Source of the DNA: Mangrovimonas aestuarii
Lineage (GTDB): Bacteria; Bacteroidota; Bacteroidia; Flavobacteriales; Flavobacteriaceae
Reading direction: 5' to 3'
Length of the DNA: 64,000 nt
Assembly (NCBI RefSeq): GCF_028767185.1
Contig: NZ_JARACK010000003.1
Span: forward strand, 186,001-250,000
In this document: piece after piece, positions 1 through 64,000 of the stretch
Layout of the letters: the number at the start of each line of letters is the position of its first letter
Numbering within the stretch: position 1 is the stretch's first letter
Notes under the pieces: model-generated
Seen by the model: only the letters and a program-made list of their open reading frames with translations
The model's database searches: none
What the model was told of the DNA's origin: nothing
Made by a program: the position numbers and the translations under genes

Positions 1-701
1 GCCAACATCGCATTGACCGGAATTCCGTTTTCGGAAAGAGCTTTAATAGTCTCCAATCGTTTTTTAATGGTTGCCGTACGTGGCTCTAGTAATCGTCTGG
101 TATCTTCCGAAAGTGAGGTCACCGAAATATTAACTCCTATCAGATTATCTTTTGCCAGTTCCTTAAGAATATCCAGATCCCGAAGTATTAGGGCATTTTT
201 GGTAATAATACCTACTGGGTGCTTATACTTTAAAAATACCTCTAAACATTTACGGGTGATTTCATAGTGTTTTTCTGCAGGTTGGTAACAATCTGTGTTT
301 CCCGACAGCACAATGGTCTGAGCCTTCCAGCTTTTACTTTTTAGTTTTTGCTCCAACAATTTGGGCGCTTCCTTTTTTACTAGAATTTTCCGTTCAAAAT
401 CCAAACCGGCACTATACCCCCAAAACTCATGACTATTTCGGGCATAACAGTAAATACAGCCATGCTCACAACCTTGGTAAGGATTCATGGAATAGGTCAT
501 CCCCACATCTGGACTTGCCACATTGTTAACAATAGTCTTGGGATAAATTTCTAGGTAGCTGGTTTTGTTATCATCCGGCGTTTCTCCTTCTTTATGACAA
601 TATTCCAAAAACGAATCCTCAACCTCATGCTTAAGTTCAAAAAACTTGTTAGGCGTATTAAGTTGAGCTCCTCGTCCTTTTATGATTTTAGAGTCTTTCA
701 T
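1..701 (-). CDS. PA0069-family radical SAM protein (3' part cut by window edge)
   Basis: About 233 N-terminal residues are present; the gene runs off the left edge. The ATG at 701 opens a continuous frame beginning MKDSKIIKGRGAQLNTPNKF. A CxxxCxxC radical SAM cluster motif (CEHGCIYCYAR) lies near residue 87, followed by SGNTDCYQP and an ITKNALILRDLDIL stretch, an arrangement typical of the PA0069/SplB-like radical SAM family of unknown substrate. The family would bind a [4Fe-4S] cluster and S-adenosylmethionine in the cytosol. The hairpin at 788-824 separates it from the crotonase gene upstream, so it is probably transcribed on its own. Family assignment is fairly sure, the biological role is not. 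Confidence 0.85.
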   Translation of the reverse strand, partial: MKDSKIIKGRGAQLNTPNKFFELKHEVEDSFLEYCHKEGETPDDNKTSYLEIYPKTIVNNVASPDVGMTYSMNPYQGCEHGCIYCYARNSHEFWGYSAGLDFERKILVKKEAPKLLEQKLKSKSWKAQTIVLSGNTDCYQPAEKHYEITRKCLEVFLKYKHPVGIITKNALILRDLDILKELAKDNLIGVNISVTSLSEDTRRLLEPRTATIKKRLETIKALSENGIPVNAML

Positions 702-787
702 ATTGTTATAAAGGTAATTATAATGCATGCCAAAAGCTGTTAAAAACAATCAGAGTTTTGAACTGACTCCTTTATAATAGACAATAA

Positions 788-824
788 AAAATGCTGCTAC
801 GAAACTTCTTCATAGCAGCATTTT
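788..824 (-). terminator. Intrinsic terminator after crotonase gene
   Basis: Perfect 12-bp inverted repeat (AAAATGCTGCTA / TAGCAGCATTTT, 788-799 and 813-824) with a 13-base loop and an A/T tail. It lies 20 bases past the stop codon of the crotonase gene and would end the hemH-hemJ directon. Confidence 0.8.
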
Positions 825-843
825 AATATGTATTTAACGAAAT

Positions 844-1626
844 TTATTTTCCTGGGAAATCGGCTTTGCGTTTTTCCAAAAAGGCTGTTGTTCCTTCTTT
901 AAAATCTGCTGTTCCAAAACTTTCACCAAAGGCTTTTATTTCAGCTTCAAAACCATTTACGCCATCAACAAAATTAGCATTGATAGCAGAAATAGCCGCA
1001 GCAATTGCAACAGAAGAGTTCTTGATAATCTTTCCAGCAATCTTCTCTGCGTGTGGCAATAATTCTTCTTGGCTTGTTACATGGTTTACCAATCCGTAGC
1101 TTAAAGCCTGCTGAGCATCTATCATTCCAGCAGTCATCACCATTTCCATGGCTCTACCCTTACCTACTAATTGAGGCAAACGTTGTGTTCCTCCATAACC
1201 TGGAATTACTCCCAACGACACTTCTGGCAACCCCATACGAGCATTATCGCTTGCGATTCTGAAATGACAAGCCATTGCCAATTCCAATCCTCCTCCTAAT
1301 GCAAATCCGTTAACGGCAGCAATAACCGGAGTAGAAAGGTTTTCAACAAAATCGAACAATAACTCTTGTCCTTTAGCAGCCAATTCAGTTCCTTTTTCAA
1401 CACTAAAATCGGCGAACTCACTAATGTCAGCACCAGCAACAAACGCTTTTTCTCCACTTCCGGTTACAATAATCACTTTAGTAGCTAAATCTTTATCGGC
1501 AGCATCGAAAGCGTCGTGTAACTCCTGAATGGTTTCCTTGTTTAAGGCGTTAAGTTTTGATGGTCTGTTAATCGTAATGGTAGTTATCCCTTCGGTTGTA
1601 GTAGAGACAATATTGTTATAACTCAT
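844..1626 (-). CDS. Enoyl-CoA hydratase/isomerase family protein (crotonase)
   Basis: A 260-residue crotonase, the usual length for single-domain enoyl-CoA hydratases of beta-oxidation. The oxyanion-hole segments AFVAGADISEF (61-71) and NGFALGGGLELAMAC (106-120) are present, and the two acid residues expected for hydratase activity, Glu115 and Glu135, are spaced 20 residues apart as in characterised hydratases. It would hydrate trans-2-enoyl-CoA to 3-hydroxyacyl-CoA in the cytosol. It starts 4 bases after the histidine kinase stop, so the two are probably cotranscribed. Exact substrate chain length cannot be read from the sequence. Confidence 0.9.
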   Translation of the reverse strand: MSYNNIVSTTTEGITTITINRPSKLNALNKETIQELHDAFDAADKDLATKVIIVTGSGEKAFVAGADISEFADFSVEKGTELAAKGQELLFDFVENLSTPVIAAVNGFALGGGLELAMACHFRIASDNARMGLPEVSLGVIPGYGGTQRLPQLVGKGRAMEMVMTAGMIDAQQALSYGLVNHVTSQEELLPHAEKIAGKIIKNSSVAIAAAISAINANFVDGVNGFEAEIKAFGESFGTADFKEGTTAFLEKRKADFPGK

Positions 1627-1630
1627 GATA

Positions 1631-3085
1631 TTATGCTTTTGGTATTTTTACGGTAAACACCGTTCCTTTTCCTTTTTCAGACGTAAAGGTAATACTTCCG
1701 TGGTAAGTCTCCACAATATTTTTCACCATCGCCAACCCAAGCCCCATACCACTGGTTTTTGTGGTGAACTTAGGCTCGAAAATCTTATCTCGGTTTTCCA
1801 TATCTATCCCCATTCCATTATCAGAAATGACGATTTTCACTTTTGAATTATCATGGTTTACTGTAACTACAATTTTCGGATTTATATCTTCGGGAATAGA
1901 TTGAATGGCATTTTTCACCAAATTGGTCACCACACGAATAAGTTGTGTACGGTCAAATTTGGCAATGATTTCTTCTTGCTCCGGAATAAAAACAATGTAA
2001 TCCTCACTAAATATATCCAATGCCAGCTTAACTACTTGCGTTACATTGAGAGTTTCCTTTTTCTGCGCTGGCATTTGTGCAAAATTGGAAAAGGCCGAAG
2101 CTATGGACCCCATTGTATCAATCTGTTGAATCAAGGTCTGACTAAAATCATCTACCTTATCTTGAATATCCGGATCGTTCGCATCAAACTTACGTTGAAA
2201 GCTCTGTACGCTCAATCGCATTGGAGTCAATGGATTTTTAATCTCATGCGCTACCTGTTTTGCCATCTCTCGCCATGCCTGTTCTCGTTCACTTCTTGCC
2301 AGTTTTACCGCACTATCTTCCAATTCATCAATCATGGCGTTATACGAATCGATAACTGATGCAATCTCCTCACTCACATTATCCAATTGGATTTTCTCAT
2401 TACGTCGCTCAAAGCGCGTAGCCATCATTTTCTCACTAATGGCCTGAAGGGATTGAGTAATGTATTTTGATAACCAGTAGGCTAGACTTATAGCTATAAG
2501 TAACATAAATACATAAGCAAAGGCCAAACGCACCAAAAACTCTTTAAGTTCTTTGTTGATGAATGTATCATCCTCCAAATATGGTAAATTAAGAATCGCT
2601 AACGGTTTGTGCCGATTGTCTGTTAAGTAGGAATATGACGATTGGTACATTTTACCATTTTCCAAATTAGACGTCACAAAATGATGTGTTGCCGAATTGG
2701 CAATAACGTTAAGTACATCGGCCTTCAAACAAGAAGGAATGGAATCGTTTCTAAAACTCGCCTTTGAGGTTTTAAGCAATCCTCCTTCAAGATCATAAAG
2801 GTTTATTTGAAGCTTATGAATGGCTGCAATCTCATAGATTTTATCCTTGAAAATTAGCGGAATTTTTTCGGTGGTAAGCTCATAAGTGGTTTCCCTAAGC
2901 ACATAATTGATTTGAGCCCTAATGTTTTCTTCCTTTCGTTCCAACCTATCCTTATGGTAGTCCTTGGCTTCATCATTATATTGATATACCGTAACTGCGG
3001 CAATCAAAATAGAAGCCAACAACACTAAAAGAATCATTGCAACAAAAATGCGTAAACGTAAGGAAGTTTTTTTCAGTCTCACCAA
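1631..3085 (-). CDS. Membrane sensor histidine kinase (NtrY-like)
   Basis: 484 residues. A transmembrane helix at about 12-33 and a second at about 184-205 enclose a periplasmic sensor region; a HAMP-like linker follows, then a HisKA domain with the phospho-acceptor His280 in the H box HEIKNPLTPM, and a HATPase domain with N392 (KNAIQ), DNGMG (422-426) and GMGLG (446-450). The HEIKNPLTPM form is typical of NtrY-type kinases. There is no response regulator next to it, so its partner must be encoded elsewhere. It sits downstream of hemJ with a 49-base gap and almost touches the crotonase gene. Confidence 0.9.
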   Translation of the reverse strand: MVRLKKTSLRLRIFVAMILLVLLASILIAAVTVYQYNDEAKDYHKDRLERKEENIRAQINYVLRETTYELTTEKIPLIFKDKIYEIAAIHKLQINLYDLEGGLLKTSKASFRNDSIPSCLKADVLNVIANSATHHFVTSNLENGKMYQSSYSYLTDNRHKPLAILNLPYLEDDTFINKELKEFLVRLAFAYVFMLLIAISLAYWLSKYITQSLQAISEKMMATRFERRNEKIQLDNVSEEIASVIDSYNAMIDELEDSAVKLARSEREQAWREMAKQVAHEIKNPLTPMRLSVQSFQRKFDANDPDIQDKVDDFSQTLIQQIDTMGSIASAFSNFAQMPAQKKETLNVTQVVKLALDIFSEDYIVFIPEQEEIIAKFDRTQLIRVVTNLVKNAIQSIPEDINPKIVVTVNHDNSKVKIVISDNGMGIDMENRDKIFEPKFTTKTSGMGLGLAMVKNIVETYHGSITFTSEKGKGTVFTVKIPKA

Positions 3086-3134
3086 AAAGGGATATTGTTA
3101 CGGATTAAATATAGCAATAATCACACCAACCCCA

Positions 3135-3683
3135 TTAAGCCTCTGGATTTTTAGTTCGTATACGTTTGTAGAGTTTGAATCCAAACATCAGCAAAATCCC
3201 CAAAACGAAAATTCCAATAACCCCAAACACCCAATTGATTGCATTTTTTAGAATCACCAAAAACACTACTGCAAAGAGTATGAATGTTGCTCCTTCATTC
3301 CACATACGCATATAATTTGACGTATGCTTAACCTCTCCTTTTTGTAATTGCTTAAAATATTGATGGGTTTTCAGGTGATATACTACAAGCAATAAAACAA
3401 AAGCTAGCTTAACATGCATCCAACCCTGCTGCAACCAAACCGGCTGAAGCACCAACAAAATAAAAGCAAAAAGAATAGCCAATATTGCCGACGGCCAAGT
3501 AATAATAGTCCATAAACGTTTGGCCATGAGCGCTAACTGTTTCCCTAAAATCTCTCTTTCTGGCGAAGGTTTCTCTGAAGCTTCAATTTGATAAACGAAC
3601 AATCGCGGAATGTAAAACAGCCCCGCAAACCACGTAATCACAAAAATGAGGTGCAATGCTTTTATGTAGTTATAGTACTCCAT
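3135..3683 (-). CDS. hemJ: HemJ-type protoporphyrinogen IX oxidase
   Basis: 182 residues with about four hydrophobic helices and a short basic C-terminus. The N-terminus, with His11 in KALHLIF and the segment TWFAGLFYIPRLFVYQIEA (residues 17-35, including Arg27), matches the HemJ (UPF0093) family, which oxidises protoporphyrinogen IX to protoporphyrin IX in the inner membrane. Automatic annotation often calls such proteins CopD family. The position, one gene away from hemH in the same directon and beside the other hem genes, supports HemJ strongly. No hemG or hemY is seen in the window. Confidence 0.85.
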   Translation of the reverse strand: MEYYNYIKALHLIFVITWFAGLFYIPRLFVYQIEASEKPSPEREILGKQLALMAKRLWTIITWPSAILAILFAFILLVLQPVWLQQGWMHVKLAFVLLLVVYHLKTHQYFKQLQKGEVKHTSNYMRMWNEGATFILFAVVFLVILKNAINWVFGVIGIFVLGILLMFGFKLYKRIRTKNPEA

Positions 3684-3699
3684 GGGTTTCGTTTGCAGG

Positions 3700-5046
3700 T
3701 TATGGACGAATAAGGTCCTTTTTTATCTCTCGATTTAAAAAATATGCTGTTACTATTGTTGAAAGCACATCGGCTATTGGGAAGGAAATCCATACGCCCA
3801 ATTCTCCCATAAAAGGTGGCAGAATAAAAAGTAATGGAATAAAGAAAAATCCTTGCCTTGAGAGTGTAAGCAATAACGCCGGCTTTGCTTTTCCTATCGC
3901 TTGAAAATATGCAGCACCAATTAACTGAATGGCAATAATCGGCGTTGCCGCAAATACCCAACGGATAGCCATTGGTGTTTCCTTCAAAACCTCACTATCG
4001 GTGGTAAACATTTTGGTAATCGCACTCGGAAATGCCATTAATAGAATAAAAATTACTGTAGCTAAAATCACTGCATACTTAATCGCTGTATTGATAGACT
4101 GCCTAACTCTTTCATATTTTTCCGCTCCATAGTTAAAACCTGCGATAGGCAAAAACCCCTGCGTAATACCAAATACAGGAAATAAGGCAAACATAAGCAT
4201 GCGGCCAACAATAGCGTAAGCCGTGACCAAAGTTTCGCCTCCTAAGTTGAAAAGAATATTGTTCAACAATAAATACGTAACACTTACTACTGCTTGACGA
4301 GCAAGAGTCACTCCTCCCAAAGCACCAATCTCCCTCACTAAAGATAGGTTGGGTATTAGATGATTAAAATTTATTTTAAGCTCTGAATATCTTGAGAAGA
4401 AAAACCACACTATAAACACAAAACACAGCAGATAAGACCCCGTTGTAGCCCAAGCTGCTCCCAACATGCCCATATCTAATAGATTGATCAGAATATAGTC
4501 CAAAATTAAATTTCCAATAGAAGGAATCATCATGGCGTACATGGCAAATTTAGGCTTGCCTTCGGCACGAATAACATTGTTTCCCATCATACAAAGCGCC
4601 AAGAAAGGCACCCCATAAAGAACAACTCTATAGTATATTTTAGCGGGATCGAAAATTGCACCTTTACCTCCAAAAGCAGGGATGATACCATCTATATAGT
4701 ACAACCCCAAAGCCACCATTGTTATGGTAAACAACAAAGTCAATATCAATTGGTTACCAAAAGTAGCCAAGGCTTTATCCTTGTTCCCTGACCCTAGAGC
4801 TCTAGAGATTATTGAAGACCCTCCTACACCAATGGCCATTCCCAAAGCCGCAATAAAAAATGACACTGGCAACACTACATTAATAGCGGCAATAGCCACC
4901 GATCCAATCCAATGCCCAACAAAAATGGTGTCGACCAAAATATTGAGCGACATCACCAAAATCCCTATCGATGCGGGAACAGCTTGTTTTATAAGAAGCT
5001 TTCCAATAGGGAAGTTCCCTAAATCCTGAGAACTTACATTAGCCAT
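3700..5046 (-). CDS. MATE family efflux transporter
   Basis: 448 residues with about 12 hydrophobic segments in two similar halves, the pattern of MATE (multidrug and toxin extrusion) antiporters. Its N-terminal part (GKLLIKQAVPASIGILVMS, residues 15-33) and the segment VDTIFVGHWIGSVAIAAI are typical of the family. The start codon overlaps the last codons of hemH by 8 bases, implying translational coupling. Between hemH and hemJ it might export a porphyrin or a toxic intermediate, but that is only context; the substrate cannot be told from the sequence. Confidence 0.9.
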   Translation of the reverse strand: MANVSSQDLGNFPIGKLLIKQAVPASIGILVMSLNILVDTIFVGHWIGSVAIAAINVVLPVSFFIAALGMAIGVGGSSIISRALGSGNKDKALATFGNQLILTLLFTITMVALGLYYIDGIIPAFGGKGAIFDPAKIYYRVVLYGVPFLALCMMGNNVIRAEGKPKFAMYAMMIPSIGNLILDYILINLLDMGMLGAAWATTGSYLLCFVFIVWFFFSRYSELKINFNHLIPNLSLVREIGALGGVTLARQAVVSVTYLLLNNILFNLGGETLVTAYAIVGRMLMFALFPVFGITQGFLPIAGFNYGAEKYERVRQSINTAIKYAVILATVIFILLMAFPSAITKMFTTDSEVLKETPMAIRWVFAATPIIAIQLIGAAYFQAIGKAKPALLLTLSRQGFFFIPLLFILPPFMGELGVWISFPIADVLSTIVTAYFLNREIKKDLIRP

Positions 5047-6079
5047 TAACCTTTACTGTTTTTACGTTTGCCCAGACGTCAATCCACTTAGCCAACAATT
5101 TAGCCCAAGCGTCATCATCGTTCAAGCAAGGAACGGTAGTAAACTCATTGCCGCCCACTTCATGGAATATCTCCTGGCCTTCCATGGCAATCTCTTCAAG
5201 GGTTTCCAAACAGTCACTAACAAAAGCAGGCGTTACAATAGCCATATTTTTAACGCCTTGTTTTCCTAAACGCTCAATTGTTCTATCCGTGTATGGTTGC
5301 AACCACGGATCGAATCCTAGCCGTGATTGGAAAGACGTTGAATAAGTTCCTGACTCAAGTCCTAACTTTTCAGCAACCAATCTGGTAACCTCTAAGCATT
5401 GGTGCCTATAGCAAAATTCATGAGCCTTTGACGGCGTTGCACAACAACTTCCATCAATTTTACAATGCGACTTAGTCACATCACTTTTCTTAATATGGCG
5501 CTCTGGAACACCATGGTATGAGAACAACAAATGGTCGTAATCCATTCCTTCCAAATGCTTCGCAATACTACCTGAAAGCACCTGAATATAATCTGGTTTA
5601 TTATAAAATGCTGGAAGCGATTCAATCTTTAGATCTGGAAAGTGCATTTGCCTTAACTTTTCTGCCAAAACCAAAATGGTTTCCGTTGTTGCCATGGCAA
5701 ACTGTGGATACAATGGAATTAAATACACTTGCTCCACACCTTGTTCTACCAAACGCTGTAATCCTTTTTCTATGGTCATACTACCATAACGCATGGCCAA
5801 TTCCACAGGGAAATCGACTTCTTGTTGAACTTTCTTTTGCAAACGTTCTGAAATAACAATAAGCGGAGACCCTTCGTCCCACCATATTTTTTTGTAAGCC
5901 GCGGCAGAAGCCTTAGGGCGTGTTTTTAAAATAATTCCTCTTACCAGTAATGCGCGCGCCACGTAAGGAATATCGATAACGCGTTCATCCATTAAAAACT
6001 CATTCAAATAACGCTTCACATCTTTAGGCTCCGGACTGTCCGGCGATCCTAAATTAACGAGCAAAACTCCTTTTTTCAT
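5039..6079 (-). CDS. hemH: Ferrochelatase
   Basis: 346 residues; inserts Fe2+ into protoporphyrin IX as the last step of protoheme synthesis. The N-terminal MKKGVLLVNLGSPDSP, the active-site SYHGVPERH with His189, and the late conserved acidic stretch ETLEEI (292-297) are all present. Residues 206-228 hold five cysteines (206, 212, 213, 223, 228) in an insertion, which resembles the internal cysteine set of bacterial ferrochelatases that carry a [2Fe-2S] cluster; that is inference. The stop overlaps the MATE start, and the gene follows the AraC regulator by 19 bases. Confidence 0.97.
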   Translation of the reverse strand: MKKGVLLVNLGSPDSPEPKDVKRYLNEFLMDERVIDIPYVARALLVRGIILKTRPKASAAAYKKIWWDEGSPLIVISERLQKKVQQEVDFPVELAMRYGSMTIEKGLQRLVEQGVEQVYLIPLYPQFAMATTETILVLAEKLRQMHFPDLKIESLPAFYNKPDYIQVLSGSIAKHLEGMDYDHLLFSYHGVPERHIKKSDVTKSHCKIDGSCCATPSKAHEFCYRHQCLEVTRLVAEKLGLESGTYSTSFQSRLGFDPWLQPYTDRTIERLGKQGVKNMAIVTPAFVSDCLETLEEIAMEGQEIFHEVGGNEFTTVPCLNDDDAWAKLLAKWIDVWANVKTVKVNG

Positions 6080-6098
6080 CTATGTATGTTGGTCGTCA

Positions 6099-6998
6099 CT
6101 AAGATAACGACATTATGTATTTCTTTGGGGTAGTCCCATATTTCTTTTTAAATGCAGCAATAAAGTGGCTTGCTGTACTATAGCCTACTTTCAAGCCTAC
6201 TTCATTAACATTATGCTCTCCAGATTCTAATAGTTTTCGGGCTACTTCCATTTTATAGTCGAATAGAAAACTGTACACCGAGTCACCATAAATCTGCTTA
6301 AACCCTTCTTTTAACTTCTTCAGATTAAGCCCTATTTCATCAGCCAATTCCTGAAGCGTTGGTGGCTCTGCCATTCTGGAAATCACAATATCTTTGGCCT
6401 TTCTTATCTTAATTACATTGGTCTCATCAACCAAAAACGGACATTGCTCCACATCTGCATCTTCACTGCGGTGAAAGTACAAACTCAACAGCTCATAAGC
6501 CTTACCTTTAAAATAGAGATTTTTTATAGAGGCATTGAGGTTATAGTTCATCAACTGATTCAACACGATAGCCATTGATGGTGAAATATCGCCTTCCTTG
6601 TAGTATTTTTTATCCCGATTGTCTTCGCTCAAAAAAGTAATGTAATCTGCTTCTTGGGAAAATAACCCGTGGAATTTTTTTATTGATACAAGGATAGTAA
6701 CTAACCAAGAATTAGGATCGACCTCTAAATTTATGGGTAAATCCCGTTGCGGATTATAAAGCAATAAAGAGTGTTCTTCCCTAATATTTAGCGTATATCT
6801 TCCATTGTTGAAATGAAACTTAGCACTTCCTTTCAAACAGAAATGAAACTGAATAAAGTTACTATCAATATCCTTAACCAAACGTTCAACTGTAGCTGTT
6901 TCGTTCTGATGAGTCAATACAAAAAAATGATCATCGATAGCGGTTTCCTGAAACGGCCTTTGAGCGATATTTTTTTCTGCTTGCAATTCGTTTGACAT
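6099..6998 (-). CDS. AraC family transcriptional regulator
   Basis: 299 residues. The N-terminal half looks like a cupin-type sensing domain (FHFCLKGSAKFHFNNGRY) and the last 100 residues hold two helix-turn-helix motifs of the AraC type (LQELADEIGLNLKKLKEGF and VGYSTASHFIAAFKKKYG). The layout resembles PchR-like AraC regulators that control iron and siderophore genes. It is transcribed away from hemA and heads the directon with hemH and hemJ, so it is a good candidate to control heme synthesis genes. The ligand is not known. A 17-base palindrome lies just upstream of its start. Confidence 0.9.
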   Translation of the reverse strand: MSNELQAEKNIAQRPFQETAIDDHFFVLTHQNETATVERLVKDIDSNFIQFHFCLKGSAKFHFNNGRYTLNIREEHSLLLYNPQRDLPINLEVDPNSWLVTILVSIKKFHGLFSQEADYITFLSEDNRDKKYYKEGDISPSMAIVLNQLMNYNLNASIKNLYFKGKAYELLSLYFHRSEDADVEQCPFLVDETNVIKIRKAKDIVISRMAEPPTLQELADEIGLNLKKLKEGFKQIYGDSVYSFLFDYKMEVARKLLESGEHNVNEVGLKVGYSTASHFIAAFKKKYGTTPKKYIMSLS

Positions 6999-7008
6999 AC
7001 TCCATTTA

Positions 7009-7025
7009 TTTAGATTGATTCTAAA
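7009..7025. promoter_or_regulatory. Palindrome in the araC-hemA divergent region
   Basis: TTTAGA-TTGAT-TCTAAA: 6-bp perfect arms around a 5-base centre, 11 bases upstream of the AraC gene start, between its candidate -7 box and ATG. It could be a binding site for the regulator itself or another factor. Six-base arms in AT-rich DNA can occur by chance. Confidence 0.3.
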
Positions 7026-7055
7026 CTAAAACCTTCTAAAGCTTTGATTTTACTG

Positions 7056-7063
7056 CAAAAATA
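7056..7063 (-). promoter_or_regulatory. Candidate -7 box for the araC-hemH directon
   Basis: On the minus strand TATTTTTG fits the Bacteroidota -7 consensus TAnnTTTG. It is 58 bases from the ATG. No TTTG is found at the ideal 19-base spacing, so the call is tentative. Confidence 0.35.
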
Positions 7064-7157
7064 TGATATTTGTCACACAATCATAAAAATAGAAGACAAA
7101 AAACCACTTTCGACACTATTTGTTCTTTCAGCGTTATTTTTTTAAATTAATGCTATC

Positions 7158-7165
7158 TATTTTTG
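7158..7165 (+). promoter_or_regulatory. hemA: Candidate -7 box for hemA
   Basis: TATTTTTG fits TAnnTTTG and sits 23 bases before the ATG at 7189. Transcription from here would exclude the upstream TTG at 7120 as start codon. The -33 TTTG is not at the canonical spacing, so this is tentative. Confidence 0.35.
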
Positions 7166-7188
7166 TTTCCGAATTTCCAAGACACATC

Positions 7189-8448
7189 ATGGAGCAATCT
7201 CAAATGCATAAAAGTGCCACGTTCTACGCCATTGGATTGAGCTATAAGAAAGCGGATGCAGACGTTCGGGGACACTTTAGTTTAAACGACAATGCTAAGG
7301 AAAACCTTTTAGACCAAGCCAAAAGTAATGGTATTGGCAGCCTTATTGTCATTTCTACATGTAACAGAACCGAAATTTACGGTTTTGCCCAACACCCTTT
7401 TCAACTTATTCAACTGCTTTGCGAAAACACCAAAGGAACAGTAGAAGAATTTCAAAGAGTAGCTTACATCTATAAAAACAAAGAAGCTGTTTCCCACATG
7501 TTTAAAGTCGGATCTGGTTTGGATAGCCAGATTTTGGGAGACTTCGAAATCATTAGCCAACTTAAGGCTGGTGCTGTCACTTCAAAAAGCAAAGGCTTAC
7601 TGAATAATTATTTAGAACGCCTGGTCAATGCTGTTATCCAAGCTAGCAAACGTATTAAGAATGAAACCGACATCTCTTCTGGAGCTACTTCGGTATCGTT
7701 TGCATCGGTACATTACATCTTCAATAATATTGAGGATGTTTCCAATAAGAACATTTTGTTGTTCGGTACCGGTAAGATAGGTCGTAACACCTGCGAAAAC
7801 CTTGTTAAACATACCCAAAACGAACATATCACTCTTATTAACCGGACTAAGGACAAAGCCGAAAAAGTAGCTGGAAAGTTCAATGTACTGGTTAAGGATT
7901 ATGCTAACTTACAAGAAGAAATTAATGCATCAGACATTGTAATTGTAGCAACGGGAGCGCAAAACCCTACGGTTGACAAACAATTGATTCAAAGCAAAAA
8001 ACCTTTGCTAATCTTGGATCTTTCTATTCCTAAAAACGTGAATCCTAACGTAACCGAATTGGACAATGTTACTTTGATCCATTTAGACCATTTATCTCAG
8101 ATTACCGATGAGACCCTAGAAAAGCGTAAGGCACACATACCAATGGCTGAGGAGATCATAGAGGAAATTAAACAAGAATTCAACGAGTGGTTAGCAACAA
8201 GAAAGTTTGCCCCTACAATCAAGGCTTTAAAGCATAAGCTAATGGACTTAAAGGATTCGGAAATGAGCAACCAACGAAAAAAACTGGACAACTTCAACGA
8301 AGAGCACGCCGAATTGATAAGCAACAATATCATCCAAAAAATCACTAATCACTTTGCATACCATTTAAGAGAAAACAACATGTCTACAGATGACAGTTTA
8401 GATCTTATTCAAAAGGTATTTCAATTAGAACCAGAAAGCGATGTCTAA
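7189..8448 (+). CDS. hemA: Glutamyl-tRNA reductase
   Basis: 419 residues from the ATG at 7189. Reduces glutamyl-tRNA(Glu) to glutamate-1-semialdehyde with NADPH, the first step of C5-pathway heme synthesis. Catalytic Cys58 is in STCNRTEIYG; the NADPH-binding segment LLFGTGKIGRNTCENL follows, then the helical dimerisation domain. The frame is open upstream to a TTG at 7120, but the 23 extra residues are hydrophobic and unlike the family, and family length favours 7189 (a second ATG at 7204 is possible). The stop overlaps hemC by 8 bases. Starts the forward hem operon, divergent from the AraC gene. Confidence 0.95.
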   Translation: MEQSQMHKSATFYAIGLSYKKADADVRGHFSLNDNAKENLLDQAKSNGIGSLIVISTCNRTEIYGFAQHPFQLIQLLCENTKGTVEEFQRVAYIYKNKEAVSHMFKVGSGLDSQILGDFEIISQLKAGAVTSKSKGLLNNYLERLVNAVIQASKRIKNETDISSGATSVSFASVHYIFNNIEDVSNKNILLFGTGKIGRNTCENLVKHTQNEHITLINRTKDKAEKVAGKFNVLVKDYANLQEEINASDIVIVATGAQNPTVDKQLIQSKKPLLILDLSIPKNVNPNVTELDNVTLIHLDHLSQITDETLEKRKAHIPMAEEIIEEIKQEFNEWLATRKFAPTIKALKHKLMDLKDSEMSNQRKKLDNFNEEHAELISNNIIQKITNHFAYHLRENNMSTDDSLDLIQKVFQLEPESDV

Positions 8449-9349
8449 AAGCATAAGAATTGGTACTCGCGATAGCCAGCTGGCTATGTGGCAAGCCAAA
8501 ACGGTTCAGCAGCAATTAGAAGATTTAGGATATAAAACAGAATTGGTCCCTGTAAAATCTACAGGCGACTTAGTTCTCGATAAGCCCCTATACGAACTGG
8601 GCATAACTGGTATTTTTACTAAAACCCTTGATGTAGCCATGCTAAATGGCACAGTGGACATTGCGGTTCACAGCATGAAAGACGTACCTACGGCATTACC
8701 TCAGGGTATACGTCAAACAGCAGTACTTCAACGTGCCGACAATCGTGATATCTTAGTTTATAAAGGGCTTGACTTCTTAAACGGACATGGCACAATTGCT
8801 ACTGGTAGTTTAAGACGAAAAGCACAATGGCTCAACAAATACCCAAGCCATAAAGTAGAGGATCTTAGAGGAAACGTAATCACAAGACTTCAAAAATTAG
8901 AGGACTCCAATTGGAATGCAGCAATTTTTGCCAAAGCCGGATTGGAACGCATTGAAGTTCTTCCTGAAAACCATGCGGTTTTAGACTGGATGACCCCAGC
9001 TCCTGCCCAAGGCGCCATGGTTGTGGTCACCTTGGAAAAAGATGACTTTTCTACCGAGGCAGTCGCCAAATTAAACCATAAGCCAACCGATATCTGCACC
9101 CATATAGAGCGTGAGTTTTTACGTGTGCTTGAAGGTGGTTGTACAGCTCCTATTGGCGCTTTGGCAACTTTGGAAAACGATACTATTTCATTCACCGGAA
9201 ACTTACTTTCAATTGATGGCCGCAAGAAACTTGAAATTGATCGCAAAATAGATTTAGCTAAATATCAAGGCTTTGGTCGCGCTTGTGCAGAAGTATTGCT
9301 TAATGACGGTGGAAAAGAATTAATGCAAGAGATTAAAGCGGCCTTATAA
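8441..9349 (+). CDS. hemC: Porphobilinogen deaminase (hydroxymethylbilane synthase)
   Basis: 302 residues, normal length. Joins four porphobilinogens into hydroxymethylbilane. The N-terminal IRIGTRDSQLAMWQA, the active-site DIAVHSMKDVPT, the arginine cluster TGSLRRKAQW and LRGNVITRL, and Cys234 in LEGGCTAPIGA, which carries the dipyrromethane cofactor, are all present. It overlaps hemA by 8 bases and shares one base with the hemD start (TAATG), so it belongs to a tightly coupled operon. Confidence 0.97.
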   Translation: MSKSIRIGTRDSQLAMWQAKTVQQQLEDLGYKTELVPVKSTGDLVLDKPLYELGITGIFTKTLDVAMLNGTVDIAVHSMKDVPTALPQGIRQTAVLQRADNRDILVYKGLDFLNGHGTIATGSLRRKAQWLNKYPSHKVEDLRGNVITRLQKLEDSNWNAAIFAKAGLERIEVLPENHAVLDWMTPAPAQGAMVVVTLEKDDFSTEAVAKLNHKPTDICTHIEREFLRVLEGGCTAPIGALATLENDTISFTGNLLSIDGRKKLEIDRKIDLAKYQGFGRACAEVLLNDGGKELMQEIKAAL

Positions 9350-9996
9350 TGCGAGTACTTTCCACGAAAATATTAACCCCTGAGCAACAACAAATATTGA
9401 CGCAGGCAAATATTCAAGTGGAAGCATATAATGCCATTACTACTAATCCCGTTTCTTTTGAAACAACCGAATTAATAGAAAATGCTATTATCGCCAGCCA
9501 AAGGGCAGCGAAAATAATTTTAGACAAAAACATTGCCATCAACAATTGTTTTTGTGTGGGCGGAAAAACGGCAGCTTTTCTTAAAGAAAATGGCATCAAT
9601 GTAGTTGAACACTACAATTATGGCGAGCAACTAGCGAACACTATTATCGAGAAGCACAAAGGAAAAGCATTTCATTTTTTCTGCAGCAATATCAGAAGAG
9701 ATGAATTGCCGGACATTCTTTTCGGCAATAACATTGACCTTAAAGAAATTACAGTTTATAACACTGAACTGAACACACAAGCCATAGAAGAAAAGTTCGA
9801 TGGTATTTTATTTTTCAGCCCAAGTGGCATTGAAGCCTATACCACTAATAATATTATAAAAACTGAAACTGCTTATTGTATTGGCAACACTACAGCAAAA
9901 GCAGTTGAACCATATACTAAGAACATAATCATTGCTTCGTCTCCAACGGTTGAACACCTTTTGGAAACCGTAGTTAAACACACTGTACAAATATGA
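9349..9996 (+). CDS. hemD: Uroporphyrinogen-III synthase
   Basis: 215 residues. Closes and inverts ring D of hydroxymethylbilane to give uroporphyrinogen III. HemD is poorly conserved; support comes from [14 protein letters not shown] and [12 protein letters not shown], which match the usual C-terminal signature, from the two-lobed alpha/beta pattern, and above all from its place between hemC and hemE. The start shares a base with the hemC stop and the stop overlaps the hemE start (ATGA). It is somewhat shorter than the 240-260 residues common elsewhere. Confidence 0.88.
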
Positions 9997-11018
9997 TTAA
10001 GAACGATTTATTTTTAAGAGCATTAAAAGGTGAAACTGTTGACAGACCTCCAGTTTGGATGATGCGTCAAGCAGGTCGCTATTTACCAGAATTCATCGCT
10101 ATTCGTGAAAAGTACGACTTCTTTACACGTTGTCGCACTCCAGAATTGGCGAGCGAAATCACGGTACAACCTATTCGCCGTTATGGCATGGATGCTGCCA
10201 TTTTGTTTTCCGACATTTTGGTAATTCCTCAAGCCATGAACATAGAAGTACAGATGAAACCTAACTTCGGTCCTTACCTACCAAATCCGGTACGCGATCA
10301 AAAAGGAGTAGACGAGGTTATCGTTCCAGATGTAAATGTTGAATTGGACTATGTGATGGAAGCCATCAAAGCTACCAAAGCACTTCTTGACAACGAAGTG
10401 CCTTTAATCGGTTTTGCTGGTTCACCGTGGACTATCCTTTGCTACGTTGTACAAGGTCAAGGAAGCAAGACTTTTGATAAAGCCAAGGAATTCTGCTTTA
10501 CCAATCCGGTAGCAGCCCACCAGTTATTACAAAAGATTACCGATACGACCATCGCTTACCTTAAGGCTAAAGTTGAGGCTGGTGTAGACGCTGTACAGAT
10601 ATTCGATTCTTGGGGAGGCATGCTTTCTCCTAACGACTATCAAGAATTCTCTTGGAAATACATTAATCAGATTATTGAGGCATTAAAAGATGATGCTCCT
10701 GTAATTGCCTTTGGTAAAGGTTGTTGGTTTGCACTTCAGGAAATGGCTAAATCGGGCGCTTCCGCATTGGGTGTAGATTGGACATGTTCTCCTCAAAACG
10801 CAAGATACCTTACCGGTGGAAATATAACGCTTCAAGGAAACTTCGATCCGTCTAGATTGTTGAGTCCCCCTGCGACCATTAAAAAAATGGTTCACGAGAT
10901 GATCGATGCTTTTGGTAAAGATAAATATATCGTAAATTTAGGTCATGGCATTTTACCTAACATACCTCTAGACCATGCCAAAGCCTTTATAGACGCTGTT
11001 AAAGAATACAACGCATAA
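9993..11018 (+). CDS. hemE: Uroporphyrinogen decarboxylase
   Basis: 341 residues. Removes the four acetate carboxyls of uroporphyrinogen III to give coproporphyrinogen III in the cytosol. The hallmark [16 protein letters not shown] near the N-terminus and [12 protein letters not shown] with its conserved aspartate are intact, as is the C-terminal [11 protein letters not shown]. The ATG overlaps the hemD stop by 4 bases; hemF follows after 3 bases. Confidence 0.97.
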
Positions 11019-11021
11019 ACA

Positions 11022-11930
11022 ATGAACACCAAGGATACCTTTTTCAAATACATTCACGAATTACAAGACCGCATTACCTCTAAACTAGAAGCAATTGACG
11101 GTAAAGCCAAATTCCATGAAGACCTTTGGGATCGCCCAGAAGGCGGTGGTGGCCGTACTCGCGTAATTGAAAACGGCAATGTATTTGAAAAAGGTGGTGT
11201 GAACATTTCTGGTGTTCACGGAAAGTTGCCCAAATCTATGCAAGCCTACTTCAATGTAGGTGATGTAGATTTCTTTGCCTGTGGATTGAGCTTGGTGATT
11301 CACCCAAAAAACCCAATGGTTCCTACTGTACATGCCAACTGGCGTTATTTTGAAATGTACGATAAGGACGGAAATATTGTAGACCAATGGTTTGGTGGCG
11401 GACAGGATTTAACCCCTTATTATCTTTTTGAAGAAGACGCCAAGCACTTCCATACAGTATGCAAAACAGCTTGCGATAAGCACAATCCGGACTTTTACCA
11501 AAACTATAAAGGACGCTGTGACGAATATTTTTGGAATGCCCACAGAAACGAAGCTCGCGGTGTAGGGGGTCTGTTTTTCGATTACTGCAAAGCTACTGAT
11601 GATATGAGCATGGACGATTGGTACAATTTCGTTACTGAAGTTGGCAATAGCTTCCTTGATGCATATACCCCAATTGTTGAAAAGCGAAAGGGCTTACCTT
11701 TTACGGATGAACAACGCAACTGGCAGGAAATCCGTCGCGGTCGTTATGTAGAGTTCAATCTGGTTCACGACAAAGGCACACTATTTGGTTTGAAAACCAA
11801 CGGTCGTATAGAAAGTATATTAATGAGCTTACCACCGCACGTACAATGGGTTTACGACCATCAACCGGAAAGTGGTAGCGAAGAGGAAAAACTAATCAAG
11901 GTATTACAGGAACCAGTTCCATGGGTGTAA
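11022..11930 (+). CDS. hemF: Oxygen-dependent coproporphyrinogen-III oxidase
   Basis: 302 residues. Decarboxylates two propionates of coproporphyrinogen III to vinyls, using O2, to form protoporphyrinogen IX. Family segments VHANWRYFEMYD, WFGGGQDLTPYYLFEEDAKHF, RNEARGVGGLFFDY and GRYVEFNLVHDKGT are all visible. Use of HemF rather than HemN points to aerobic heme synthesis at this locus. Its last 10 bases overlap the start of the next gene, a probable outer membrane protein. Confidence 0.97.
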   Translation: MNTKDTFFKYIHELQDRITSKLEAIDGKAKFHEDLWDRPEGGGGRTRVIENGNVFEKGGVNISGVHGKLPKSMQAYFNVGDVDFFACGLSLVIHPKNPMVPTVHANWRYFEMYDKDGNIVDQWFGGGQDLTPYYLFEEDAKHFHTVCKTACDKHNPDFYQNYKGRCDEYFWNAHRNEARGVGGLFFDYCKATDDMSMDDWYNFVTEVGNSFLDAYTPIVEKRKGLPFTDEQRNWQEIRRGRYVEFNLVHDKGTLFGLKTNGRIESILMSLPPHVQWVYDHQPESGSEEEKLIKVLQEPVPWV

Positions 11931-12877
11931 AACGAATCGTAATAGGGCTATGCTTGTTGTTGTACTGCACTATAAACGCACAACAGGATAGCATTTTGCC
12001 CAACGATTATATTGAAACCTACCCTAACAAAATTTCCACCAGCCTAGCATACGTCAATACATCAAATAGCTTTTTGGTGCGCGACCATAATTTTGGCATC
12101 AATTATAGGCTTACCCCCAACAGAAGAGACCACATTAAGGTTTCCGCATTGTTTCGAGCCATAGACGCCTCATTCAGTTTTACCCCAAGATTTCTTTCTG
12201 AAAACAAGGACAACGAGGACACTAGACTCTTCAACCTCAATCTAAGGTTTTATTACAAACAGTGGATGCAGTCCATTGATATTTTTGACCAAAAAGGTTT
12301 TGTTGCAGACTTTCAGGGAACAGAAGTACCATTCCCTGGCATTAGTTCCTTTAAGTTAGGAGGCTCAACAGCCTATATATTTAATCCCAATTTCTCTTTT
12401 AGATCCATTACCGGCCATAAGGAGTGGCAAACAAAAAGCGCAGGGAGCTTTATCCCTAGAGCCTACTTCTATTACTCAAAATTCAAGTTAAAACAAGACG
12501 GCTTTAATAGCGATAGCTACTCCTACGATTTTGCACTTTCCCCCTCTTATTATTACAACTGGGTCATTAACAGGAAATTCTTATTATCAGGGGGTGTAGC
12601 ACCCGGCTTCGGGTTTGACCACACCATCGACGAGGATACCACCATTACCTCTGCTTTATACGAGCTCAATTTAAGAGGCGCCCTTGCCTACAACTCCAAC
12701 AACTATTTTGGCGGCATAAGTTCCAATTACATCTATTTAGACCACAAAGCAGCTGGCAACACAAGGTTTAATGACAATATTTTTTATTTCCAAGCCTATT
12801 TTGGCTATCGTTTCAATGCCCCAAAAAAACTAATTAAAACCGCCGATGATGTGAATGAGAAACTTCAAGGGAATTAA
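11921..12877 (+). CDS. Probable outer membrane beta-barrel protein (DUF4421-like)
   Basis: 318 residues with a signal peptide (about 1-20, ending CTINA before QQD). The mature part is rich in alternating aromatic and polar residues with repeated short strands (RLFNLNLRFYYKQ, PRAYFYYSKFKL, FALSPSYYYNW, FYFQAYFGYRF), as in outer membrane barrels. It resembles DUF4421 proteins of Bacteroidota, recognised from memory only. The ATG lies inside the end of hemF (10-base overlap), so translation is probably coupled to heme synthesis. Function unknown; a role in heme or porphyrin handling would be speculation. Confidence 0.7.
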   Translation: MGVKRIVIGLCLLLYCTINAQQDSILPNDYIETYPNKISTSLAYVNTSNSFLVRDHNFGINYRLTPNRRDHIKVSALFRAIDASFSFTPRFLSENKDNEDTRLFNLNLRFYYKQWMQSIDIFDQKGFVADFQGTEVPFPGISSFKLGGSTAYIFNPNFSFRSITGHKEWQTKSAGSFIPRAYFYYSKFKLKQDGFNSDSYSYDFALSPSYYYNWVINRKFLLSGGVAPGFGFDHTIDEDTTITSALYELNLRGALAYNSNNYFGGISSNYIYLDHKAAGNTRFNDNIFYFQAYFGYRFNAPKKLIKTADDVNEKLQGN

Positions 12878-12943
12878 ACATCAGATTAGACATAAAGCTT
12901 TAATTTTACATCAAAATTTCTAAAAATACATTAGCACCGAAAT

Positions 12944-13933
12944 ATGTACCCACTAAAACGTAATCGCAGACTACGCACCAACGAGGCCATTCGCTCTTTG
13001 GTACGTGAAACCATAATTTCTCCTAACGATTTTCTTGTACCTCTTTTTGTTGTAGAGGGCAAAAACGTTAAGGAAGAAATTGCCTCCATGCCAAACTACT
13101 TCCGCTATAGCCTTGACATTTTGGAAACAGAAGTAAAATCGCTTTGGAACTTGGGATTAAAGTCTGTTTTACTTTTTGTGAAAGTACCAGACAACCTAAA
13201 GGACAATAAAGGCACTGAAGCCTTAAATCCTAATGGGTTAATGCAGCGTGCCGTCAAAACCGTTAAAAATGCATGTCCAGACATGTTGGTTATGACCGAT
13301 GTGGCGTTAGACCCTTATTCATCTTATGGTCACGACGGTATTGTTGAAGACGGTCAAATCCTTAATGACGAGACGGTTGATGTATTGGCAGAGATGAGTG
13401 TATCGCATGCCGAAGCTGGCGCCGATTTTGTAGCCCCGAGCGATATGATGGACGGTCGCATTCTTTCCATTCGGGAGGCTTTGGAAGATGAAGGTTTTAC
13501 CAATACAGGTATTATGAGCTACAGCGCCAAATATGCCTCTGCTTTTTATGGTCCGTTTCGCGATGCGTTAGATTCCGCTCCAGTGGATATGCAAAATGTT
13601 CCAAAAGACAAAAAGACCTACCAAATGGATCCCGCCAACCGTTTTGAGGCCATCCGTGAAACGGAAATGGACATCGATGAAGGTGCCGATATTGTTATGG
13701 TAAAACCAGGACTATGTTATTTGGATATTGTTCGCGAAATAAAGAATGAAGTTGACGTTCCTGTAGCTGTTTACCAAGTAAGTGGAGAGTACGCCATGGT
13801 AAAAGCCGCTGCCGAAAAAGGCTGGTTGGACCACGATGCAGTAATGCTAGAGCAAATTACCGCTATAAAGCGTGCCGGTGCAGATATCACAGCTTCTTAT
13901 TTTGCCAAAGACATTGTGAAATTGATTTCGTAA
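12944..13933 (+). CDS. hemB: Porphobilinogen synthase (delta-aminolevulinic acid dehydratase)
   Basis: 329 residues. Condenses two 5-aminolevulinates into porphobilinogen. Schiff-base lysines are Lys196 (SYSAKYASAFYG) and Lys254 (IVMVKPG). The metal loop reads DVALDPYSSYGHDG: the three zinc cysteines of the E. coli and human enzymes are Ala121, Asp123 and Asp131, as in magnesium-type enzymes such as that of Pseudomonas. The gene is set apart from the hemACDEF block by 66 bases and comes after the DUF4421-like gene. Confidence 0.97.
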   Translation: MYPLKRNRRLRTNEAIRSLVRETIISPNDFLVPLFVVEGKNVKEEIASMPNYFRYSLDILETEVKSLWNLGLKSVLLFVKVPDNLKDNKGTEALNPNGLMQRAVKTVKNACPDMLVMTDVALDPYSSYGHDGIVEDGQILNDETVDVLAEMSVSHAEAGADFVAPSDMMDGRILSIREALEDEGFTNTGIMSYSAKYASAFYGPFRDALDSAPVDMQNVPKDKKTYQMDPANRFEAIRETEMDIDEGADIVMVKPGLCYLDIVREIKNEVDVPVAVYQVSGEYAMVKAAAEKGWLDHDAVMLEQITAIKRAGADITASYFAKDIVKLIS

Positions 13934-13963
13934 CTTAGTAAAACTAATCACTTAAAAGTTTTA

Positions 13964-15082
13964 ATGGGCCTACTCATATTTTATGCGCTAATTTCCATCT
14001 CTTTCTCTTTCCTTTGCTCCATTTTGGAAGCTGTGTTTTTAAGTGTTACTCCTACGTTTATCAACTTAAAGAAGAAAGAAGGCAAGGCATACGCAACCAC
14101 CTTGGAAAACCTTAAAAAGGATGTCGACAAACCACTTATTGCCATTCTTACTTTAAACACTGTTGCCCATACCGTTGGTGCTATTCTTGTCGGGGTGCAG
14201 GCTAAGGTTGCCTATGCCGAACTCTATGGCGCAACCCCTCATAAAATTTTTGGCGTTACCCTTACCGAAGACCTCATGGTGGGAATTGTATCTACTATCA
14301 TGACCGTTTTAATACTTGTGGCCTCAGAGATTATACCTAAAACCATTGGCGCAAGCAACTGGAGGCAATTGGCCAACTTCACCTCTAAAGCATTAAACGT
14401 GCTTATCTTTCCTTTAAAATGGACAGGACTATTATGGCTCTTACAACTTACTACAAAACTCATCGGAGGTAAAGGCCATGTAAGCAACATTAGTCGTGAA
14501 GGGTTTATTGCCATGACCGATATTGCTCATGAAGAAGGTGTTTTCCAAGAGTCGGAAAGTAAGGTAATCAAAAACCTGTTAACCTTTAAAGAAGTGCAAG
14601 CTAAGGATATCATGACCCCTAGAACGGTTATGAAAACCGAAAATGAAACGACCACTATTGAAAGTTTTTTCAAAGAAAACGTCAACCTTCGCTTTTCCAG
14701 AATACCAATTTACACTGATAGTCCTGACAACATCACCGGACTAGTATTGAAGGACGATGTGTTTAAGGAAATGGCCTTTGGCAATGGCAAGAAACCCCTG
14801 AGTGATGTTAAACGAAATATCATTATAGTAAATCGTAAACTAGCCATTCCTGAACTTTTTGAAAAACTCGTTGAAAGCAAAAACCATATGGCGTTGGTCG
14901 TTGACGAATTCGGAACACCAAGTGGATTGGTTACCATGGAAGACGTAATTGAAACTCTTTTAGGTATGGAAATTATGGACGAAAGTGACAACGTTGCTGA
15001 CTTACAATTGCTGGCTCGAAGAAGCTGGGAAGCCCGAGCTAAAAGATTGGGGCTTATTGAAGACAACAACAATAAAAAGTAA
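13964..15082 (+). CDS. CNNM/HlyC-CorC family membrane protein with CBS pair
   Basis: 372 residues. The N-terminal 190 residues are a DUF21/CNNM transmembrane domain with about four helices and the conserved EIIPKTIGAS turn; two CBS domains follow (IMTPRTVMKTENE near 210 and MALVVDEFGTPSGLVTMED near 310). The C-terminal CorC_HlyC domain of longer relatives such as GldE is absent; the chain stops about 30 residues after the second CBS. Members are linked to magnesium or other cation efflux in the inner membrane. The stop shares bases with the ogt start (TAATG). Confidence 0.88.
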   Translation: MGLLIFYALISISFSFLCSILEAVFLSVTPTFINLKKKEGKAYATTLENLKKDVDKPLIAILTLNTVAHTVGAILVGVQAKVAYAELYGATPHKIFGVTLTEDLMVGIVSTIMTVLILVASEIIPKTIGASNWRQLANFTSKALNVLIFPLKWTGLLWLLQLTTKLIGGKGHVSNISREGFIAMTDIAHEEGVFQESESKVIKNLLTFKEVQAKDIMTPRTVMKTENETTTIESFFKENVNLRFSRIPIYTDSPDNITGLVLKDDVFKEMAFGNGKKPLSDVKRNIIIVNRKLAIPELFEKLVESKNHMALVVDEFGTPSGLVTMEDVIETLLGMEIMDESDNVADLQLLARRSWEARAKRLGLIEDNNNKK

Positions 15083-15558
15083 TGAATCATTGCTTTGTAA
15101 AAACACCTTTAGGTGTCGCCAAAATAACAGGAGATAGTCATGGCATTGAATCAATAAAAGTGTTTAACGACAACGAAGCCTCACCATGCAATAATATACC
15201 GACTTCGCTACAAGAAGCGGTCGGACAACTTGAAAAATACTTTAACGGCGACTTACAATCCTTCAACCTAAAACTTAACCCACAGGGCACCACCTTCCAA
15301 AAAAAGGTTTGGGATGCTCTTCAAAATATTCCTTTTGGCAAAACCACTTCTTATGCCGAATTAGCAACTAAGCTTGGAGATATTAAGGCAATAAGAGCAG
15401 TCGCCGCAGCAAATGGCAAAAACCCTATTTGGATAGTTATTCCCTGTCATCGTGTAATTGGCAGCGATGGCAGTTTGACAGGGTATGCCGGTGGCCTTCA
15501 ACTTAAAGAGTGGTTATTGAACCATGAAAGCATAGCTAAACAACTTAGATTATTTTAA
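15082..15558 (+). CDS. ogt: Methylated-DNA--protein-cysteine S-methyltransferase
   Basis: 158 residues. Repairs O6-alkylguanine by transferring the alkyl group to its own cysteine, Cys122 in the PCHRV motif; the helix-turn-helix part FGKTTSYAELATKLG and the AVAAANGKNPIWIVIPCHRV context are standard. The protein is of Ogt/AGT size with no Ada regulatory domain. It directly follows the CNNM gene with a one-base overlap and ends the forward cluster. Confidence 0.95.
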   Translation: MNHCFVKTPLGVAKITGDSHGIESIKVFNDNEASPCNNIPTSLQEAVGQLEKYFNGDLQSFNLKLNPQGTTFQKKVWDALQNIPFGKTTSYAELATKLGDIKAIRAVAAANGKNPIWIVIPCHRVIGSDGSLTGYAGGLQLKEWLLNHESIAKQLRLF

Positions 15559-15848
15559 TATTACTTTACAACCTTCCTTTACAGCTCATTTCTACATCAC
15601 ATAAAAGTTGCATTAGTTTAATATTTGTAAACACACTCAAAAGCCTCCATCATTTCACTTAACGGAGTAAATAACCTCAACCCTTCCTATTAACTAAATA
15701 TATCCAACACATTCAATTAACAATCATAATGTTTAGATTACAATTCTGGTGCCTTTTGTTAAAACTATCTTAACACCTTAATATTTACAAATAGTAAAAA
15801 TTGGCATTTATTTGCGATGCAATTTTTAATATTTGTAAAACCAAAATT
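15559..15848. other. AT-rich leader of the TonB receptor with three related motifs
   Basis: No gene is seen. The 15-mer TTTAATATTTGTAAA occurs twice exactly, at 15617-15631 and 15825-15839, and a variant TTAATATTTACAAA lies at 15778-15791. The second exact copy is 9 bases before the receptor ATG. They may be operator sites or part of an unusual promoter. No full TTTG-N19-TAnnTTTG promoter was found (nearest -7 is TTTATTTG at 15807). Confidence 0.5.
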
Positions 15849-18677
15849 ATGAACACTAAAACATTATTCGCATTATTGTGTTTGGGTATAGCATACGTAA
15901 ATACCCTATCTGCCCAAAATGGAGTCATCACAGGGACTGTAAGCGACTCAAGCTTCCCTTTACCTGGAGCTTCAGTTATTGTAGAAGGATCTACAAAAGG
16001 AACAACCACCGATTTTGACGGTAACTTTGCACTCAACCAACTCCCTTCCGGAACTGTTATACTTAACATTTCATATATAGGTTTTAAGACTAAAAGCGTA
16101 CAAGTCACTCTTGCGCCCGATGAAAAGAAAAACCTAGGTATGATTAGCTTGGAAGCATCATCAGAAGAACTTAATGAAATTCTTGTTCAGGGAGGCACAC
16201 GAAGAAATAGTGAGGCTCGCGCCTTGAACATTCAGAAGAAATCCATGAGCATTATGAACGTAATTGCTGCAGATGGAATTGGTAAATTACCGGACAGAAA
16301 CGCTGCAGAAACAGTACAACGCATCCAAGGGTTGTCGATAGAACGTGATCAAGGAGAGGGTCGTTATGTATCCATGCGTGGATTACCTCCTTTCTGGGCA
16401 TCTACTACCATCAACGGAAACAGATTGCCTACCTCTGGAGACGAAACGACTTCCAGAGCTACCCAATTCGACTTCTTCCCTTCTGAATTAATTAGCTATG
16501 TTCAAGCAGCTAAAGCCTTTACTCCTGATATGGAAGCAGACGGAATTGCCGGTGGTGTGAACTTTATCACCCAAACATCTCCCGCCAAGAAAACTTTGAA
16601 CGTAAACGTAGGTGGAGGTTACAACGATAAATCCGGCAAGGAAATCTATGATGCCTCTATTACTTATGGAGACCGTACCAAAGACGGAAAATTTGGGTTC
16701 ATTGTAAATGCTTCCCACTGGAACAGAAATTGGGCATCAGACAACTTTGAAGCAAGAAGAGCTGGTGATGAAGGGGTTTATCGCATGGAAATAAGAGACT
16801 ATACTGGAAAGAGAAAAACTACAGGCGTGAATGCAGCAGTAGAATTTAACCCTTCTAGCACAGATAAACTATTTGCTAGAGGTGTGTATGGAACTTTGAA
16901 TGATGAGGAAATACATTATAAGCACCGAGTACGTTTTGATAAATACAACCCAAACACTCAAAATGGGCGTGTTGAATTACAGAATATCTACAACATATTG
17001 ATCACTGATTTTTATCAGGCAGAACTGGGAGGTAAACATGACTTTAAGAACAGTACTTTAGACTGGGCACTTTCAACCAACAGAAACGAATTTAAGTATG
17101 GTGATGTCCCTAATGAAGACAACAACTCCTATTTCGTTGTTAAATACAAACAGGACGGCATTGGTTTTAATCCTGCATATGTTGATGACAAAGGAAATGG
17201 ATACAGAGCTTACTGGAAAGCAGACGGAGGTGTTTTAGACTTTAATGATTCTGACGCTCTATTCAATTACTTTAGTGATCCAAACTTCCAAATGGATCCT
17301 ACACAAATGCAGTTTGCAGACATGGAATACTATCAAGTAGGTGTAATGGAGCGCGACAATATCATCGCTTCTGTAAACTATGAACACAACATAAACGATG
17401 ACCTTACCCTTAAGTTTGGCGGTAAGTTTAGGGATAAGGACAGAAGAGCATTATTCTCAGACGACTTCTATGAGTGGGGCTCCAACTCGTCAGTACCTTA
17501 TTTATCGGATATGTCGAATTACGTTGTGAATCAACCTGGGGGATCAGAATATATGCAAGAAATCAACGCCCCTATTTCAAATATATTTGGCGGTGTATTA
17601 TCAACCGATGGAATGACTGCTTTCATGGACCAAAACCAAAATAACCTAGTGCTTCAAGACTACTCAGAAGGTCTACAATTTGGATCTGGTTTAGGAAGAA
17701 ATTTTGATACCGATGAAACACACGCCTCTGCTTTCGGTATGGGTACTTACAACGCTTCCGACAAACTAACCCTTTTAGGCGGGCTTAGAGCTACACACAC
17801 TAGCACCACCGTATCTGGCTATGCTAATGTTGACGATGAATTGGAAAAAGTAAAAAGCACTAAAAACTACTGGGCAATTCTTCCTATGTTACACCTTAAG
17901 TATACCCCTAAGGAAGACATGAACATTCGTTTTGCAGCAACCAGAAGTTTCTCAAGACCAAACTTTGGAGATATTACGCCAGGCGGTACTTACTTAGCCG
18001 CCGATAACGAATATAAAGGAGGCAACCCAGATTTGAACCCTACTTTTTCTTGGAACTTGGACCTTTTAGGTGAATACTACTTTAAGAACGTAGGCGTGGT
18101 TAATGCCGGAGTATTCTACAAATCAATCACAGACCCAATTTTCGAGAACAGTTTTACTGGAACTTATAATGGACATGAAAATGTACAAATGTCCACATCT
18201 CAAAATGGTCAGGATGCATGGATTGCCGGTGTAGAGCTAGGATTGAACAAACGCTTTGATTTCTTACCAGGGTTCCTTAAGCATTTCGGAACGCAACTTA
18301 ATGCTACTTTCATGGATTCGGAAATGACTATGCCAGGAGGTAGAAAAGTGACCACACCTTACCAAGCTAATCAAATAATGAACGCTCAGTTATTCTACGA
18401 CAACGACAAGTTCAGTGCTAGAATTGCCTTCAACCATAAAGGAAAATATGCTATGGAGTTTGGTGATAAAGACATTAACGATTTTTACTACGGAAAGTAC
18501 AACACTATGGATTTCTCAGCGTCTTACCGTATTGGAAAGCATCTAATGTTCTATACAGATCTTAACAACATCTTAAACCAGCCGCTAGTTTATCATTATG
18601 GAAGTAGTGAAGACAGACCTGCTCAAGTAGAACTTTACGGGCTTAAAGGAAGCTTTGGAGTTAAATTCACCTTATAA
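15849..18677 (+). CDS. TonB-dependent receptor with carboxypeptidase-like N-terminal domain
   Basis: 942 residues from the ATG at 15849; the frame opens 16 codons earlier at a TTG, but the signal peptide MNTKTLFALLCLGIAYVNTLSAQ fits the later start. Order: signal peptide, carboxypeptidase-like beta domain (about 25-110), plug domain (about 130-245, DRNAAETVQRIQGLSIERD, VSMRGLPPFW), then a 22-strand type barrel ending in GSFGVKFTL. The plug resembles the TIGR01782 class. No SusD partner is next to it. The catabolic genes that follow 108 bases later suggest it imports their substrate across the outer membrane, powered by TonB-ExbBD. Confidence 0.93.
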   Translation: MNTKTLFALLCLGIAYVNTLSAQNGVITGTVSDSSFPLPGASVIVEGSTKGTTTDFDGNFALNQLPSGTVILNISYIGFKTKSVQVTLAPDEKKNLGMISLEASSEELNEILVQGGTRRNSEARALNIQKKSMSIMNVIAADGIGKLPDRNAAETVQRIQGLSIERDQGEGRYVSMRGLPPFWASTTINGNRLPTSGDETTSRATQFDFFPSELISYVQAAKAFTPDMEADGIAGGVNFITQTSPAKKTLNVNVGGGYNDKSGKEIYDASITYGDRTKDGKFGFIVNASHWNRNWASDNFEARRAGDEGVYRMEIRDYTGKRKTTGVNAAVEFNPSSTDKLFARGVYGTLNDEEIHYKHRVRFDKYNPNTQNGRVELQNIYNILITDFYQAELGGKHDFKNSTLDWALSTNRNEFKYGDVPNEDNNSYFVVKYKQDGIGFNPAYVDDKGNGYRAYWKADGGVLDFNDSDALFNYFSDPNFQMDPTQMQFADMEYYQVGVMERDNIIASVNYEHNINDDLTLKFGGKFRDKDRRALFSDDFYEWGSNSSVPYLSDMSNYVVNQPGGSEYMQEINAPISNIFGGVLSTDGMTAFMDQNQNNLVLQDYSEGLQFGSGLGRNFDTDETHASAFGMGTYNASDKLTLLGGLRATHTSTTVSGYANVDDELEKVKSTKNYWAILPMLHLKYTPKEDMNIRFAATRSFSRPNFGDITPGGTYLAADNEYKGGNPDLNPTFSWNLDLLGEYYFKNVGVVNAGVFYKSITDPIFENSFTGTYNGHENVQMSTSQNGQDAWIAGVELGLNKRFDFLPGFLKHFGTQLNATFMDSEMTMPGGRKVTTPYQANQIMNAQLFYDNDKFSARIAFNHKGKYAMEFGDKDINDFYYGKYNTMDFSASYRIGKHLMFYTDLNNILNQPLVYHYGSSEDRPAQVELYGLKGSFGVKFTL

Positions 18678-18727
18678 GCCAATAACAACCTCATAATAGA
18701 TTTAAGTGTAACTGTTATTGACACTAA

Positions 18728-18755
18728 ATGCTCCTCATAATTCCATGGGGAGCAT
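18728..18755 (+). terminator. Hairpin after the TonB receptor gene
   Basis: ATGCTCC (18728-18734) and GGAGCAT (18749-18755) form a stem, and an outer inverted repeat CAATAACA/TGTTATTG spans 18680-18720. There is no clear T tract, so this may attenuate rather than stop transcription into the next gene. Confidence 0.4.
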
Positions 18756-18784
18756 CTTAATATAATGTAAAATCAAAAAATACA

Positions 18785-19942
18785 ATGGACCATACTTTTG
18801 ACTTAATAATCGTAGGAGGAGGCGTTTTAGGAACTTTTCATGCTTACCACGCTTTAAAACAAGGCTATTCGGTAGCACTTCTTGAAAAGGACAACCAGCC
18901 ACATGGAGCAACTGTCCGTAATTTTGGCCAGGTAGTTCCCTCTGGAATGAATGTAAAATGGCAAAACTACGGAAGGAAAAGCCTTGATATCTATAAACAA
19001 ATTCAAGAACAATTTGATATCAGCTTAAAACAAAACGGCACTATATATATAGCTTCAAATGAGGAGGAAGTTCAATTGATTGAGGAGCTAAACCAAATCA
19101 ATCGCTCAAACGACTATCAATCCGTTATATTAACAAAGCAACAATGCTTAAACAAATACCCTGGATTAAAACAGGAATACATTAAAGCCGGCCTTTTTTT
19201 CCCCGAAGAAGTTACCATAGAACCTAGAACAATGATTCATAAACTTAGAACATTTATGATCAAAGAACTTGGACTGAAATATTTCCCAAATACTACAGCA
19301 ATAAACACCCAAGAGAATGGTGAATCTGTGGTAGTCACTTCAGCTGATGGCTCTGAATTTAAAGCATCTAAAGTTATTATCTGTAACGGAAGTGATTTTA
19401 AGACACTCTACCCAGACACTTACTACAATAGTGATTTAGTTGTTTCCAAGCTTCAAATGCTCCAAACAAAACCCCAAACCAACTATTCTTTAAAGGGATC
19501 TATTTTAACCGGTTTGACAATTAGGAGATATGAAGCCTTCGAAGAATGCCCTTCCTATGCCGAAATTAAAAGCTACGAAGACGCTAAAAGCTTTGGGAAA
19601 AAATATGGCATTCACATCCTGTTCAAACAAGCTGCTGATGGCTCGGTAATCATTGGCGACTCTCATGAATATGCCAATGCCTCAGAAGCAGACAGCTTAG
19701 GATTCGACCTAAATATGGACATAGATAATTTTATGATTGAAGAGGCTAAAAAAATTATTGATTTACCGAACTACAACATCCAAAACCGTTGGGCTGGATT
19801 TTATTCCCAATGTAAATCAAAAGACATTTTCGAGCATCGCATAAGCGATAATGTCCATATTGTAACTGGTATTGGAGGAAAAGGAATGACGGGAAGCGCA
19901 GGGTATTCCAAGGAAAGTATACACAAAATTTTTAATGATTAA
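18785..19942 (+). CDS. FAD-dependent oxidoreductase, TIGR03364-like (phosphonate-associated)
   Basis: 385 residues of the D-amino-acid oxidase/glycine oxidase fold. The FAD-binding beta-alpha-beta motif is at the N-terminus (LIIVGGGVLGTFHAYHALKQ) with ATVRNFGQVVPSGM soon after; the C-terminus GIGGKGMTGSAGYSKE closes the FAD site. The ATVRNFGQ signature and the neighbouring PhnX-like gene fit TIGR03364, a clade known from phosphonate gene clusters, members of which oxidise alkylated aminophosphonates. The substrate here is inferred, not shown. The hydrolase gene follows after 14 bases, so they form an operon. Confidence 0.82.
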   Translation: MDHTFDLIIVGGGVLGTFHAYHALKQGYSVALLEKDNQPHGATVRNFGQVVPSGMNVKWQNYGRKSLDIYKQIQEQFDISLKQNGTIYIASNEEEVQLIEELNQINRSNDYQSVILTKQQCLNKYPGLKQEYIKAGLFFPEEVTIEPRTMIHKLRTFMIKELGLKYFPNTTAINTQENGESVVVTSADGSEFKASKVIICNGSDFKTLYPDTYYNSDLVVSKLQMLQTKPQTNYSLKGSILTGLTIRRYEAFEECPSYAEIKSYEDAKSFGKKYGIHILFKQAADGSVIIGDSHEYANASEADSLGFDLNMDIDNFMIEEAKKIIDLPNYNIQNRWAGFYSQCKSKDIFEHRISDNVHIVTGIGGKGMTGSAGYSKESIHKIFND

Positions 19943-19956
19943 TATATTATAAGCAA

Positions 19957-20634
19957 ATGACAAAGATAAAAATGGTGGTTTTTGATATGGCGGGAACCAC
20001 AGTAAACGAGAACAACGTGGTTTACAAAACCCTTCATAAAGCCATCAACGAACATGGCACGAAGGTTTCACTTGAAACGGTACTGGAGAATGGTGCCGGC
20101 AAGGAAAAACTTCAAGCCATCAAGGACGTGCTTACATCATTAAACGGAGACGCTAAGACAGATGCTCATCCCATTTTCCAGACCTTTAAAATGATGTTGG
20201 AAGACGCCTATAAACACCTTAACGTGACACCGATTGATGGTGTAGAAAACCAAATGCTCCAGCTACGAGCCAATGGTGTAAAGGTTGTCCTAAACACGGG
20301 CTACAACAGTGTGGTAGCCAATAATCTATTAGAAAAATTAAGATGGAACAAAGAAGAGCATTACGACCTTTTAATAACTGCCGACGATGTAGTTAACGGT
20401 CGCCCGCATCCGGATATGATTGAAATGGCCATGAAAACTTTTGACATAACAGATTCCGCAGAGGTTTTAAAAGCTGGAGACTCTGCCATAGATATCGAAG
20501 AGGGAAAAAACGCAAACTGTGGCATAACCGTTGGTGTTTTATCCGGTGCACAAACCAAAGAACAACTTGAAAATGCAAGCCCCGATTATATCATAGATTC
20601 CTTAGCTACTATAGATAAGATTATAGTTGGTTAA
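19957..20634 (+). CDS. Phosphonatase-like HAD hydrolase (TIGR03351/PhnX-like)
   Basis: 225 residues, HAD superfamily. Motif I is DMAGT (Asp10, Ala12), the alanine form shared with phosphonoacetaldehyde hydrolase; GRPHPDMI and KAGDSAIDIEEGKNANC are motifs III/IV, the former with arginine where most HADs have lysine. In the cap, G48-x-x-K51 can be lined up by eye with the Schiff-base lysine region of PhnX, but the PhnX methionine and histidine around it are Ala47 and Ala54, so a canonical phosphonatase is doubtful. It probably acts on a phosphonate or phosphate ester made by the preceding oxidase. An uncertain reaction, a secure family. Confidence 0.82.
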   Translation: MTKIKMVVFDMAGTTVNENNVVYKTLHKAINEHGTKVSLETVLENGAGKEKLQAIKDVLTSLNGDAKTDAHPIFQTFKMMLEDAYKHLNVTPIDGVENQMLQLRANGVKVVLNTGYNSVVANNLLEKLRWNKEEHYDLLITADDVVNGRPHPDMIEMAMKTFDITDSAEVLKAGDSAIDIEEGKNANCGITVGVLSGAQTKEQLENASPDYIIDSLATIDKIIVG

Positions 20635-20654
20635 TCTCGATTACATTGTGTTTA

Positions 20655-20691
20655 GATTAAGCCTGGCCAATTTATTGGTTCGGGCTTAATC
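20655..20691. terminator. Bidirectional hairpin between convergent genes
   Basis: GATTAAGCC (20655-20663) and GGCTTAATC (20683-20691) with a partly paired CCAA/TTGG interior. It sits between the convergent hydrolase and XRE genes and overlaps the last codons of the latter. Confidence 0.6.
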
Positions 20692-21261
20692 ATTTTCTGA
20701 ATAAAAATATAAAACAAGCATTGTGCAGTCTTCTGTACTTCTATTTACTGGTACATGTGGCAGTCTCCCATTAAAATACAGAGAATCTCCGGCATTTACC
20801 TCAACCTCTTCCTCTTCAATTTGATAAACGCAAGTTCCGCTTAACACATATTTAAATTCCCATGCGTCTGTTGTAACCATATCTCTCTTAGAGTTGGGAG
20901 ATACCGTTAGCATGACAGCTTCAAAACCTACAGCATTTAAACTCTTGCTAAAGATATGATGATAGGTAAACCCTTCTGCCTCTATCTCTTTCTCCAAATA
21001 TTGCTGATCTTCTTTTTTTAGAAGAATATACTTTGCCCCCGCTTTATTCTCAACGCCTTCAAAAAAGGTACTGGCATCGACCTCCAAGGCTCTTATTAAC
21101 TCTAACAAAACCGGTAAAGACGGAATAGTTCGTCCATTTTCAATCCTAGAAATCAAACCATTACTCACGCCGGCATTAGCTGCTAGTGCACTAATGGTTA
21201 TCTGTTGTTTATTACGGATCGCTTTTATGCGCTTCCCAATTCCAATTAAGAAGTCGTCCAT
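20686..21261 (-). CDS. XRE-family regulator with C-terminal cupin (copy 1)
   Basis: 191 residues. Helix-turn-helix at about 10-65 (ISALAANAGVSNGLISRIEN), cupin sensing domain at about 110-190 (WEFKYVLSGTCVYQIEEEEV, DSLYFNGRLPHVPVN). It is a clear paralogue of the 193-residue protein at 22396-22977, sharing the RDMVTT-like turn and the final LPHVP pattern. It ends a three-gene minus-strand unit behind the dehydrogenase. A perfect 9+2+9 palindrome lies 3 bases upstream of its ATG, suggesting autoregulation. Ligand unknown; probably a small organic substrate of the neighbouring enzymes. Confidence 0.9.
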   Translation of the reverse strand: MDDFLIGIGKRIKAIRNKQQITISALAANAGVSNGLISRIENGRTIPSLPVLLELIRALEVDASTFFEGVENKAGAKYILLKKEDQQYLEKEIEAEGFTYHHIFSKSLNAVGFEAVMLTVSPNSKRDMVTTDAWEFKYVLSGTCVYQIEEEEVEVNAGDSLYFNGRLPHVPVNRSTEDCTMLVLYFYSEND

Positions 21262-21264
21262 ATT

Positions 21265-21284
21265 GTTCTTTTGAGCAAAAGAAC
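21265..21284. promoter_or_regulatory. Palindromic operator candidate upstream of XRE-cupin copy 1
   Basis: GTTCTTTTG-AG-CAAAAGAAC, perfect 9-bp arms with a 2-base centre, in the 33-base gap between the dehydrogenase stop and the XRE start. Its core TTCTTTT..AAAAGAA is like the half-sites at 23004-23020. Confidence 0.65.
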
Positions 21285-21294
21285 GAAAAAAATG

Positions 21295-22386
21295 TCAATC
21301 TTGAATTACACCTACCCTGTAATGCTTACCACTATGAGCACAATTAAAGGCTTGGCCTAACATACCCAACGCAAAGTCCTCACCAACCAATTCGCTAAAA
21401 GGGTATTTGTCTCTAGATTTGGCTAAAAAATCTATAGCATACCCCAAATCTTGAGGGATATAATTATGAAGCCCTTTTATTGTAATTAAGTTCCTTACAA
21501 TCATCTCGGCATTGACTTGTGTATGGCGTTCGCTATAAACGGCTCCAACCCAAACAGCAATCCCCCCAATGTTCAATACTTCTAATCCTTTTTCCATAGC
21601 AGATGCCACTCCTGTAGTGTCAATCACCACATCAATACCACCATAGAAATTAAGATCATTTTTAATTTCTTGAGAACTAGATTCTCCGGAGATAGATTTG
21701 TTTATCCCAAATAGATAGGCTCTCTGTAAACGATCGCTTACAATATCCATGGCAAATACCTCTTTTGTCCCAGCCTCTCTACTCATAGCACAAGCAGATA
21801 TTCCCAACATACCGGCCCCAATTACCAATACATTTTTACCTTCTAAATTACCCGCCAATCTTAAAGCACCTGCAATAGTGGCATGCGTGCAGTTTAAAGG
21901 AGCCAATTCACTATAACTCAAATGTTCTGGCAGCTTGAAAATAGCAGTTCCTTTTTTCAGTAAACAATGTGATGCAAATCCGCCGTTTAGAACATCGTCA
22001 TCCTCCATTTTACGATGACCGTATTTGTACAATCCTTGTGATTTTTGAGGTATCCCTTTAATTGCCATATCATCCTCCTCATCAAAAGCGTATACTGACC
22101 AAGTCACCAAATCCCCTTGTTTCAAAGTATCACCATAGTAATCGTTTACCCCCCCCTTACCGGTAACTACTACTTCCCCTATAATTTCATGTCCCAAAAC
22201 CGAAGGTTGAGGAGATACTCGTCTACCGTAATAAGTATGTAAGTCACTGGTACAAATGGTCGTATATTTTATTTTAACCAATACTTCCCCAATTTCTATT
22301 TCTGGCAAATTCAGCATAACACGCTTAAATGGCTGCTGAACTTGTTCAAAAACCATCGCCTCTGCTTTAATGTTTTTATTTTCCAT
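21295..22386 (-). CDS. Zinc-type medium-chain alcohol dehydrogenase (TIGR03366/HpnZ-like)
   Basis: 363 residues. Catalytic zinc ligands are visible as Cys45, His66-Glu67 (VLGHEIIGEV) and Cys166 (PLNCTHATIAG); NAD(P) is bound at VIGAGMLG (188-195). The lobe that carries four structural-zinc cysteines in most relatives (residues about 97-125) has none. The KYGHRKMEDDDVLNGGFASH stretch is like TIGR03366, dehydrogenases found with phosphonate catabolism genes. It would interconvert an alcohol and aldehyde of the pathway. It lies between two XRE-cupin genes with short gaps (9 and 33 bases), so all three are one transcript. Confidence 0.82.
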   Translation of the reverse strand: MENKNIKAEAMVFEQVQQPFKRVMLNLPEIEIGEVLVKIKYTTICTSDLHTYYGRRVSPQPSVLGHEIIGEVVVTGKGGVNDYYGDTLKQGDLVTWSVYAFDEEDDMAIKGIPQKSQGLYKYGHRKMEDDDVLNGGFASHCLLKKGTAIFKLPEHLSYSELAPLNCTHATIAGALRLAGNLEGKNVLVIGAGMLGISACAMSREAGTKEVFAMDIVSDRLQRAYLFGINKSISGESSSQEIKNDLNFYGGIDVVIDTTGVASAMEKGLEVLNIGGIAVWVGAVYSERHTQVNAEMIVRNLITIKGLHNYIPQDLGYAIDFLAKSRDKYPFSELVGEDFALGMLGQAFNCAHSGKHYRVGVIQD

Positions 22387-22395
22387 GGTTATATA

Positions 22396-22977
22396 TTAAG
22401 AATGTGCAATTAAATAAATGACTAAAATAACCGCTTCTTTATCAGACTTGCTGTAGGGAACATGGGGTATTCTACCATCAAAAAACAAAGAGTCCCCTTG
22501 TCGTAATTCTAAAAGCTTATCATCCAAACCAAATGAAATATCACCTTGTAACATGTAAATAAATTCATATCCCTCTGTAGTTACCATCTCTCTATGAGAA
22601 TCTGTACTCAATGTAAGTATAGAAACCTCCAACGAAACATCTCTAAGGTTATGTGACAGTACATTTTTATATTGAAAGCCTTTGGATTCCTCTTTCTCGG
22701 TTTCGCAATAATCCTCTTTCCTCACCACCATATATCCCGGGAATGCCTGTGTGCTTTTAACACCCTCAAAAAAATCGTTTAAATCCACCTCAAGGGTTTT
22801 AAGTATTTTCAAAAGCGTTGGAAACGTTGGAAACACTCTACCGTTCTCTATTTTAGAGAGCATAGCACTACTCACATCCGACAATTCTGCTAAATCCGCC
22901 AGTTTCCAATTTTTATATTGTCTTAGTTCTCGAATTTTTGCCCCTATCCAAATAATCAAATAATTGTTTTCCGTCAT
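22396..22977 (-). CDS. XRE-family regulator with C-terminal cupin (copy 2)
   Basis: 193 residues; helix-turn-helix at about 12-68 (LADLAELSDVSSAMLSKIEN), cupin at about 115-190 (YEFIYMLQGDISFGLDDKL, DSLFFDGRIPHVPYS). It is a paralogue of the protein at 20686-21261. Divergent from the MFS permease across a 144-base region that holds three TTTCTT/AAGAAA half-sites, one overlapping its own -7 box. First gene of the regulator-dehydrogenase-regulator unit; probably senses the pathway substrate and represses or activates both sides. Confidence 0.9.
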   Translation of the reverse strand: MTENNYLIIWIGAKIRELRQYKNWKLADLAELSDVSSAMLSKIENGRVFPTFPTLLKILKTLEVDLNDFFEGVKSTQAFPGYMVVRKEDYCETEKEESKGFQYKNVLSHNLRDVSLEVSILTLSTDSHREMVTTEGYEFIYMLQGDISFGLDDKLLELRQGDSLFFDGRIPHVPYSKSDKEAVILVIYLIAHS

Positions 22978-22996
22978 AATTTTTAAATATCAGCCA

Positions 22997-23044
22997 CAAA
23001 AATATTTCTTTAAAAGAAATTTTATTGCCTGTTAAGAAATATTT
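22997..23044. promoter_or_regulatory. Divergent operator and -7 box of XRE-cupin copy 2
   Basis: AAATATTTCTT (23000-23010) and AAGAAATATTT (23034-23044) are a perfect 11-bp inverted repeat with a 23-base spacer. Inside it, ATTTCTT-TAA-AAGAAAT (23004-23020) is a tight perfect palindrome. A minus-strand -7 box TATTTTTG (22997-23004) overlaps the left arm, so a bound regulator would block transcription of its own gene. Confidence 0.6.
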
Positions 23045-23090
23045 AATCGTTATTTCACATTATAGTAATCTTACTCCTTGTCCCGGGATA

Positions 23091-23098
23091 TACATTTG
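23091..23098 (+). promoter_or_regulatory. Candidate -7 box for the MFS permease
   Basis: TACATTTG fits TAnnTTTG and lies 24 bases before the TTG start at 23122. No TTTG at 19-base spacing was found. Confidence 0.35.
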
Positions 23099-23121
23099 CC
23101 AAAACCATAATTCATTTCATT

Positions 23122-24435
23122 TTGAACAAAGTAACCCTCTCTGGTGTCATAGAAAAAAACAAAAACTTATCTGCAATTTGGATTATGACCGCAGCCTTTT
23201 TGTGCTATACAGGCATGTATGCTGTTAGAAAAGCATTTTTGGCAGGACAATACCTCGACCTCGATCTAGGTTTTAATCTTGATACTAAAACAGTTTTAGT
23301 GATAAGTCAAGTACTAGGTTATATGGTATCAAAATTTATGGGGATAAAGGTCATTTCGGAAATGTCTCATAATAGAAGGAGTAAATGGCTTATTAGTTTA
23401 GTAAGTTTTGCCTTGGCCATGCTTTTACTTTTTTCATTTGTCCCCCCAGAACTTAAAATAATCACTCTTTTTTTTAACGGACTGCCATTAGGAATGGTCT
23501 TTGGAGTAGTCCTTTCATATATTGAAGGAAGAAAAAACACCGAACTTTTAGCCGCCGCCCTTAGTGCAACCTTTATATTTTCCACAGGTCTTGTAAAAAC
23601 CTCGGGGCTTTTTTTGATGCAGAATTTTAATATATCAGAACCTCTTATGCCCTTTACTACTGGACTATTGTTCTTCCCTCTTTTTCTACTTGCTGTCTGG
23701 ATGTTGAACAAGGCAGGAACTCCAACTCAAGAAGACATAAAAGCTAGATTTGAAAGAGTACCTATGACAAAAACAACAAGAAAGAAGTTTCTTAAAAAAC
23801 ATGGCGTAGGTTTTTCAGGTTTAGTTGTAATCTATATTGTTTTAACTATTGTTAGGGATTTTAGGGATAATTTTGTAGTTGAATTTTGGAGCGAACTTGG
23901 TTACACTCAACAGCCAGGACTTATTACCTTCACCGAAATCCCAGTCGCGATAATAGTATTAATTATTGCGGCTATAGGGGTACTAATAAGAAATAACCAG
24001 AAAGCATTTAACCTAGGAATGTGGCTCACTGCACTTGGGGCTGCTACAATTTTAATAGCAACTTTACTTTTCAAAGAAAATATGGTTTCTCCAGTGTTTT
24101 GGATGGTGAGCACCGGCATTGGAATTTACCTTCCTTATATTTTGTTCCACTGCCTAATGTTTGAACGACTAATCGCTATGCTTAAGTTTAAAGGCAATGT
24201 TGGTTTTCTTTTTTATACGGCAGATGCTTTGGGCTATCTAGGCAGTGTTCTTATTTTGGTTTTAAAAGAAAGTATTGATTATAAAGGAGCATGGACTACA
24301 TTTTTCATTAAACTTAATCTAAATGCTTCTATAGCCATTATTATCTTCGTTATTTTTTCCGTGATCTATTTCATAAAGCGAACCAAAAAAAACCCTCAAA
24401 TACTGTTGAGTTCTAATTGCGACGTAACGGCTTAA
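23122..24435 (+). CDS. MFS-type permease, DUF5690 family
   Basis: 437 residues with about 12 hydrophobic segments. The N-terminal IWIMTAAFLCYTGMYAVRK and the following KAFLAGQYLDLDLG match the DUF5690 group, recognised from memory, which is distantly related to organophosphate:phosphate antiporters of the major facilitator superfamily. The start is a TTG at 23122; no ATG upstream keeps the first helix in frame, and the next Met is inside helix 1. Divergent from the XRE-dehydrogenase unit, it probably carries the pathway substrate across the inner membrane. A strong terminator follows. Confidence 0.8.
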   Translation: MNKVTLSGVIEKNKNLSAIWIMTAAFLCYTGMYAVRKAFLAGQYLDLDLGFNLDTKTVLVISQVLGYMVSKFMGIKVISEMSHNRRSKWLISLVSFALAMLLLFSFVPPELKIITLFFNGLPLGMVFGVVLSYIEGRKNTELLAAALSATFIFSTGLVKTSGLFLMQNFNISEPLMPFTTGLLFFPLFLLAVWMLNKAGTPTQEDIKARFERVPMTKTTRKKFLKKHGVGFSGLVVIYIVLTIVRDFRDNFVVEFWSELGYTQQPGLITFTEIPVAIIVLIIAAIGVLIRNNQKAFNLGMWLTALGAATILIATLLFKENMVSPVFWMVSTGIGIYLPYILFHCLMFERLIAMLKFKGNVGFLFYTADALGYLGSVLILVLKESIDYKGAWTTFFIKLNLNASIAIIIFVIFSVIYFIKRTKKNPQILLSSNCDVTA

Positions 24436-24500
24436 TCCACCTAAAACATTAACTCTTGAATCATGAAAACTCTATTAGACAATATTAGAGAGTTTTAAAA

Positions 24501-24538
24501 AAACAAAAAAACCGACTTCTCAGTCGGTTTTTTTGTTT
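24501..24538. terminator. Strong bidirectional terminator
   Basis: Perfect 17-bp inverted repeat with a TCTC loop: AAACAAAAAAACCGACT (24501-24517) and its complement at 24522-24538. It serves both the MFS gene and the arsenic operon, which converge here. Confidence 0.88.
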
Positions 24539-24581
24539 TATAGTTCTAATTGTATTCTGCTATGGGCAACAATTAAAAAGA

Positions 24582-25652
24582 TTACTCCTGAACAACTTTC
24601 TGAGGCTTGCTCACAAAATATTTTTCTCTAAGCCAAAACGAAACACGCACCAATAAAATAAGTGCTGGCACCTCAACCAGTGGCCCTATTACCCCAGCGA
24701 AAGCCTGACCTGAATTCAATCCAAAAACAGCAATGGCAACAGCAATGGCCAACTCAAAATTATTTCCAGCAGCCGTAAAGGCTACAGCTGTGGTTTTGTT
24801 ATAATCTGCTCCCGTGGACTTGGTAACAAAGAATCCAACAACAAACATCACTGCAAAGTAAATCAACAATGGTACGGCAATAATCAATACATCCATTGGT
24901 ATCTCAACGATCAATTCCCCTTTTAATGAGAACATAACAACAATGGTAAATAATAACGCTATTAAGGTTAATGGAGACACTTTAGGAATAAAGGTTTTGG
25001 TATACCAGGCTTCTCCTTTCAGTTTCACTAATACCACGCGGCTTATAATACCCATAAGGAAAGGAATCCCCAAATAAATGACTACGCTTTCTGCAATAGT
25101 AGCAATAGAAATGTCAATTATAGCTCCTTCAAAACCTAATAAAGGCGGTAGCTTAGTAATGAATAACCACGCGTAAAAACTATAGGCAAACACTTGGAAA
25201 ATACTGTTCAGCGCTACCAATCCGGCGCCATACTCCGAGCTTCCTTCGGCTAGGTCATTCCAAACCAATACCATAGCAATACAACGCGCCAATCCAATCA
25301 ATATCAAACCAACCATATACTCCGGATAATCCTGTAAAAACAGCAACGCAAGCACAAACATCAACACAGGGCCGATTACCCAATTAAGCAGCAACGACAC
25401 AGATAATATCTTTACGTTTTTAAACACTTTGGGCAACAAAGCATAATTTACCTTAGCCAAAGGAGGATACATCATAACAATAAGCCCAATGGCTATTGGA
25501 ATATTGGTCGTCCCACTGCTCATAGAATCGATAACACTAGGGAACGATGGAAAAAAATATCCGATACCAACGCCGATTGCCATGGCTAAAAATATCCATA
25601 AGGTTAAATTACTGTCTAAAAAACTGAGTTTCTTTTTTCCTTTGTTTTCCAT
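24582..25652 (-). CDS. Arsenite efflux permease, Acr3 family
   Basis: 356 residues with about ten transmembrane helices, including the family segments [20 protein letters not shown] (with the conserved cysteine) and [20 protein letters not shown]. Acr3 proteins expel As(III) using the proton motive force. Its start shares one base with the stop of the preceding phosphatase-like gene, so it is the last gene of the arsR-DUF6428-arsC-acr3 operon. Confidence 0.94.
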
Positions 25653-26281
25653 TACTTGATGTTTGAGAAAATGTATTTCATTTCACTTGCTATCTGGACA
25701 CTGCGTTCCAAATATTTTTCTTCCTGCTGAGGCGTATTATCAAATGCCTTTGGATCCTCAAAGGTTATAGGCACACGTTTTTCTGCTCCTGCAATAAACG
25801 GACAACCGCCATCGGCTTGCGAACAGGTCATGATTGCTGCAAATCCACTTTGTGGGTTAAAACCATCATCATAGGTTTTGGAAAACCCAATAACAGGCAG
25901 CTCATTAACAGAATATTTAATACTGTATACAGGATTGTTACCCTCAGATAGTGTTTCAATTAAAAATCCCTGCTTAGCCAAAGTTTGGGCAACCATAGGG
26001 TACAATGCCGTAGCTTCGGTACCTCCTGAATAACTACTAACGTTATTCATATTGTAATAATGTGCCATTGCTTGTGCCCAAATCTGCGATAAGTGACTTC
26101 TTCTAGAGTTGTGAGTACAGATGAAGTTAAGCCGTATGGCCTTGTTATTATCCTTTTTCTGCTGGATATAATCCATTAAAGGCTGCAATATTGCTTTTCG
26201 GTCTTCTGAAATGTTTTCCAACTCTATGCCTTCAATAGCCTCAATGACTCTTGGCAGCATTGTGGTTTTAGTGGTAACCAT
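25652..26281 (-). CDS. Low-molecular-weight phosphatase-type arsenate reductase
   Basis: 209 residues. The CX5R loop CTHNSRR (Cys55 to Arg61) in [20 protein letters not shown] marks the low-molecular-weight protein tyrosine phosphatase fold used by thioredoxin-type ArsC. A further cysteine pair in [12 protein letters not shown] could serve the disulfide cascade. It carries about 50 extra N-terminal residues compared with the 130-140-residue ArsC of Staphylococcus. Overlaps the permease gene by one base. Reduces As(V) to As(III) for export. Confidence 0.88.
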
Positions 26282-26305
26282 ATTAGTTTATACGTTTAAT
26301 AAAAA

Positions 26306-26779
26306 TTAACAACAACCTGAATCCGGAGAACAACAAGAAGCCGAACTAGCTTGTAAATCGGATAGTCTTACTTTAGGCTTTTCTTGTGGAATACCACAGT
26401 TATCCTTGGCCAAACAGTCGGTTTGCTTTGAAGTGAGAACAAAGTCCTTACCATCAAGATCTAAGTTGAACTTCTCGATGGTCTGCCCTTGGTATTCTAC
26501 TTCAATTTCCAAATCCCCTATACCCAAAGTTTTTTCAGAAAGCTCAATAATATGAAGCAATTTTTCTGGATGTAGTCTATGGTCATAATCATTGGCTTCC
26601 CAAAGCTGAAAATTCACGGTTTCTTCATGTCTTACTACACCTCCGCAGTCAATGAAGTCCTTAGTGATCTTTCCCACCTCGGTAACATGAAAATGAGCTG
26701 GCACGTAGTTTCCATTTGGCAATCTAAAGGCAATGGTATTCATTCCCTTTAAGTATAATTTGATTTCTGATAAAGTCAT
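26306..26779 (-). CDS. DUF6428 family protein of the arsenic operon
   Basis: 157 residues, no signal peptide or membrane segment. It begins MTLSEIKLYLKGMNTIAFRL and contains VPAHFHVTEVGKITKDFIDC, the DUF6428 pattern that accompanies arsR and arsC in Bacteroidota. The tail is cysteine-rich (SASCCSPDSGCC), a likely metalloid-binding tail. Function not established; an arsenic-handling role is suggested by context and by the cysteines. Confidence 0.8.
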   Translation of the reverse strand: MTLSEIKLYLKGMNTIAFRLPNGNYVPAHFHVTEVGKITKDFIDCGGVVRHEETVNFQLWEANDYDHRLHPEKLLHIIELSEKTLGIGDLEIEVEYQGQTIEKFNLDLDGKDFVLTSKQTDCLAKDNCGIPQEKPKVRLSDLQASSASCCSPDSGCC

Positions 26780-26821
26780 AACTATGTTTTTTATTGCTAA
26801 TTAGCATTTAGTAATAATAAT

Positions 26822-27151
26822 TTAACAACATTCTGTTTTAGGGATATCTTGATCTAAAAACAGCTTCATGGTGTTTTTCATGGACAACCAATTTTCTGTA
26901 TCTATACAGTAGCAAACACTGGTACCTTCTACATTACCTTTAATTAAACCTAGATTTTTAAGTTCCTTAAGATGCTGTGAGATGGTAGGCTGAGCCAATC
27001 CTATTTCATTAACCAAGTCACCACACACACAAGTATCGATTTTAAAAAGATGTTGTAAAATAGCCACTCGTGCCGGGTGCCCAAGTACTTTTGCTATTAA
27101 AGCAATCTCATTTTGTTCTTTGCTAAATATTTCTGTTTTAGATAAGCCCAT
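26822..27151 (-). CDS. arsR: ArsR family metalloregulator
   Basis: 109 residues, winged helix. The metal-sensing motif CVCGDLV (Cys41, Cys43) is in the position used by As(III)-responsive ArsR, with the recognition helix AQPTISQHLKELKNLG next to it, and the last residues are ECC. It should bind the promoter just upstream (27155-27185) and release on arsenite, freeing the four-gene operon it heads. Confidence 0.93.
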   Translation of the reverse strand: MGLSKTEIFSKEQNEIALIAKVLGHPARVAILQHLFKIDTCVCGDLVNEIGLAQPTISQHLKELKNLGLIKGNVEGTSVCYCIDTENWLSMKNTMKLFLDQDIPKTECC

Positions 27152-27424
27152 GACATTAAATTGTTACATTGCAATATTACGATTAAAAAGAGTTTCAGCA
27201 AGTTATCTTAGTGTTAAGATTGAATAAAAATAAAATAGCCTAATAATAGGCAATAGAATGATAGCATTCATTCAGACGATAAAACGAAGTAAAATTTCTT
27301 CCTGCACTAGCACTTTTAATCAGATTTCCAAGGCTTTGAAACTTCAATACCGAACAAAAATAATTTTATGGAGCGACTAAACATCATTACAGCTGCTTAC
27401 TTCCTAAGATTTTAGAAATAAACT

Positions 27425-27467
27425 AAAAACACCGCATCCTGAAAGATATTCAGGATGCGGTGTTTTT
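27425..27467 (-). terminator. Terminator of the giant T9SS protein gene
   Basis: Perfect 19-bp inverted repeat AAAAACACCGCATCCTGAA (27425-27443) and its complement (27449-27467), 5-base loop, T tract on both strands. It lies 71 bases past the stop of the giant gene. Confidence 0.88.
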
Positions 27468-27480
27468 TCAGGGTCATGGA

Positions 27481-27501
27481 AACCTGAAACAAGTTCAGGT
27501 T
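27481..27501. repeat. Short REP-like palindrome
   Basis: AACCTGAA-ACAAG-TTCAGGTT followed by GACG. Elements of the form CTGAA-ACAAG-TTCAG-x-TGACG are scattered between genes in many flavobacterial genomes. Only one copy is seen in this window, so its repetitive nature is from general knowledge. Confidence 0.45.
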
Positions 27502-27538
27502 GACGAAGAACGACATATTAAGCAGCCCTTTCTGTGCC

Positions 27539-30500
27539 TTACCCTCTTTTTATAAGCGTTTTAATTACATTCTCTTGAGTTCTTCCATTTGTCACCTTTA
27601 TAAAATAAGGGGCTTCCTCCACGCTTTCCATGCCTTTGAGCTCAAAGAATCCTTGATCGTAAAACGTTTGCTTTGATTTCAATAATCTCCCATGAAGATC
27701 AAAAATCTCAATGGTAATTATCGTGCCTAAATAGGTTTCCGGAAATCTAAAGTTTATGGCATTGTTAAACGGATTGGGATAGATCATAACCTCATCCAAA
27801 CCACCAACAACACCTCCTCCAAGCTCAACTTTAGCAATGGCATAACAGGTTGAACTGTTACCGCTGCTATCAACTACTGTTAAACTAATCACGTTGCTCC
27901 CTACATCCTCAGAACCAAACTCTGAGGGCTCAACACTCATTTCTACAATACCACAGTTATCTGTCGATCCAACATCCAAATCCTCTGGATTTACCATTGC
28001 ATATCCATTAGCATCTAGAACTACTGTGATATCGTCTATCATACACACCGGCTGATTAATATCCATATCATCACCAAAACCATTACAGTTATCGTCAATA
28101 CCATTACATGGTGATTCCTCCATGCCTGGGTTAACCATAGCATTGCTATCATTACAATCTGTGTTATTGCCCACATAACCTTCTGGCTGACCACAACTAA
28201 TTACCACTGTACTAGCATCCCCATAACCATCGCCATCAACGTCGGCATACCACTCCATCTCTCCAATAACGACTGCATCCTCATCATCCAACAACCCATC
28301 ACAGTTATTATCTACTCCATCACAAACCTCTACTGCATCAGGGTTGATCTCCGCATCATTATCATTACAATCCAAAGCATTGTCCACGTATCCCAATGGT
28401 TGGTTACAAGCTTCAATACTGCTAGTTATATCACCATAACCATCACCGTCAACATCGGCATACCACAATCCACCGCCTACAACATCTAAATCCTGATCGT
28501 CAATCAAGCCATCGCAATCATTGTCTACACCATCACAAATTTCTGGAGCACCAGGATAAATAGAAGCATTTCCATCGTTGCAATCCAGATTATCGTACAC
28601 ATAACCATCTGGCTGATTACATGACCATTGGCTAATTGCAATATCTCCGTAACCATCGCCGTCATTATCCAAATACCAAAGCAACTGACCTAATAGCGAA
28701 TCATCGGCATCATCGACCAAGCCGTCACAATCGTTGTCTATGCCATCACAAACTTCCTGGGCATCGGGGTGGACATTCCAATTGTTATCGTCACAGTCTA
28801 AGGCATTGTCTACGTAGCCTATTGGCTGACCACAAACAACTACACTTGAATTTGCATCACCGTAACCATCGCCATCAACATCGGCGTACCAGCTAACACC
28901 TCCTAAAAGTGAGTCATCGGAATCATCCACTAGACCATCACAATCGTTATCTATACCGTCACAGATTTCCTGAGAACCTGGATTAATTAATCCATTGTTA
29001 TCATCACAATCAAAAGCATTATCGACATAGCCCATTGGTTGGTTACATGAAATCACTGTTGAAGCAATGTCTCCATAACCATCGCCATCTGTATCGGCAT
29101 ACCAGACCGATTGTCCAACAATTGAAACGTCGGCATCGTCTACCAAACCATCACAGTCGTTGTCTATACCGTCGCAGATTTCCTGGGCAGATGGGTTAAT
29201 GGCATTATTGCTATCGTCGCAATCCAAGGCATTGTCTACATAACCTGTTGGTTGTCCACACGACAGAACGCTATCACTTGAATCACCATAACCATCACCA
29301 TCTGCATCTAGATACCAAACCAATTGACCAATAATTGAATCATCGGCATCGTCCACCAAACCATCACAGTCGTTATCAATACCGTCACAGATTTCCTGAG
29401 CATCTGGGTTAATGGCATTATCGCCATCATTACAATCCAGAGCATTATCCACATAACCTGTTGTTTGCCCACACGACAAGATACTGTTGTTTGAATCCCC
29501 ATAACCATCACCATCAATATCGGCATACCAAGTAGATAGACCAATTATAGAATCATCGACATCGTCAATCAGACCATCACAATCATTGTCTATGCCATCG
29601 CAGATCTCTTGTGCATCAGGATTAATGGCATTATCGCCATCATTACAATCCAAGGCATTGTCTACATAACCTGTTGGTTGTCCACACGACAAAGCACTGT
29701 TGTTTGAATCTCCATAACCATCACCGTCAGTATCTGCATACCAAGTCGTTTGACCTATTACAGAATCGTCTGCATCGTCAACCAAACCGTCGCAGTTATT
29801 GTCAACCCCATCGCATATCTCCTGAGCAACTGGGTTGATAGAATTGTCATTATCATCGCAGTCCAAAGCATTATCAACATAGCCTATGGGCTGACTACAA
29901 ACCACTAGACTTGTATCTGGATCACCGTAACCATCACCGTCTAAATCTGAATAGTATGTCTGATACCCTATTAATGTAACATTAAAACTAATTGATGCAA
30001 TATTTCCACTAGGGTCTTCCGCTGTTAACGTTATTAAGGTTGGTTGCGTAAAATCAGTAATGGTTGTTCCAACTAAAGGCGTTTGACTCATTGTAACTCC
30101 GCAATTATCAGTTACCATTGTAAAACTGGAATAATCTGGAATAACAAACTCACAATTACTATTTAAATCTTCAATTTGGTCATCAACAGATGTTAAGGAA
30201 GGAGCCGTTATATCCTCTAAAAACACATTTTGTGTTTGAGTTGCAGTATTTCCATTCTCATCACTATAAGTCCAAGTAATAACAGTATTACCCATAGTAA
30301 TTATCGGAAAGTCAATATCTGAAACCGCCAAAATTTCGCCTTCATTGGCTGTAGGAACAGCAGGATTCAATTCACAATCTGCAGATAGGTCTGGTAAAAT
30401 TTCCACATCTGGAATAGGAATTCCTTCATTAACCACCTTTATCAAAGAATTTCTAGTTGGTAATGCGCCATTTTCACTATTAAAAACTGAAGGAAATGTT

Positions 30501-32752
30501 CTTGTTCCTGTTCCAATGTCGTATGAAAAAATAGTACCACCAGTTGATGTACTATTGGAATATTTTTGGGTTATCCCCAGCAACTTATTTTCGTGTTCAA
30601 CAAAAACTGGAGAAATCTGCCTATTATTATAACTGAAACTTGGAAGAAAACTAATTGAATTAGCATTAACATCATACTCAAAAAAATCAGCTCCATACTT
30701 ATAATAACTTCCAAAAAACGAAAAAGAGAATGCAGCTGTAGCCCCATATAGCTTACCTTCACTAGATAACGCAACACCCTGAGGACCACGATTAACAAAA
30801 TCAAATTCATATTTTTTAGCTAGGGTATTTGTATTAAAATCGTATTCAAAAAGGACTCCATAATTATTTACACCTCCAGAACTAGTAACACCAAATAATT
30901 TATTGTTTAGAGCCTCAACTAGGTTGCCATTTGGATACTGACCTAAATTCACTCCATCAAAATCCAACTTTTTTATATAAGTGTTTGTTGCAGTATTAAA
31001 TTCGAACAATACGCCAAAACTATTGACACCTCCAGACTGTGTTAAGCCATACAATTTGCCATTAGAAGCCTCTATTAAACTACCGTTTGGATATTGGCCA
31101 GTATTCACCCCGTCAAAATCCAAATGCTTTATAAAGCTATTTGAATCAAAATCATATTCAAAGAAAACACCAAAACCATATATACCACCAGATTTGGTCA
31201 TTCCATAAAGTTTACCATTTGAGGCTTCAATTAAACTGTTGCCATCTGGGAACTTTCCCATATAATTACCATCAAAATCTACTTTTTTAACATAATCATG
31301 GGTTACGGGATCTATCTCAAAGAGAACACCATTCCCATAATTTCCGCCATACTTTGTCAGACCATATAATTTTCCGTTGGAAGCCTGTAACAAATCACCT
31401 GAAGGCATCCCTCCAAAATTATCTGGTGCATTAAAATCTATCCTTTTAATCAATTCCTCTGCAAATAAATCATATTCAAAAAGCACTCCTGAACTACCTT
31501 CTCCCCATCCTAAATATGTTACAGCAACCCCTCCTTGTTGTGCCATTCCATATAATTTTCCATTTGTAGCCTGCATTAAGCTTCCATAAGGATTTGCACC
31601 TGTTTCAATTAATTCAAAATACTCCTTAACGTTCAATTCACTATTTGTAATATCAAATTCAAAAAGAGTTCCATAACCGCTACCCCCTGTTCCACCTTGA
31701 GCAGTAACACCATAGAGATTTCCATTGTTAGCCTCTAATAAATCTCCATAAGGTGACCTCCCATTGGTTCCAACAAAATCTACTTTTTTAGCAAAGATGT
31801 CGTCAACATGGTTGTATTCAAACAAAACACCATAATTACTTGTCCCGCCTTGATAAGTCATACCATATAACTTTCCGTTGGAAGATTGTATTAAACTACC
31901 CATAGGCATTCTACCCAGATTAGCACCATCAAAATCTAATTCTACATTGTAATTCCCTGTATTAATTTCAAATTCAAATAAAACTCCAAAGCCATTACTC
32001 CCTCCAGAAGACGTCATCCCATAAAGTATTCCATCAACAGCTTCTAACAAGTTTCCTCTTGGGTAAATTCCATCAACATCATTAAAGTCATATTTTTTTA
32101 TATAAATGTTATTAATTAGATCATATTCAAAAATAACTCCTTGATAGTTTTCACCTCCTCCATAAGTCATTCCATAAAACTTACCATTAGAAGCTTCAAT
32201 CAAACTTCCAAATGGACCACCCCCATTTATGTAATCGAAATCCCATTTTTTAGATAGCGTGTTAGAAACCGGGTCATATTCAAAAATCACCCCTGCATTG
32301 TGCACCCCTCCATTATGGGTCATCCCATATAATTTTCCATTAGAAGCCTCTATTAAACTACCATATGGATTACCCCCTGAGACATCGCTTTCGTCATCAA
32401 AATCCCATCTTTTTATATAGCTTCCTAAAACTGCGTCGTATTCAAATAAAACGCCATCATCATGTTCGCCACCATTGACCGTCAAACCATATAACTTCCC
32501 ATTACTAGCCTCCAATAATTTGGTATACATAGGCCCCCCACCTTGATTCCTTCCAAATTCATGTCTTAACATTTGGTTGCCTCCTTCTAAATCTGCTCTA
32601 AAAATAACACCTGCATCATCTACCCCTCCTCTATGAGTCATTCCCCATAATTCTTCATTTTGGGCATTAAGATTTAAACAACTAAACGTAATAATGAGGG
32701 CAATAAAAAAACTAATACGGTTAAATAAGGATAATGGATGCAGCATAAGCAT
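27539..32752 (-). CDS. Giant T9SS-secreted repeat protein with MopE-type metal-binding repeats
   Basis: 1737 residues. Signal peptide about 1-30 (ISFFIALIITFSCLNLNA before QNEE). Then about 13 repeats of the TIGR03803 type (LYGMTxxGGxxxxGVLFEYD), spaced about 50 residues apart; an HYR-like region with PSLTSVDDQIEDLNSNCEF; nine repeats of about 70 residues of the MopE type (DGDGYGD, GYVDNALDCDD, EICDGIDNDCDGLVDD), rich in aspartate and cysteine; another HYR-like part; and a C-terminal type A sorting domain (EVMIYPNPFNNAINF to ENVIKTLIKRG). It should be exported through the Sec system and T9SS and be surface-attached or released. The repeats probably bind Ca2+ or another divalent metal. The second Met is an alternative start. 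Confidence 0.92.
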   Translation of the reverse strand: MLMLHPLSLFNRISFFIALIITFSCLNLNAQNEELWGMTHRGGVDDAGVIFRADLEGGNQMLRHEFGRNQGGGPMYTKLLEASNGKLYGLTVNGGEHDDGVLFEYDAVLGSYIKRWDFDDESDVSGGNPYGSLIEASNGKLYGMTHNGGVHNAGVIFEYDPVSNTLSKKWDFDYINGGGPFGSLIEASNGKFYGMTYGGGENYQGVIFEYDLINNIYIKKYDFNDVDGIYPRGNLLEAVDGILYGMTSSGGSNGFGVLFEFEINTGNYNVELDFDGANLGRMPMGSLIQSSNGKLYGMTYQGGTSNYGVLFEYNHVDDIFAKKVDFVGTNGRSPYGDLLEANNGNLYGVTAQGGTGGSGYGTLFEFDITNSELNVKEYFELIETGANPYGSLMQATNGKLYGMAQQGGVAVTYLGWGEGSSGVLFEYDLFAEELIKRIDFNAPDNFGGMPSGDLLQASNGKLYGLTKYGGNYGNGVLFEIDPVTHDYVKKVDFDGNYMGKFPDGNSLIEASNGKLYGMTKSGGIYGFGVFFEYDFDSNSFIKHLDFDGVNTGQYPNGSLIEASNGKLYGLTQSGGVNSFGVLFEFNTATNTYIKKLDFDGVNLGQYPNGNLVEALNNKLFGVTSSGGVNNYGVLFEYDFNTNTLAKKYEFDFVNRGPQGVALSSEGKLYGATAAFSFSFFGSYYKYGADFFEYDVNANSISFLPSFSYNNRQISPVFVEHENKLLGITQKYSNSTSTGGTIFSYDIGTGTRTFPSVFNSENGALPTRNSLIKVVNEGIPIPDVEILPDLSADCELNPAVPTANEGEILAVSDIDFPIITMGNTVITWTYSDENGNTATQTQNVFLEDITAPSLTSVDDQIEDLNSNCEFVIPDYSSFTMVTDNCGVTMSQTPLVGTTITDFTQPTLITLTAEDPSGNIASISFNVTLIGYQTYYSDLDGDGYGDPDTSLVVCSQPIGYVDNALDCDDNDNSINPVAQEICDGVDNNCDGLVDDADDSVIGQTTWYADTDGDGYGDSNNSALSCGQPTGYVDNALDCNDGDNAINPDAQEICDGIDNDCDGLIDDVDDSIIGLSTWYADIDGDGYGDSNNSILSCGQTTGYVDNALDCNDGDNAINPDAQEICDGIDNDCDGLVDDADDSIIGQLVWYLDADGDGYGDSSDSVLSCGQPTGYVDNALDCDDSNNAINPSAQEICDGIDNDCDGLVDDADVSIVGQSVWYADTDGDGYGDIASTVISCNQPMGYVDNAFDCDDNNGLINPGSQEICDGIDNDCDGLVDDSDDSLLGGVSWYADVDGDGYGDANSSVVVCGQPIGYVDNALDCDDNNWNVHPDAQEVCDGIDNDCDGLVDDADDSLLGQLLWYLDNDGDGYGDIAISQWSCNQPDGYVYDNLDCNDGNASIYPGAPEICDGVDNDCDGLIDDQDLDVVGGGLWYADVDGDGYGDITSSIEACNQPLGYVDNALDCNDNDAEINPDAVEVCDGVDNNCDGLLDDEDAVVIGEMEWYADVDGDGYGDASTVVISCGQPEGYVGNNTDCNDSNAMVNPGMEESPCNGIDDNCNGFGDDMDINQPVCMIDDITVVLDANGYAMVNPEDLDVGSTDNCGIVEMSVEPSEFGSEDVGSNVISLTVVDSSGNSSTCYAIAKVELGGGVVGGLDEVMIYPNPFNNAINFRFPETYLGTIITIEIFDLHGRLLKSKQTFYDQGFFELKGMESVEEAPYFIKVTNGRTQENVIKTLIKRG
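28062..29956 (-). repeat. Nine tandem MopE-type repeats, about 211 bp each
   Basis: Within the giant gene, nine in-frame copies start with DGDGYGD and end with CDGxDNDCDGLVDD or close variants. Copies 2 and 3 are almost identical in protein and similar in DNA. The last copy is degenerate (CNGIDDNCNGFGDD). Confidence 0.93.
30725..32660 (-). repeat. About 13 tandem TIGR03803-type repeats
   Basis: Units contain SLIEASNGKLYGMTxxGG followed by GVLFEYD and a spacer of variable length. Twelve are clear; the last (KLYGATAAFS) and the first (WGMTHRGG) are partial or degenerate. Confidence 0.88.
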
Positions 32753-33416
32753 TGGTTTAATAAATTGAGAAAGGAATTAGATTAAGAATCACGCAGTTGC
32801 CAAGTGCCAACATAGCGCTAGCACCGAAAACAGAAAGTATTAAATTGGTAATTAATTTTTGACAGTAGCACACACGTCTTGACTATAAAGGGTCAAAATT
32901 AAGAAATTGAAGCACCCATGAAAAAACCTTGTTAAATACTCTACAAAACACTCATTATTTTCGTTAAAACGTAATTTATCTACGCTTTATATCTAAATTT
33001 GACCATAGTTCCGTAAGCAATTACTTTTTATCTTTTTTAAGAATCATTCCAAAAATAAAAAGGCTAACAATAAAGCATTAACAATATTACCAAAGGCATT
33101 CCCACAAAGCACAACCTCTTCTATACAAAGAGAATCATTGCTAAAGAAACCTACAATACCCAAAAAGCGGTATTTTTAAAACATCCAACTTTTTAAAATT
33201 CATATTGTTGAAATTATCTGTTAGGTAGAATCTGTATCCTGATCCGGAGAAGTATAACCGTTTACTATATGCATTTATTTGCTATTGCTAGCACCAGTAT
33301 TTGAGTGAATCCAATTTATCTGTATTCAAAAGTCTAAACGGTTAAAAAAAAAAAAAAAAACGGAAGCTTTTACACTCCCGTTTTTTTCAATACTTGTTTT
33401 ACTGCCAGATAATTGA
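32753..33416. other. 664-base non-coding stretch between two minus-strand genes
   Basis: On the minus strand a -7 like box TAATTTTG lies at 32894-32901, about 142 bases before the giant gene start; its -33 element is not convincing. A terminator occupies 33344-33387. A 39-codon frame with a TTG start (33044-33163, minus) is open but has no family resemblance. Nothing else recognised. Confidence 0.5.
33344..33387 (-). terminator. Terminator with 17-base A/T tract
   Basis: ACGGAAG (33360-33366) pairs with CTCCCGT (33375-33381) with one mismatch; 17 consecutive A (33344-33360) on the plus strand give a long T run for minus-strand transcripts. It lies 30 bases past the stop of the 391-residue gene. 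Confidence 0.7.
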
Positions 33417-34592
33417 TTACTCCTTTACAGGTGAGTTTAGCTGAGTTTCAGAACTTGCTATACCACTAAGGATTGCCACATTCGACTTTTCTAACGATTG
33501 CACATCAATCTGAATATTCAGTGTTAAGCTCTGGTTTGAACTTAAAGTTTCAATACCGGTAATTTTATATTCAAAATTTTTAACCTGTAATGGAGTTACC
33601 AAGTTAGAGGCATCGTAAACCTCAACCTTACCAACAGCATTTAAAATAAGGTTTGCAACAGACGTTAAGTTAAAAGAGAAATACACACCCAATAGTTTTA
33701 CCCTAATTTGGAGCTTATCAAATGATGGCTTAACATAAACTTTCAGGGCATCAGTATCTAGCTGGTATTTTCCTGAGCTTAATAGATCTACTTGGTTGTT
33801 GAACATAAATACTATTGTTCTCCACTTACCTCCAAATACGCTGTAAGGGATAACAACTTGTATAGTAGCTACCTTTACCTTTAGGTTTTCAACAATAAAA
33901 GGGTTGCCTACAGTAATTCTTGGTCTTTCTGTGATTTGCAGTTCAAGCTTATTAATTGTTGGATTTTTAAAATCGATGATTTTTCTGATATTTCTACCAA
34001 ACCATCTCCCTATGTTTCTAACGGCTCTACCTATACTTCCAATGGCATTTCCGATACTTCTGAAGAATCTTCCGAACCCTAAAAACTCCTCAGACAATAA
34101 AGTGTCTGGGTTTAAAATCTTCTCGGCAGATGCTACAACTTCAGTTGTAAACGATTCTTTGTGGCTCAACACATAGCTTGCAGAAATCTGAACGCCCAAT
34201 TCCATGGTCTCTTTTACTTGTACCATGTTATTTAAGTCACTCAATTCATCTTTGTCTTCACTTGTTAAGCTGTCGTATTCCGAAGACAATAGCTCATTAT
34301 GGCGATTAAGATCGTAATTTTGAATATACTGATAGTGGATTCCATATTGAGGGGCATCCATATCGGTTAACAGCTCTGCTTCTTCTTTTAAAAGCTCAAG
34401 GGCTTGTTTACCCAATGCTTCAAAATCGGAATGGTAATTTGGTAAAAGTGCATCGATTTCAACTTGTTGTTCAAATGTGCCTTCGGCAAGCTTTTCACTT
34501 GGAAATTGAATTACAGGATAAGGGTACTTTTTGATTTGATCCAAGGTCTTGTCTACAAGACTCTGTCCTACGTTAATAGAGAATTCAGCCAT
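33417..34592 (-). CDS. Unrecognised protein with a cationic amphipathic segment
   Basis: 391 residues, no signal peptide, not recognised. Residues 1-170 are mixed, mostly helical and acidic (EAELLTDMDA, SEDKDELSDLNN). Residues 171-208 form a strongly basic amphipathic helix-like stretch: hydrophobic residues at I180, I184, I187, V191, I194, F198 and I202 in a 4-3 spacing, with many Arg and Gly between them (SIGNAIGSIGRAVRNIG). The rest is beta-rich (ERPRITVGNPFIVENLKVKV, LQIRVKLLGVYFSFNL). The start at 34592 is the only sensible ATG. The design recalls membrane-active proteins, but no function is claimed. Alone between long non-coding stretches. Confidence 0.75.
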   Translation of the reverse strand: MAEFSINVGQSLVDKTLDQIKKYPYPVIQFPSEKLAEGTFEQQVEIDALLPNYHSDFEALGKQALELLKEEAELLTDMDAPQYGIHYQYIQNYDLNRHNELLSSEYDSLTSEDKDELSDLNNMVQVKETMELGVQISASYVLSHKESFTTEVVASAEKILNPDTLLSEEFLGFGRFFRSIGNAIGSIGRAVRNIGRWFGRNIRKIIDFKNPTINKLELQITERPRITVGNPFIVENLKVKVATIQVVIPYSVFGGKWRTIVFMFNNQVDLLSSGKYQLDTDALKVYVKPSFDKLQIRVKLLGVYFSFNLTSVANLILNAVGKVEVYDASNLVTPLQVKNFEYKITGIETLSSNQSLTLNIQIDVQSLEKSNVAILSGIASSETQLNSPVKE

Positions 34593-34969
34593 AATAATAA
34601 ATGTTTAAGGATTAATAATTAAAAATTGATTTCAATGATTCTTAAAACTGTATTAAAAGGAGCAATCCATTACGCCTAAACTTTAAATTCCGTTGACAGC
34701 ATTAAAAGTCCGGATCTGGGAATTTTTAAAAACAAAACTCAAAAAACGCAATAGCTCTTTTTCTTAGGGCTGATTAAAGATATTTATTAAACTTCTGGCC
34801 TTTAATTCCTTACGGTAAACCTTAGGTTAAATAACTGTTACCTCGTAAGTTGGGGTACTAGCTGAGTTAAAACAATCTGGCTTTTACAAAAAAGCTCAAT
34901 CTCTATCACTTTCATTTCAAAAAAACATACTAATTGGCTATATTTAAAATACCTTTAATACCTACTCAA
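34593..34969. other. 377-base divergent non-coding region
   Basis: Lies between the divergent unknown protein and serine hydrolase genes. No TAnnTTTG box in either direction, no clear palindrome, no small gene seen. Confidence 0.5.
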
Positions 34970-36124
34970 ATGAAACTTCTCAAACGCATTTTATCTGGGA
35001 CTATAATCCTTATAGCACTTCTTATTATATCCCTTTATGTTTTTGGTTACGATTACCTTCTCAAAGCCGTGATGACCGTTTATGCCCAAGGACATACTAC
35101 TGCTTATTTGGAAGATTATAAAGCTTTCGATAATCGTTTGATAGAGGTTGGTGAACCGCAACCATGGGCCATTCACAAAAACTACAACACAGCCACAACT
35201 AGCCAAGAACTGGAAGATTGGAATACTAAGTATGGTACGGTAGCGTACCTAATAATTAAAAACGACAGTATCTGGTTTGAGAAATACTATGAAGATTTTG
35301 ATAAAAACTCTAGGAGCAACTCCTTCTCCATGGCCAAAAGTGTTGTTACCACGCTGCTGGGAAAAGCTATTATGGATGGCTACATTAAAGGACTAGACCA
35401 GCCAGTGGGGGATTTTTACCCTGAATTTTCACAAGGGCTGGCAGCCCAAATGACTGTTGGCGACTTGTCTTCAATGGCCTCAGGAACCAATTGGGATGAA
35501 GCCTATTATTCTCCCTTTTCAATTACTACCCGGGCTTATTTTGACAACCATTTAAAAGATATTATACTCGGATTAAAGGTTGTAGAACAACCAGGCCAAG
35601 CTTTTAAATACGCAAGTGGCGATACCCAATTGTTAGCTATGGTACTTGAAAAAGCTACCGGTAAGTCCCTTAGTGATTATATGAGCACAAATTTCTGGAA
35701 ACCTATGGGTGCAGAAAACCCAGCCTTTTGGCAACTTGACAGTGAAGATGGCGGACTCGAAAAGGCCTATTGCTGTATCGCCAGCAATGCCCGTGATTTT
35801 GCTCGATTTGGCAAACTCTATAAGGATCATGGCAAGTGGAACAACCAACAGCTATTAGACTCTGCTTTCATAAAAACAGCGATTACCCCCCGGTTTGAAG
35901 CTAGTCCGCAGTATGGATACGGTTGGTGGCTTATGCAAGATTACCATGGTAAGGATTTCTTTATGATGCGGGGGCATCTAGGGCAATATGTAATTGTACA
36001 GCCCGAAGACAACCTTATCATCGTTCGATTGGGCCATCAAACCTCCAAAAGAGAGCCAGGTGATATTTTTACTAAGGATATTTTTACATATATTGACGAA
36101 GCATACAATATGTTAACTCCATGA
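34970..36124 (+). CDS. Serine hydrolase of the beta-lactamase/class C family
   Basis: 384 residues from the ATG at 34970 (the frame is open to a TTG at 34934). One N-terminal membrane helix (about 7-26) anchors or exports it. The serine nucleophile is Ser120 in SMAK (120-123), the second motif is Tyr214-Ala-Ser216, and the C-terminal part has the GYGWWLM turn usual in EstB and 6-aminohexanoate-dimer hydrolase relatives. Such enzymes cleave esters, amides or peptides outside the cytoplasm. The stop overlaps the exonuclease start (ATGA). Confidence 0.88.
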   Translation: MKLLKRILSGTIILIALLIISLYVFGYDYLLKAVMTVYAQGHTTAYLEDYKAFDNRLIEVGEPQPWAIHKNYNTATTSQELEDWNTKYGTVAYLIIKNDSIWFEKYYEDFDKNSRSNSFSMAKSVVTTLLGKAIMDGYIKGLDQPVGDFYPEFSQGLAAQMTVGDLSSMASGTNWDEAYYSPFSITTRAYFDNHLKDIILGLKVVEQPGQAFKYASGDTQLLAMVLEKATGKSLSDYMSTNFWKPMGAENPAFWQLDSEDGGLEKAYCCIASNARDFARFGKLYKDHGKWNNQQLLDSAFIKTAITPRFEASPQYGYGWWLMQDYHGKDFFMMRGHLGQYVIVQPEDNLIIVRLGHQTSKREPGDIFTKDIFTYIDEAYNMLTP

Positions 36125-36831
36125 TAAAGCGCCTCAACCTGGAAAACATTCTGTTTCTCGATATTGAAACCGTACCCGAAACCAATCATTTTACCGATCT
36201 CGATTCCGTAAAACAGGAACTATGGGAAACCAAATCCCTATACCAACGCAAAGAAGATTATACTGCTGAAGAGTTTTACGAAAGAGCTGGTATCTGGGCA
36301 GAATTTGGTAAAATTGTTTGTATATCGGTTGGCTTTTTCACCCATAATGGAAATGAGCGAACATTCAGGGCAACATCTTTCCACGGAGAGGAAAAGGAGC
36401 TCCTTCAGGAATTCAAAAACTTGCTTACATCACATTACAATCATCCACAACAATTGCTTTGTGCACATAACGGCAAGGAATTCGACTTTCCATATATTGC
36501 CCGTCGTATGATTATAAACGGCATGGAACTTCCAGAAAAACTAAACTTATTTGGTAAAAAACCATGGGAAGTCCCACATCTCGACACTTTGGAATTATGG
36601 AAATTTGGTGATTACAAAAACTACACTTCCCTAAAACTATTAACTAATGTACTGGGAATTCCTTCACCTAAAGACGATATCGATGGGAGTCAAGTGGCAG
36701 AGGTCTATTACAATGAAGGTATAGATAGAATTGTAACTTATTGCGAAAAGGATACCATTGCAGTTGCTCAAATTGTATTACGTTTGCGTGGTGAAGCCAT
36801 TTTGGAGCCTCATGAAATTAAACACGTGTAA
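36121..36831 (+). CDS. 3'-5' exonuclease, DNA polymerase B-like exonuclease domain
   Basis: 236 residues, a stand-alone DEDD exonuclease domain. Acidic residues are Asp14 and Glu16 in LFLDIETVPE, an aspartate in AHNGKEFDFPYIARRM, and one in CEKDTIAVAQIVLRL near the C-terminus. It belongs to the predicted PolB_like2 group and should remove nucleotides from DNA 3' ends; the cellular role is not known. Start and stop overlap both neighbours, forming a three-gene operon with the serine hydrolase and the ABC ATPase. Confidence 0.88.
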   Translation: MIKRLNLENILFLDIETVPETNHFTDLDSVKQELWETKSLYQRKEDYTAEEFYERAGIWAEFGKIVCISVGFFTHNGNERTFRATSFHGEEKELLQEFKNLLTSHYNHPQQLLCAHNGKEFDFPYIARRMIINGMELPEKLNLFGKKPWEVPHLDTLELWKFGDYKNYTSLKLLTNVLGIPSPKDDIDGSQVAEVYYNEGIDRIVTYCEKDTIAVAQIVLRLRGEAILEPHEIKHV

Positions 36832-38510
36832 TGAACACCTCCCCCATTCTTAAAATTGAAAATCTGGCCGTAGCCTTTAACAAGCATACGGTTTTACACA
36901 ATATAAGCTATACCCTTAATTCCAATGAAATACTTGGAATAGTAGGTGAGTCTGGTTCTGGAAAATCTGTTTCATCCCTTGCCGTATTGGGATTGCTTCC
37001 CAACAAGGTATCATCAATAGAATCAGGCAGTATCCAGTTTCACGATAGCGATTTGACTTCGCTTACTAACAAGGATTTCCAAAACATCAGAGGAAATAAA
37101 ATCAGCATGATCTTTCAGGAGCCCATGAGCTCACTCAACCCTTCCATGCGCTGCGGAAAACAGGTTGAGGAAATTCTAAAACAACATACAAAACTCAATA
37201 AACAAGAAAGAAAAGAAGAAACACTTTCCCTTTTTGAAAAAGTAAAGCTGCCTGATCCAAAACGCGTTTACAAATCGTATCCTCATGAAATATCTGGCGG
37301 GCAAAAGCAACGTGTAATGATTGCTATGGCGATTGCCTGTAAACCAGAGATTCTTATTGCGGACGAGCCCACAACAGCATTGGATGTTACAGTACAGAAA
37401 GAAATTATTAGCTTATTAAAAAGCCTGCAGCAAGAAACCAAAATGAGCATTATTTTCATTTCCCACGATTTATCACTGATAAGTGATATTGCAGATAATG
37501 TTGCAGTTATGTATCAAGGCAATATTGTTGAACAAGGCAGTGTAACCGAAATATTCAGGAACCCAAAACACACTTATACAAAGGCCTTAATCCACTCACG
37601 CCCAACATTGGGTAAACGCTTAAAAAAACTCCCTACTATTCAGGATTATCTTGAAAATAACATTTTAGAGGAGGAAGTTACATCAGAGCAAAGACAAGAG
37701 TTTCACAAAAAACTTTATAGTAAAGAACCTCTTTTAGAAATCAAAAACCTTGAGAAGGAGTATTTCTCACGATCCGGTTGGTTCTCAAAACCAGAATCAT
37801 TTAAAGCCGTAAACCAAGTAAGCTTTAAACTGTACGAAGGGGAAACTTTAGGATTGGTTGGTGAGTCCGGCTGCGGAAAATCTACACTTAGCAACACTAT
37901 TTTACAATTAGACAAAGCTACAGCTGGAAAAATATACTATAAAGGAAAAGATATTACCCATATTAGCCCAAAAGCTCTAAAAGCACTCCGAAAGGATATT
38001 CAGATCATTTTTCAGGATCCTTTTGCATCCTTAAACCCAAGATTAACAGTTGGTCAAGCAATCATGGAGCCTATGCTTGTACATAATCTGTATAACTCTA
38101 AAAAAGAGCGAGAGAAAAAAACTATAGAACTATTAAAACAAGTGGGATTATCTGAGGAACATTTTAACCGCTATCCCCACGAGTTTTCCGGTGGACAAAG
38201 ACAGCGTATAGGAATTGCAAGAACTATTGCCCTACAACCAAAATTAATAGTTTGTGATGAATCGGTATCTGCATTGGATATATCAGTACAGGCACAAGTA
38301 CTAAACCTTTTAAACACACTAAAAGAAGACTTTGGTTTTACATACATCTTCATCTCCCATGATCTCGCAGTGGTTAAATACATGGCAGACCAACTCATAG
38401 TTATGCATGATGGCAAAATTGCGGAAAAGGGAGATGCAGATGAGGTATATGATAGCCCTAAGACAGACTATACTAAGACCCTTATTGAAGCCATCCCAAA
38501 AGGTCTATAA
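36831..38510 (+). CDS. Double-ATPase ABC transporter subunit (oligopeptide/dipeptide type)
   Basis: 559 residues with two nucleotide-binding domains of the OppD-OppF type. NBD1: Walker A GESGSGKS, signature ISGGQKQRV, Walker B ILIADEPTTALD. NBD2: GESGCGKS, FSGGQRQRIGIA, LIVCDESVSALD. The layout is that of YejF/GsiA, which energise peptide or glutathione import. No permease or binding protein gene is near, so the partners are elsewhere. The ATG shares a base with the preceding stop. Confidence 0.92.
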   Translation: MNTSPILKIENLAVAFNKHTVLHNISYTLNSNEILGIVGESGSGKSVSSLAVLGLLPNKVSSIESGSIQFHDSDLTSLTNKDFQNIRGNKISMIFQEPMSSLNPSMRCGKQVEEILKQHTKLNKQERKEETLSLFEKVKLPDPKRVYKSYPHEISGGQKQRVMIAMAIACKPEILIADEPTTALDVTVQKEIISLLKSLQQETKMSIIFISHDLSLISDIADNVAVMYQGNIVEQGSVTEIFRNPKHTYTKALIHSRPTLGKRLKKLPTIQDYLENNILEEEVTSEQRQEFHKKLYSKEPLLEIKNLEKEYFSRSGWFSKPESFKAVNQVSFKLYEGETLGLVGESGCGKSTLSNTILQLDKATAGKIYYKGKDITHISPKALKALRKDIQIIFQDPFASLNPRLTVGQAIMEPMLVHNLYNSKKEREKKTIELLKQVGLSEEHFNRYPHEFSGGQRQRIGIARTIALQPKLIVCDESVSALDISVQAQVLNLLNTLKEDFGFTYIFISHDLAVVKYMADQLIVMHDGKIAEKGDADEVYDSPKTDYTKTLIEAIPKGL

Positions 38511-38709
38511 CATAAACACTTTTTTTGTCAGATAAAATAAGCTTCTAAAAAAGGTTAATTGATTACGAAAAGCTTTAAGAAATTTACTTGAGAATGTAGG
38601 TTGTTCAGGTAGATTTGGATCCATAAGCCTAAGTTTTTGGGTTATGTTGTTTTCATTGGGGATTATAAATATCTCACATTTTTTGAAAACATTAGATAAA
38701 AAACAAAAA

Positions 38710-38750
38710 AAATCGATGAAGTGTTATTTTTTTTAACATCTCATCGATTT
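38710..38750. terminator. Hairpin between convergent ABC and CoA-transferase genes
   Basis: AAATCGATGAAGTGTTA (38710-38726) pairs with TAACATCTCATCGATTT (38734-38750) with two mismatches and a T-rich loop. It lies 23 bases past the stop of the CoA-transferase B subunit gene. Confidence 0.65.
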
Positions 38751-38773
38751 GATTCGTATTTAGAGAAATTTGA

Positions 38774-39430
38774 TTAAATATCCATTTCTGGGATATCTCC
38801 TTCAACAATTAAAGTTCCTTCTGTTGCCTTTTGAATCTCTTCGACAGACACTCCAGGAGCGCGTTCCAATAGCTTGAATCCTTTATCTGTTATTTCTAAA
38901 ACAGCTAGGTTAGTCACCACTTTTTTAACACAACCTACACCAGTTAGAGGCAATGAACACCTTTTAAGCAATTTTGATTCTCCAGCCTTATTGGTATGCA
39001 TCATGGCAACAATAATATTTTCAGCACTTGCCACTAGGTCCATGGCGCCTCCCATGCCTTTTACCATTTTTCCTGGTATTTTCCAGTTTGCGATATCACC
39101 ATTTTCAGCGACTTCCATAGCTCCTAAAATAGTTAAGTGAACATGTTGCCCGCGAATCATCCCAAAACTCATTGCAGAGTCAAAAAAGCTAGCACCTGGC
39201 AAAGTGGTAATGGTTTGCTTCCCTGCATTAATGATATCGGCATCCTCTTCACCTTCAAAAGGGAAAGGCCCCATACCCAATACACCATTCTCGCTTTGGA
39301 ACTCTACCTGTATGTCTTCTCTAACATAATTGGCTACTAAAGTTGGAATTCCAATTCCTAGATTCACATAATAACCATCCTGAACTTCCTTGGCAATACG
39401 TTTTGCTATTCCGTTTTTATCTAGAGCCAT
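38774..39430 (-). CDS. scoB: 3-oxoacid CoA-transferase subunit B
   Basis: 218 residues. Catalytic glutamate lies in VEFQSENGVLGMGP, the family signature; GGAMDLVASAENIIVAMMHT is also typical. Works with subunit A to move CoA from succinyl-CoA to acetoacetate or a similar 3-oxoacid in ketone body or branched-chain breakdown. It follows the A subunit gene by two bases. Confidence 0.94.
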   Translation of the reverse strand: MALDKNGIAKRIAKEVQDGYYVNLGIGIPTLVANYVREDIQVEFQSENGVLGMGPFPFEGEEDADIINAGKQTITTLPGASFFDSAMSFGMIRGQHVHLTILGAMEVAENGDIANWKIPGKMVKGMGGAMDLVASAENIIVAMMHTNKAGESKLLKRCSLPLTGVGCVKKVVTNLAVLEITDKGFKLLERAPGVSVEEIQKATEGTLIVEGDIPEMDI

Positions 39431-39432
39431 AA

Positions 39433-40134
39433 TTATTGTCTTTGTCTTACTGTTCGTTGTTCAATTCTCTTTTCGTAATCCTTTCCTTGGAAAATGCGCT
39501 GTACAAAAATACCTGGAATATGGATTTGGTTAGGATCAAGCTCTCCAACTGGAACCAATTCTTCAACCTCTGCCACAGTAATGGCAGCAGCACCACACAT
39601 ACAAGGGTTAAAGTTTCTTGCTGTACCTTTAAAGATCAAGTTACCAGCTGCATCACCTTTCCAAGCTTTTACAAAAGCGAAATCTGCTTTAAACGCATGT
39701 TCCAAAACATACATTTTGCCATCAAACTCTCTAGTTTCCTTTCCTTCTGCAACTTCGGTACCATAACCTGCTGGTGTATAAATTGCAGGAAATCCAGATT
39801 GAGCAGCTTTACAACGCTCTGCCAAAGTACCTTGAGGGATAAGCTCCACATCTAACTCTCCGCTTAGCATTTGGCGCTCAAACTCATCGTTTTCACCTAC
39901 ATAAGAGGAAATCATTTTCTTAATCTGTTTCTGTTGAAGCAAAAGCCCCAAACCAAAATCATCTACTCCTGCATTGTTAGAGATACAGGTCAATCCTTTT
40001 ACTCCCTTTTTAACAAGTTCTGTAATAGCATTCTCAGGGATTCCACACAATCCGAAACCACCTAACATCAGGGTCATATCATCCTGAACCCCTTCTAATG
40101 CTTCCTGAACCGTGTTTACTTTCTTTATAATCAT
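39433..40134 (-). CDS. scoA: 3-oxoacid CoA-transferase subunit A
   Basis: 233 residues. The glycine-rich CoA-binding part [16 protein letters not shown] and the [20 protein letters not shown] segment mark the A subunit of class I CoA-transferases. It lies first in the two-gene operon; scoB follows. The heterodimer acts in the cytosol. Confidence 0.94.
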
Positions 40135-40171
40135 AGTCTAGGTTCTAATTTTAAACGGCTAAAAATACAAA

Positions 40172-40203
40172 ATAAAAAAGCCATTCTAAAAACAGAATGG
40201 CTT
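40172..40203 (-). terminator. Terminator of the PBP1A gene
   Basis: AAGCCATTCT (40178-40187) and AGAATGGCTT (40194-40203) with a 6-base loop and a T run on the minus strand, 7 bases past the PBP1A stop. Confidence 0.85.
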
Positions 40204-40209
40204 GTGATA

Positions 40210-42543
40210 TTAAAAGTCTAAATCATCTGGGACTTCCTCTTCGATTATCTTTTCGTCTTGAACTTCATCATTGGCTTGAAGATTACAATCTACACGAATA
40301 CTAAGTTCTGTAGGTTGTTCAAAATCTGTTTCGGAAATATTAAGCTCCTTATCGGCATAACAACTCTTCATATATAATCCCCATAGCGGAAGCGCCATAG
40401 AGGCTCCCTGCCCATAAGTAATAGTTCTAAAATGAGCCGCTCGATCTTCTGCTCCTACCCAAACTCCAGTTACAAGGTTTGGCACCATGCCCATAAACCA
40501 TCCGTCACTTTGATTTTGAGTTGTTCCTGTTTTCCCCGCAATTGGATTAGTAAATCCATATGGGTAACCCGTTATAATTTCCTTATACACAGCCGTACTT
40601 GCTCCTTTATGTCTTAAACGCTGTCCTGAACCAGATTCAGTAACCCCTTCCATTAACTTAACAGTTACATAAGCGGCTTCCTCACTTAATACGTCGTGAG
40701 TTTCTGGAGTAAACTGATATAATATAGTACCGTTTTTATCTTCAATAGCTGTAATCATAACCGGCTTGGTATAGACTCCTTTATTTGCAAATGTGGCATA
40801 GGCCGCTACCATTTCATAAACGCTTAAGTCAACCGATCCCAATGCAATTGAAGGCACTTCAGGTATTTCAGTTTCAACCCCTAGTTTCTTAGCCATATCT
40901 CCAACATTCTTTGGCCCCACCTTATCCATCAATCTGGCAGTAACGGTATTTACAGAGTTAGCCAAGGCATCTTTAAGGGTACGGCTCCCTCCATACTGGC
41001 CTCCTGAGTTTTTAGGACACCATTCTTCGATGTTACCCCATTTATCTTTTTCTATACAAAACGGCGTATCTGGAAGTTCATCACAAGGTGACAAATGCAA
41101 CTGATCAATAGCCGTAGCATACACAAACGGCTTGAAAGTGGACCCCACCTGACGCTTACCACGCTTTACATGATCGTATTGAAAATGGCGGTAATCCATC
41201 CCTCCTACCCAAGCTTTTATATGCCCTGTATTAGGATCCATAGACATCATTCCTGGCTGAAGGAAAGACTTATAGTATCTCATAGAGTCGATAGGCTTCA
41301 TTACGGTATCTATTTCCCCATTCCAAGAGAAAATCTCCATTGACGTTGGCTCATAAAACGATGCTTCTATCTCTTCATTGGATTTCTTTAGATCGTATTT
41401 CATCTTACGCCAGCGTTCTGAACGCTTCATTGCGTGTTTAAGCAAACCGTCTACTTCGGATGATGTTAATCCTAAAAACGGTGCCGTTGGATTCCTGTCC
41501 GGTGTGTTTTGATGATCAAACTCTGCTTGCAGTCTAGGCATGTGTTCTGCAACTGCATTTTCGGCATAACGCTGCATGCGGGAATCTATCGTAGTATAAA
41601 CTTTTAGTCCATCTTTGTAAATATTCCAGTTCTCACCATTTGCCTTTGGGTTTTCCTTAACCCAATCTTTTAAAAAACCACGAACATATTCCCTAAAATA
41701 CGTAGCCAAGCCTTCATTGTGAGACTGTGGCGTATATTTTAAGCCTAAATCAAGCTCCTGCAGAGAATCCTTAACTTCTTCCGAAATGTATTCATATTTC
41801 TCCATTTGGGCCAAAACCACATCTCTACGGTTTTTTGTGCCTACAGGGTTTCTTTTTTCTCTTGGATTATACAATGAAGAATTCTTAAACATTCCTACTA
41901 GCATTGCCGATTCCTTAATATCCAAATCGCGGGGTTCTTTATCAAAATAGATACTGGCCGCAGAACGAATACCATCCGCATTATTACCAAAATCGTAAAT
42001 GTTGAAATATTGAGCTATTATCTCTTCTTTGGTATATTGGCGCTCCAAACGAATAGCGATAATCCACTCTTTTATTTTTTGGGTAATACGCTCGAAAATG
42101 TTTTTAGACCCCTCACCATGAAACAACTGTTTTGCCAACTGTTGTGAGATCGTACTGGCTCCACCTCCGCTTCCCATTTTTACTAAAGCACGTAGTGTAC
42201 CACGACCATCGACTCCTGAATGTTCACGAAAGCGAGCATCTTCAGTAGCTATAAGGGCATCGACCAAATGCTTGGGCAATTCATCATAACCTACAGGAGT
42301 TCTGTTATCGTTTAAATAAAATTTACCAAGAGTTTTTCCGTCTGAGGAAATAATCTCGGTGGCCAAATTGGTTTTTGGATTTTCAAGTACAGTGTGATCT
42401 GGCATTTCACCAAATGCACCCCATGAAGCCAAAGCAAATACCAAAACAACGGCTCCTACACCGCCCAGAAAAAGTATCCAAAACCATCTTACGTACTTAT
42501 CGAATGACTTATTTGCTACTTCTTGTTGTTTTTTCTTTGCCAT
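40210..42543 (-). CDS. Bifunctional penicillin-binding protein 1A
   Basis: 777 residues. A cytoplasmic tail, one membrane helix (about 20-42), a GT51 glycosyltransferase domain with Glu101 in TEDARFREHSGVD and GGASTISQQLAKQLF, then a transpeptidase domain with Ser468 in STFK, Ser530-Val-Asn532 and KTGTT at 671-675. All catalytic residues of both reactions are in place. It polymerises and crosslinks peptidoglycan in the periplasm. It follows gldH after 6 bases, so the ricT-gldH-PBP1A order suggests one transcript. Confidence 0.95.
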   Translation of the reverse strand: MAKKKQQEVANKSFDKYVRWFWILFLGGVGAVVLVFALASWGAFGEMPDHTVLENPKTNLATEIISSDGKTLGKFYLNDNRTPVGYDELPKHLVDALIATEDARFREHSGVDGRGTLRALVKMGSGGGASTISQQLAKQLFHGEGSKNIFERITQKIKEWIIAIRLERQYTKEEIIAQYFNIYDFGNNADGIRSAASIYFDKEPRDLDIKESAMLVGMFKNSSLYNPREKRNPVGTKNRRDVVLAQMEKYEYISEEVKDSLQELDLGLKYTPQSHNEGLATYFREYVRGFLKDWVKENPKANGENWNIYKDGLKVYTTIDSRMQRYAENAVAEHMPRLQAEFDHQNTPDRNPTAPFLGLTSSEVDGLLKHAMKRSERWRKMKYDLKKSNEEIEASFYEPTSMEIFSWNGEIDTVMKPIDSMRYYKSFLQPGMMSMDPNTGHIKAWVGGMDYRHFQYDHVKRGKRQVGSTFKPFVYATAIDQLHLSPCDELPDTPFCIEKDKWGNIEEWCPKNSGGQYGGSRTLKDALANSVNTVTARLMDKVGPKNVGDMAKKLGVETEIPEVPSIALGSVDLSVYEMVAAYATFANKGVYTKPVMITAIEDKNGTILYQFTPETHDVLSEEAAYVTVKLMEGVTESGSGQRLRHKGASTAVYKEIITGYPYGFTNPIAGKTGTTQNQSDGWFMGMVPNLVTGVWVGAEDRAAHFRTITYGQGASMALPLWGLYMKSCYADKELNISETDFEQPTELSIRVDCNLQANDEVQDEKIIEEEVPDDLDF

Positions 42544-42549
42544 AGTAAT

Positions 42550-43053
42550 TTAGTTTGGGGTTTTTGTTTTTTCAATTCTAAAGCCTACATCCGTTATGCC
42601 TTCCAAATTGGCAACGCCATTTACTTCACCTGCCTCCCTCATCGCTTGTTGAATGTTTACAGTATATTCTCCTTTTTCACTGAACACAAATGGATATTCG
42701 TAGCCCTTGTACCAGAGTTTGTTTTCCTTAATATCTGCAAATCCAGTTCCTAAAAGCTCACCATTGGGTTTTGCCATTTTATATTCCAATGTATCTTTAA
42801 TTGTTTTGCCATGGGGATACACCATTTCAACTATTAAAAACAGATTACTGTATTTGTAACCATTATTATTTCTAAGATTAACAAAAAGATTATATCCATT
42901 TATCGAATCTGGCGGATTAACCTTAAAACTAACTACTGAATCTTTATTCCACACATTGGGCAGAGATTTGTAGTTATCGTATACTTGGTTGGAATCACAT
43001 GATACCAACACAAAAGCAAAAATAAAAAGTATAGCTAGTATCCTATTTTGCAT
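42550..43053 (-). CDS. gldH: Gliding motility lipoprotein GldH
   Basis: 167 residues from the ATG at 43053; the frame is open 46 codons further upstream, but that part is the antisense-like tail of ricT. The lipobox LVSC puts the lipidated cysteine at 19. Family features are VYDNYKSLPNVWNKDSVVSF and NLRNNNGYKYSNLFLIVEM. GldH is needed for gliding in Flavobacterium and is associated with the T9SS. It overlaps ricT by 11 bases, which is the usual neighbour in the family. Confidence 0.88.
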   Translation of the reverse strand: MQNRILAILFIFAFVLVSCDSNQVYDNYKSLPNVWNKDSVVSFKVNPPDSINGYNLFVNLRNNNGYKYSNLFLIVEMVYPHGKTIKDTLEYKMAKPNGELLGTGFADIKENKLWYKGYEYPFVFSEKGEYTVNIQQAMREAGEVNGVANLEGITDVGFRIEKTKTPN

Positions 43054-44269
43054 TTCTAGGGCGTCTTCTTTTTTTGTTCTTTGGTGAATTGTTGTTTTTG
43101 TTATTGGTGTTGCCTTTGTTATTGTTATTGGCGGTACCCCTATCGCTCCTCTGTTTATAGTTACGTTTTTTCTTTCGCTTTGGTTTATCAAAACGTGTTA
43201 AACTATCTTGGCCGACAACATTTTCGAAATCAGCTTTATCCTCTTCTACTAAGTCTAAAGCGAATTCCTCTAAACTGGCAACTTTCTCATTTTTCTTATT
43301 CAGCTCGATAATTTCCATAGCTTGCTCCTTGGTAATCTTATGCCAATTGGTCCATTCTCCTTCGTAAGCATACCATAAATGCCCTTTAAAAATATCCGTT
43401 TTCTGGCAAACAGCAGTCCCCTTTTCAGTTTCCAGTTTAACTTCTGTTTTAGGAAAATCCTTTAAAGCATCTAGATAGGTATCTAACTCATAGTTTAAAC
43501 AGCATTTAAGTTTACCACATTGCCCCGCCAACTTTTGTGGGTTTAATGATAACTGTTGATATCTTGCTGCAGAGGTACTCACAGATCGGAAATCTGTTAA
43601 CCATGTTGAACAACAAAGTTCTCTCCCACATGAACCAATACCTCCCAATCTGGCAGCTTCCTGACGGAACCCGACTTGCTTCATTTCTATTCGTGTACGG
43701 AATTCCCTAGCAAACAGTTTAATCAGTTCACGGAAGTCTACACGGTCTTCGGCAGTATAATAAAATGTTGCCTTGCTTGCATCCCCCTGATATTCAATGT
43801 CTGAAATTTTCATTTGAAGATTAAGGTCTATCGCAAACTGTCTTGCTTTAACCTTCATGGCTTCTTCCTTATCCCTGGCTTCCTGCCAAATATCTATATC
43901 TTTTTGGGAGGCCTTACGGTATACCTTAAATACATCTTTGTCAGCAGGAACTTTTTTGCGTTTCATTTGAACACGTACCAACTCGCCTGTTAGGGTAACC
44001 ATACCTACGTCATGTCCCGATTGGGCTTGAGTAGCTACAACATCACCTATAGAAAGTGAAAGGTTTTCTGTGTTTTTATAATAGTGCTTTCTTCCGTTTT
44101 TAAAGCGCACCTCTATCCAGTCAAATGGTTTTTCTCCACTGGGTAAAGACATATTGGAAAGCCAATCGAATACTGTTAATTTATTGCAACTATCCGTTCC
44201 GCAAGTCCCATTGTTTTTACAGCCTTTGGGTAAGCCATCTTTTCCACTTGAACAACTGTTACAAGCCAT
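43043..44269 (-). CDS. ricT: PSP1 domain protein (RicT-like)
   Basis: 408 residues from the ATG at 44269 (a GTG nine codons upstream is less likely). The PSP1 core includes VDFRELIKLFAREFRTRIEM and the cysteine pairs CGRELCCSTWL and CGKLKCCLNYE. The N-terminal ACNSCSS and CKNNGTCG stretches add cysteines. In Bacillus, RicT is part of an iron-sulfur Ric complex that directs RNase Y. The C-terminus is a lysine-, arginine- and asparagine-rich tail, probably disordered. Confidence 0.85.
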   Translation of the reverse strand: MACNSCSSGKDGLPKGCKNNGTCGTDSCNKLTVFDWLSNMSLPSGEKPFDWIEVRFKNGRKHYYKNTENLSLSIGDVVATQAQSGHDVGMVTLTGELVRVQMKRKKVPADKDVFKVYRKASQKDIDIWQEARDKEEAMKVKARQFAIDLNLQMKISDIEYQGDASKATFYYTAEDRVDFRELIKLFAREFRTRIEMKQVGFRQEAARLGGIGSCGRELCCSTWLTDFRSVSTSAARYQQLSLNPQKLAGQCGKLKCCLNYELDTYLDALKDFPKTEVKLETEKGTAVCQKTDIFKGHLWYAYEGEWTNWHKITKEQAMEIIELNKKNEKVASLEEFALDLVEEDKADFENVVGQDSLTRFDKPKRKKKRNYKQRSDRGTANNNNKGNTNNKNNNSPKNKKRRRPRNAK

Positions 44270-44364
44270 ATGTGATATATATTGATTCTGAAACACAAGG
44301 TGTTCCGGAAGACGATTAATAAATAGGTTTAAGACGTAAAGATAAGATTATTCTAAGACTTAAA

Positions 44365-44392
44365 AAGCCACAGAATTAAGTTTCTGTGGCTT
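44365..44392 (-). terminator. Terminator of trhO
   Basis: AAGCCACAGAA (44365-44375) and TTCTGTGGCTT (44382-44392) with a 6-base loop; T run on the minus strand, 32 bases after the trhO stop. Confidence 0.85.
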
Positions 44393-44424
44393 CAGCTTTT
44401 TATTGATGAAATAAACAATCTTGT

Positions 44425-45501
44425 TTAGTTCGCGTTACTTTCTTTTAAAACTTCGAAAATATTTCTCAAATCTTTTTTAAACGGTAAGTGATCGGCTCTA
44501 CCTTTCTTGAAAATATCATTGCTATTACCCTGCCCCTTACGAAGTGCTTTTTGATCTTCAACCGGTAATGCATGAATGTCCTTACAACTTGTAGAGCAAC
44601 AATTATTCATTTCCTCTTTACATTCATCACATTGAATGAATAACAAGTGACATGCATCGTTAGCACAATTGGTATGGGTATCGCATGGCTTTCCACATTG
44701 GTGACAATTGGCAATCACATCCTCAGATATCCGTTCAGACCTTCTGTCATCAAACACAAAGTTTTTCCCGATAAATTTGTTGTCAAGTCCTTTTTGGTTT
44801 ACCTGACGTGTATATTCAATAATCCCTCCTTCAAGCTGGAAAACGTTTTTAAAGCCTTTGTGTTTAAAATAGGCACTGGCTTTTTCACAACGAATCCCTC
44901 CTGTACAATACATTACAAGATTTTTCTCTTCTTTGAATTCACTTAGGTCGCTTTCTATAATAGGTAAAGACTCTCTAAACGTATCGACATCTGGTTTAAT
45001 CGCATTTTTAAAATGACCTATTTCACTTTCGTAATGATTACGCATGTCCACCAAAACAGTATTTTGGTCCTCGATAAGTTCATTAAACTTCTCTGCATTT
45101 ACATGAACACCTTTGTTTGTAACATCAAAAGTCTCATCATTAAGACCATCAGCTACAATTTTATCCTTAACTTTTATTTTTAACTTAAGAAAGGACATGT
45201 TATCCTGCTCGACTGCTACGTTTAAACGAACATTTTTTAAGAAGGATATTCCATCTAAATGACGTTTAAAAGCTTCAAAGTTATCTGCTGGCAGAGAAAT
45301 TTGAGCATTGATTCCCTCTTTGGCGACATATGTTCTACCAAGTACATCCAGCACGTCCCAAGCTATAAAAAGTTGGTCTCTAAAAAGTTGAGGGTCTTTA
45401 ATTTTTGCGTATTTGTAAAAGGAAAGCGTTAAGCGGTCTTTTCCCGCCTTTTCAATAAGATCTGCTCTTTCCTTAGCACTTAATTTATTGTACAGTTGCA
45501 T
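44425..45501 (-). CDS. trhO: tRNA uridine(34) hydroxylase (rhodanese-like)
   Basis: 358 residues. N-terminal acylphosphatase-like part, then a rhodanese domain with Cys199 in VMYCTGGIRCEKASAYF, then a cysteine-rich tail (HQCGKPCDTHTNCANDACH, CDECKEEMNNCC) that is characteristic of the TrhO/YceA family. Makes 5-hydroxyuridine at the wobble position of certain tRNAs. It has its own full-consensus promoter and terminator. Confidence 0.93.
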   Translation of the reverse strand: MQLYNKLSAKERADLIEKAGKDRLTLSFYKYAKIKDPQLFRDQLFIAWDVLDVLGRTYVAKEGINAQISLPADNFEAFKRHLDGISFLKNVRLNVAVEQDNMSFLKLKIKVKDKIVADGLNDETFDVTNKGVHVNAEKFNELIEDQNTVLVDMRNHYESEIGHFKNAIKPDVDTFRESLPIIESDLSEFKEEKNLVMYCTGGIRCEKASAYFKHKGFKNVFQLEGGIIEYTRQVNQKGLDNKFIGKNFVFDDRRSERISEDVIANCHQCGKPCDTHTNCANDACHLLFIQCDECKEEMNNCCSTSCKDIHALPVEDQKALRKGQGNSNDIFKKGRADHLPFKKDLRNIFEVLKESNAN

Positions 45502-45540
45502 GCTATACGAATGATTTTAAGGTTAAAGAATAATTTTGTG

Positions 45541-45571
45541 CAAAGTTATACTTTTTGTTTTGTTAAGCAAA
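45541..45571 (-). promoter_or_regulatory. trhO: Full-consensus Bacteroidota promoter of trhO
   Basis: Read on the minus strand, TTTG (45568-45571) is followed after exactly 19 bases by TAACTTTG (45541-45548), a complete TTTG-N19-TAnnTTTG match. The ATG is 40 bases downstream. It is the clearest promoter in the window. Confidence 0.7.
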
Positions 45572-45670
45572 TTTCAACTATAAAAACAATGCAGAACGCA
45601 TTGTTTAACAGCAACTTAAAACAATAAAAGCAACAACCAAATAAAATCCTCTTTCAATAAATTTAAGCAT

Positions 45671-45696
45671 AAAAAAACCCCGAATTAACGGGGTTT
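45671..45696 (-). terminator. Terminator of the acc-fab operon
   Basis: AAACCCCG (45675-45682) and CGGGGTTT (45689-45696), 6-base loop, seven T on the minus strand. It lies 21 bases past the accC stop. Confidence 0.88.
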
Positions 45697-45716
45697 CAGA
45701 AGTTTATTTATTTTCT

Positions 45717-47069
45717 TTATTCTTCGACTTGTGGGGCCATTTCGAAGTCTTCCATGAACTTAGTGGTGTAATTACCCGACAAATAATCTGGGTTGTCCAT
45801 AAGCTGTCTATGGAAAGGAATAGTAGTCTTAATACCTTCAATTACGAACTCATCTAAAGCACGCTTCATTTTATTAATTGCTTCTTCACGGGTTTGAGCC
45901 GTAGTAATAAGCTTAGCAATCATTGAGTCATAGTTAGGCGGAATGATGTACCCTGCATATACGTGAGTATCCAATCTTACTCCATGCCCTCCTGGAGCAT
46001 GTAAAGTTGTAATTCTACCTGGAGAAGGACGGAAATCGTTATAAGGATCTTCCGCGTTAATTCTACACTCAATAGAATGTAGGTTTGGCGTATAGTTTTT
46101 ACCAGAGATTGGCACACCTGCAGCGACTAAAATTTGCTCCCGAATCAAATCATAATCAATTACCTGTTCAGTAATTGGGTGCTCTACCTGAATACGTGTA
46201 TTCATCTCCATGAAGTAGAAGTTGCGGTGCTTGTCTACCAGGAACTCAACGGTTCCAGCCCCTTCATACTTGATAAATTCTGCAGCTCTTACAGCTGCAT
46301 CTCCCATTTTCTCACGCAATTCGTCAGTCATGAAAGGAGAAGGCACTTCCTCAGTAAGCTTTTGGTGACGACGCTGCACAGAACAATCACGTTCTGACAA
46401 GTGACACGCTCTACCTGAAGAATCTCCAACAACCTGGATCTCGATATGGCGAGGCTCCTCAATAAGCTTCTCCATATACATTCCGTCATTTCCGAAGGCC
46501 GCTTTAGCTTCTTGTCTTGCAGAATCCCAAGCCGGTTTTAAATCTTCTTTTTTCCAAACAGCACGCATACCTTTACCACCACCACCGGCAGTAGCTTTAA
46601 GCATTACAGGATACCCAACTTCTTCTGCTAATTTTTCACATTGCTCATAATTGGCAATAATACCATCACTTCCTGGAACACAAGGTACACCAGCAGCTTT
46701 CATAGTTGCTTTTGCAGTAGCTTTATCTCCCATTTTCTCGATCATCTCAGCAGATGCCCCGATGAACTTGATATTGTGCTCTTCACAAATCTTAGAGAAC
46801 TTAGCATTTTCTGAAAGGAAACCATATCCTGGGTGAATCGCATCTGCATTGGTAATTTCGGCAGCAGCGATTATGTTTGACATTTTAAGGTATGATTCCG
46901 AACTAGGTGCCGGGCCAATACAAACGGCTTCGTCGGCAAACTTCACGTGAAGACTTTCGGCATCGGCTTTACTGTAAACAGCAACAGTCTTAATACCCAT
47001 CTCCTTACAAGTTCTAATAACTCGTAAAGCGATTTCTCCGCGGTTAGCTATCAATATTTTTTTAAACAT
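45717..47069 (-). CDS. accC: Acetyl-CoA carboxylase biotin carboxylase subunit
   Basis: 450 residues, normal length. N-terminal [23 protein letters not shown]-grasp part with [13 protein letters not shown], and the catalytic [15 protein letters not shown]. Carboxylates biotin on AccB with ATP and bicarbonate as the first half of malonyl-CoA synthesis. Ends the minus-strand DUF177-rpmF-fabH-accB-accC run. Confidence 0.97.
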
Positions 47070-47163
47070 ATCTGTCTTGATTTAAAAATTTCAAAATTCC
47101 TCATACCCAATTATCCTAAATTATGGTAGGTCTTGGGGGGTTTATATTGGAATTTTTAAAGAC

Positions 47164-47655
47164 TTATGATGGATCTACCAAGAATAAAGGTTGATCGAAT
47201 TCTACTGGAGATGAATCATCTACCAATACTTTAACGATTTTACCTGATACTTCAGATTCAATTTCGTTAAACAATTTCATAGCTTCGATAATACACAACA
47301 CATCTCCTTCTTTGATTGTTTGCCCTACTTCTACAAATAAAGGCTTGTCTGGAGAAGGCTTACGATAAAAAGTTCCGATTATTGGAGACTTAATGGTAAT
47401 GTATTTAGAATCTTCATTAGCTGTCGCTGGAGCAGCAGGAGCATCTGCAGCAGGAGCTGCTGCCTGTGGTGCTGCAACTGGAGCTTGTGCCATTGGCGCA
47501 CCCATTGGAATTTGTTGTACGTATGTAGTAGTTTCAGATTTTTCGTCACCACCTGTCTTGATGGTAATTTTTACGTCATCTGTTTCAAGTTTAACCTCAC
47601 TTGCACCTGACTTGGCTACAAATTTGATTAAGTTTTGAATATCCTTTAAATCCAT
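47164..47655 (-). CDS. accB: Biotin carboxyl carrier protein of acetyl-CoA carboxylase
   Basis: 163 residues. N-terminal [20 protein letters not shown], an Ala-Pro linker (about 50-80), then the biotinyl domain with Lys127 in [12 protein letters not shown]. Carries biotin between AccC and the carboxyltransferase. Lies 94 bases upstream of accC and 30 bases downstream of fabH. Confidence 0.96.
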
Positions 47656-47685
47656 AATTAAGTTATTTAGATTATTCTTAGTCAG

Positions 47686-48687
47686 TTAGTTCTTTGAGTC
47701 GTAGGCCCACTTCAAGTAAGCAGAACCCCAAGTAAATCCACCGCCAAAGGCAGCAAATATTAAATTATCTCCTTTTTTGAATTGTGATTCGAAATCGCTT
47801 AAAAGTAACGGAAGTGTAGCAGATGTAGTATTTCCGTAACGGTGAATGTTCTTCAACACCTTAGAATCGTCTAGATTCATTCTATTGGCAGTAGCATCAA
47901 TAATACGCAAATTAGCTTGGTGTGGAACCAACCAAGACACATCATTATGAGTTAGGTTGTTTCTTTCCATTATTTTTTCACATACATCGGCCATATTGGA
48001 AACAGCAAATTTAAAAACCGTACGCCCATCTTGGTGAACAAAATGCTGTCTATTTTTAACAGTTTCCTCGTCAGCTGGTAAAATTGATCCACCAGCATCG
48101 ATCTTTAAAAATTCACGCCCTTGACCATCACTTCTTAAATATTCATCTTGAAGCCCTAGACCTTCTGTGTTAGGCTCAAGAAGCACAGCTCCAGCCCCAT
48201 CACCAAAAATGATACATGTAGCCCTATCTGTATAATCGATAATAGAAGACATTTTATCAGCACCTATTAAAAGTACTTTTTTATATCTTCCAGACTCTAT
48301 ATAACTGGCCGCCGTAGAAAGTCCATAGAGAAAGCTAGAACATGCTGCCTGCAAGTCGTAAGCAAAAGCATTAACAGCTCCTATCTGCGTAGCAGTATAA
48401 ACCGCTGTAGATGCCACTGGCATATCTGGTGTTGCAGTAGCAACAATAACCAAATCTATTTCTTTAGGGTCTAAGTTTCTTTTTTCTAGAAGTTGTTGAG
48501 CGGCTTTTATTGCCATAAAAGAGGTTCCTTTACCTTCCTCTTTTAAAATGCGGCGCTCTTTGATTCCTGTTCTAGAGGTAATCCATTCATCATTGGTGTC
48601 CACCATCGTCTCAAGAATCTGATTGGACAACACATACTCTGGCACATATGCGCCAACAGCTGTAATGGCTGCTGAGATTTTACTCAT
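47686..48687 (-). CDS. fabH: 3-oxoacyl-ACP synthase III
   Basis: 333 residues. Catalytic triad Cys116 (DLQAACSSF), His256 (PHQANLRI) and Asn286 (RYGNTTSAT) all present. Starts fatty acid synthesis by condensing acetyl- or branched acyl-CoA with malonyl-ACP. The substrate preference is not readable from sequence. There is no plsX between rpmF and fabH, unlike many other bacteria. Confidence 0.96.
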   Translation of the reverse strand: MSKISAAITAVGAYVPEYVLSNQILETMVDTNDEWITSRTGIKERRILKEEGKGTSFMAIKAAQQLLEKRNLDPKEIDLVIVATATPDMPVASTAVYTATQIGAVNAFAYDLQAACSSFLYGLSTAASYIESGRYKKVLLIGADKMSSIIDYTDRATCIIFGDGAGAVLLEPNTEGLGLQDEYLRSDGQGREFLKIDAGGSILPADEETVKNRQHFVHQDGRTVFKFAVSNMADVCEKIMERNNLTHNDVSWLVPHQANLRIIDATANRMNLDDSKVLKNIHRYGNTTSATLPLLLSDFESQFKKGDNLIFAAFGGGFTWGSAYLKWAYDSKN

Positions 48688-48810
48688 AACATTTAAATTA
48701 AATCCATCAAAACAATTCGCTTTTTTGCCTTAAACAGATAAAAAACAGGCTGTTTTGACTTAAATAATGTGCAAATTAAGTGGTTTTTGAGGATTAGAAA
48801 AATATATCAT

Positions 48811-48835
48811 AAAAAAAACGCTCACAAGTGAGCGC
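48811..48835 (-). terminator. Terminator after rpmF
   Basis: CGCTCAC (48819-48825) and GTGAGCG (48828-48834) with a 2-base loop and eight T on the minus strand. May be a partial stop before fabH. Confidence 0.75.
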
Positions 48836-48857
48836 TTTATGTATGCATGCATAGCAA

Positions 48858-49061
48858 TTATGCTAAATTTTCTTCGGCCTCAGAGTTGTCAATCAATACT
48901 TGACCTCTGTAATACAGCTTTCCTTCATGCCAGTGAGCTCTATGGTAAAGGTGAGCCTCTCCTGTTGTAGGACACGTAGCAATTTGTGGCGCAGTTGCTT
49001 TATAGTGTGTTCTTCTCTTATCTCTTCTAGTTTTAGAGATTTTTCTCTTAGGATGTGCCAT
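48858..49061 (-). CDS. rpmF: Large-subunit ribosomal protein L32
   Basis: 67 residues. [20 protein letters not shown] is a standard L32 start. Only one cysteine ([13 protein letters not shown]) remains of the four zinc cysteines found in other bacteria, so this is the zinc-free form. It follows the DUF177 gene by 7 bases, the widely conserved yceD-rpmF arrangement. Confidence 0.95.
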
Positions 49062-49068
49062 TTTTTAG

Positions 49069-49620
49069 TTATTTATCCGTTAATAGTTGCTTTAATGTAT
49101 TCCAACGAGGATCTGTTTCCTCTTCTTCTTCTTTTTTATTTTCTTCTACAGCCTTAGGGCTAAGTTCTTCTAATTTATCAAGTATATCACTTTTAAGGCT
49201 TCCGTCTTTAATACCTGGATGCATACGCTTTGTTGGCAATGACAAAACAATAAACTCATAGAGATATTGTTGTATGTTAATCTGATACTCTCCATGTGGG
49301 ATGATAAGCATATCTATATCCTCATCATTATACTCTTCCCCAAACTTTACAACCAAATCAAATGCATTGGCAATCTTTTGATCATAAGGTTCATTAGTAA
49401 TATCACAATTTACATTTACCGTTCCTTTAATATCGAAGTGTAATTCCAATAAAGTTTCTTTCTTAATTAAAGTCACATCTGCCTTTACATTAGCCGCATT
49501 AAAATCGTCATACTCAAAATGGTCAAAGAACTCCTTTTCAATTTGATAATCAAAATGATGTGTTCCTACTTTTAACCCTACAAACTGAATGTTAAATTCT
49601 TTCAACAGCTTCATTTTCAC
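49069..49620 (-). CDS. DUF177 (YceD) family protein
   Basis: 183 residues. DUF177/YceD proteins precede rpmF in most bacteria and are linked to 23S rRNA metabolism. Family pattern ELHFDIKGTVNVNCDITNEP is visible; two cysteines typical of other members are reduced to one. The C-terminus is acidic and lysine-rich (ENKKEEEEETDP). First gene of the operon. Confidence 0.88.
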   Translation of the reverse strand: MKMKLLKEFNIQFVGLKVGTHHFDYQIEKEFFDHFEYDDFNAANVKADVTLIKKETLLELHFDIKGTVNVNCDITNEPYDQKIANAFDLVVKFGEEYNDEDIDMLIIPHGEYQINIQQYLYEFIVLSLPTKRMHPGIKDGSLKSDILDKLEELSPKAVEENKKEEEEETDPRWNTLKQLLTDK

Positions 49621-49636
49621 ATCTATTTTGAGCCTG

Positions 49637-49644
49637 CAAATATA
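49637..49644 (-). promoter_or_regulatory. Candidate -7 box for the DUF177-rpmF-fabH-acc operon
   Basis: Minus-strand TATATTTG fits TAnnTTTG and is 17 bases from the ATG at 49620. No TTTG at the 19-base distance. Confidence 0.35.
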
Positions 49645-49691
49645 TAAATTTTTATTTACCCAACGTACTTATTAACAATTTTTTGTTCATA

Positions 49692-50732
49692 TCATCGGGC
49701 AGATTTTTTCAACTGATTTTTTGTAAGTCGATGATATTCTTTTCTATTGCGAAATATCTGTATTGCCTCAAAAAGCGCTTCCTTAAAAGAACTAGCATCT
49801 GCTATTCCCTTTCCAGCAATTTCATACGCAGTACCATGGTCTGGAGATGTTCTAACTCTATCTAATCCTGCAGTATAATTTACACCTTTACCAAAAGTCA
49901 ATGTTTTAAACGGGATTAAACCTTGATCATGATATGATGCAATTATAGCATCAAACTGTCTGTAATTATCCGATCCAAAAAAGCTATCAGCTGCGTAAGG
50001 ACCAAATACCAGCATACCTTTATCTTTCAGTTTAGCAATTGCTGGCCTTAAAACAGTATCGTCTTCTTTCCCTATCACACCTTGATCGCCTGTATGGGGA
50101 TTAATTCCCAAAACAGCAATTTTTGGTTTGCTAACCCAGAAATCCTGCTTAAGCGAATTATGAATAGCTTCTATTTTTTTAAAAATCAACTCCTCTGTAA
50201 TAGTTGCAGGCACATCTTTTACAGGAACATGGTCTGTAAGCAAACCAACTTTTAAATCATCGGTTACCATAAACATAAGACTATCCCCTCCCAGCTCCTT
50301 TGCCAAATAATCAGTATGACCAGGAAACTTAAATGATTCCGACTGTATATTACGCTTATTAATTGGAGCTGTAACCAATACATCTACACCGCCTTCCTTT
50401 AAAGCCTTAGTCGCAGCTTGCAACGATCTAATAGCATACTTTCCCATTTTCACATCCTCTGCTCCAAACGAAACATTTACATGTTCATTCCAAACATTGA
50501 ACACATTAATCTTTCCATGAAGTATTTGATCAATAGCATTAATACCGTTAAACTTAATATCGAAGTTAAAGTGTTTTTTAAGGAAAGTAATAGTTTTTAC
50601 CGAGGCAAAAATCACTGGCGTGCAAAACTCCAGCATTCTGGGGTCTTCAAAAGTTTTTAAAATAACTTCGCCTCCTATTCCGTTTAAATCGCCTATAGAA
50701 ATGCCTACAATAATGTTCTCGTCTTTCTTCAT
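49692..50732 (-). CDS. pdxA: 4-hydroxythreonine-4-phosphate dehydrogenase
   Basis: 346 residues. Oxidises 4-phosphohydroxy-L-threonine in pyridoxal phosphate synthesis. Metal ligands are in PGHTDYLA, and in SYHDQGLIPFKTL; DRVRTSPDHGTAYEIAGKG is the C-terminal signature. Divergent from ribE with overlapping promoter boxes. Confidence 0.95.
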   Translation of the reverse strand: MKKDENIIVGISIGDLNGIGGEVILKTFEDPRMLEFCTPVIFASVKTITFLKKHFNFDIKFNGINAIDQILHGKINVFNVWNEHVNVSFGAEDVKMGKYAIRSLQAATKALKEGGVDVLVTAPINKRNIQSESFKFPGHTDYLAKELGGDSLMFMVTDDLKVGLLTDHVPVKDVPATITEELIFKKIEAIHNSLKQDFWVSKPKIAVLGINPHTGDQGVIGKEDDTVLRPAIAKLKDKGMLVFGPYAADSFFGSDNYRQFDAIIASYHDQGLIPFKTLTFGKGVNYTAGLDRVRTSPDHGTAYEIAGKGIADASSFKEALFEAIQIFRNRKEYHRLTKNQLKKSAR

Positions 50733-50743
50733 TAAAAAGGTTG

Positions 50744-50765
50744 TATTTTTGCTGATGCAAATTTA
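50744..50765. promoter_or_regulatory. Divergent -7 boxes for ribE and pdxA
   Basis: Plus strand TATTTTTG (50744-50751) points to ribE, 33 bases before its ATG. Minus strand TAAATTTG (50758-50765) points to pdxA, 25 bases before its ATG. Both fit TAnnTTTG; neither has a perfect -33 element. Confidence 0.4.
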
Positions 50766-50784
50766 ACCAAATTAATTAGACCAT

Positions 50785-51375
50785 ATGTTTACGGGGATCA
50801 TAGAAAGTATTGGAACAGTCAAACAAATTGTAAAGGACAAGGAAAACCTACATATAACCGTAGAAAGCAATATCACACCCGAACTAAAAATCGACCAGAG
50901 CGTGGCACATAATGGAGTTTGTTTAACCGTGGTTGAGATCAACAATAACGAATACACCGTTACAGCAATACAGGAAACCCTAAACAAAACCAATCTTAAC
51001 ACTTTAAAAGTTGACGATTCCGTAAACCTTGAGCGCGCCATGAAGCTTGGCGATCGATTGGATGGACATATTGTTCAAGGCCATGTGGATCAAATTGCCA
51101 CTTGTACTAATATTAAAAACGCAGAAGGCAGTTGGATTTTCACTTTTGAATACGACAACGTTCTAAACAATGTTACCATAGAAAAAGGTTCCATAACGAT
51201 TAACGGGGTAAGCTTAACGGTGGTTGATTCGAAATTAGACTCCTTTAGCGTTGCAATTATTCCCTACACTTTTGAACACACAAACTTTAAAACCTTTGAA
51301 ACAGGAACCGTTGTGAATTTAGAATTTGATGTTTTGGGAAAGTATGTAAAACGATTACTCGAAGCCAACAAATAA
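50785..51375 (+). CDS. ribE: Riboflavin synthase alpha chain
   Basis: 196 residues with two similar lumazine-binding halves, MFTGIIESIGTV at the N-terminus and LDGHIVQGHVDQIA at the start of the second. Converts two 6,7-dimethyl-8-ribityllumazines into riboflavin plus a pyrimidinedione. Length is close to the usual 200-215. Convergent with the small PID-CTERM-like gene, whose stop is 3 bases away. Confidence 0.96.
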   Translation: MFTGIIESIGTVKQIVKDKENLHITVESNITPELKIDQSVAHNGVCLTVVEINNNEYTVTAIQETLNKTNLNTLKVDDSVNLERAMKLGDRLDGHIVQGHVDQIATCTNIKNAEGSWIFTFEYDNVLNNVTIEKGSITINGVSLTVVDSKLDSFSVAIIPYTFEHTNFKTFETGTVVNLEFDVLGKYVKRLLEANK

Positions 51376-51378
51376 ATA

Positions 51379-51588
51379 TTATTTTTTTTTCACAAGTTTA
51401 ACCACACCATAAATCACCCCTGCAAAAACTGTTATTAACACCCCTCCATCAATAGGCAGCCCTGGAGGCGGAGGTATTGGCACGGGCGGATCTTGAAGTA
51501 AACTTGAAGCAGCAAAACCATTATTGCCACTGCAAATCATCGCTAGTGCAAAAAGAAAGTAAATAATAATTTTATACCTGCTCGTCAT
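51379..51588 (-). CDS. Small secreted protein with PID-CTERM-like sorting tail
   Basis: 69 residues. N-terminal signal peptide about 1-26, a short proline-rich linker (DPPVPIPPPPGLP), then PIDGG, a hydrophobic helix (VLITVFAGVIYGVVKL) and a KKK tail. This is the layout of PID-CTERM sorting signals in Flavobacteriia, related in plan to PEP-CTERM and LPXTG tails. The mature peptide would be only about 20 residues. Function not known; the enzyme that handles it is not in the window. Confidence 0.72.
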   Translation of the reverse strand: MTSRYKIIIYFLFALAMICSGNNGFAASSLLQDPPVPIPPPPGLPIDGGVLITVFAGVIYGVVKLVKKK

Positions 51589-51938
51589 TCAGTGTAAAAA
51601 TATAAAAAAAAACCTACAAAAGTTAGAGAGCCCAATGAGAACATCTGCAAAAAAAACTTTTAATCGACAAAATGCATGTCGGTGTTATTCTCCTATTCAC
51701 AAATAAAAACAGCTAATTATTCTGAGTAGAGAAATCAAAAAACTCCAATTCTAAAGTAAAAATAATGCACTAATTGAAATAGACAAGTTTTAAAAGACAA
51801 TATCTAAATGAAATTATAGCAAAAGCAACAAACAACTGAAGAACACTATAAGCAGAAAGGTAAATACTACATTATTACTGAGATCAATATTTCAAAACAA
51901 AAAAAACCCGAAGCTTTCACTTCGGGTTTTAAATTCTG
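51589..51938. other. Non-coding region before the tRNA gene
   Basis: 350 bases, strongly AT-rich. Apart from the tRNA terminator at 51901-51930 no feature, repeat or coding frame was recognised. Confidence 0.5.
51901..51930 (-). terminator. Terminator of tRNA-Val
   Basis: AAAACCCGAAG (51903-51913) and CTTCGGGTTTT (51920-51930), 6-base loop, T run on the minus strand, 8 bases past the tRNA end. Confidence 0.88.
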
Positions 51939-52013
51939 TGGGCGCGAAGGGATTCGAACCCCTGACCCCTTGGGTGTAAACCAAGTGCTCTGAACCAACT
52001 GAGCTACGCGCCC
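51939..52013 (-). tRNA. tRNA-Val, anticodon TAC
   Basis: 75 bases. Acceptor stem GGGCGCG/CGCGCCC, D-arm with AGCTCAGTTGG, anticodon loop TTTACAC in the stem CTTGG/CCAAG, and T-arm GGGGTTCGAATCCC. Anticodon TAC reads valine GUA and probably other GUN codons. Discriminator A; CCA is not encoded. All arms pair. Confidence 0.97.
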
Positions 52014-52076
52014 TGCGTAATTGGACTGCAAATATAAACGAGTTTTTTAATTTGAAAAAACTTTTTGAAAAAAAAA

Positions 52077-53294
52077 TCAAATTATTTCTGCCACCACAAA
52101 TGTACTTCCTCCAACAAAAACCAAATCATTTTCCGCAGCCCCTTCTAAAGCAGCACGATAAGCTTCACCTACTGAGGCGTATACTTCTCCCAAAAAACCA
52201 TTATCAACAAAAAATTCCTTTAAATGAAAAGCATCCAGTCCTCTTGGAATATCAGGTTTGGCAAAATAATAAGTGGCATCTTTTGGAAAAAGAGGAATGA
52301 TGCTCATTAAATCTTTATCATTGACAACCCCAATAACAATATGTAACCTATCGTAACTCTCTTCATTTAATTGACTCATCACATAGGTTAGCCCTTCCTT
52401 GTTATGGGCGGTATCACAAATTACTTTAGGCTTTTTCTGTAAAACTTGCCACCTACCCATAAGCCCAGTATTTTTTACAACATTTAACAATCCATTTGAA
52501 ACAGCTTTATCTTCTAATTGAAAACCTAGACTTTTAAGTACCTGAATTGATTGAAGTACTGCCTTAATATTATGCTTTTGATAAACTCCTTTTAGATCTG
52601 ATTTTAAAACCACCTCATTTATTTCATCGGCAAACTTTATGTCTGCTTTTCTTTCTTTAGCGATTTGTTGGAAAACGGGTTTAGTTTTTAAATTGGTTTC
52701 CCCAATCACTACGGGAACACCTTCTTTTATTATTCCTCCTTTTTCAGCAGCTATTTCCTCTAGAGTATCACCTAAAAACTGAGTATGGTCCAAACCTATA
52801 TTTGTAATAATTGATAACTCTGGAATAATAATATTCGTGGAATCCAATCGACCACCCATACCTACTTCAATCACAGCAATATCAACCTTCTCTTTGGCAA
52901 AATAATCGAAAGCCATACCTACTGTCATTTCAAAAAACGAAAGTTTATTAGCCTCGAAAAACGCCTTATTATCTTGAATAAAATCTACAACGAAAGATTC
53001 ACTTACTGGTTCGCCATTAATTTTAATCCGCTCACGAAAATCCTTTAAATGAGGTGACGTATAAAGCCCTACCTTATAACCAGCTTCCTGAAGAATAGAG
53101 GCCAACATATGGCTTGTAGACCCCTTACCATTGGTTCCTGCCACATGAATGGATTTGAACTTCGTCTCGGGATTCCCAAGATGACTTGCCAGCTTAATTG
53201 TATTCGATAGATCTTTCTTAAAGGCTGTTTTACCCTGACGCTGATACATAGGAAGTTGCTCAAACATCCAATGCAAGGTTTCTTGATAAGTCAT
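52077..53294 (-). CDS. folC: Folylpolyglutamate synthase/dihydrofolate synthase
   Basis: 405 residues. Mur-ligase fold with the P-loop VAGTNGKGSTSHML, EVGMGGRLDSTN and DHTQFLGDTLEEIAAEKGGI. Adds glutamate to dihydropteroate or tetrahydrofolate. Starts 4 bases after the TonB-like gene and probably shares its transcript. Confidence 0.95.
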   Translation of the reverse strand: MTYQETLHWMFEQLPMYQRQGKTAFKKDLSNTIKLASHLGNPETKFKSIHVAGTNGKGSTSHMLASILQEAGYKVGLYTSPHLKDFRERIKINGEPVSESFVVDFIQDNKAFFEANKLSFFEMTVGMAFDYFAKEKVDIAVIEVGMGGRLDSTNIIIPELSIITNIGLDHTQFLGDTLEEIAAEKGGIIKEGVPVVIGETNLKTKPVFQQIAKERKADIKFADEINEVVLKSDLKGVYQKHNIKAVLQSIQVLKSLGFQLEDKAVSNGLLNVVKNTGLMGRWQVLQKKPKVICDTAHNKEGLTYVMSQLNEESYDRLHIVIGVVNDKDLMSIIPLFPKDATYYFAKPDIPRGLDAFHLKEFFVDNGFLGEVYASVGEAYRAALEGAAENDLVFVGGSTFVVAEII

Positions 53295-53298
53295 AATA

Positions 53299-54150
53299 TT
53301 ATTGACCTAAGTTGAAGTTTACTTTAACAAAACCAATTTGTTTGGCTGGCGCTTTAGGATCTGGGCGCCATTTATGGGATTTGGCAATTTTAGTAGCTGG
53401 ATCTAGCAAACAAGGATCTGTATTGGTTGTTCCTTTCACCCCAGGAACAGCTTCTATAACATCTCCATTTCGATTTACAACAATCTTTACAATTACCAAC
53501 CCAGACTCATTACAATCCTGTTTAATTTTATCATAGGTTGCGTTTCCTCTTCCGTTAAGCCCGTAACCAACTCCTCCGCTTCCCGATCCTCCTTGACCAA
53601 AATAACTTGGAGCATACGGGTCTCCATCTAACTGACCTTTATCTCCTCCTAGATTATCATCTCCTTCTCCCCCTGTTTCAGTTCCCTCAGATTTTGCGAC
53701 TCCACCAATTAAAGCATCAAGATTTTTCTTTTTAGCTTCTTGCTCTTTACGTTCTTTTTCTTTTCTCTCGGCCTCTACTTTTGCCTTAGCCTCAGCTTCA
53801 GCTTTTGCCTTAGCTTCAGCCTCTTTTTGTTTTTTAATGGCTATACTCTCTTCTGAATCCTGAGTAATAACATCTTCTGATTTGGTTTCCTGAGGAGAAG
53901 ATGGTTCAGGTTCTGAGACATCTGGTTGTGGAGGCTTTTCTATTTCCTGAGGCTCTGATTTTACAGGAGCTTTAGGTTGAATATCACCACTCCCAACATT
54001 ACTTGTTCCAAAATTAACGGATACACCATATTCCAATGGAGGGTCCATAAAAGGCATACCTGCCACAAACATGAGTAGCAATAAGATTACAGCAATTAAG
54101 GCCGTAATCTTTGCAGAATCACGCTCATATTTGGTTTCAAGATATTTCAT
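53299..54150 (-). CDS. TonB-like energy transducer
   Basis: 283 residues. One membrane helix (about 14-34), a proline-rich stretch, a long Ala/Lys/Glu-rich coiled region (about 108-145) and a C-terminal TonB-like domain (YDKIKQDCNESGLVIVKIVV). Transfers proton-motive force from ExbB-ExbD to outer membrane receptors such as the one at 15849-18677. Starts right after the exbD stop. Confidence 0.88.
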   Translation of the reverse strand: MKYLETKYERDSAKITALIAVILLLLMFVAGMPFMDPPLEYGVSVNFGTSNVGSGDIQPKAPVKSEPQEIEKPPQPDVSEPEPSSPQETKSEDVITQDSEESIAIKKQKEAEAKAKAEAEAKAKVEAERKEKERKEQEAKKKNLDALIGGVAKSEGTETGGEGDDNLGGDKGQLDGDPYAPSYFGQGGSGSGGVGYGLNGRGNATYDKIKQDCNESGLVIVKIVVNRNGDVIEAVPGVKGTTNTDPCLLDPATKIAKSHKWRPDPKAPAKQIGFVKVNFNLGQ

Positions 54151-54546
54151 TTAGTTATTTGGCTTTACAGCCAATATCACTTTGAACTTATTTCTATTGG
54201 CGATATCCATAACCTTTACTACATTTTCTACAGGCACAGACTTTTCTGCCCTCAAAACAATAGTAGGTTTTTCGTCTCCAGCAAGCGCTTCAATCAGCTT
54301 AGTTTCAAGAGTACTTTCTCCCACCTGATTCTGGTCAATGTAGTAGGTTAAATCCTTTTTAATACTTACGGCTACAGATTTTTTGTTTTCCGTTTTCCCA
54401 CTAGCTTTGGGTAACAAAATATCTATCGCATTAGTAGTAACCAAAGTCGATGCAAGCATAAAAAAGATAAGCAACAGGAATACAATATCCGTCATAGACG
54501 ACATATTGAATTCCGGTGTTACTTTATTTCTTCCTCTAATGTTCAT
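54151..54546 (-). CDS. exbD: ExbD/TolR family biopolymer transport protein
   Basis: 131 residues. Short cytoplasmic N-terminus, one helix (about 20-42, with the conserved aspartate in SSMTDIVFLLLIFFML), periplasmic domain. Forms the proton channel with ExbB. The chain of three genes exbB-exbD-tonB is spaced by 0-1 base. Confidence 0.93.
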   Translation of the reverse strand: MNIRGRNKVTPEFNMSSMTDIVFLLLIFFMLASTLVTTNAIDILLPKASGKTENKKSVAVSIKKDLTYYIDQNQVGESTLETKLIEALAGDEKPTIVLRAEKSVPVENVVKVMDIANRNKFKVILAVKPNN

Positions 54547-54547
54547 A

Positions 54548-55249
54548 TTAGGTAGGTTCGTTTAAGTGATCTAAAAACTCTAGCGAATTAGCTTCCATTT
54601 GATACACAACCTTATCGGTACGTACAACCAAGTGATTGTAGGCAATATAGCCTACAATACCAACTATTAGCCCGGCAACAGTAGTTGTCATAGCCGTATA
54701 AAGGCCATCGGCTAAAAGTTTAATATCAATCTGACCGCCAGAATTGGCAATCTCGAAAATAGAAAGGATCATCCCAATAACGGTCCCCAAGAAGCCAATC
54801 ATAGGTGCAGCACCAGAAATGGTTGCCAAAATACTAACATTTTTTTCAAGCCCGTAAACTTCTAAACGACCAGCGTTTTCAATGGCAGTATTGATATCCT
54901 CCAACGGTTTTCCAATTCTACTAATACCTTTACTTATCAAACGAGACACTGGAGTATTAACCTGTGCACATAATACTTGAGCAGAATCTATCTTGCCATT
55001 ACTGACATGATCCTTTATTTGATTCATAAAATTCGCATCCACCTTTGACGCCGCCTTAATAGCAAACAGGCGCTCAAAATAAATATAAGAGGCCAGAATA
55101 AGCAGAACAAAAAGTAATAGTATGATTACTTGTCCTGCTATGCCTCCACTCATAATCAATTCGACTATCGAGAGGGTTTTTTCAACAGACTCTCCATCTG
55201 TTACAACTTCTGCCCCTTCTTGGGCATCTTGTATCAATGCACTTAACAT
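54548..55249 (-). CDS. exbB: ExbB/TolQ/MotA family proton channel protein
   Basis: 233 residues, three membrane helices (about 37-60, 140-162, 182-205). The conserved ISGAAPMIGFLGTVIGMI stretch and AMTTTVAGLIVGIVGYIAYN mark the family. Drives TonB energisation with ExbD. First gene of exbB-exbD-tonB-folC. Confidence 0.93.
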   Translation of the reverse strand: MLSALIQDAQEGAEVVTDGESVEKTLSIVELIMSGGIAGQVIILLLFVLLILASYIYFERLFAIKAASKVDANFMNQIKDHVSNGKIDSAQVLCAQVNTPVSRLISKGISRIGKPLEDINTAIENAGRLEVYGLEKNVSILATISGAAPMIGFLGTVIGMILSIFEIANSGGQIDIKLLADGLYTAMTTTVAGLIVGIVGYIAYNHLVVRTDKVVYQMEANSLEFLDHLNEPT

Positions 55250-55304
55250 ATATTAATCGATTTTGCTATTGTGATAACGTTAGATTTGATGCGAAATTAT
55301 ATTC

Positions 55305-56696
55305 TTAATACAAAGTTCTGGTGAACATGAATGTTGCCGCTCCTACCAGAAAACCTATCAAAGCCAACCAAGCTATTTTCTTTAGATACCAGAAAAAATC
55401 TATTTTTTCCATTCCCATTGCAACTACTCCTGCAGCAGAACCTATAATCAACATGCTTCCTCCTGTCCCAGCAGAATAAGCAATAAAATGCCATAGCTCA
55501 TTATCTATCGGCTCAGAGAACATTCCTAAACTGGCAGCAACCAGAGGCACGTTGTCGATTACCGCAGAGCCAACTCCTAGAAGCAACACTACTAAATCGG
55601 ACACACCTTCATGATGGAATTCTGTCCCCAACATTGGCATGTTATCTTGTAACAATGTCGCAAACCCAAACAAAGTCCCTAAAGATTCTAATGCAGCAAC
55701 CGCCATTAAAATCCCCAAGAAGAACAGTATACTTGGCAACTCAATCTTGGATAAAGAATAATGCACAGGACTATGATGCGCGTTTGCATCGCTCTCTTCT
55801 GCACTAAACTCAGTCATACTGAACTTAGAACTACTATAAAGCTCTGCAAAAACGGCAACAACCCCTAAGGCAAACATCATTCCTACATAAGGCGGTAAAT
55901 GTGTTATTCCTTTAAAAACCGGAACAGAAACAATTGCCCCAAGACCTAAGTAAAACATTTTACTGCTGTGTTTACTTTTAGGTTTATCATCGTCATCTTC
56001 CTGTTGTAAACTCCCACTAAATACCGGTAGAAAAGATGCAATTAAAAACGGCACAATCATACAAAGCAAAGACGGCACAAAAAGATAAACAAACAAATGC
56101 CCTGCAGTTACTTTTTTACCAATCCATAACATTGTAGTTGTTACATCTCCGATAGGAGACCATGCACCACCGGCATTTGCAGCAATAATAATTAAGCCCG
56201 CATAAAACATTCTAACCTCTTTCTCTCTTACAAGCTTTTGCAAAATTGAAATAAGCACAATAGTAGCAGTAAGGTTGTCGATTATTGCAGAAAGGAAAAA
56301 AGCCAAAAAGCCAAAAATCCAAAGAATTCTCTTCTTACTTTTGGTTTTTATAAACGACTTAATGGTAGAAAACCCATCGAAATAATCAATGATTTCAACT
56401 ATGGTCATCGCCCCTAAAAGGAAAATTAAAATCTCTGCTGTTTTCCCTAAGTGGTGAAGCAAGGTTTCTTCCATAAGGTGCACTTTTTTCTCATGCTCCA
56501 ATGCCCCAAAATTCTCCAGCAAATGATGCTGCGCGGAATCGAACCAATTAGGAAAATGCTCAAGACCCAATGCAATAAGCGCCCACGAAACAGCCATCAT
56601 GATTAAAGCCGGGATAAGTTTGTCAATTTTTATACTATGCTCCAATGTTATGGCCAAATAGCCAAGAGCAAACACACAAATGATTATTGATTCCAT
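55305..56696 (-). CDS. nhaD: Sodium:proton antiporter, NhaD family
   Basis: 463 residues with about 12 hydrophobic segments; NhaD/ion transporter superfamily hallmarks AFFLSAIIDNLTATIVLISI and ANAGGAWSPIGDVTTTMLWI, plus GVGSAVIDNVPLVAASLG. Exchanges Na+ (or Li+) for H+, common in marine bacteria. It follows the dehydrogenase gene by 15 bases. Confidence 0.9.
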   Translation of the reverse strand: MESIIICVFALGYLAITLEHSIKIDKLIPALIMMAVSWALIALGLEHFPNWFDSAQHHLLENFGALEHEKKVHLMEETLLHHLGKTAEILIFLLGAMTIVEIIDYFDGFSTIKSFIKTKSKKRILWIFGFLAFFLSAIIDNLTATIVLISILQKLVREKEVRMFYAGLIIIAANAGGAWSPIGDVTTTMLWIGKKVTAGHLFVYLFVPSLLCMIVPFLIASFLPVFSGSLQQEDDDDKPKSKHSSKMFYLGLGAIVSVPVFKGITHLPPYVGMMFALGVVAVFAELYSSSKFSMTEFSAEESDANAHHSPVHYSLSKIELPSILFFLGILMAVAALESLGTLFGFATLLQDNMPMLGTEFHHEGVSDLVVLLLGVGSAVIDNVPLVAASLGMFSEPIDNELWHFIAYSAGTGGSMLIIGSAAGVVAMGMEKIDFFWYLKKIAWLALIGFLVGAATFMFTRTLY

Positions 56697-56711
56697 TTTG
56701 TTTAATTTTAA

Positions 56712-57938
56712 TTACACAAGCTGCTTTAAGGCAATCTCAAATGCAGTTTTGCTGATTTCTGTTTTTGATTGGTTTTGGTTATGCACGTTTTGGATAGCTT
56801 GCTTTATGATGTTTGAAGTGTCATTAAAGATTTCTTCATCTGTCATCTGTACACGACCTTCCATAAAGTAAGCAAACACTCGAGCCATACCACAGTTTGA
56901 AATGAAATCTGGAATTAGGCTCACTTTTCTGTCTGTATATTCCATTATAGGTCCAAAGAAAATTTCCTTGTCAGCAAAAGGTACATTTGCTCCACAAGAA
57001 ATCACTTCCAAACCACTATCTATCATTTGGTCAATCTGATCTTGAGTAATCAATCTAGACGCTGCACATGGCGCAAAAATCTCTGTTTGCAAGCTCCAGA
57101 TTTTATCGTTGATTTCTGAGAAAGGAATCAAGTTATCTGCACTTAGGTTGTTTCCTTTCTTAGCCAAATAAAGCTCTGTAATTTCTTCAAAAGAGAAGCC
57201 CTCTTCCTTAATCAATCCACCTACAACATCAATGATTCCAACAACTTTTGCTCCCATTTTTGCTAAATAGAAAGCCGCAGCAGCACCTACATTTCCAAAT
57301 CCTTGAACTACCGCACGCTTACCTTCCACAGAGCCTCCATAGATATCATAAAAATGTTTTACGGCTTCAGCTACACCAAACCCGGTAATCATGTCTGCTA
57401 CTGTATATTTTCTGTCTACTCTAGGAGAGTAGTTAGGGTTTTCCAAGACTTTGATTACTCCTTGGCGTAACTGCCCTATTCTATTAATTTTATCTGCTTC
57501 TGTAGGCTTGAAGTGTCCTGTAAACACCCCTTCTTGTGGATGCCATACCCCGCTTTCTTCTGTGATAGGAATTACTTCATGAATTTCATCTACGTTCAAA
57601 TCTCCACCTGTACCGTAATAGCTTTTCAATAATGGAGAAACAGCTTTGTACCAACGCTCTAACACTCCTTTTTTTCTAGGATCGCTGGGGTCAAAGTTAA
57701 TTCCAGACTTAGCACCACCAATTGCAGGTCCTGAAACGGTAAACTTCACTTCCATAGTTTTTGCCAAAGACAAAACCTCATTCATGTCCAACCCTTTACG
57801 CATACGTGTTCCTCCTCCAGCTGCGCCACCGCGCAAAGAGTTTATAACGGTCCACCCTTCTGCTTCTGTTTCCGGATCTTTCCAATTAAAAACTATTTCA
57901 GGAGACTTCTCTTCGTATTTCTTTAGTAATTCTTTCAT
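56712..57938 (-). CDS. Glu/Leu/Phe/Val family amino acid dehydrogenase
   Basis: 408 residues. Substrate lysine in GPAIGGAKSGINFDP, YYGTGGDLNVDEIHE, and an NAD-binding Rossmann motif VVQGFGNVGAAAAFYLAK. Deaminates glutamate or a branched-chain amino acid to the 2-oxoacid; the exact amino acid cannot be told. Starts the two-gene run with nhaD. Confidence 0.9.
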   Translation of the reverse strand: MKELLKKYEEKSPEIVFNWKDPETEAEGWTVINSLRGGAAGGGTRMRKGLDMNEVLSLAKTMEVKFTVSGPAIGGAKSGINFDPSDPRKKGVLERWYKAVSPLLKSYYGTGGDLNVDEIHEVIPITEESGVWHPQEGVFTGHFKPTEADKINRIGQLRQGVIKVLENPNYSPRVDRKYTVADMITGFGVAEAVKHFYDIYGGSVEGKRAVVQGFGNVGAAAAFYLAKMGAKVVGIIDVVGGLIKEEGFSFEEITELYLAKKGNNLSADNLIPFSEINDKIWSLQTEIFAPCAASRLITQDQIDQMIDSGLEVISCGANVPFADKEIFFGPIMEYTDRKVSLIPDFISNCGMARVFAYFMEGRVQMTDEEIFNDTSNIIKQAIQNVHNQNQSKTEISKTAFEIALKQLV

Positions 57939-57968
57939 TTTGATTAATTAGTTCTTTTGAAATGCCAA

Positions 57969-57976
57969 CAAATATA
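57969..57976 (-). promoter_or_regulatory. Candidate -7 box for the amino acid dehydrogenase
   Basis: Minus strand TATATTTG, TAnnTTTG type, 31 bases before the ATG at 57938. No matching -33 element. Confidence 0.35.
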
Positions 57977-58014
57977 AAAAACAATACAGGGTTTCTTATC
58001 TATTTGTGTATTTT

Positions 58015-59079
58015 TTAAAGCATATAGATCTTGCCTGAACTGTGATTTTTATTAGCCCCTGTTACACTGCTTAAACAATTAATCTCATTTCTCAACCTCA
58101 ATAACCCCAAAAACGCAAAGATCAAGGCCTCTTTAAACTCAACTATTTTTGATGAGGGGACAACTACCTCAACCTCTGTTAACTCCTGAATTAACCCTAT
58201 TAAAAAAGCATTGTAAGCACCTCCCCCCGTAACTAGCATCTTAGCTTGATTATTTTTTTTCAATTGATTGCTAATCTGAACAGCAATGTGCATAGTAAAT
58301 GTTGCCAAAACTTCTTCTGCAGATAGATTGAATTCATCAATAAGCGGAAATATCATTTCCTGTACCCATTCAAATCCCAGCGATTTTGGTGGACTTAGAT
58401 TGTAAAAACCCAAAGCATTAAGGGACTTAAGCAGTTCTTCATTAACTTGATTTTTTGAGGCTATAGCTCCACTTTCATCGTATGGTAATCCAAGCAGATT
58501 AGCATAATGATTCAAAACAATATTTACCGGACAGATATCGAAGGCTGTCCTATCCCCTTCTTTTTCCAAAGAAATATTTGCAAAACCACCTAAATTAAGG
58601 CAATAATCATATTCAGAAAACAGCAACCTGTCTCCAATAGGTACCAAAGGCGCACCCTGACCACCCATAGCAACGTCTTGAACTCTAAAATCACAAACTA
58701 CTATTTGATTAATAAGTTTAGACAAAATGGGTAAGTTTCCTATTTGGTAGGTCAACCCATTTTCAGGTCTATGCAAAGCTGTATGACCATGCGAACAAAC
58801 CCCATCTAACTTTTTTATACCATGCTCATTAATAAATGTATTAATTATGGTAGCTAAGTATTCTGTGTAATCACGGTCTGTTTCAACTAATTTTTCTTTA
58901 GTGTACTTGGTAAGCTTCGATAACCGTTCTTTCCATTCTTTTGGATAAGGAATGGTTTCGGCCTCTAAAATAGTAAAGCTCCAAGCCGTTTGCTTTTTAA
59001 AAGCTACATGTGCCAGATCAATACCGTCTAAGGAAGTCCCTGACATTACGCCAATAAGGTTATAATGGGTTTTCAACAT
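58015..59079 (-). CDS. anmK: Anhydro-N-acetylmuramic acid kinase
   Basis: 354 residues from the ATG at 59079; the frame is open 24 codons upstream, but MLKTHYNLIGVMSGTSLDGI is the usual start. The phosphate loop MSGTSLDGIDLAH, LNLGGFANIS and VTGGGAYN are family marks. Cleaves and phosphorylates 1,6-anhydro-N-acetylmuramic acid in peptidoglycan recycling. Divergent from the acyl-CoA dehydrogenase. Confidence 0.92.
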   Translation of the reverse strand: MLKTHYNLIGVMSGTSLDGIDLAHVAFKKQTAWSFTILEAETIPYPKEWKERLSKLTKYTKEKLVETDRDYTEYLATIINTFINEHGIKKLDGVCSHGHTALHRPENGLTYQIGNLPILSKLINQIVVCDFRVQDVAMGGQGAPLVPIGDRLLFSEYDYCLNLGGFANISLEKEGDRTAFDICPVNIVLNHYANLLGLPYDESGAIASKNQVNEELLKSLNALGFYNLSPPKSLGFEWVQEMIFPLIDEFNLSAEEVLATFTMHIAVQISNQLKKNNQAKMLVTGGGAYNAFLIGLIQELTEVEVVVPSSKIVEFKEALIFAFLGLLRLRNEINCLSSVTGANKNHSSGKIYML

Positions 59080-59127
59080 AAGGGGTAAAATTAGCCATCC
59101 TAATTTAAAAAAGTGCCAATAAAGGGT

Positions 59128-59135
59128 TATCTTTG
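59128..59135 (+). promoter_or_regulatory. Candidate -7 box for the acyl-CoA dehydrogenase
   Basis: TATCTTTG, TAnnTTTG type, 43 bases before the ATG. A near-match TTTA stands 20 bases upstream of it. Confidence 0.4.
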
Positions 59136-59178
59136 GGCGCATTTTTATCATTTTTTTTAAAACTATTAAACTGTAGAC

Positions 59179-60321
59179 ATGGATTTTAATCTAACAGAAG
59201 AGCATATTATGATTCGTGATGCGGCACGTGATTTTGCCCAAAACGAATTACTACCAGGCGTAATTGAGCGCGACGAGAAACAAGAGTTCCCACATGAACA
59301 AATCAAGAAAATGGGTGAACTAGGATTTTTAGGAATGATGGTTGACCCTAAGTACGGAGGGAGTGGCCTTGATACCGTATCGTACGTGTTGGCTATGGAA
59401 GAAATCTCGAAGGTAGATGCTTCTGCATCTGTTGTAATGTCTGTAAACAACTCTTTGGTATGTTGGGGGCTTGAGACTTTTGGGTCTGAAGAGCAAAAAC
59501 AAAAATATTTAACCAAGTTAGCTACAGGAGAATCAATCGGTGCTTTCTGTTTAAGTGAGCCAGAAGCGGGAAGTGATGCAACTTCTCAGAAAACAACTGC
59601 TATCGACAAAGGTGACCACTACCTATTAAACGGTACTAAAAACTGGATCACCAATGGTAGTACTGCTGATTTTTACCTGGTAATTGCCCAAACCGATGTA
59701 GAGAAAAAGCACAAAGGAATCAACGCTTTTATTGTTGAAAAAGGTTGGGAAGGTTTTGAAATTGGAGCTAAAGAACAAAAGTTGGGTATTAGAGGTAGCG
59801 ATACACACTCTTTAATGTTTACCGATGTTAAGGTTCCTAAAGAAAACCGTATTGGTGAAGATGGTTTTGGATTCAAATTTGCTATGAAAACCCTTTCAGG
59901 TGGACGTATTGGTATCGCCTCTCAAGCATTGGGTATTGCATCTGGAGCTTACGAATTAGCAAAAGAGTACTCTAAAGTACGTAAGGCTTTCGGAACTGAA
60001 ATTTGCAACCATCAAGCCATCGCCTTTAAATTGGCTGATATGGCAACTGAAATTGAAGCTGCCAGAATGCTATGCTTAAAAGCTGCTTGGGACAAAGACA
60101 ACAAAAACAACTACGATATGAGTGGTGCTATGGCAAAACTATATGCTTCACAAGTAGCAATGGACACTACTGTTGAGGCCGTTCAAATTCACGGTGGAAA
60201 CGGATACGTAAAAGAATATCATGTAGAGCGTTTAATGCGTGACGCTAAAATTACTCAGATTTATGAAGGAACTTCTGAAATTCAAAAAATCGTAATTTCA
60301 AGAGGCGTTCTTAGAGACTAA
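59179..60321 (+). CDS. Acyl-CoA dehydrogenase
   Basis: 380 residues, standard length. FAD and substrate parts AFCLSEPEAGSD, NGTKNWITNG and RKAFGTEICNHQAIAFKLAD are present; catalytic Glu363 is in QIYEGTSEIQ. Likely a short- or medium-chain (butyryl-like) dehydrogenase of fatty acid or branched-chain amino acid breakdown, passing electrons to ETF. Single gene with its own terminator. Confidence 0.94.
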   Translation: MDFNLTEEHIMIRDAARDFAQNELLPGVIERDEKQEFPHEQIKKMGELGFLGMMVDPKYGGSGLDTVSYVLAMEEISKVDASASVVMSVNNSLVCWGLETFGSEEQKQKYLTKLATGESIGAFCLSEPEAGSDATSQKTTAIDKGDHYLLNGTKNWITNGSTADFYLVIAQTDVEKKHKGINAFIVEKGWEGFEIGAKEQKLGIRGSDTHSLMFTDVKVPKENRIGEDGFGFKFAMKTLSGGRIGIASQALGIASGAYELAKEYSKVRKAFGTEICNHQAIAFKLADMATEIEAARMLCLKAAWDKDNKNNYDMSGAMAKLYASQVAMDTTVEAVQIHGGNGYVKEYHVERLMRDAKITQIYEGTSEIQKIVISRGVLRD

Positions 60322-60350
60322 ATTACTGAGTTATAAATCAACTTTACATT

Positions 60351-60383
60351 ACCCGGAGCAATGCGTTGCTTCGGGTTTTTTTA
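60351..60383 (+). terminator. Terminator of the acyl-CoA dehydrogenase
   Basis: ACCCGGAGCAA (60351-60361) and TTGCTTCGGGT (60366-60376) with a TGCG loop and a T tract. Confidence 0.88.
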
Positions 60384-60414
60384 TTGGAAATTTTCAGGAA
60401 GGAAATTGCATAAA

Positions 60415-60606
60415 CTACCCTTCAAAATACATATAAAACAGAATACCTATGACGAAAAACAACAATCCAAACACCAATAGTACGAGTCGTGCTTTTCTTT
60501 GGGTTGGCGATAGCTGAGACCAAGATTGATTCTCCTTTTTACTAATTATGAAAACAACTAGAAAAATGGTTACTATGGCAATAATAACGGGAAAAAAAGT
60601 TTTCAT
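60415..60606 (-). CDS. Small membrane protein with two helices
   Basis: 63 residues from the ATG at 60606 (frame open to 60678, but 24 extra residues lack membrane-protein character). Two hydrophobic helices, about 3-22 and 40-60, joined by a polar turn with SQLSPTQRKAR. No family recognised. It follows the retropepsin-MORN gene by 72 bases on the same strand. Confidence 0.6.
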   Translation of the reverse strand: MKTFFPVIIAIVTIFLVVFIISKKENQSWSQLSPTQRKARLVLLVFGLLFFVIGILFYMYFEG

Positions 60607-60678
60607 CGACTTTAATTTTAAAAATCGGTTAAGTCGGCTGGGGAATAAATGTCGTGTAATCTCATATAAAGTTAACAC

Positions 60679-61596
60679 TTATTTTCCTATGTATTGGTCA
60701 TTTTTAAAAATGCCCGCATAGGCTTGCCCATCGTATGTAACAAACTTTCCTCTTCCACTACATTTGCCATTCACAAAAGAGCCTTCATACCTGTTACCAT
60801 TTGGCCAAATATAGGTTCCTCTACCATTAAAATTCCCTTCAATAAACTGACCTTCATACTTCTCATCATTAAAATACTGCAGTCGGCCCAACCCATGGTA
60901 TTCTCCATTTTTAAACTCACCTACATATATGTTTCCATTTGAGAAAATTAAAACACCTTTACCATTAAACTCATCGTCTTTAAACTGACCAGCGTATTGC
61001 ATATCCGAACCAAAGTACTGTTTGCCATTTCCGTAACGCATACCGTTCTCAAACTCACCTTCGTATGTACTCCCATCGGAATAAACAAACTTACCACTAC
61101 CATTTACACAGTCGCCCCAAACACAGCCGTATTCTTTTACATTGTCATTGTGGCTGTTTAATATTGTGAGTTTACCTTTGTCATAGTCAAATTGAAAAGA
61201 CCCAAGTTTGCTCAATGCCGATTGCCCCAAAAGCAACGGTGCATTTGGGCTATGAATTATACTAGCCTTAACATTATAAAGGTGATACCCTGCAATCTCA
61301 ATATGCCTCAGAATTGCGAGCGTTCCTTCTTGAAATTTTCCATTTGCGATCTGATATTTGGTAGATCCAAAAATATCGTCAAGGGATAAATATCCGTTTT
61401 TGATCATAAATACCGCTTCAGTTGTTGAAAGTGTAACGTCTGATGCTCCCGTATCGAAAACAAAGGACATATTCAGTCCGTTTACATTACACGGTATTTT
61501 ATAGGTTCCATTATTTTTTTCCAAGACAATAGAAGTCTGGGAAAAAGCTAATTGGGAAAGACCAAACCACAAAAGAAGCAGGGAGACCTTTTTCAT
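60679..61596 (-). CDS. Secreted retropepsin-like aspartic protease fused to MORN repeats
   Basis: 305 residues. Signal peptide about 1-19. Residues 25-150 form a retropepsin-like (clan AA) domain with the catalytic Asp48-Thr-Gly-Ala in FVFDTGASDVTLS and LLLGQSALSKLGSFQFDY near its end. Residues 166-303 are six tandem 23-residue MORN repeats (YEGEFENGMRYGNGK and similar). MORN repeats usually bind proteins or lipids. The protein should be periplasmic or surface exposed. The combination is unusual; substrate unknown. Confidence 0.88.
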   Translation of the reverse strand: MKKVSLLLLWFGLSQLAFSQTSIVLEKNNGTYKIPCNVNGLNMSFVFDTGASDVTLSTTEAVFMIKNGYLSLDDIFGSTKYQIANGKFQEGTLAILRHIEIAGYHLYNVKASIIHSPNAPLLLGQSALSKLGSFQFDYDKGKLTILNSHNDNVKEYGCVWGDCVNGSGKFVYSDGSTYEGEFENGMRYGNGKQYFGSDMQYAGQFKDDEFNGKGVLIFSNGNIYVGEFKNGEYHGLGRLQYFNDEKYEGQFIEGNFNGRGTYIWPNGNRYEGSFVNGKCSGRGKFVTYDGQAYAGIFKNDQYIGK

Positions 61597-61750
61597 GATT
61601 TAAAATTTTCTAGAGTTATACTCTATTTTTGATGGTTTAACTTTATATTGTTAAAGCCTCTTTTTTAGATTGTTACAAACCCAATATATAACTTTCTAAA
61701 GGCAACTATTATAAAAATCGATGAATATACTTACAATTTCGGTAAACGTA

Positions 61751-61774
61751 AAAAGCCACACTTTCAGTTGGCAT
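61751..61774 (-). terminator. Terminator of the prolyl oligopeptidase gene
   Basis: On the minus strand GCCAACT pairs with AGTGTGGC around a GAA loop with one bulged G, followed by five T. It starts 25 bases past the stop codon. Confidence 0.6.
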
Positions 61775-61798
61775 TTTTTGCTTTTCAAAGAGGTTAAT

Positions 61799-63958
61799 TT
61801 ACCCTTTAATATCTTCCTTGGTTTTTCCAGGCAATACTTTAAATCCCATATTGTAAAGTGTAAAACCAAATATATCAGCATATTGCTCAATGGTTTTACT
61901 AATAGGTGTACCTGCACCGTGCCCTGCATCAGTTTCTATTCTAATCAATGTTGGGTTATCTCCCATCTGCTTACTCTGTAATTCTGCAGCAAACTTAAAA
62001 CTATGGGCTGGCACTACACGGTCGTCATGATCACCAGTGGTAACCAAAGTAGCGGGGTACTCTACACCTGCCTTTACATTATGTACAGGTGAATATCCTT
62101 TAAGGTACTCAAACATCTCTTTGCTGTCTTCCGCTGTTCCATAGTCGTATGCCCATCCTGCACCAGCAGTAAAGGTATGATAACGCAACATATCCATAAC
62201 GCCTACTGCAGGTAAAGCCACACTCATAAGGTCTGGACGCTGTGTCATTGTAGCTCCGACCAAAAGTCCTCCATTGGACCCTCCTCTAATCGCCAAATAT
62301 TCAGAAGAGGTATACTTGCTTTCTATCAAGTATTCTGCAGCAGCGATAAAATCATCAAATACATTTTGCTTTTGGGTTTTAGTTCCTGCATCGTGCCATT
62401 CTTTTCCATACTCTCCCCCTCCACGAAGGTTTGGCACAGCATATACACCTCCGTGTTCCATCCAAACGGCATTGGCAACACTAAAAGATGGCGTCAAGGA
62501 AACATTGAAACCTCCGTATCCATATAAAATGGTCGGATTCTTTCCGTCAAGCTCCAATCCCTTTTTGTAAGTTATCATCATAGGAACCTTTGTCCCGTCT
62601 TTTGAATTGTAAAACACCTGTTTGCTTTCATAGTCATCAGGATTGAAATTCACTTTTGGTTTTTTATAAACAGAAGAAACACCACTTTCCGGGTTAAAAC
62701 TGTAAATCGTTGAAGGTGTCTTATAATTTGTAAATGAGAAATAAAGCTCCTTATCTTCTTTCTTTCCTGAAAATCCCGAAGCAGATCCCTGACCAGGAAG
62801 TGAAATCTCACGAACCTTGTTTCCTTCGTAATCATACTGATTAACCTGCGATAGAGCATCTACCATATATAATGCGAAAATGTAACCAGCTCCTTTTGTT
62901 ACATTAAGCACATGATCTGTTTCTGGAATAAAGTCAACCCAATTATCTGGGGTTGGGTCTTTAGCATCTACAATAACAACTCTATTGTTGGCTGCATTTA
63001 AATTAGTAACTAAGTAAAGCTTATCTCCAACATTGTCAAGCAAACTAGTATTGCTATCCGTATGCTCCAAAATAGAAACCAAAGGACTATTCTCTTTTGT
63101 CAAGTCTTTTATGAATAGTTTATTCCCAGAGGTAGAAACTCTTGGTGATAGCAGAAGGTAATGATTGTCCTCGGTTACATGCGCATAGATATAACGGTGT
63201 TTTTCGTCCTCAGTCCCTCCATAAATCAAAGTATCTTCACTTTGAGGTGTTCCTAATTTATGATAGTACACTTTATGCTGGTCTGTTTTTGCCGAAAGTT
63301 CACTCCCCTCTGGCTTGTCGTAACTGGAATAGAAAAACCCTTCGTTAGCTTTCCAGGCAATTTGGGTAAACTTAATATCTACCAAGGTGTCTTCTACTAT
63401 GGTTTTATTTTCTGTATCCATCACCAGCAACTTTCTCCAATCACTACCTCCTTCTGAAATAGTATAGGCGGCAAGTTTCCCGTTTTCAGAAAACTGAATC
63501 TGCCCTAGAGAAGTCGTCCCGTCTTGACTAAACGTGTTAGGATCTAAGAACACTTCCTCTGCACCATCCTTACCTTTTTTACGGTAAAGCACAGATTGAT
63601 TTTGCAGTCCATTATTTTTGTAGAAGTAGGTATAATCACCTTCATTAAAAGGAGCACCTATACGCTCATAATTCCACATTTCCTTTAATTCTTTTTCAAG
63701 CTCTTTTCTGTATGGAATCTTATCTAAATAAGCGTAAGTCGCTTGGTTTTGTCGTTTAACCCAATCTTCGGTTTCTGAACTACGGTCGTCTTCCAACCAT
63801 CTATATGGATCTTTTACCTGTTCCCCAAAATAAGTGTCTGTTGTATCTACTGTTTTAGTGTCGGGATACTGCGATGTCATTGTTTTTTGTTCAGTGTTTT
63901 CCTGTTTGCACGCCACTAAGGCCAATGCCAAAAAAACGTTGGTTGCTAATAGTTTCAT
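61799..63958 (-). CDS. Prolyl oligopeptidase family lipoprotein (S9)
   Basis: 719 residues. Lipobox ALVAC with Cys17, so a lipoprotein. A seven-bladed propeller domain (about 80-440) precedes the alpha/beta hydrolase domain with Ser561 in GGSNGGLL, Asp646 in DHDDRV and His680 in DAGHGAG. Cleaves short proline-containing peptides, here outside the cytoplasm. A candidate -7 box TAATTTTG (minus strand) is at 63982-63989, 24 bases before the ATG; its -33 partner is beyond the window. Confidence 0.94.
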
Positions 63959-64000
63959 AAGGTTATTTTATGTAAGGCTATCAAAATTAACCAAAAAAGC

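Follow-up and report, generated by a model that had tools for sequence, protein, structure and literature searches.

The window analyzed here, a 64,000-nucleotide stretch of Mangrovimonas aestuarii DNA, contains an 8.6-kb island that, judging from sequence comparisons, is probably a phosphonate scavenging unit, combining import, conversion and C–P bond cleavage under its own regulators. The gene set appears to be self-regulated, importing natural C–P compounds and releasing phosphate. The enzyme core of the island is already known; its novelty lies in how import and control are arranged. The results also point to a likely job for DUF5690, a transporter family of previously unknown function; with that job assigned, the presence of DUF5690 would mark hundreds of genomes, Parabacteroides included, as users of phosphonates.

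Gene content of the island

The seven genes of the island lie at the positions given in the earlier note:

15849..18677, + strand: TonB-dependent receptor with a CarboxypepD_reg-like N-terminal domain, proposed outer-membrane importer (TIGR01782, PF13715, PF07715, PF00593)
18785..19942, + strand: FAD amine oxidase of the PbfD type (TIGR03364; biochemistry of relatives in PMC10590968)
19957..20634, + strand: phosphonatase-like HAD hydrolase, proposed to cleave the C–P bond (TIGR03351)
20686..21261, − strand: XRE-cupin regulator a, proposed binder of TTTAC-N5-GTAAA sites, which track this regulator type
21295..22386, − strand: Zn alcohol dehydrogenase, TIGR03366 (HpnZ) type, with a hydroxyphosphonate as its proposed substrate (321.0 bits)
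22396..22977, − strand: XRE-cupin regulator b, belonging to the type that neighbors ADH and DUF5690
23122..24435, + strand: DUF5690 permease, proposed inner-membrane phosphonate importer (PF18943; 12-helix MFS fold near organophosphate:Pi antiporters)

The gene families previously named for these 8.6 kb agreed with profile searches, in which the proteins compared with TIGR03364, TIGR03351, TIGR03366 and DUF5690 each hit the named model with no better rival family, TIGR03366 falling just 7 bits under its cut-off. Together with the co-occurrence of the genes across the class, these family scores support the phosphonate reading that the earlier note had put forward.

Oxidase and hydrolase

The oxidase scored 414.9 bits against TIGR03364 (cut-off 285.1), exceeding it by 130 bits, and the next best model was ThiO at 87.9. 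Its ATVRNFGQ signature, noticed before, is real: across an alignment of 32 TIGR03364 proteins, R45, N46, F47 and G48 never vary. TIGR03364/PbfD oxidases convert (N-methyl-)aminoethylphosphonate to phosphonoacetaldehyde and can replace PhnW (PMC10590968, 2023). Going by these relatives, the island oxidase would turn 2-aminoethylphosphonate or its N-methyl form into phosphonoacetaldehyde, an amine and H2O2. The TIGR03364 tree used for PbfD1/PbfD2 placement comprised 56 rows; it had no reference from M. fucicola, and its single Acinetobacter sequence formed a long branch.

The HAD enzyme passed the TIGR03351 cut-off of 218.9 by 11 bits (229.8 bits) and scored 107.5 bits against the PhnX model TIGR01422, under the cut-off of 220. 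Its D10 and K51, both invariant in 34 of 34 sequences, align with PhnX D12 and K53, which we take to be the nucleophile aspartate and the Schiff-base lysine, respectively. A fold search returned PhnX structures at ranks 1–3, one being the K53R mutant. Based on the aligned catalytic residues and the fold, the enzyme is predicted to form a Schiff base through K51 and to cleave the C–P bond, yielding phosphate and acetaldehyde; acetaldehyde is the phosphonatase product (PMC10590968).

It is highly improbable that the phosphonate link is an annotation habit and that the genes instead degrade a non-phosphonate, sarcosine-like amine and a phosphate ester. The FAD and HAD superfamilies are broad, and there are weak matches to glycine and sarcosine oxidases, but both the TIGR03364 and the TIGR03351 cut-offs were passed, the position of the Schiff-base lysine is invariant in the HAD alignment, and the assayed PbfD enzymes gave no reaction with sarcosine, taurine or beta-alanine (PMC10590968). 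Use of a related aldehyde by the HAD enzyme, for example hydroxyphosphonoacetaldehyde from 1-hydroxy-2-aminoethylphosphonate as in the old TIGR03364 description, is also quite unlikely. TIGR03351 is a model separate from PhnX, and HAEP is named in the TIGR03364 text quoted by PMC10590968, but the assayed PbfD enzymes made phosphonoacetaldehyde from AEP/M1AEP (PMC10590968), and TIGR03364 is paired with annotated phosphonoacetaldehyde hydrolases in Acinetobacter and Novosphingobium records.

The earlier note had called the usual PhnW, PhnX, PhnCDE and C–P lyase genes absent; in the genome itself, PhnW, C–P lyase (PhnJ) and a PhnD-type gene over cut-off were not found. The genome-wide search covered PhnW, PhnJ, PF12974, TIGR03351 and Phn-HD. 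There was no PhnW at E ≤ 1e-50, and PhnJ was absent at E ≤ 1e-10 from this genome and from all 198 surveyed genomes, with a positive E. coli control. PF12974 (PhnD type) gave a single match of 23.7 bits, under the cut-off of 27, and Phn-HD gave 22 bits compared to 214.6. The island gene was the only TIGR03351 match at E ≤ 1e-35. We infer that the route would be self-sufficient.

Co-occurrence and gene neighborhoods

We surveyed 198 genomes of the class Bacteroidia and, for TIGR03364, 149 genomes of the same family. TIGR03364 exceeded its cut-off in 15 of the 198 class genomes, all 15 of which had DUF5690, a family present in 30 of the 198. TIGR03351 matched at E ≤ 1e-35 in 20/198, 19 of them with DUF5690, and only 4 of the 20 passed the curated cut-off; PhnW was found in 16/198, 15 of them with DUF5690. 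Altogether, TIGR03364, TIGR03351 or PhnW was present in 27 of the 30 DUF5690 genomes versus 1 of the 168 others (p = 7.6e-29, without phylogenetic correction). One genome (G179) has PhnW and TIGR03351 and is missing DUF5690. Within the family, TIGR03364 occurred in 8 of 149 genomes, and a 20-kb stretch in each of the seven others carried DUF5690, FAD, HAD and XRE-cupin genes (7/7), showing that the genes are co-conserved and that their co-location is not due to chance. The neighborhood survey suggests that the island is two joined modules, FAD–HAD–XREa and ADH–DUF5690–XREb.

A search with DUF5690 gave at least 561 matching stretches, and locus counts refer to the 80 named loci among the matches listed. 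At 51 of these 80, TIGR03364, TIGR03351/PhnX, PhnW or Phn-HD lay within 10 kb, while 7 had phnGHIJ (at one, L147, PhnG, PhnH, PhnI and PhnJ were confirmed by Pfam) and 9 had the dehydrogenase only. The gene order was DUF5690–phnX–phnW in an annotated Parabacteroides record and DUF5690–TIGR03364–phnX in one from Novosphingobium. At six loci of one genus, a PHP phosphatase alone stood beside DUF5690, and PhnW was located elsewhere in all six genomes. None of the tested phosphonate genes was found at 13 of the 80 named loci among the matches listed, 3 of these being stretches shorter than 9 kb. A ten-row clade falls partly among these 13, and at the one locus of it that was tested (L101) the neighbors were Cupin_8, DUF3050 and a sugar kinase. 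Because of these 13 loci, DUF5690 may have other substrates, too.

Import

The receptor scored 443.6 bits against TIGR01782 (cut-off 310). Its relatives, at 53–58% in Flavobacterium and Chryseobacterium and 44–46% in sphingomonads, are encoded in loci that also hold FAD genes. SusC/SusD pairs account for many of its counterparts elsewhere. The receptor would bring an aminoalkylphosphonate or a small conjugate into the periplasm. A link between a TonB receptor and phosphonate uptake was not found in the passages of the literature searched, nor did the word DUF5690 occur in that literature.

The DUF5690 protein scored 464.9 bits against PF18943 (gathering cut-off 25). Foldseek placed G6PT/SLC37A4 at ranks 1–6, identifying an MFS fold, and VIA placed it at ranks 1–2 (Z 33.8), with NorA, sialin and other MFS carriers close behind in the structural lists. 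The DUF5690 profile matched a three-member OPA profile (E. coli GlpT/UhpT/UhpC) with E values of 1.2e-4 locally and 2.7e-8 globally; with three sugar porters, the values were 0.42 and 0.47. Single carriers matched locally at 0.023 (GlpT), 0.013 (UhpC) and 0.0004 (UhpT), none of them well globally. R36, K71 and R245 are invariant in 46 of 46 sequences, and R36 and R245 are in register with GlpT R45 and R269 in the profile alignment, presumably the two anion-binding arginines of GlpT. By fold and profile, DUF5690 is near the organophosphate:phosphate antiporters, and with motif and context we predict it to be a phosphonate permease that would carry the compound across the inner membrane, R36, K71 and R245 holding the phosphonate group. 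The suggestion that a TonB receptor and an MFS permease would take the place of an ABC importer is supported.

DUF5690 might instead be a general organophosphate/phosphate carrier or a phosphate exporter that only travels with these genes. Sugar phosphates are the cargo of the closest folds, phosphatase and phosphodiesterase families (PHP, PhoD-like, PF01663, PF04185) recur next to DUF5690, and the 13 loci among the matches listed count in the same direction. We consider this unlikely, however, since DUF5690 accompanies hydrolytic, oxidative and radical C–P cleavage gene sets in several phyla, and since a plasmid cluster from Hymenobacter that contains TIGR03364 and Phn-HD, and whose sequence record has no DUF5690 match, encodes a protein annotated as an MFS transporter and 27% identical to GlpT.

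Dehydrogenase

TIGR03366 (cut-off 328.1) was the best model for the dehydrogenase by 210 bits, the next scoring 110.4, and C45, H66, E67 and C166 are invariant in 24 aligned sequences. Zn dehydrogenases commonly reduce acetaldehyde. Acetaldehyde arises from phosphonatase chemistry (PMC10590968), and it is possible, if somewhat doubtful, that the dehydrogenase serves detoxification, with no second route, by reducing acetaldehyde from the HAD reaction to ethanol. However, the FAD oxidase is missing within 10 kb at 8 of 18 loci with the dehydrogenase and HAD/PhnX, so that something else would have to make the aldehyde there, and the dehydrogenase is missing at 28 of 38 oxidase loci. In the least certain step of the scheme, the dehydrogenase may supply phosphonoacetaldehyde from 2-hydroxyethylphosphonate.

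We tentatively propose, at somewhat less than an even chance for the whole, that DUF5690 is a phosphonate permease family shared by hydrolytic, oxidative and radical C–P cleavage sets in Bacteroidota, some Proteobacteria and Planctomycetota; that TIGR03366 is a 2-hydroxyethylphosphonate dehydrogenase feeding the same hydrolase; and that the island joins amine and alcohol phosphonate sub-regulons, which have separate XRE-cupin regulators and operators.

Comparison with known systems

The published route without PhnW is PbfD2 plus PhnX (PMC10590968). Of the earlier claim of a different route replacing the usual genes, the import and control layer stands as new, whereas the oxidase–phosphonatase route without PhnW was already in print. 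The Mariniblastus fucicola PbfD2 and PhnX system (PMC10590968) shares a TIGR03364/PbfD oxidase adjoining a phosphonatase, the lack of PhnW and the same predicted aldehyde, but the island has a TIGR03351 hydrolase, would import through its TonB receptor and DUF5690, and includes an extra Zn dehydrogenase and two XRE-cupin regulators. An HpnWXZ pathway has already been named as a proposal (PMC8931226), and its three enzyme families occur together in the island (models HpnW/TIGR03364 and HpnZ/TIGR03366). Beyond that annotation-level proposal, the present analysis brings in importers and putative operators, checks the catalytic residues and offers the hypothesis that the dehydrogenase provides an entry route.

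AepP of Pseudomonas putida BIRD-1 is likewise an MFS transporter, of the organophosphate:phosphate antiporter kind, for 2-aminoethylphosphonate and encoded with phosphonate genes; it was also reported in the Bacteroidetes species Kriegella aquimaris (PMC8316502). DUF5690 is a separate Pfam family with no significant match to GlpT alone. Acinetobacter sp. SAAs474 has a TIGR03364 oxidase and a phosphonatase in a cluster, as in the island, but has an AepXVW-type ABC importer and PhnWX, whereas the island is without ABC importer and PhnW.

Regulation

Putative control elements in and around the island were as follows:

15617..15631, − strand: putative operator site 1, TTTACAAATATTAAA, imperfect TTTAC-N5-GTAAA palindrome
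15784..15798, + strand: putative operator site 2, TTTACAAATAGTAAA, both arms matching perfectly; paired with site 3, 42 bp apart
15825..15839, − strand: putative operator site 3, TTTACAAATATTAAA, just 5' of the receptor ATG at 15849
18728..18755, + strand: hairpin in the gap separating the receptor gene from the oxidase gene, which may be an attenuator or a processing site
21265..21284, no strand: palindrome GTTCTTTTGAGCAAAAGAAC, a weak candidate for an operator recognized by regulator b
23004..23020, no strand: palindrome ATTTCTTTAAAAGAAAT, located where the promoters of XREb and DUF5690 diverge; likewise a weak candidate for an operator recognized by regulator b
24506..24533, no strand: terminator-like hairpin 3' of DUF5690

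Regulator a would control the receptor–oxidase–hydrolase operon via the paired TTTAC-N5-GTAAA sites, and regulator b would control the dehydrogenase/DUF5690 side. In related islands, too, palindromic sites occur in pairs 5' of the receptor gene.

Gene organization of the island

The island at 15849-24435 comprises seven genes, carried on a 2.95-Mb genome. An earlier note had described it as a set for uptake and breakdown of an organophosphonate-like compound, and coordinates and family profile searches bore out the genes and family memberships it listed, except that the dehydrogenase, although of the TIGR03366 kind, scores 7 bits under the TIGR03366 cut-off. The features needed below are as follows:

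20686-21261, reverse strand: XRE-cupin regulator XREa
21295-22386, reverse strand: dehydrogenase
22396-22977, reverse strand: XRE-cupin regulator XREb
23122-24435, forward strand: DUF5690 permease (PF18943)
24506-24533: terminator-like hairpin, 3' of DUF5690 and ahead of the ACR3 gene
24582-25652, strand opposite to DUF5690: ACR3 arsenite exporter (TIGR00832, 439.6 bits)

The receptor probably starts at ATG 15849, within a longer frame opening at a TTG. Judging from the layout, the genes may form three transcription units: receptor-oxidase-hydrolase on the forward strand, XREb-dehydrogenase-XREa on the reverse strand, and DUF5690 on the forward strand, divergent from XREb. Genes for porphobilinogen synthase, a GldE/CorC-like protein and an O6-methylguanine methyltransferase lie upstream of the island. 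The closest named relatives of the oxidase and the permease are flavobacterial, e.g., from Flavobacterium and Snuella. Genes of the DUF5690, oxidase and HAD families are also present in F. aquidurense DSM 18293 (locus L113). The island could not be called foreign by base composition, since its GC content of 38.1% equals that of the window and is thus uninformative on this point.

Just downstream, on the opposite strand, 24582-27151 holds arsenic-type genes, consisting of ACR3 and, as judged by eye, a reductase-like gene and an ArsR-like regulator. The exporter was rejected as an island member: of the 120 loci L071-L190 one, Sphingobium L139, has an ACR3 match, and the family loci L208-L214 have none. 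Farther on, 27539-32752 encodes a 1737-aa protein rich in DGDGYGD-type repeats (by eye).

The functions given to the island genes are predictions. The earlier interpretation was mostly right, but its enzyme core was not new. In PMC10590968, an Acinetobacter enzyme annotated as TIGR03364 is PbfD1, PbfD1 and PbfD2 carry out the O2-dependent oxidation of N-methyl-2-aminoethylphosphonate and 2-aminoethylphosphonate (AEP) to phosphonoacetaldehyde, and PbfD2 plus PhnX is a proposed PhnW-free route; PMC8931226 already names an HpnWXZ pathway, as a proposal. The enzyme core of the island is therefore known in kind. The worth of the finding lies in the permease family, its outer-membrane partner and the regulatory sites; no mention of DUF5690, TIGR03351 or TIGR03366 was found in the literature searched.

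DUF5690 occurs with phosphonate enzymes

Among 198 genomes of the class, DUF5690 was present in 30, TIGR03364 over its cut-off in 15, TIGR03351 at E ≤ 1e-35 in 20 (with the curated cut-off passed in 4) and PhnW in 16. DUF5690 was found in 15/15 of the TIGR03364, 19/20 of the TIGR03351 and 15/16 of the PhnW genomes. One or more of these enzymes occurred in 27 of the 30 DUF5690 genomes versus 1 of the 168 without DUF5690 (Fisher p = 7.6e-29, uncorrected for shared ancestry), and by a hand count in 15 of 18 DUF5690 genera. Three DUF5690 genomes had none of these enzymes: G080, G145 and G001, whose DUF5690 gene lies close to the end of a contig. G179 (locus L108) was the sole genome of the 198 with PhnW and TIGR03351 yet without DUF5690.

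In the window's own family, TIGR03364 was found in 8 of 149 sampled genomes, and the 20-kb stretches from the seven others all hold DUF5690, the FAD oxidase, the HAD hydrolase and an XRE-cupin gene, one of them (L209) also a dehydrogenase and a second XRE-cupin. TIGR03366 reached E ≤ 1e-60 in 3/198 class genomes, none over cut-off, which makes the dehydrogenase an optional part.

A profile scan from 24 DUF5690 proteins yielded at least 561 named loci, the best 80 of which were surveyed using profiles built in this analysis and run on six-frame translations. TIGR03364, TIGR03351/PhnX, PhnW or Phn-HD lay within 10 kb in 51 of these best 80, superseding a count of 49/80 with a core phosphonate gene from a cruder gene caller; the remainder had phnGHIJ (7), the dehydrogenase only (9) or none (13, three of them stretches shorter than 9 kb). 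The SusD-like, PHP, Phn-HD and PhoD-like labels were assigned by testing one member per cluster and the others by similarity to it; the Phn-HD member scored 206.5 against a cut-off of 214.6. The phnGHIJ (C-P lyase) genes were seen near DUF5690 in the Dyella/Rhodanobacter loci L147, L148, L155, L156, L163, L166 and L170. In Dyella L147, PhnG, H, I and J were confirmed with Pfam and an ABC protein adjoins; in Rhodanobacter L163, PhnF was confirmed with NCBIfam. Annotated plasmid records have the gene order DUF5690-phnX-phnW in Parabacteroides and DUF5690-TIGR03364-phnX in Novosphingobium. In L192 (Parabacteroides distasonis, NZ_OY725756.1), an inorganic phosphate transporter lies upstream of adjoining DUF5690-phnX-phnW; P. 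distasonis lives in the gut, where phosphonates may therefore be used.

A quick tree built from 107 DUF5690 proteins had phosphonate-linked leaves scattered throughout. The window protein fell in a 14-row clade (SH-aLRT 100) with 13 linked rows, the window counted; the unlinked row, L122, has the dehydrogenase and an XRE-cupin only. The larger groups lacking the first markers were a six-row clade, a ten-row clade and the Dyella/Rhodanobacter clade with its C-P lyase genes. In the six-row clade a PHP gene alone is nearby, possibly encoding a phosphonate or phosphate-ester enzyme, and PhnW is found elsewhere in those genomes. A HisJ-like PHP phosphatase gene adjoins DUF5690 in 6/6 loci of one genus (L082, L093, L094, L096-L098). 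The ten-row clade includes Pedobacter, Rufibacter and others; its tested member, L101, with a DUF5690 identical to that of L173, has Cupin_8, DUF3050 and a sugar kinase among its neighbours, which counts against a uniform DUF5690 function. A Cupin_8-cluster gene near DUF5690, without the phosphonate genes tested, was seen in L101, L145, L173 and L185, and a DUF3050-cluster gene also in the first three. Possible readings for these four loci are a different DUF5690 substrate or an undescribed route.

A probable relation of DUF5690 to organophosphate:phosphate antiporters

The DUF5690 alignments comprised 24 of 33 proteins (A1) and 46 of 76 (A2, the window protein among them). The confident AlphaFold2 model has about 12 long helices (pLDDT 92.5, pTM 0.91), and Foldseek ranks 1-6 were human G6PT/SLC37A4 (E = 4.8e-8, 17% identity). 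By VIA the best Z was 33.8 (rmsd 3.2 over 365 residues), with NorA close behind at 31.6, so the fold by itself is not specific. E. coli GlpT did not appear as a row title in the Foldseek or VIA results, which excludes nothing.

Profile comparisons were made with the organophosphate:phosphate antiporter (OPA) family. The 46-protein profile matched a joint GlpT, UhpT and UhpC profile from E. coli along most of its length (local E = 1.2e-4, probability 54%; global E = 2.7e-8), versus E = 0.42 and 0.47 for a profile of three sugar porters and 0.19-0.72 for sugar porters and NarK singly. Single OPA carriers were weaker than the OPA profile, with local E of 0.0004 (UhpT), 0.013 (UhpC) and 0.023 (GlpT) and global E of 0.08-0.72; the comparison with GlpT singly gave no significant match. 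As an HMM, the DUF5690 profile found UhpT at E = 1.4e-4, against 0.19 for the best of 1004 decoys, and matched no PDB sequence to E = 1. In the profile alignment R36, K71 and R245, invariant in 46/46 proteins, align with GlpT R45, K80 and R269, of which we take R45 and R269 to be phosphate-binding.

According to PMC8316502, AepP is a GlpT-related MFS carrier with the same Pi-binding residues, needed when AEP serves as the N source for growth. DUF5690 would then represent a second carrier family with this design. TIGR03364, Phn-HD and SusCD are clustered on a Hymenobacter plasmid whose record has no DUF5690 match; the annotated MFS transporter of that cluster is 26.9% identical to GlpT and did not match the DUF5690 profile.

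The hydrolase and the dehydrogenase

The HAD and FAD alignments comprised 34 of 39 (A3) and 32 of 39 (A4) proteins. A tree of 56 oxidase rows, with its one Acinetobacter sequence on a long branch, did not assign the island oxidase to PbfD1 or PbfD2. PhnX gave the best PDB sequence matches for the hydrolase, and the best fold matches were 1rql, 2ioh (K53R) and 1swv (D12A), followed closely by other HAD phosphatases. D10 and K51 align with PhnX D12 and K53, and D10, K51, R149, D175 and D179 are invariant in the 34 HAD proteins. Together, these matches and residues support C-P cleavage over plain ester hydrolysis without proving it.

In the dehydrogenase, C45, H66, E67 and C166, the usual catalytic-zinc positions, are invariant in the 24 proteins aligned (A6, 24 of 28). 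Among 27 dehydrogenase loci, 18 have HAD/PhnX and 10 the oxidase. Eight of the 18 hydrolase-containing loci have no oxidase within 10 kb, which suggests that the dehydrogenase can supply the aldehyde itself and weakens the alternative that it solely detoxifies acetaldehyde. For a dehydrogenase that supplies the aldehyde, 2-hydroxyethylphosphonate is the natural candidate substrate. Its oxidation to phosphonoacetaldehyde was considered for another enzyme, PbfF, and excluded there, according to PMC12366243.

The outer-membrane receptor and its neighbours

Relatives of the receptor at 53-58% occur in Chryseobacterium and Flavobacterium loci with DUF5690, FAD and HAD genes, and at 44-46% in sphingomonad FAD loci. 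Elsewhere, a SusC-type gene is often paired with a SusD-like-cluster partner (21 loci; family tested on one). Phosphodiesterase-family genes accompany some of these pairs, a hint that larger phosphonate conjugates may be imported. In L075, L076, L084, L087 and L103, receptors of the island receptor's family have PF01663-type genes beside them (PF01663 membership tested on L075). The L075 protein, the sole one tested, has a T9SS secretion tail, and such phosphodiesterases may on that basis release phosphonate head groups outside the cell. An extracellular phosphodiesterase was rejected as a fixed island part, as no PF01663-type gene lies within the island; the genome has one PF01663 gene over cut-off elsewhere.

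Candidate operator sites

An operator motif was derived from the window and then tested in other loci. The window holds three copies of the motif, TTTACAAATANTAAA, each of them 5' of the receptor gene; with one mismatch allowed, this number was reached in 2 of 100 shuffled windows. Up to one mismatch, 30 sites were found in 15 related loci (346 kb), versus 1.2 on average and at most 4 in 20 simulations, these 15 being drawn from 21 inspected loci with the six site-free ones omitted. At least one of the 30 lies within an unrelated gene (L113, 17717). Convergent pairs were spaced 41-43 bp apart in 10 of 11 pair rows. Over 133 loci, sites occurred in 13/15 with a close XREa (≥221 bits, a threshold set after the data were seen), 16/39 with any XRE-cupin of the XREa kind and 1/94 without. 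The closest relatives of XREa are in FAD-HAD loci, and those of XREb accompany the dehydrogenase and DUF5690.

The exact 14-mer has two copies in the genome, both of them the window copies from which it derives. Up to one mismatch, 12 sites were found genome-wide versus 8 for the reversed control, so a wider regulon is not visible. One exact operator pair per genome was found in 3 of the 149 family genomes; these 3 belong to the 8 with TIGR03364, of which the other 5 lack it.

A second palindrome, TTCTTT-N-AAAGAA, occurs at 21266 and 23006 and once more at an unrelated place, 58558; 0.21 copies are expected in the window. It was not found in ten other loci inspected, making it a weaker candidate than the receptor-upstream motif. 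In Snuella L122 it stands beside XREb and DUF5690.
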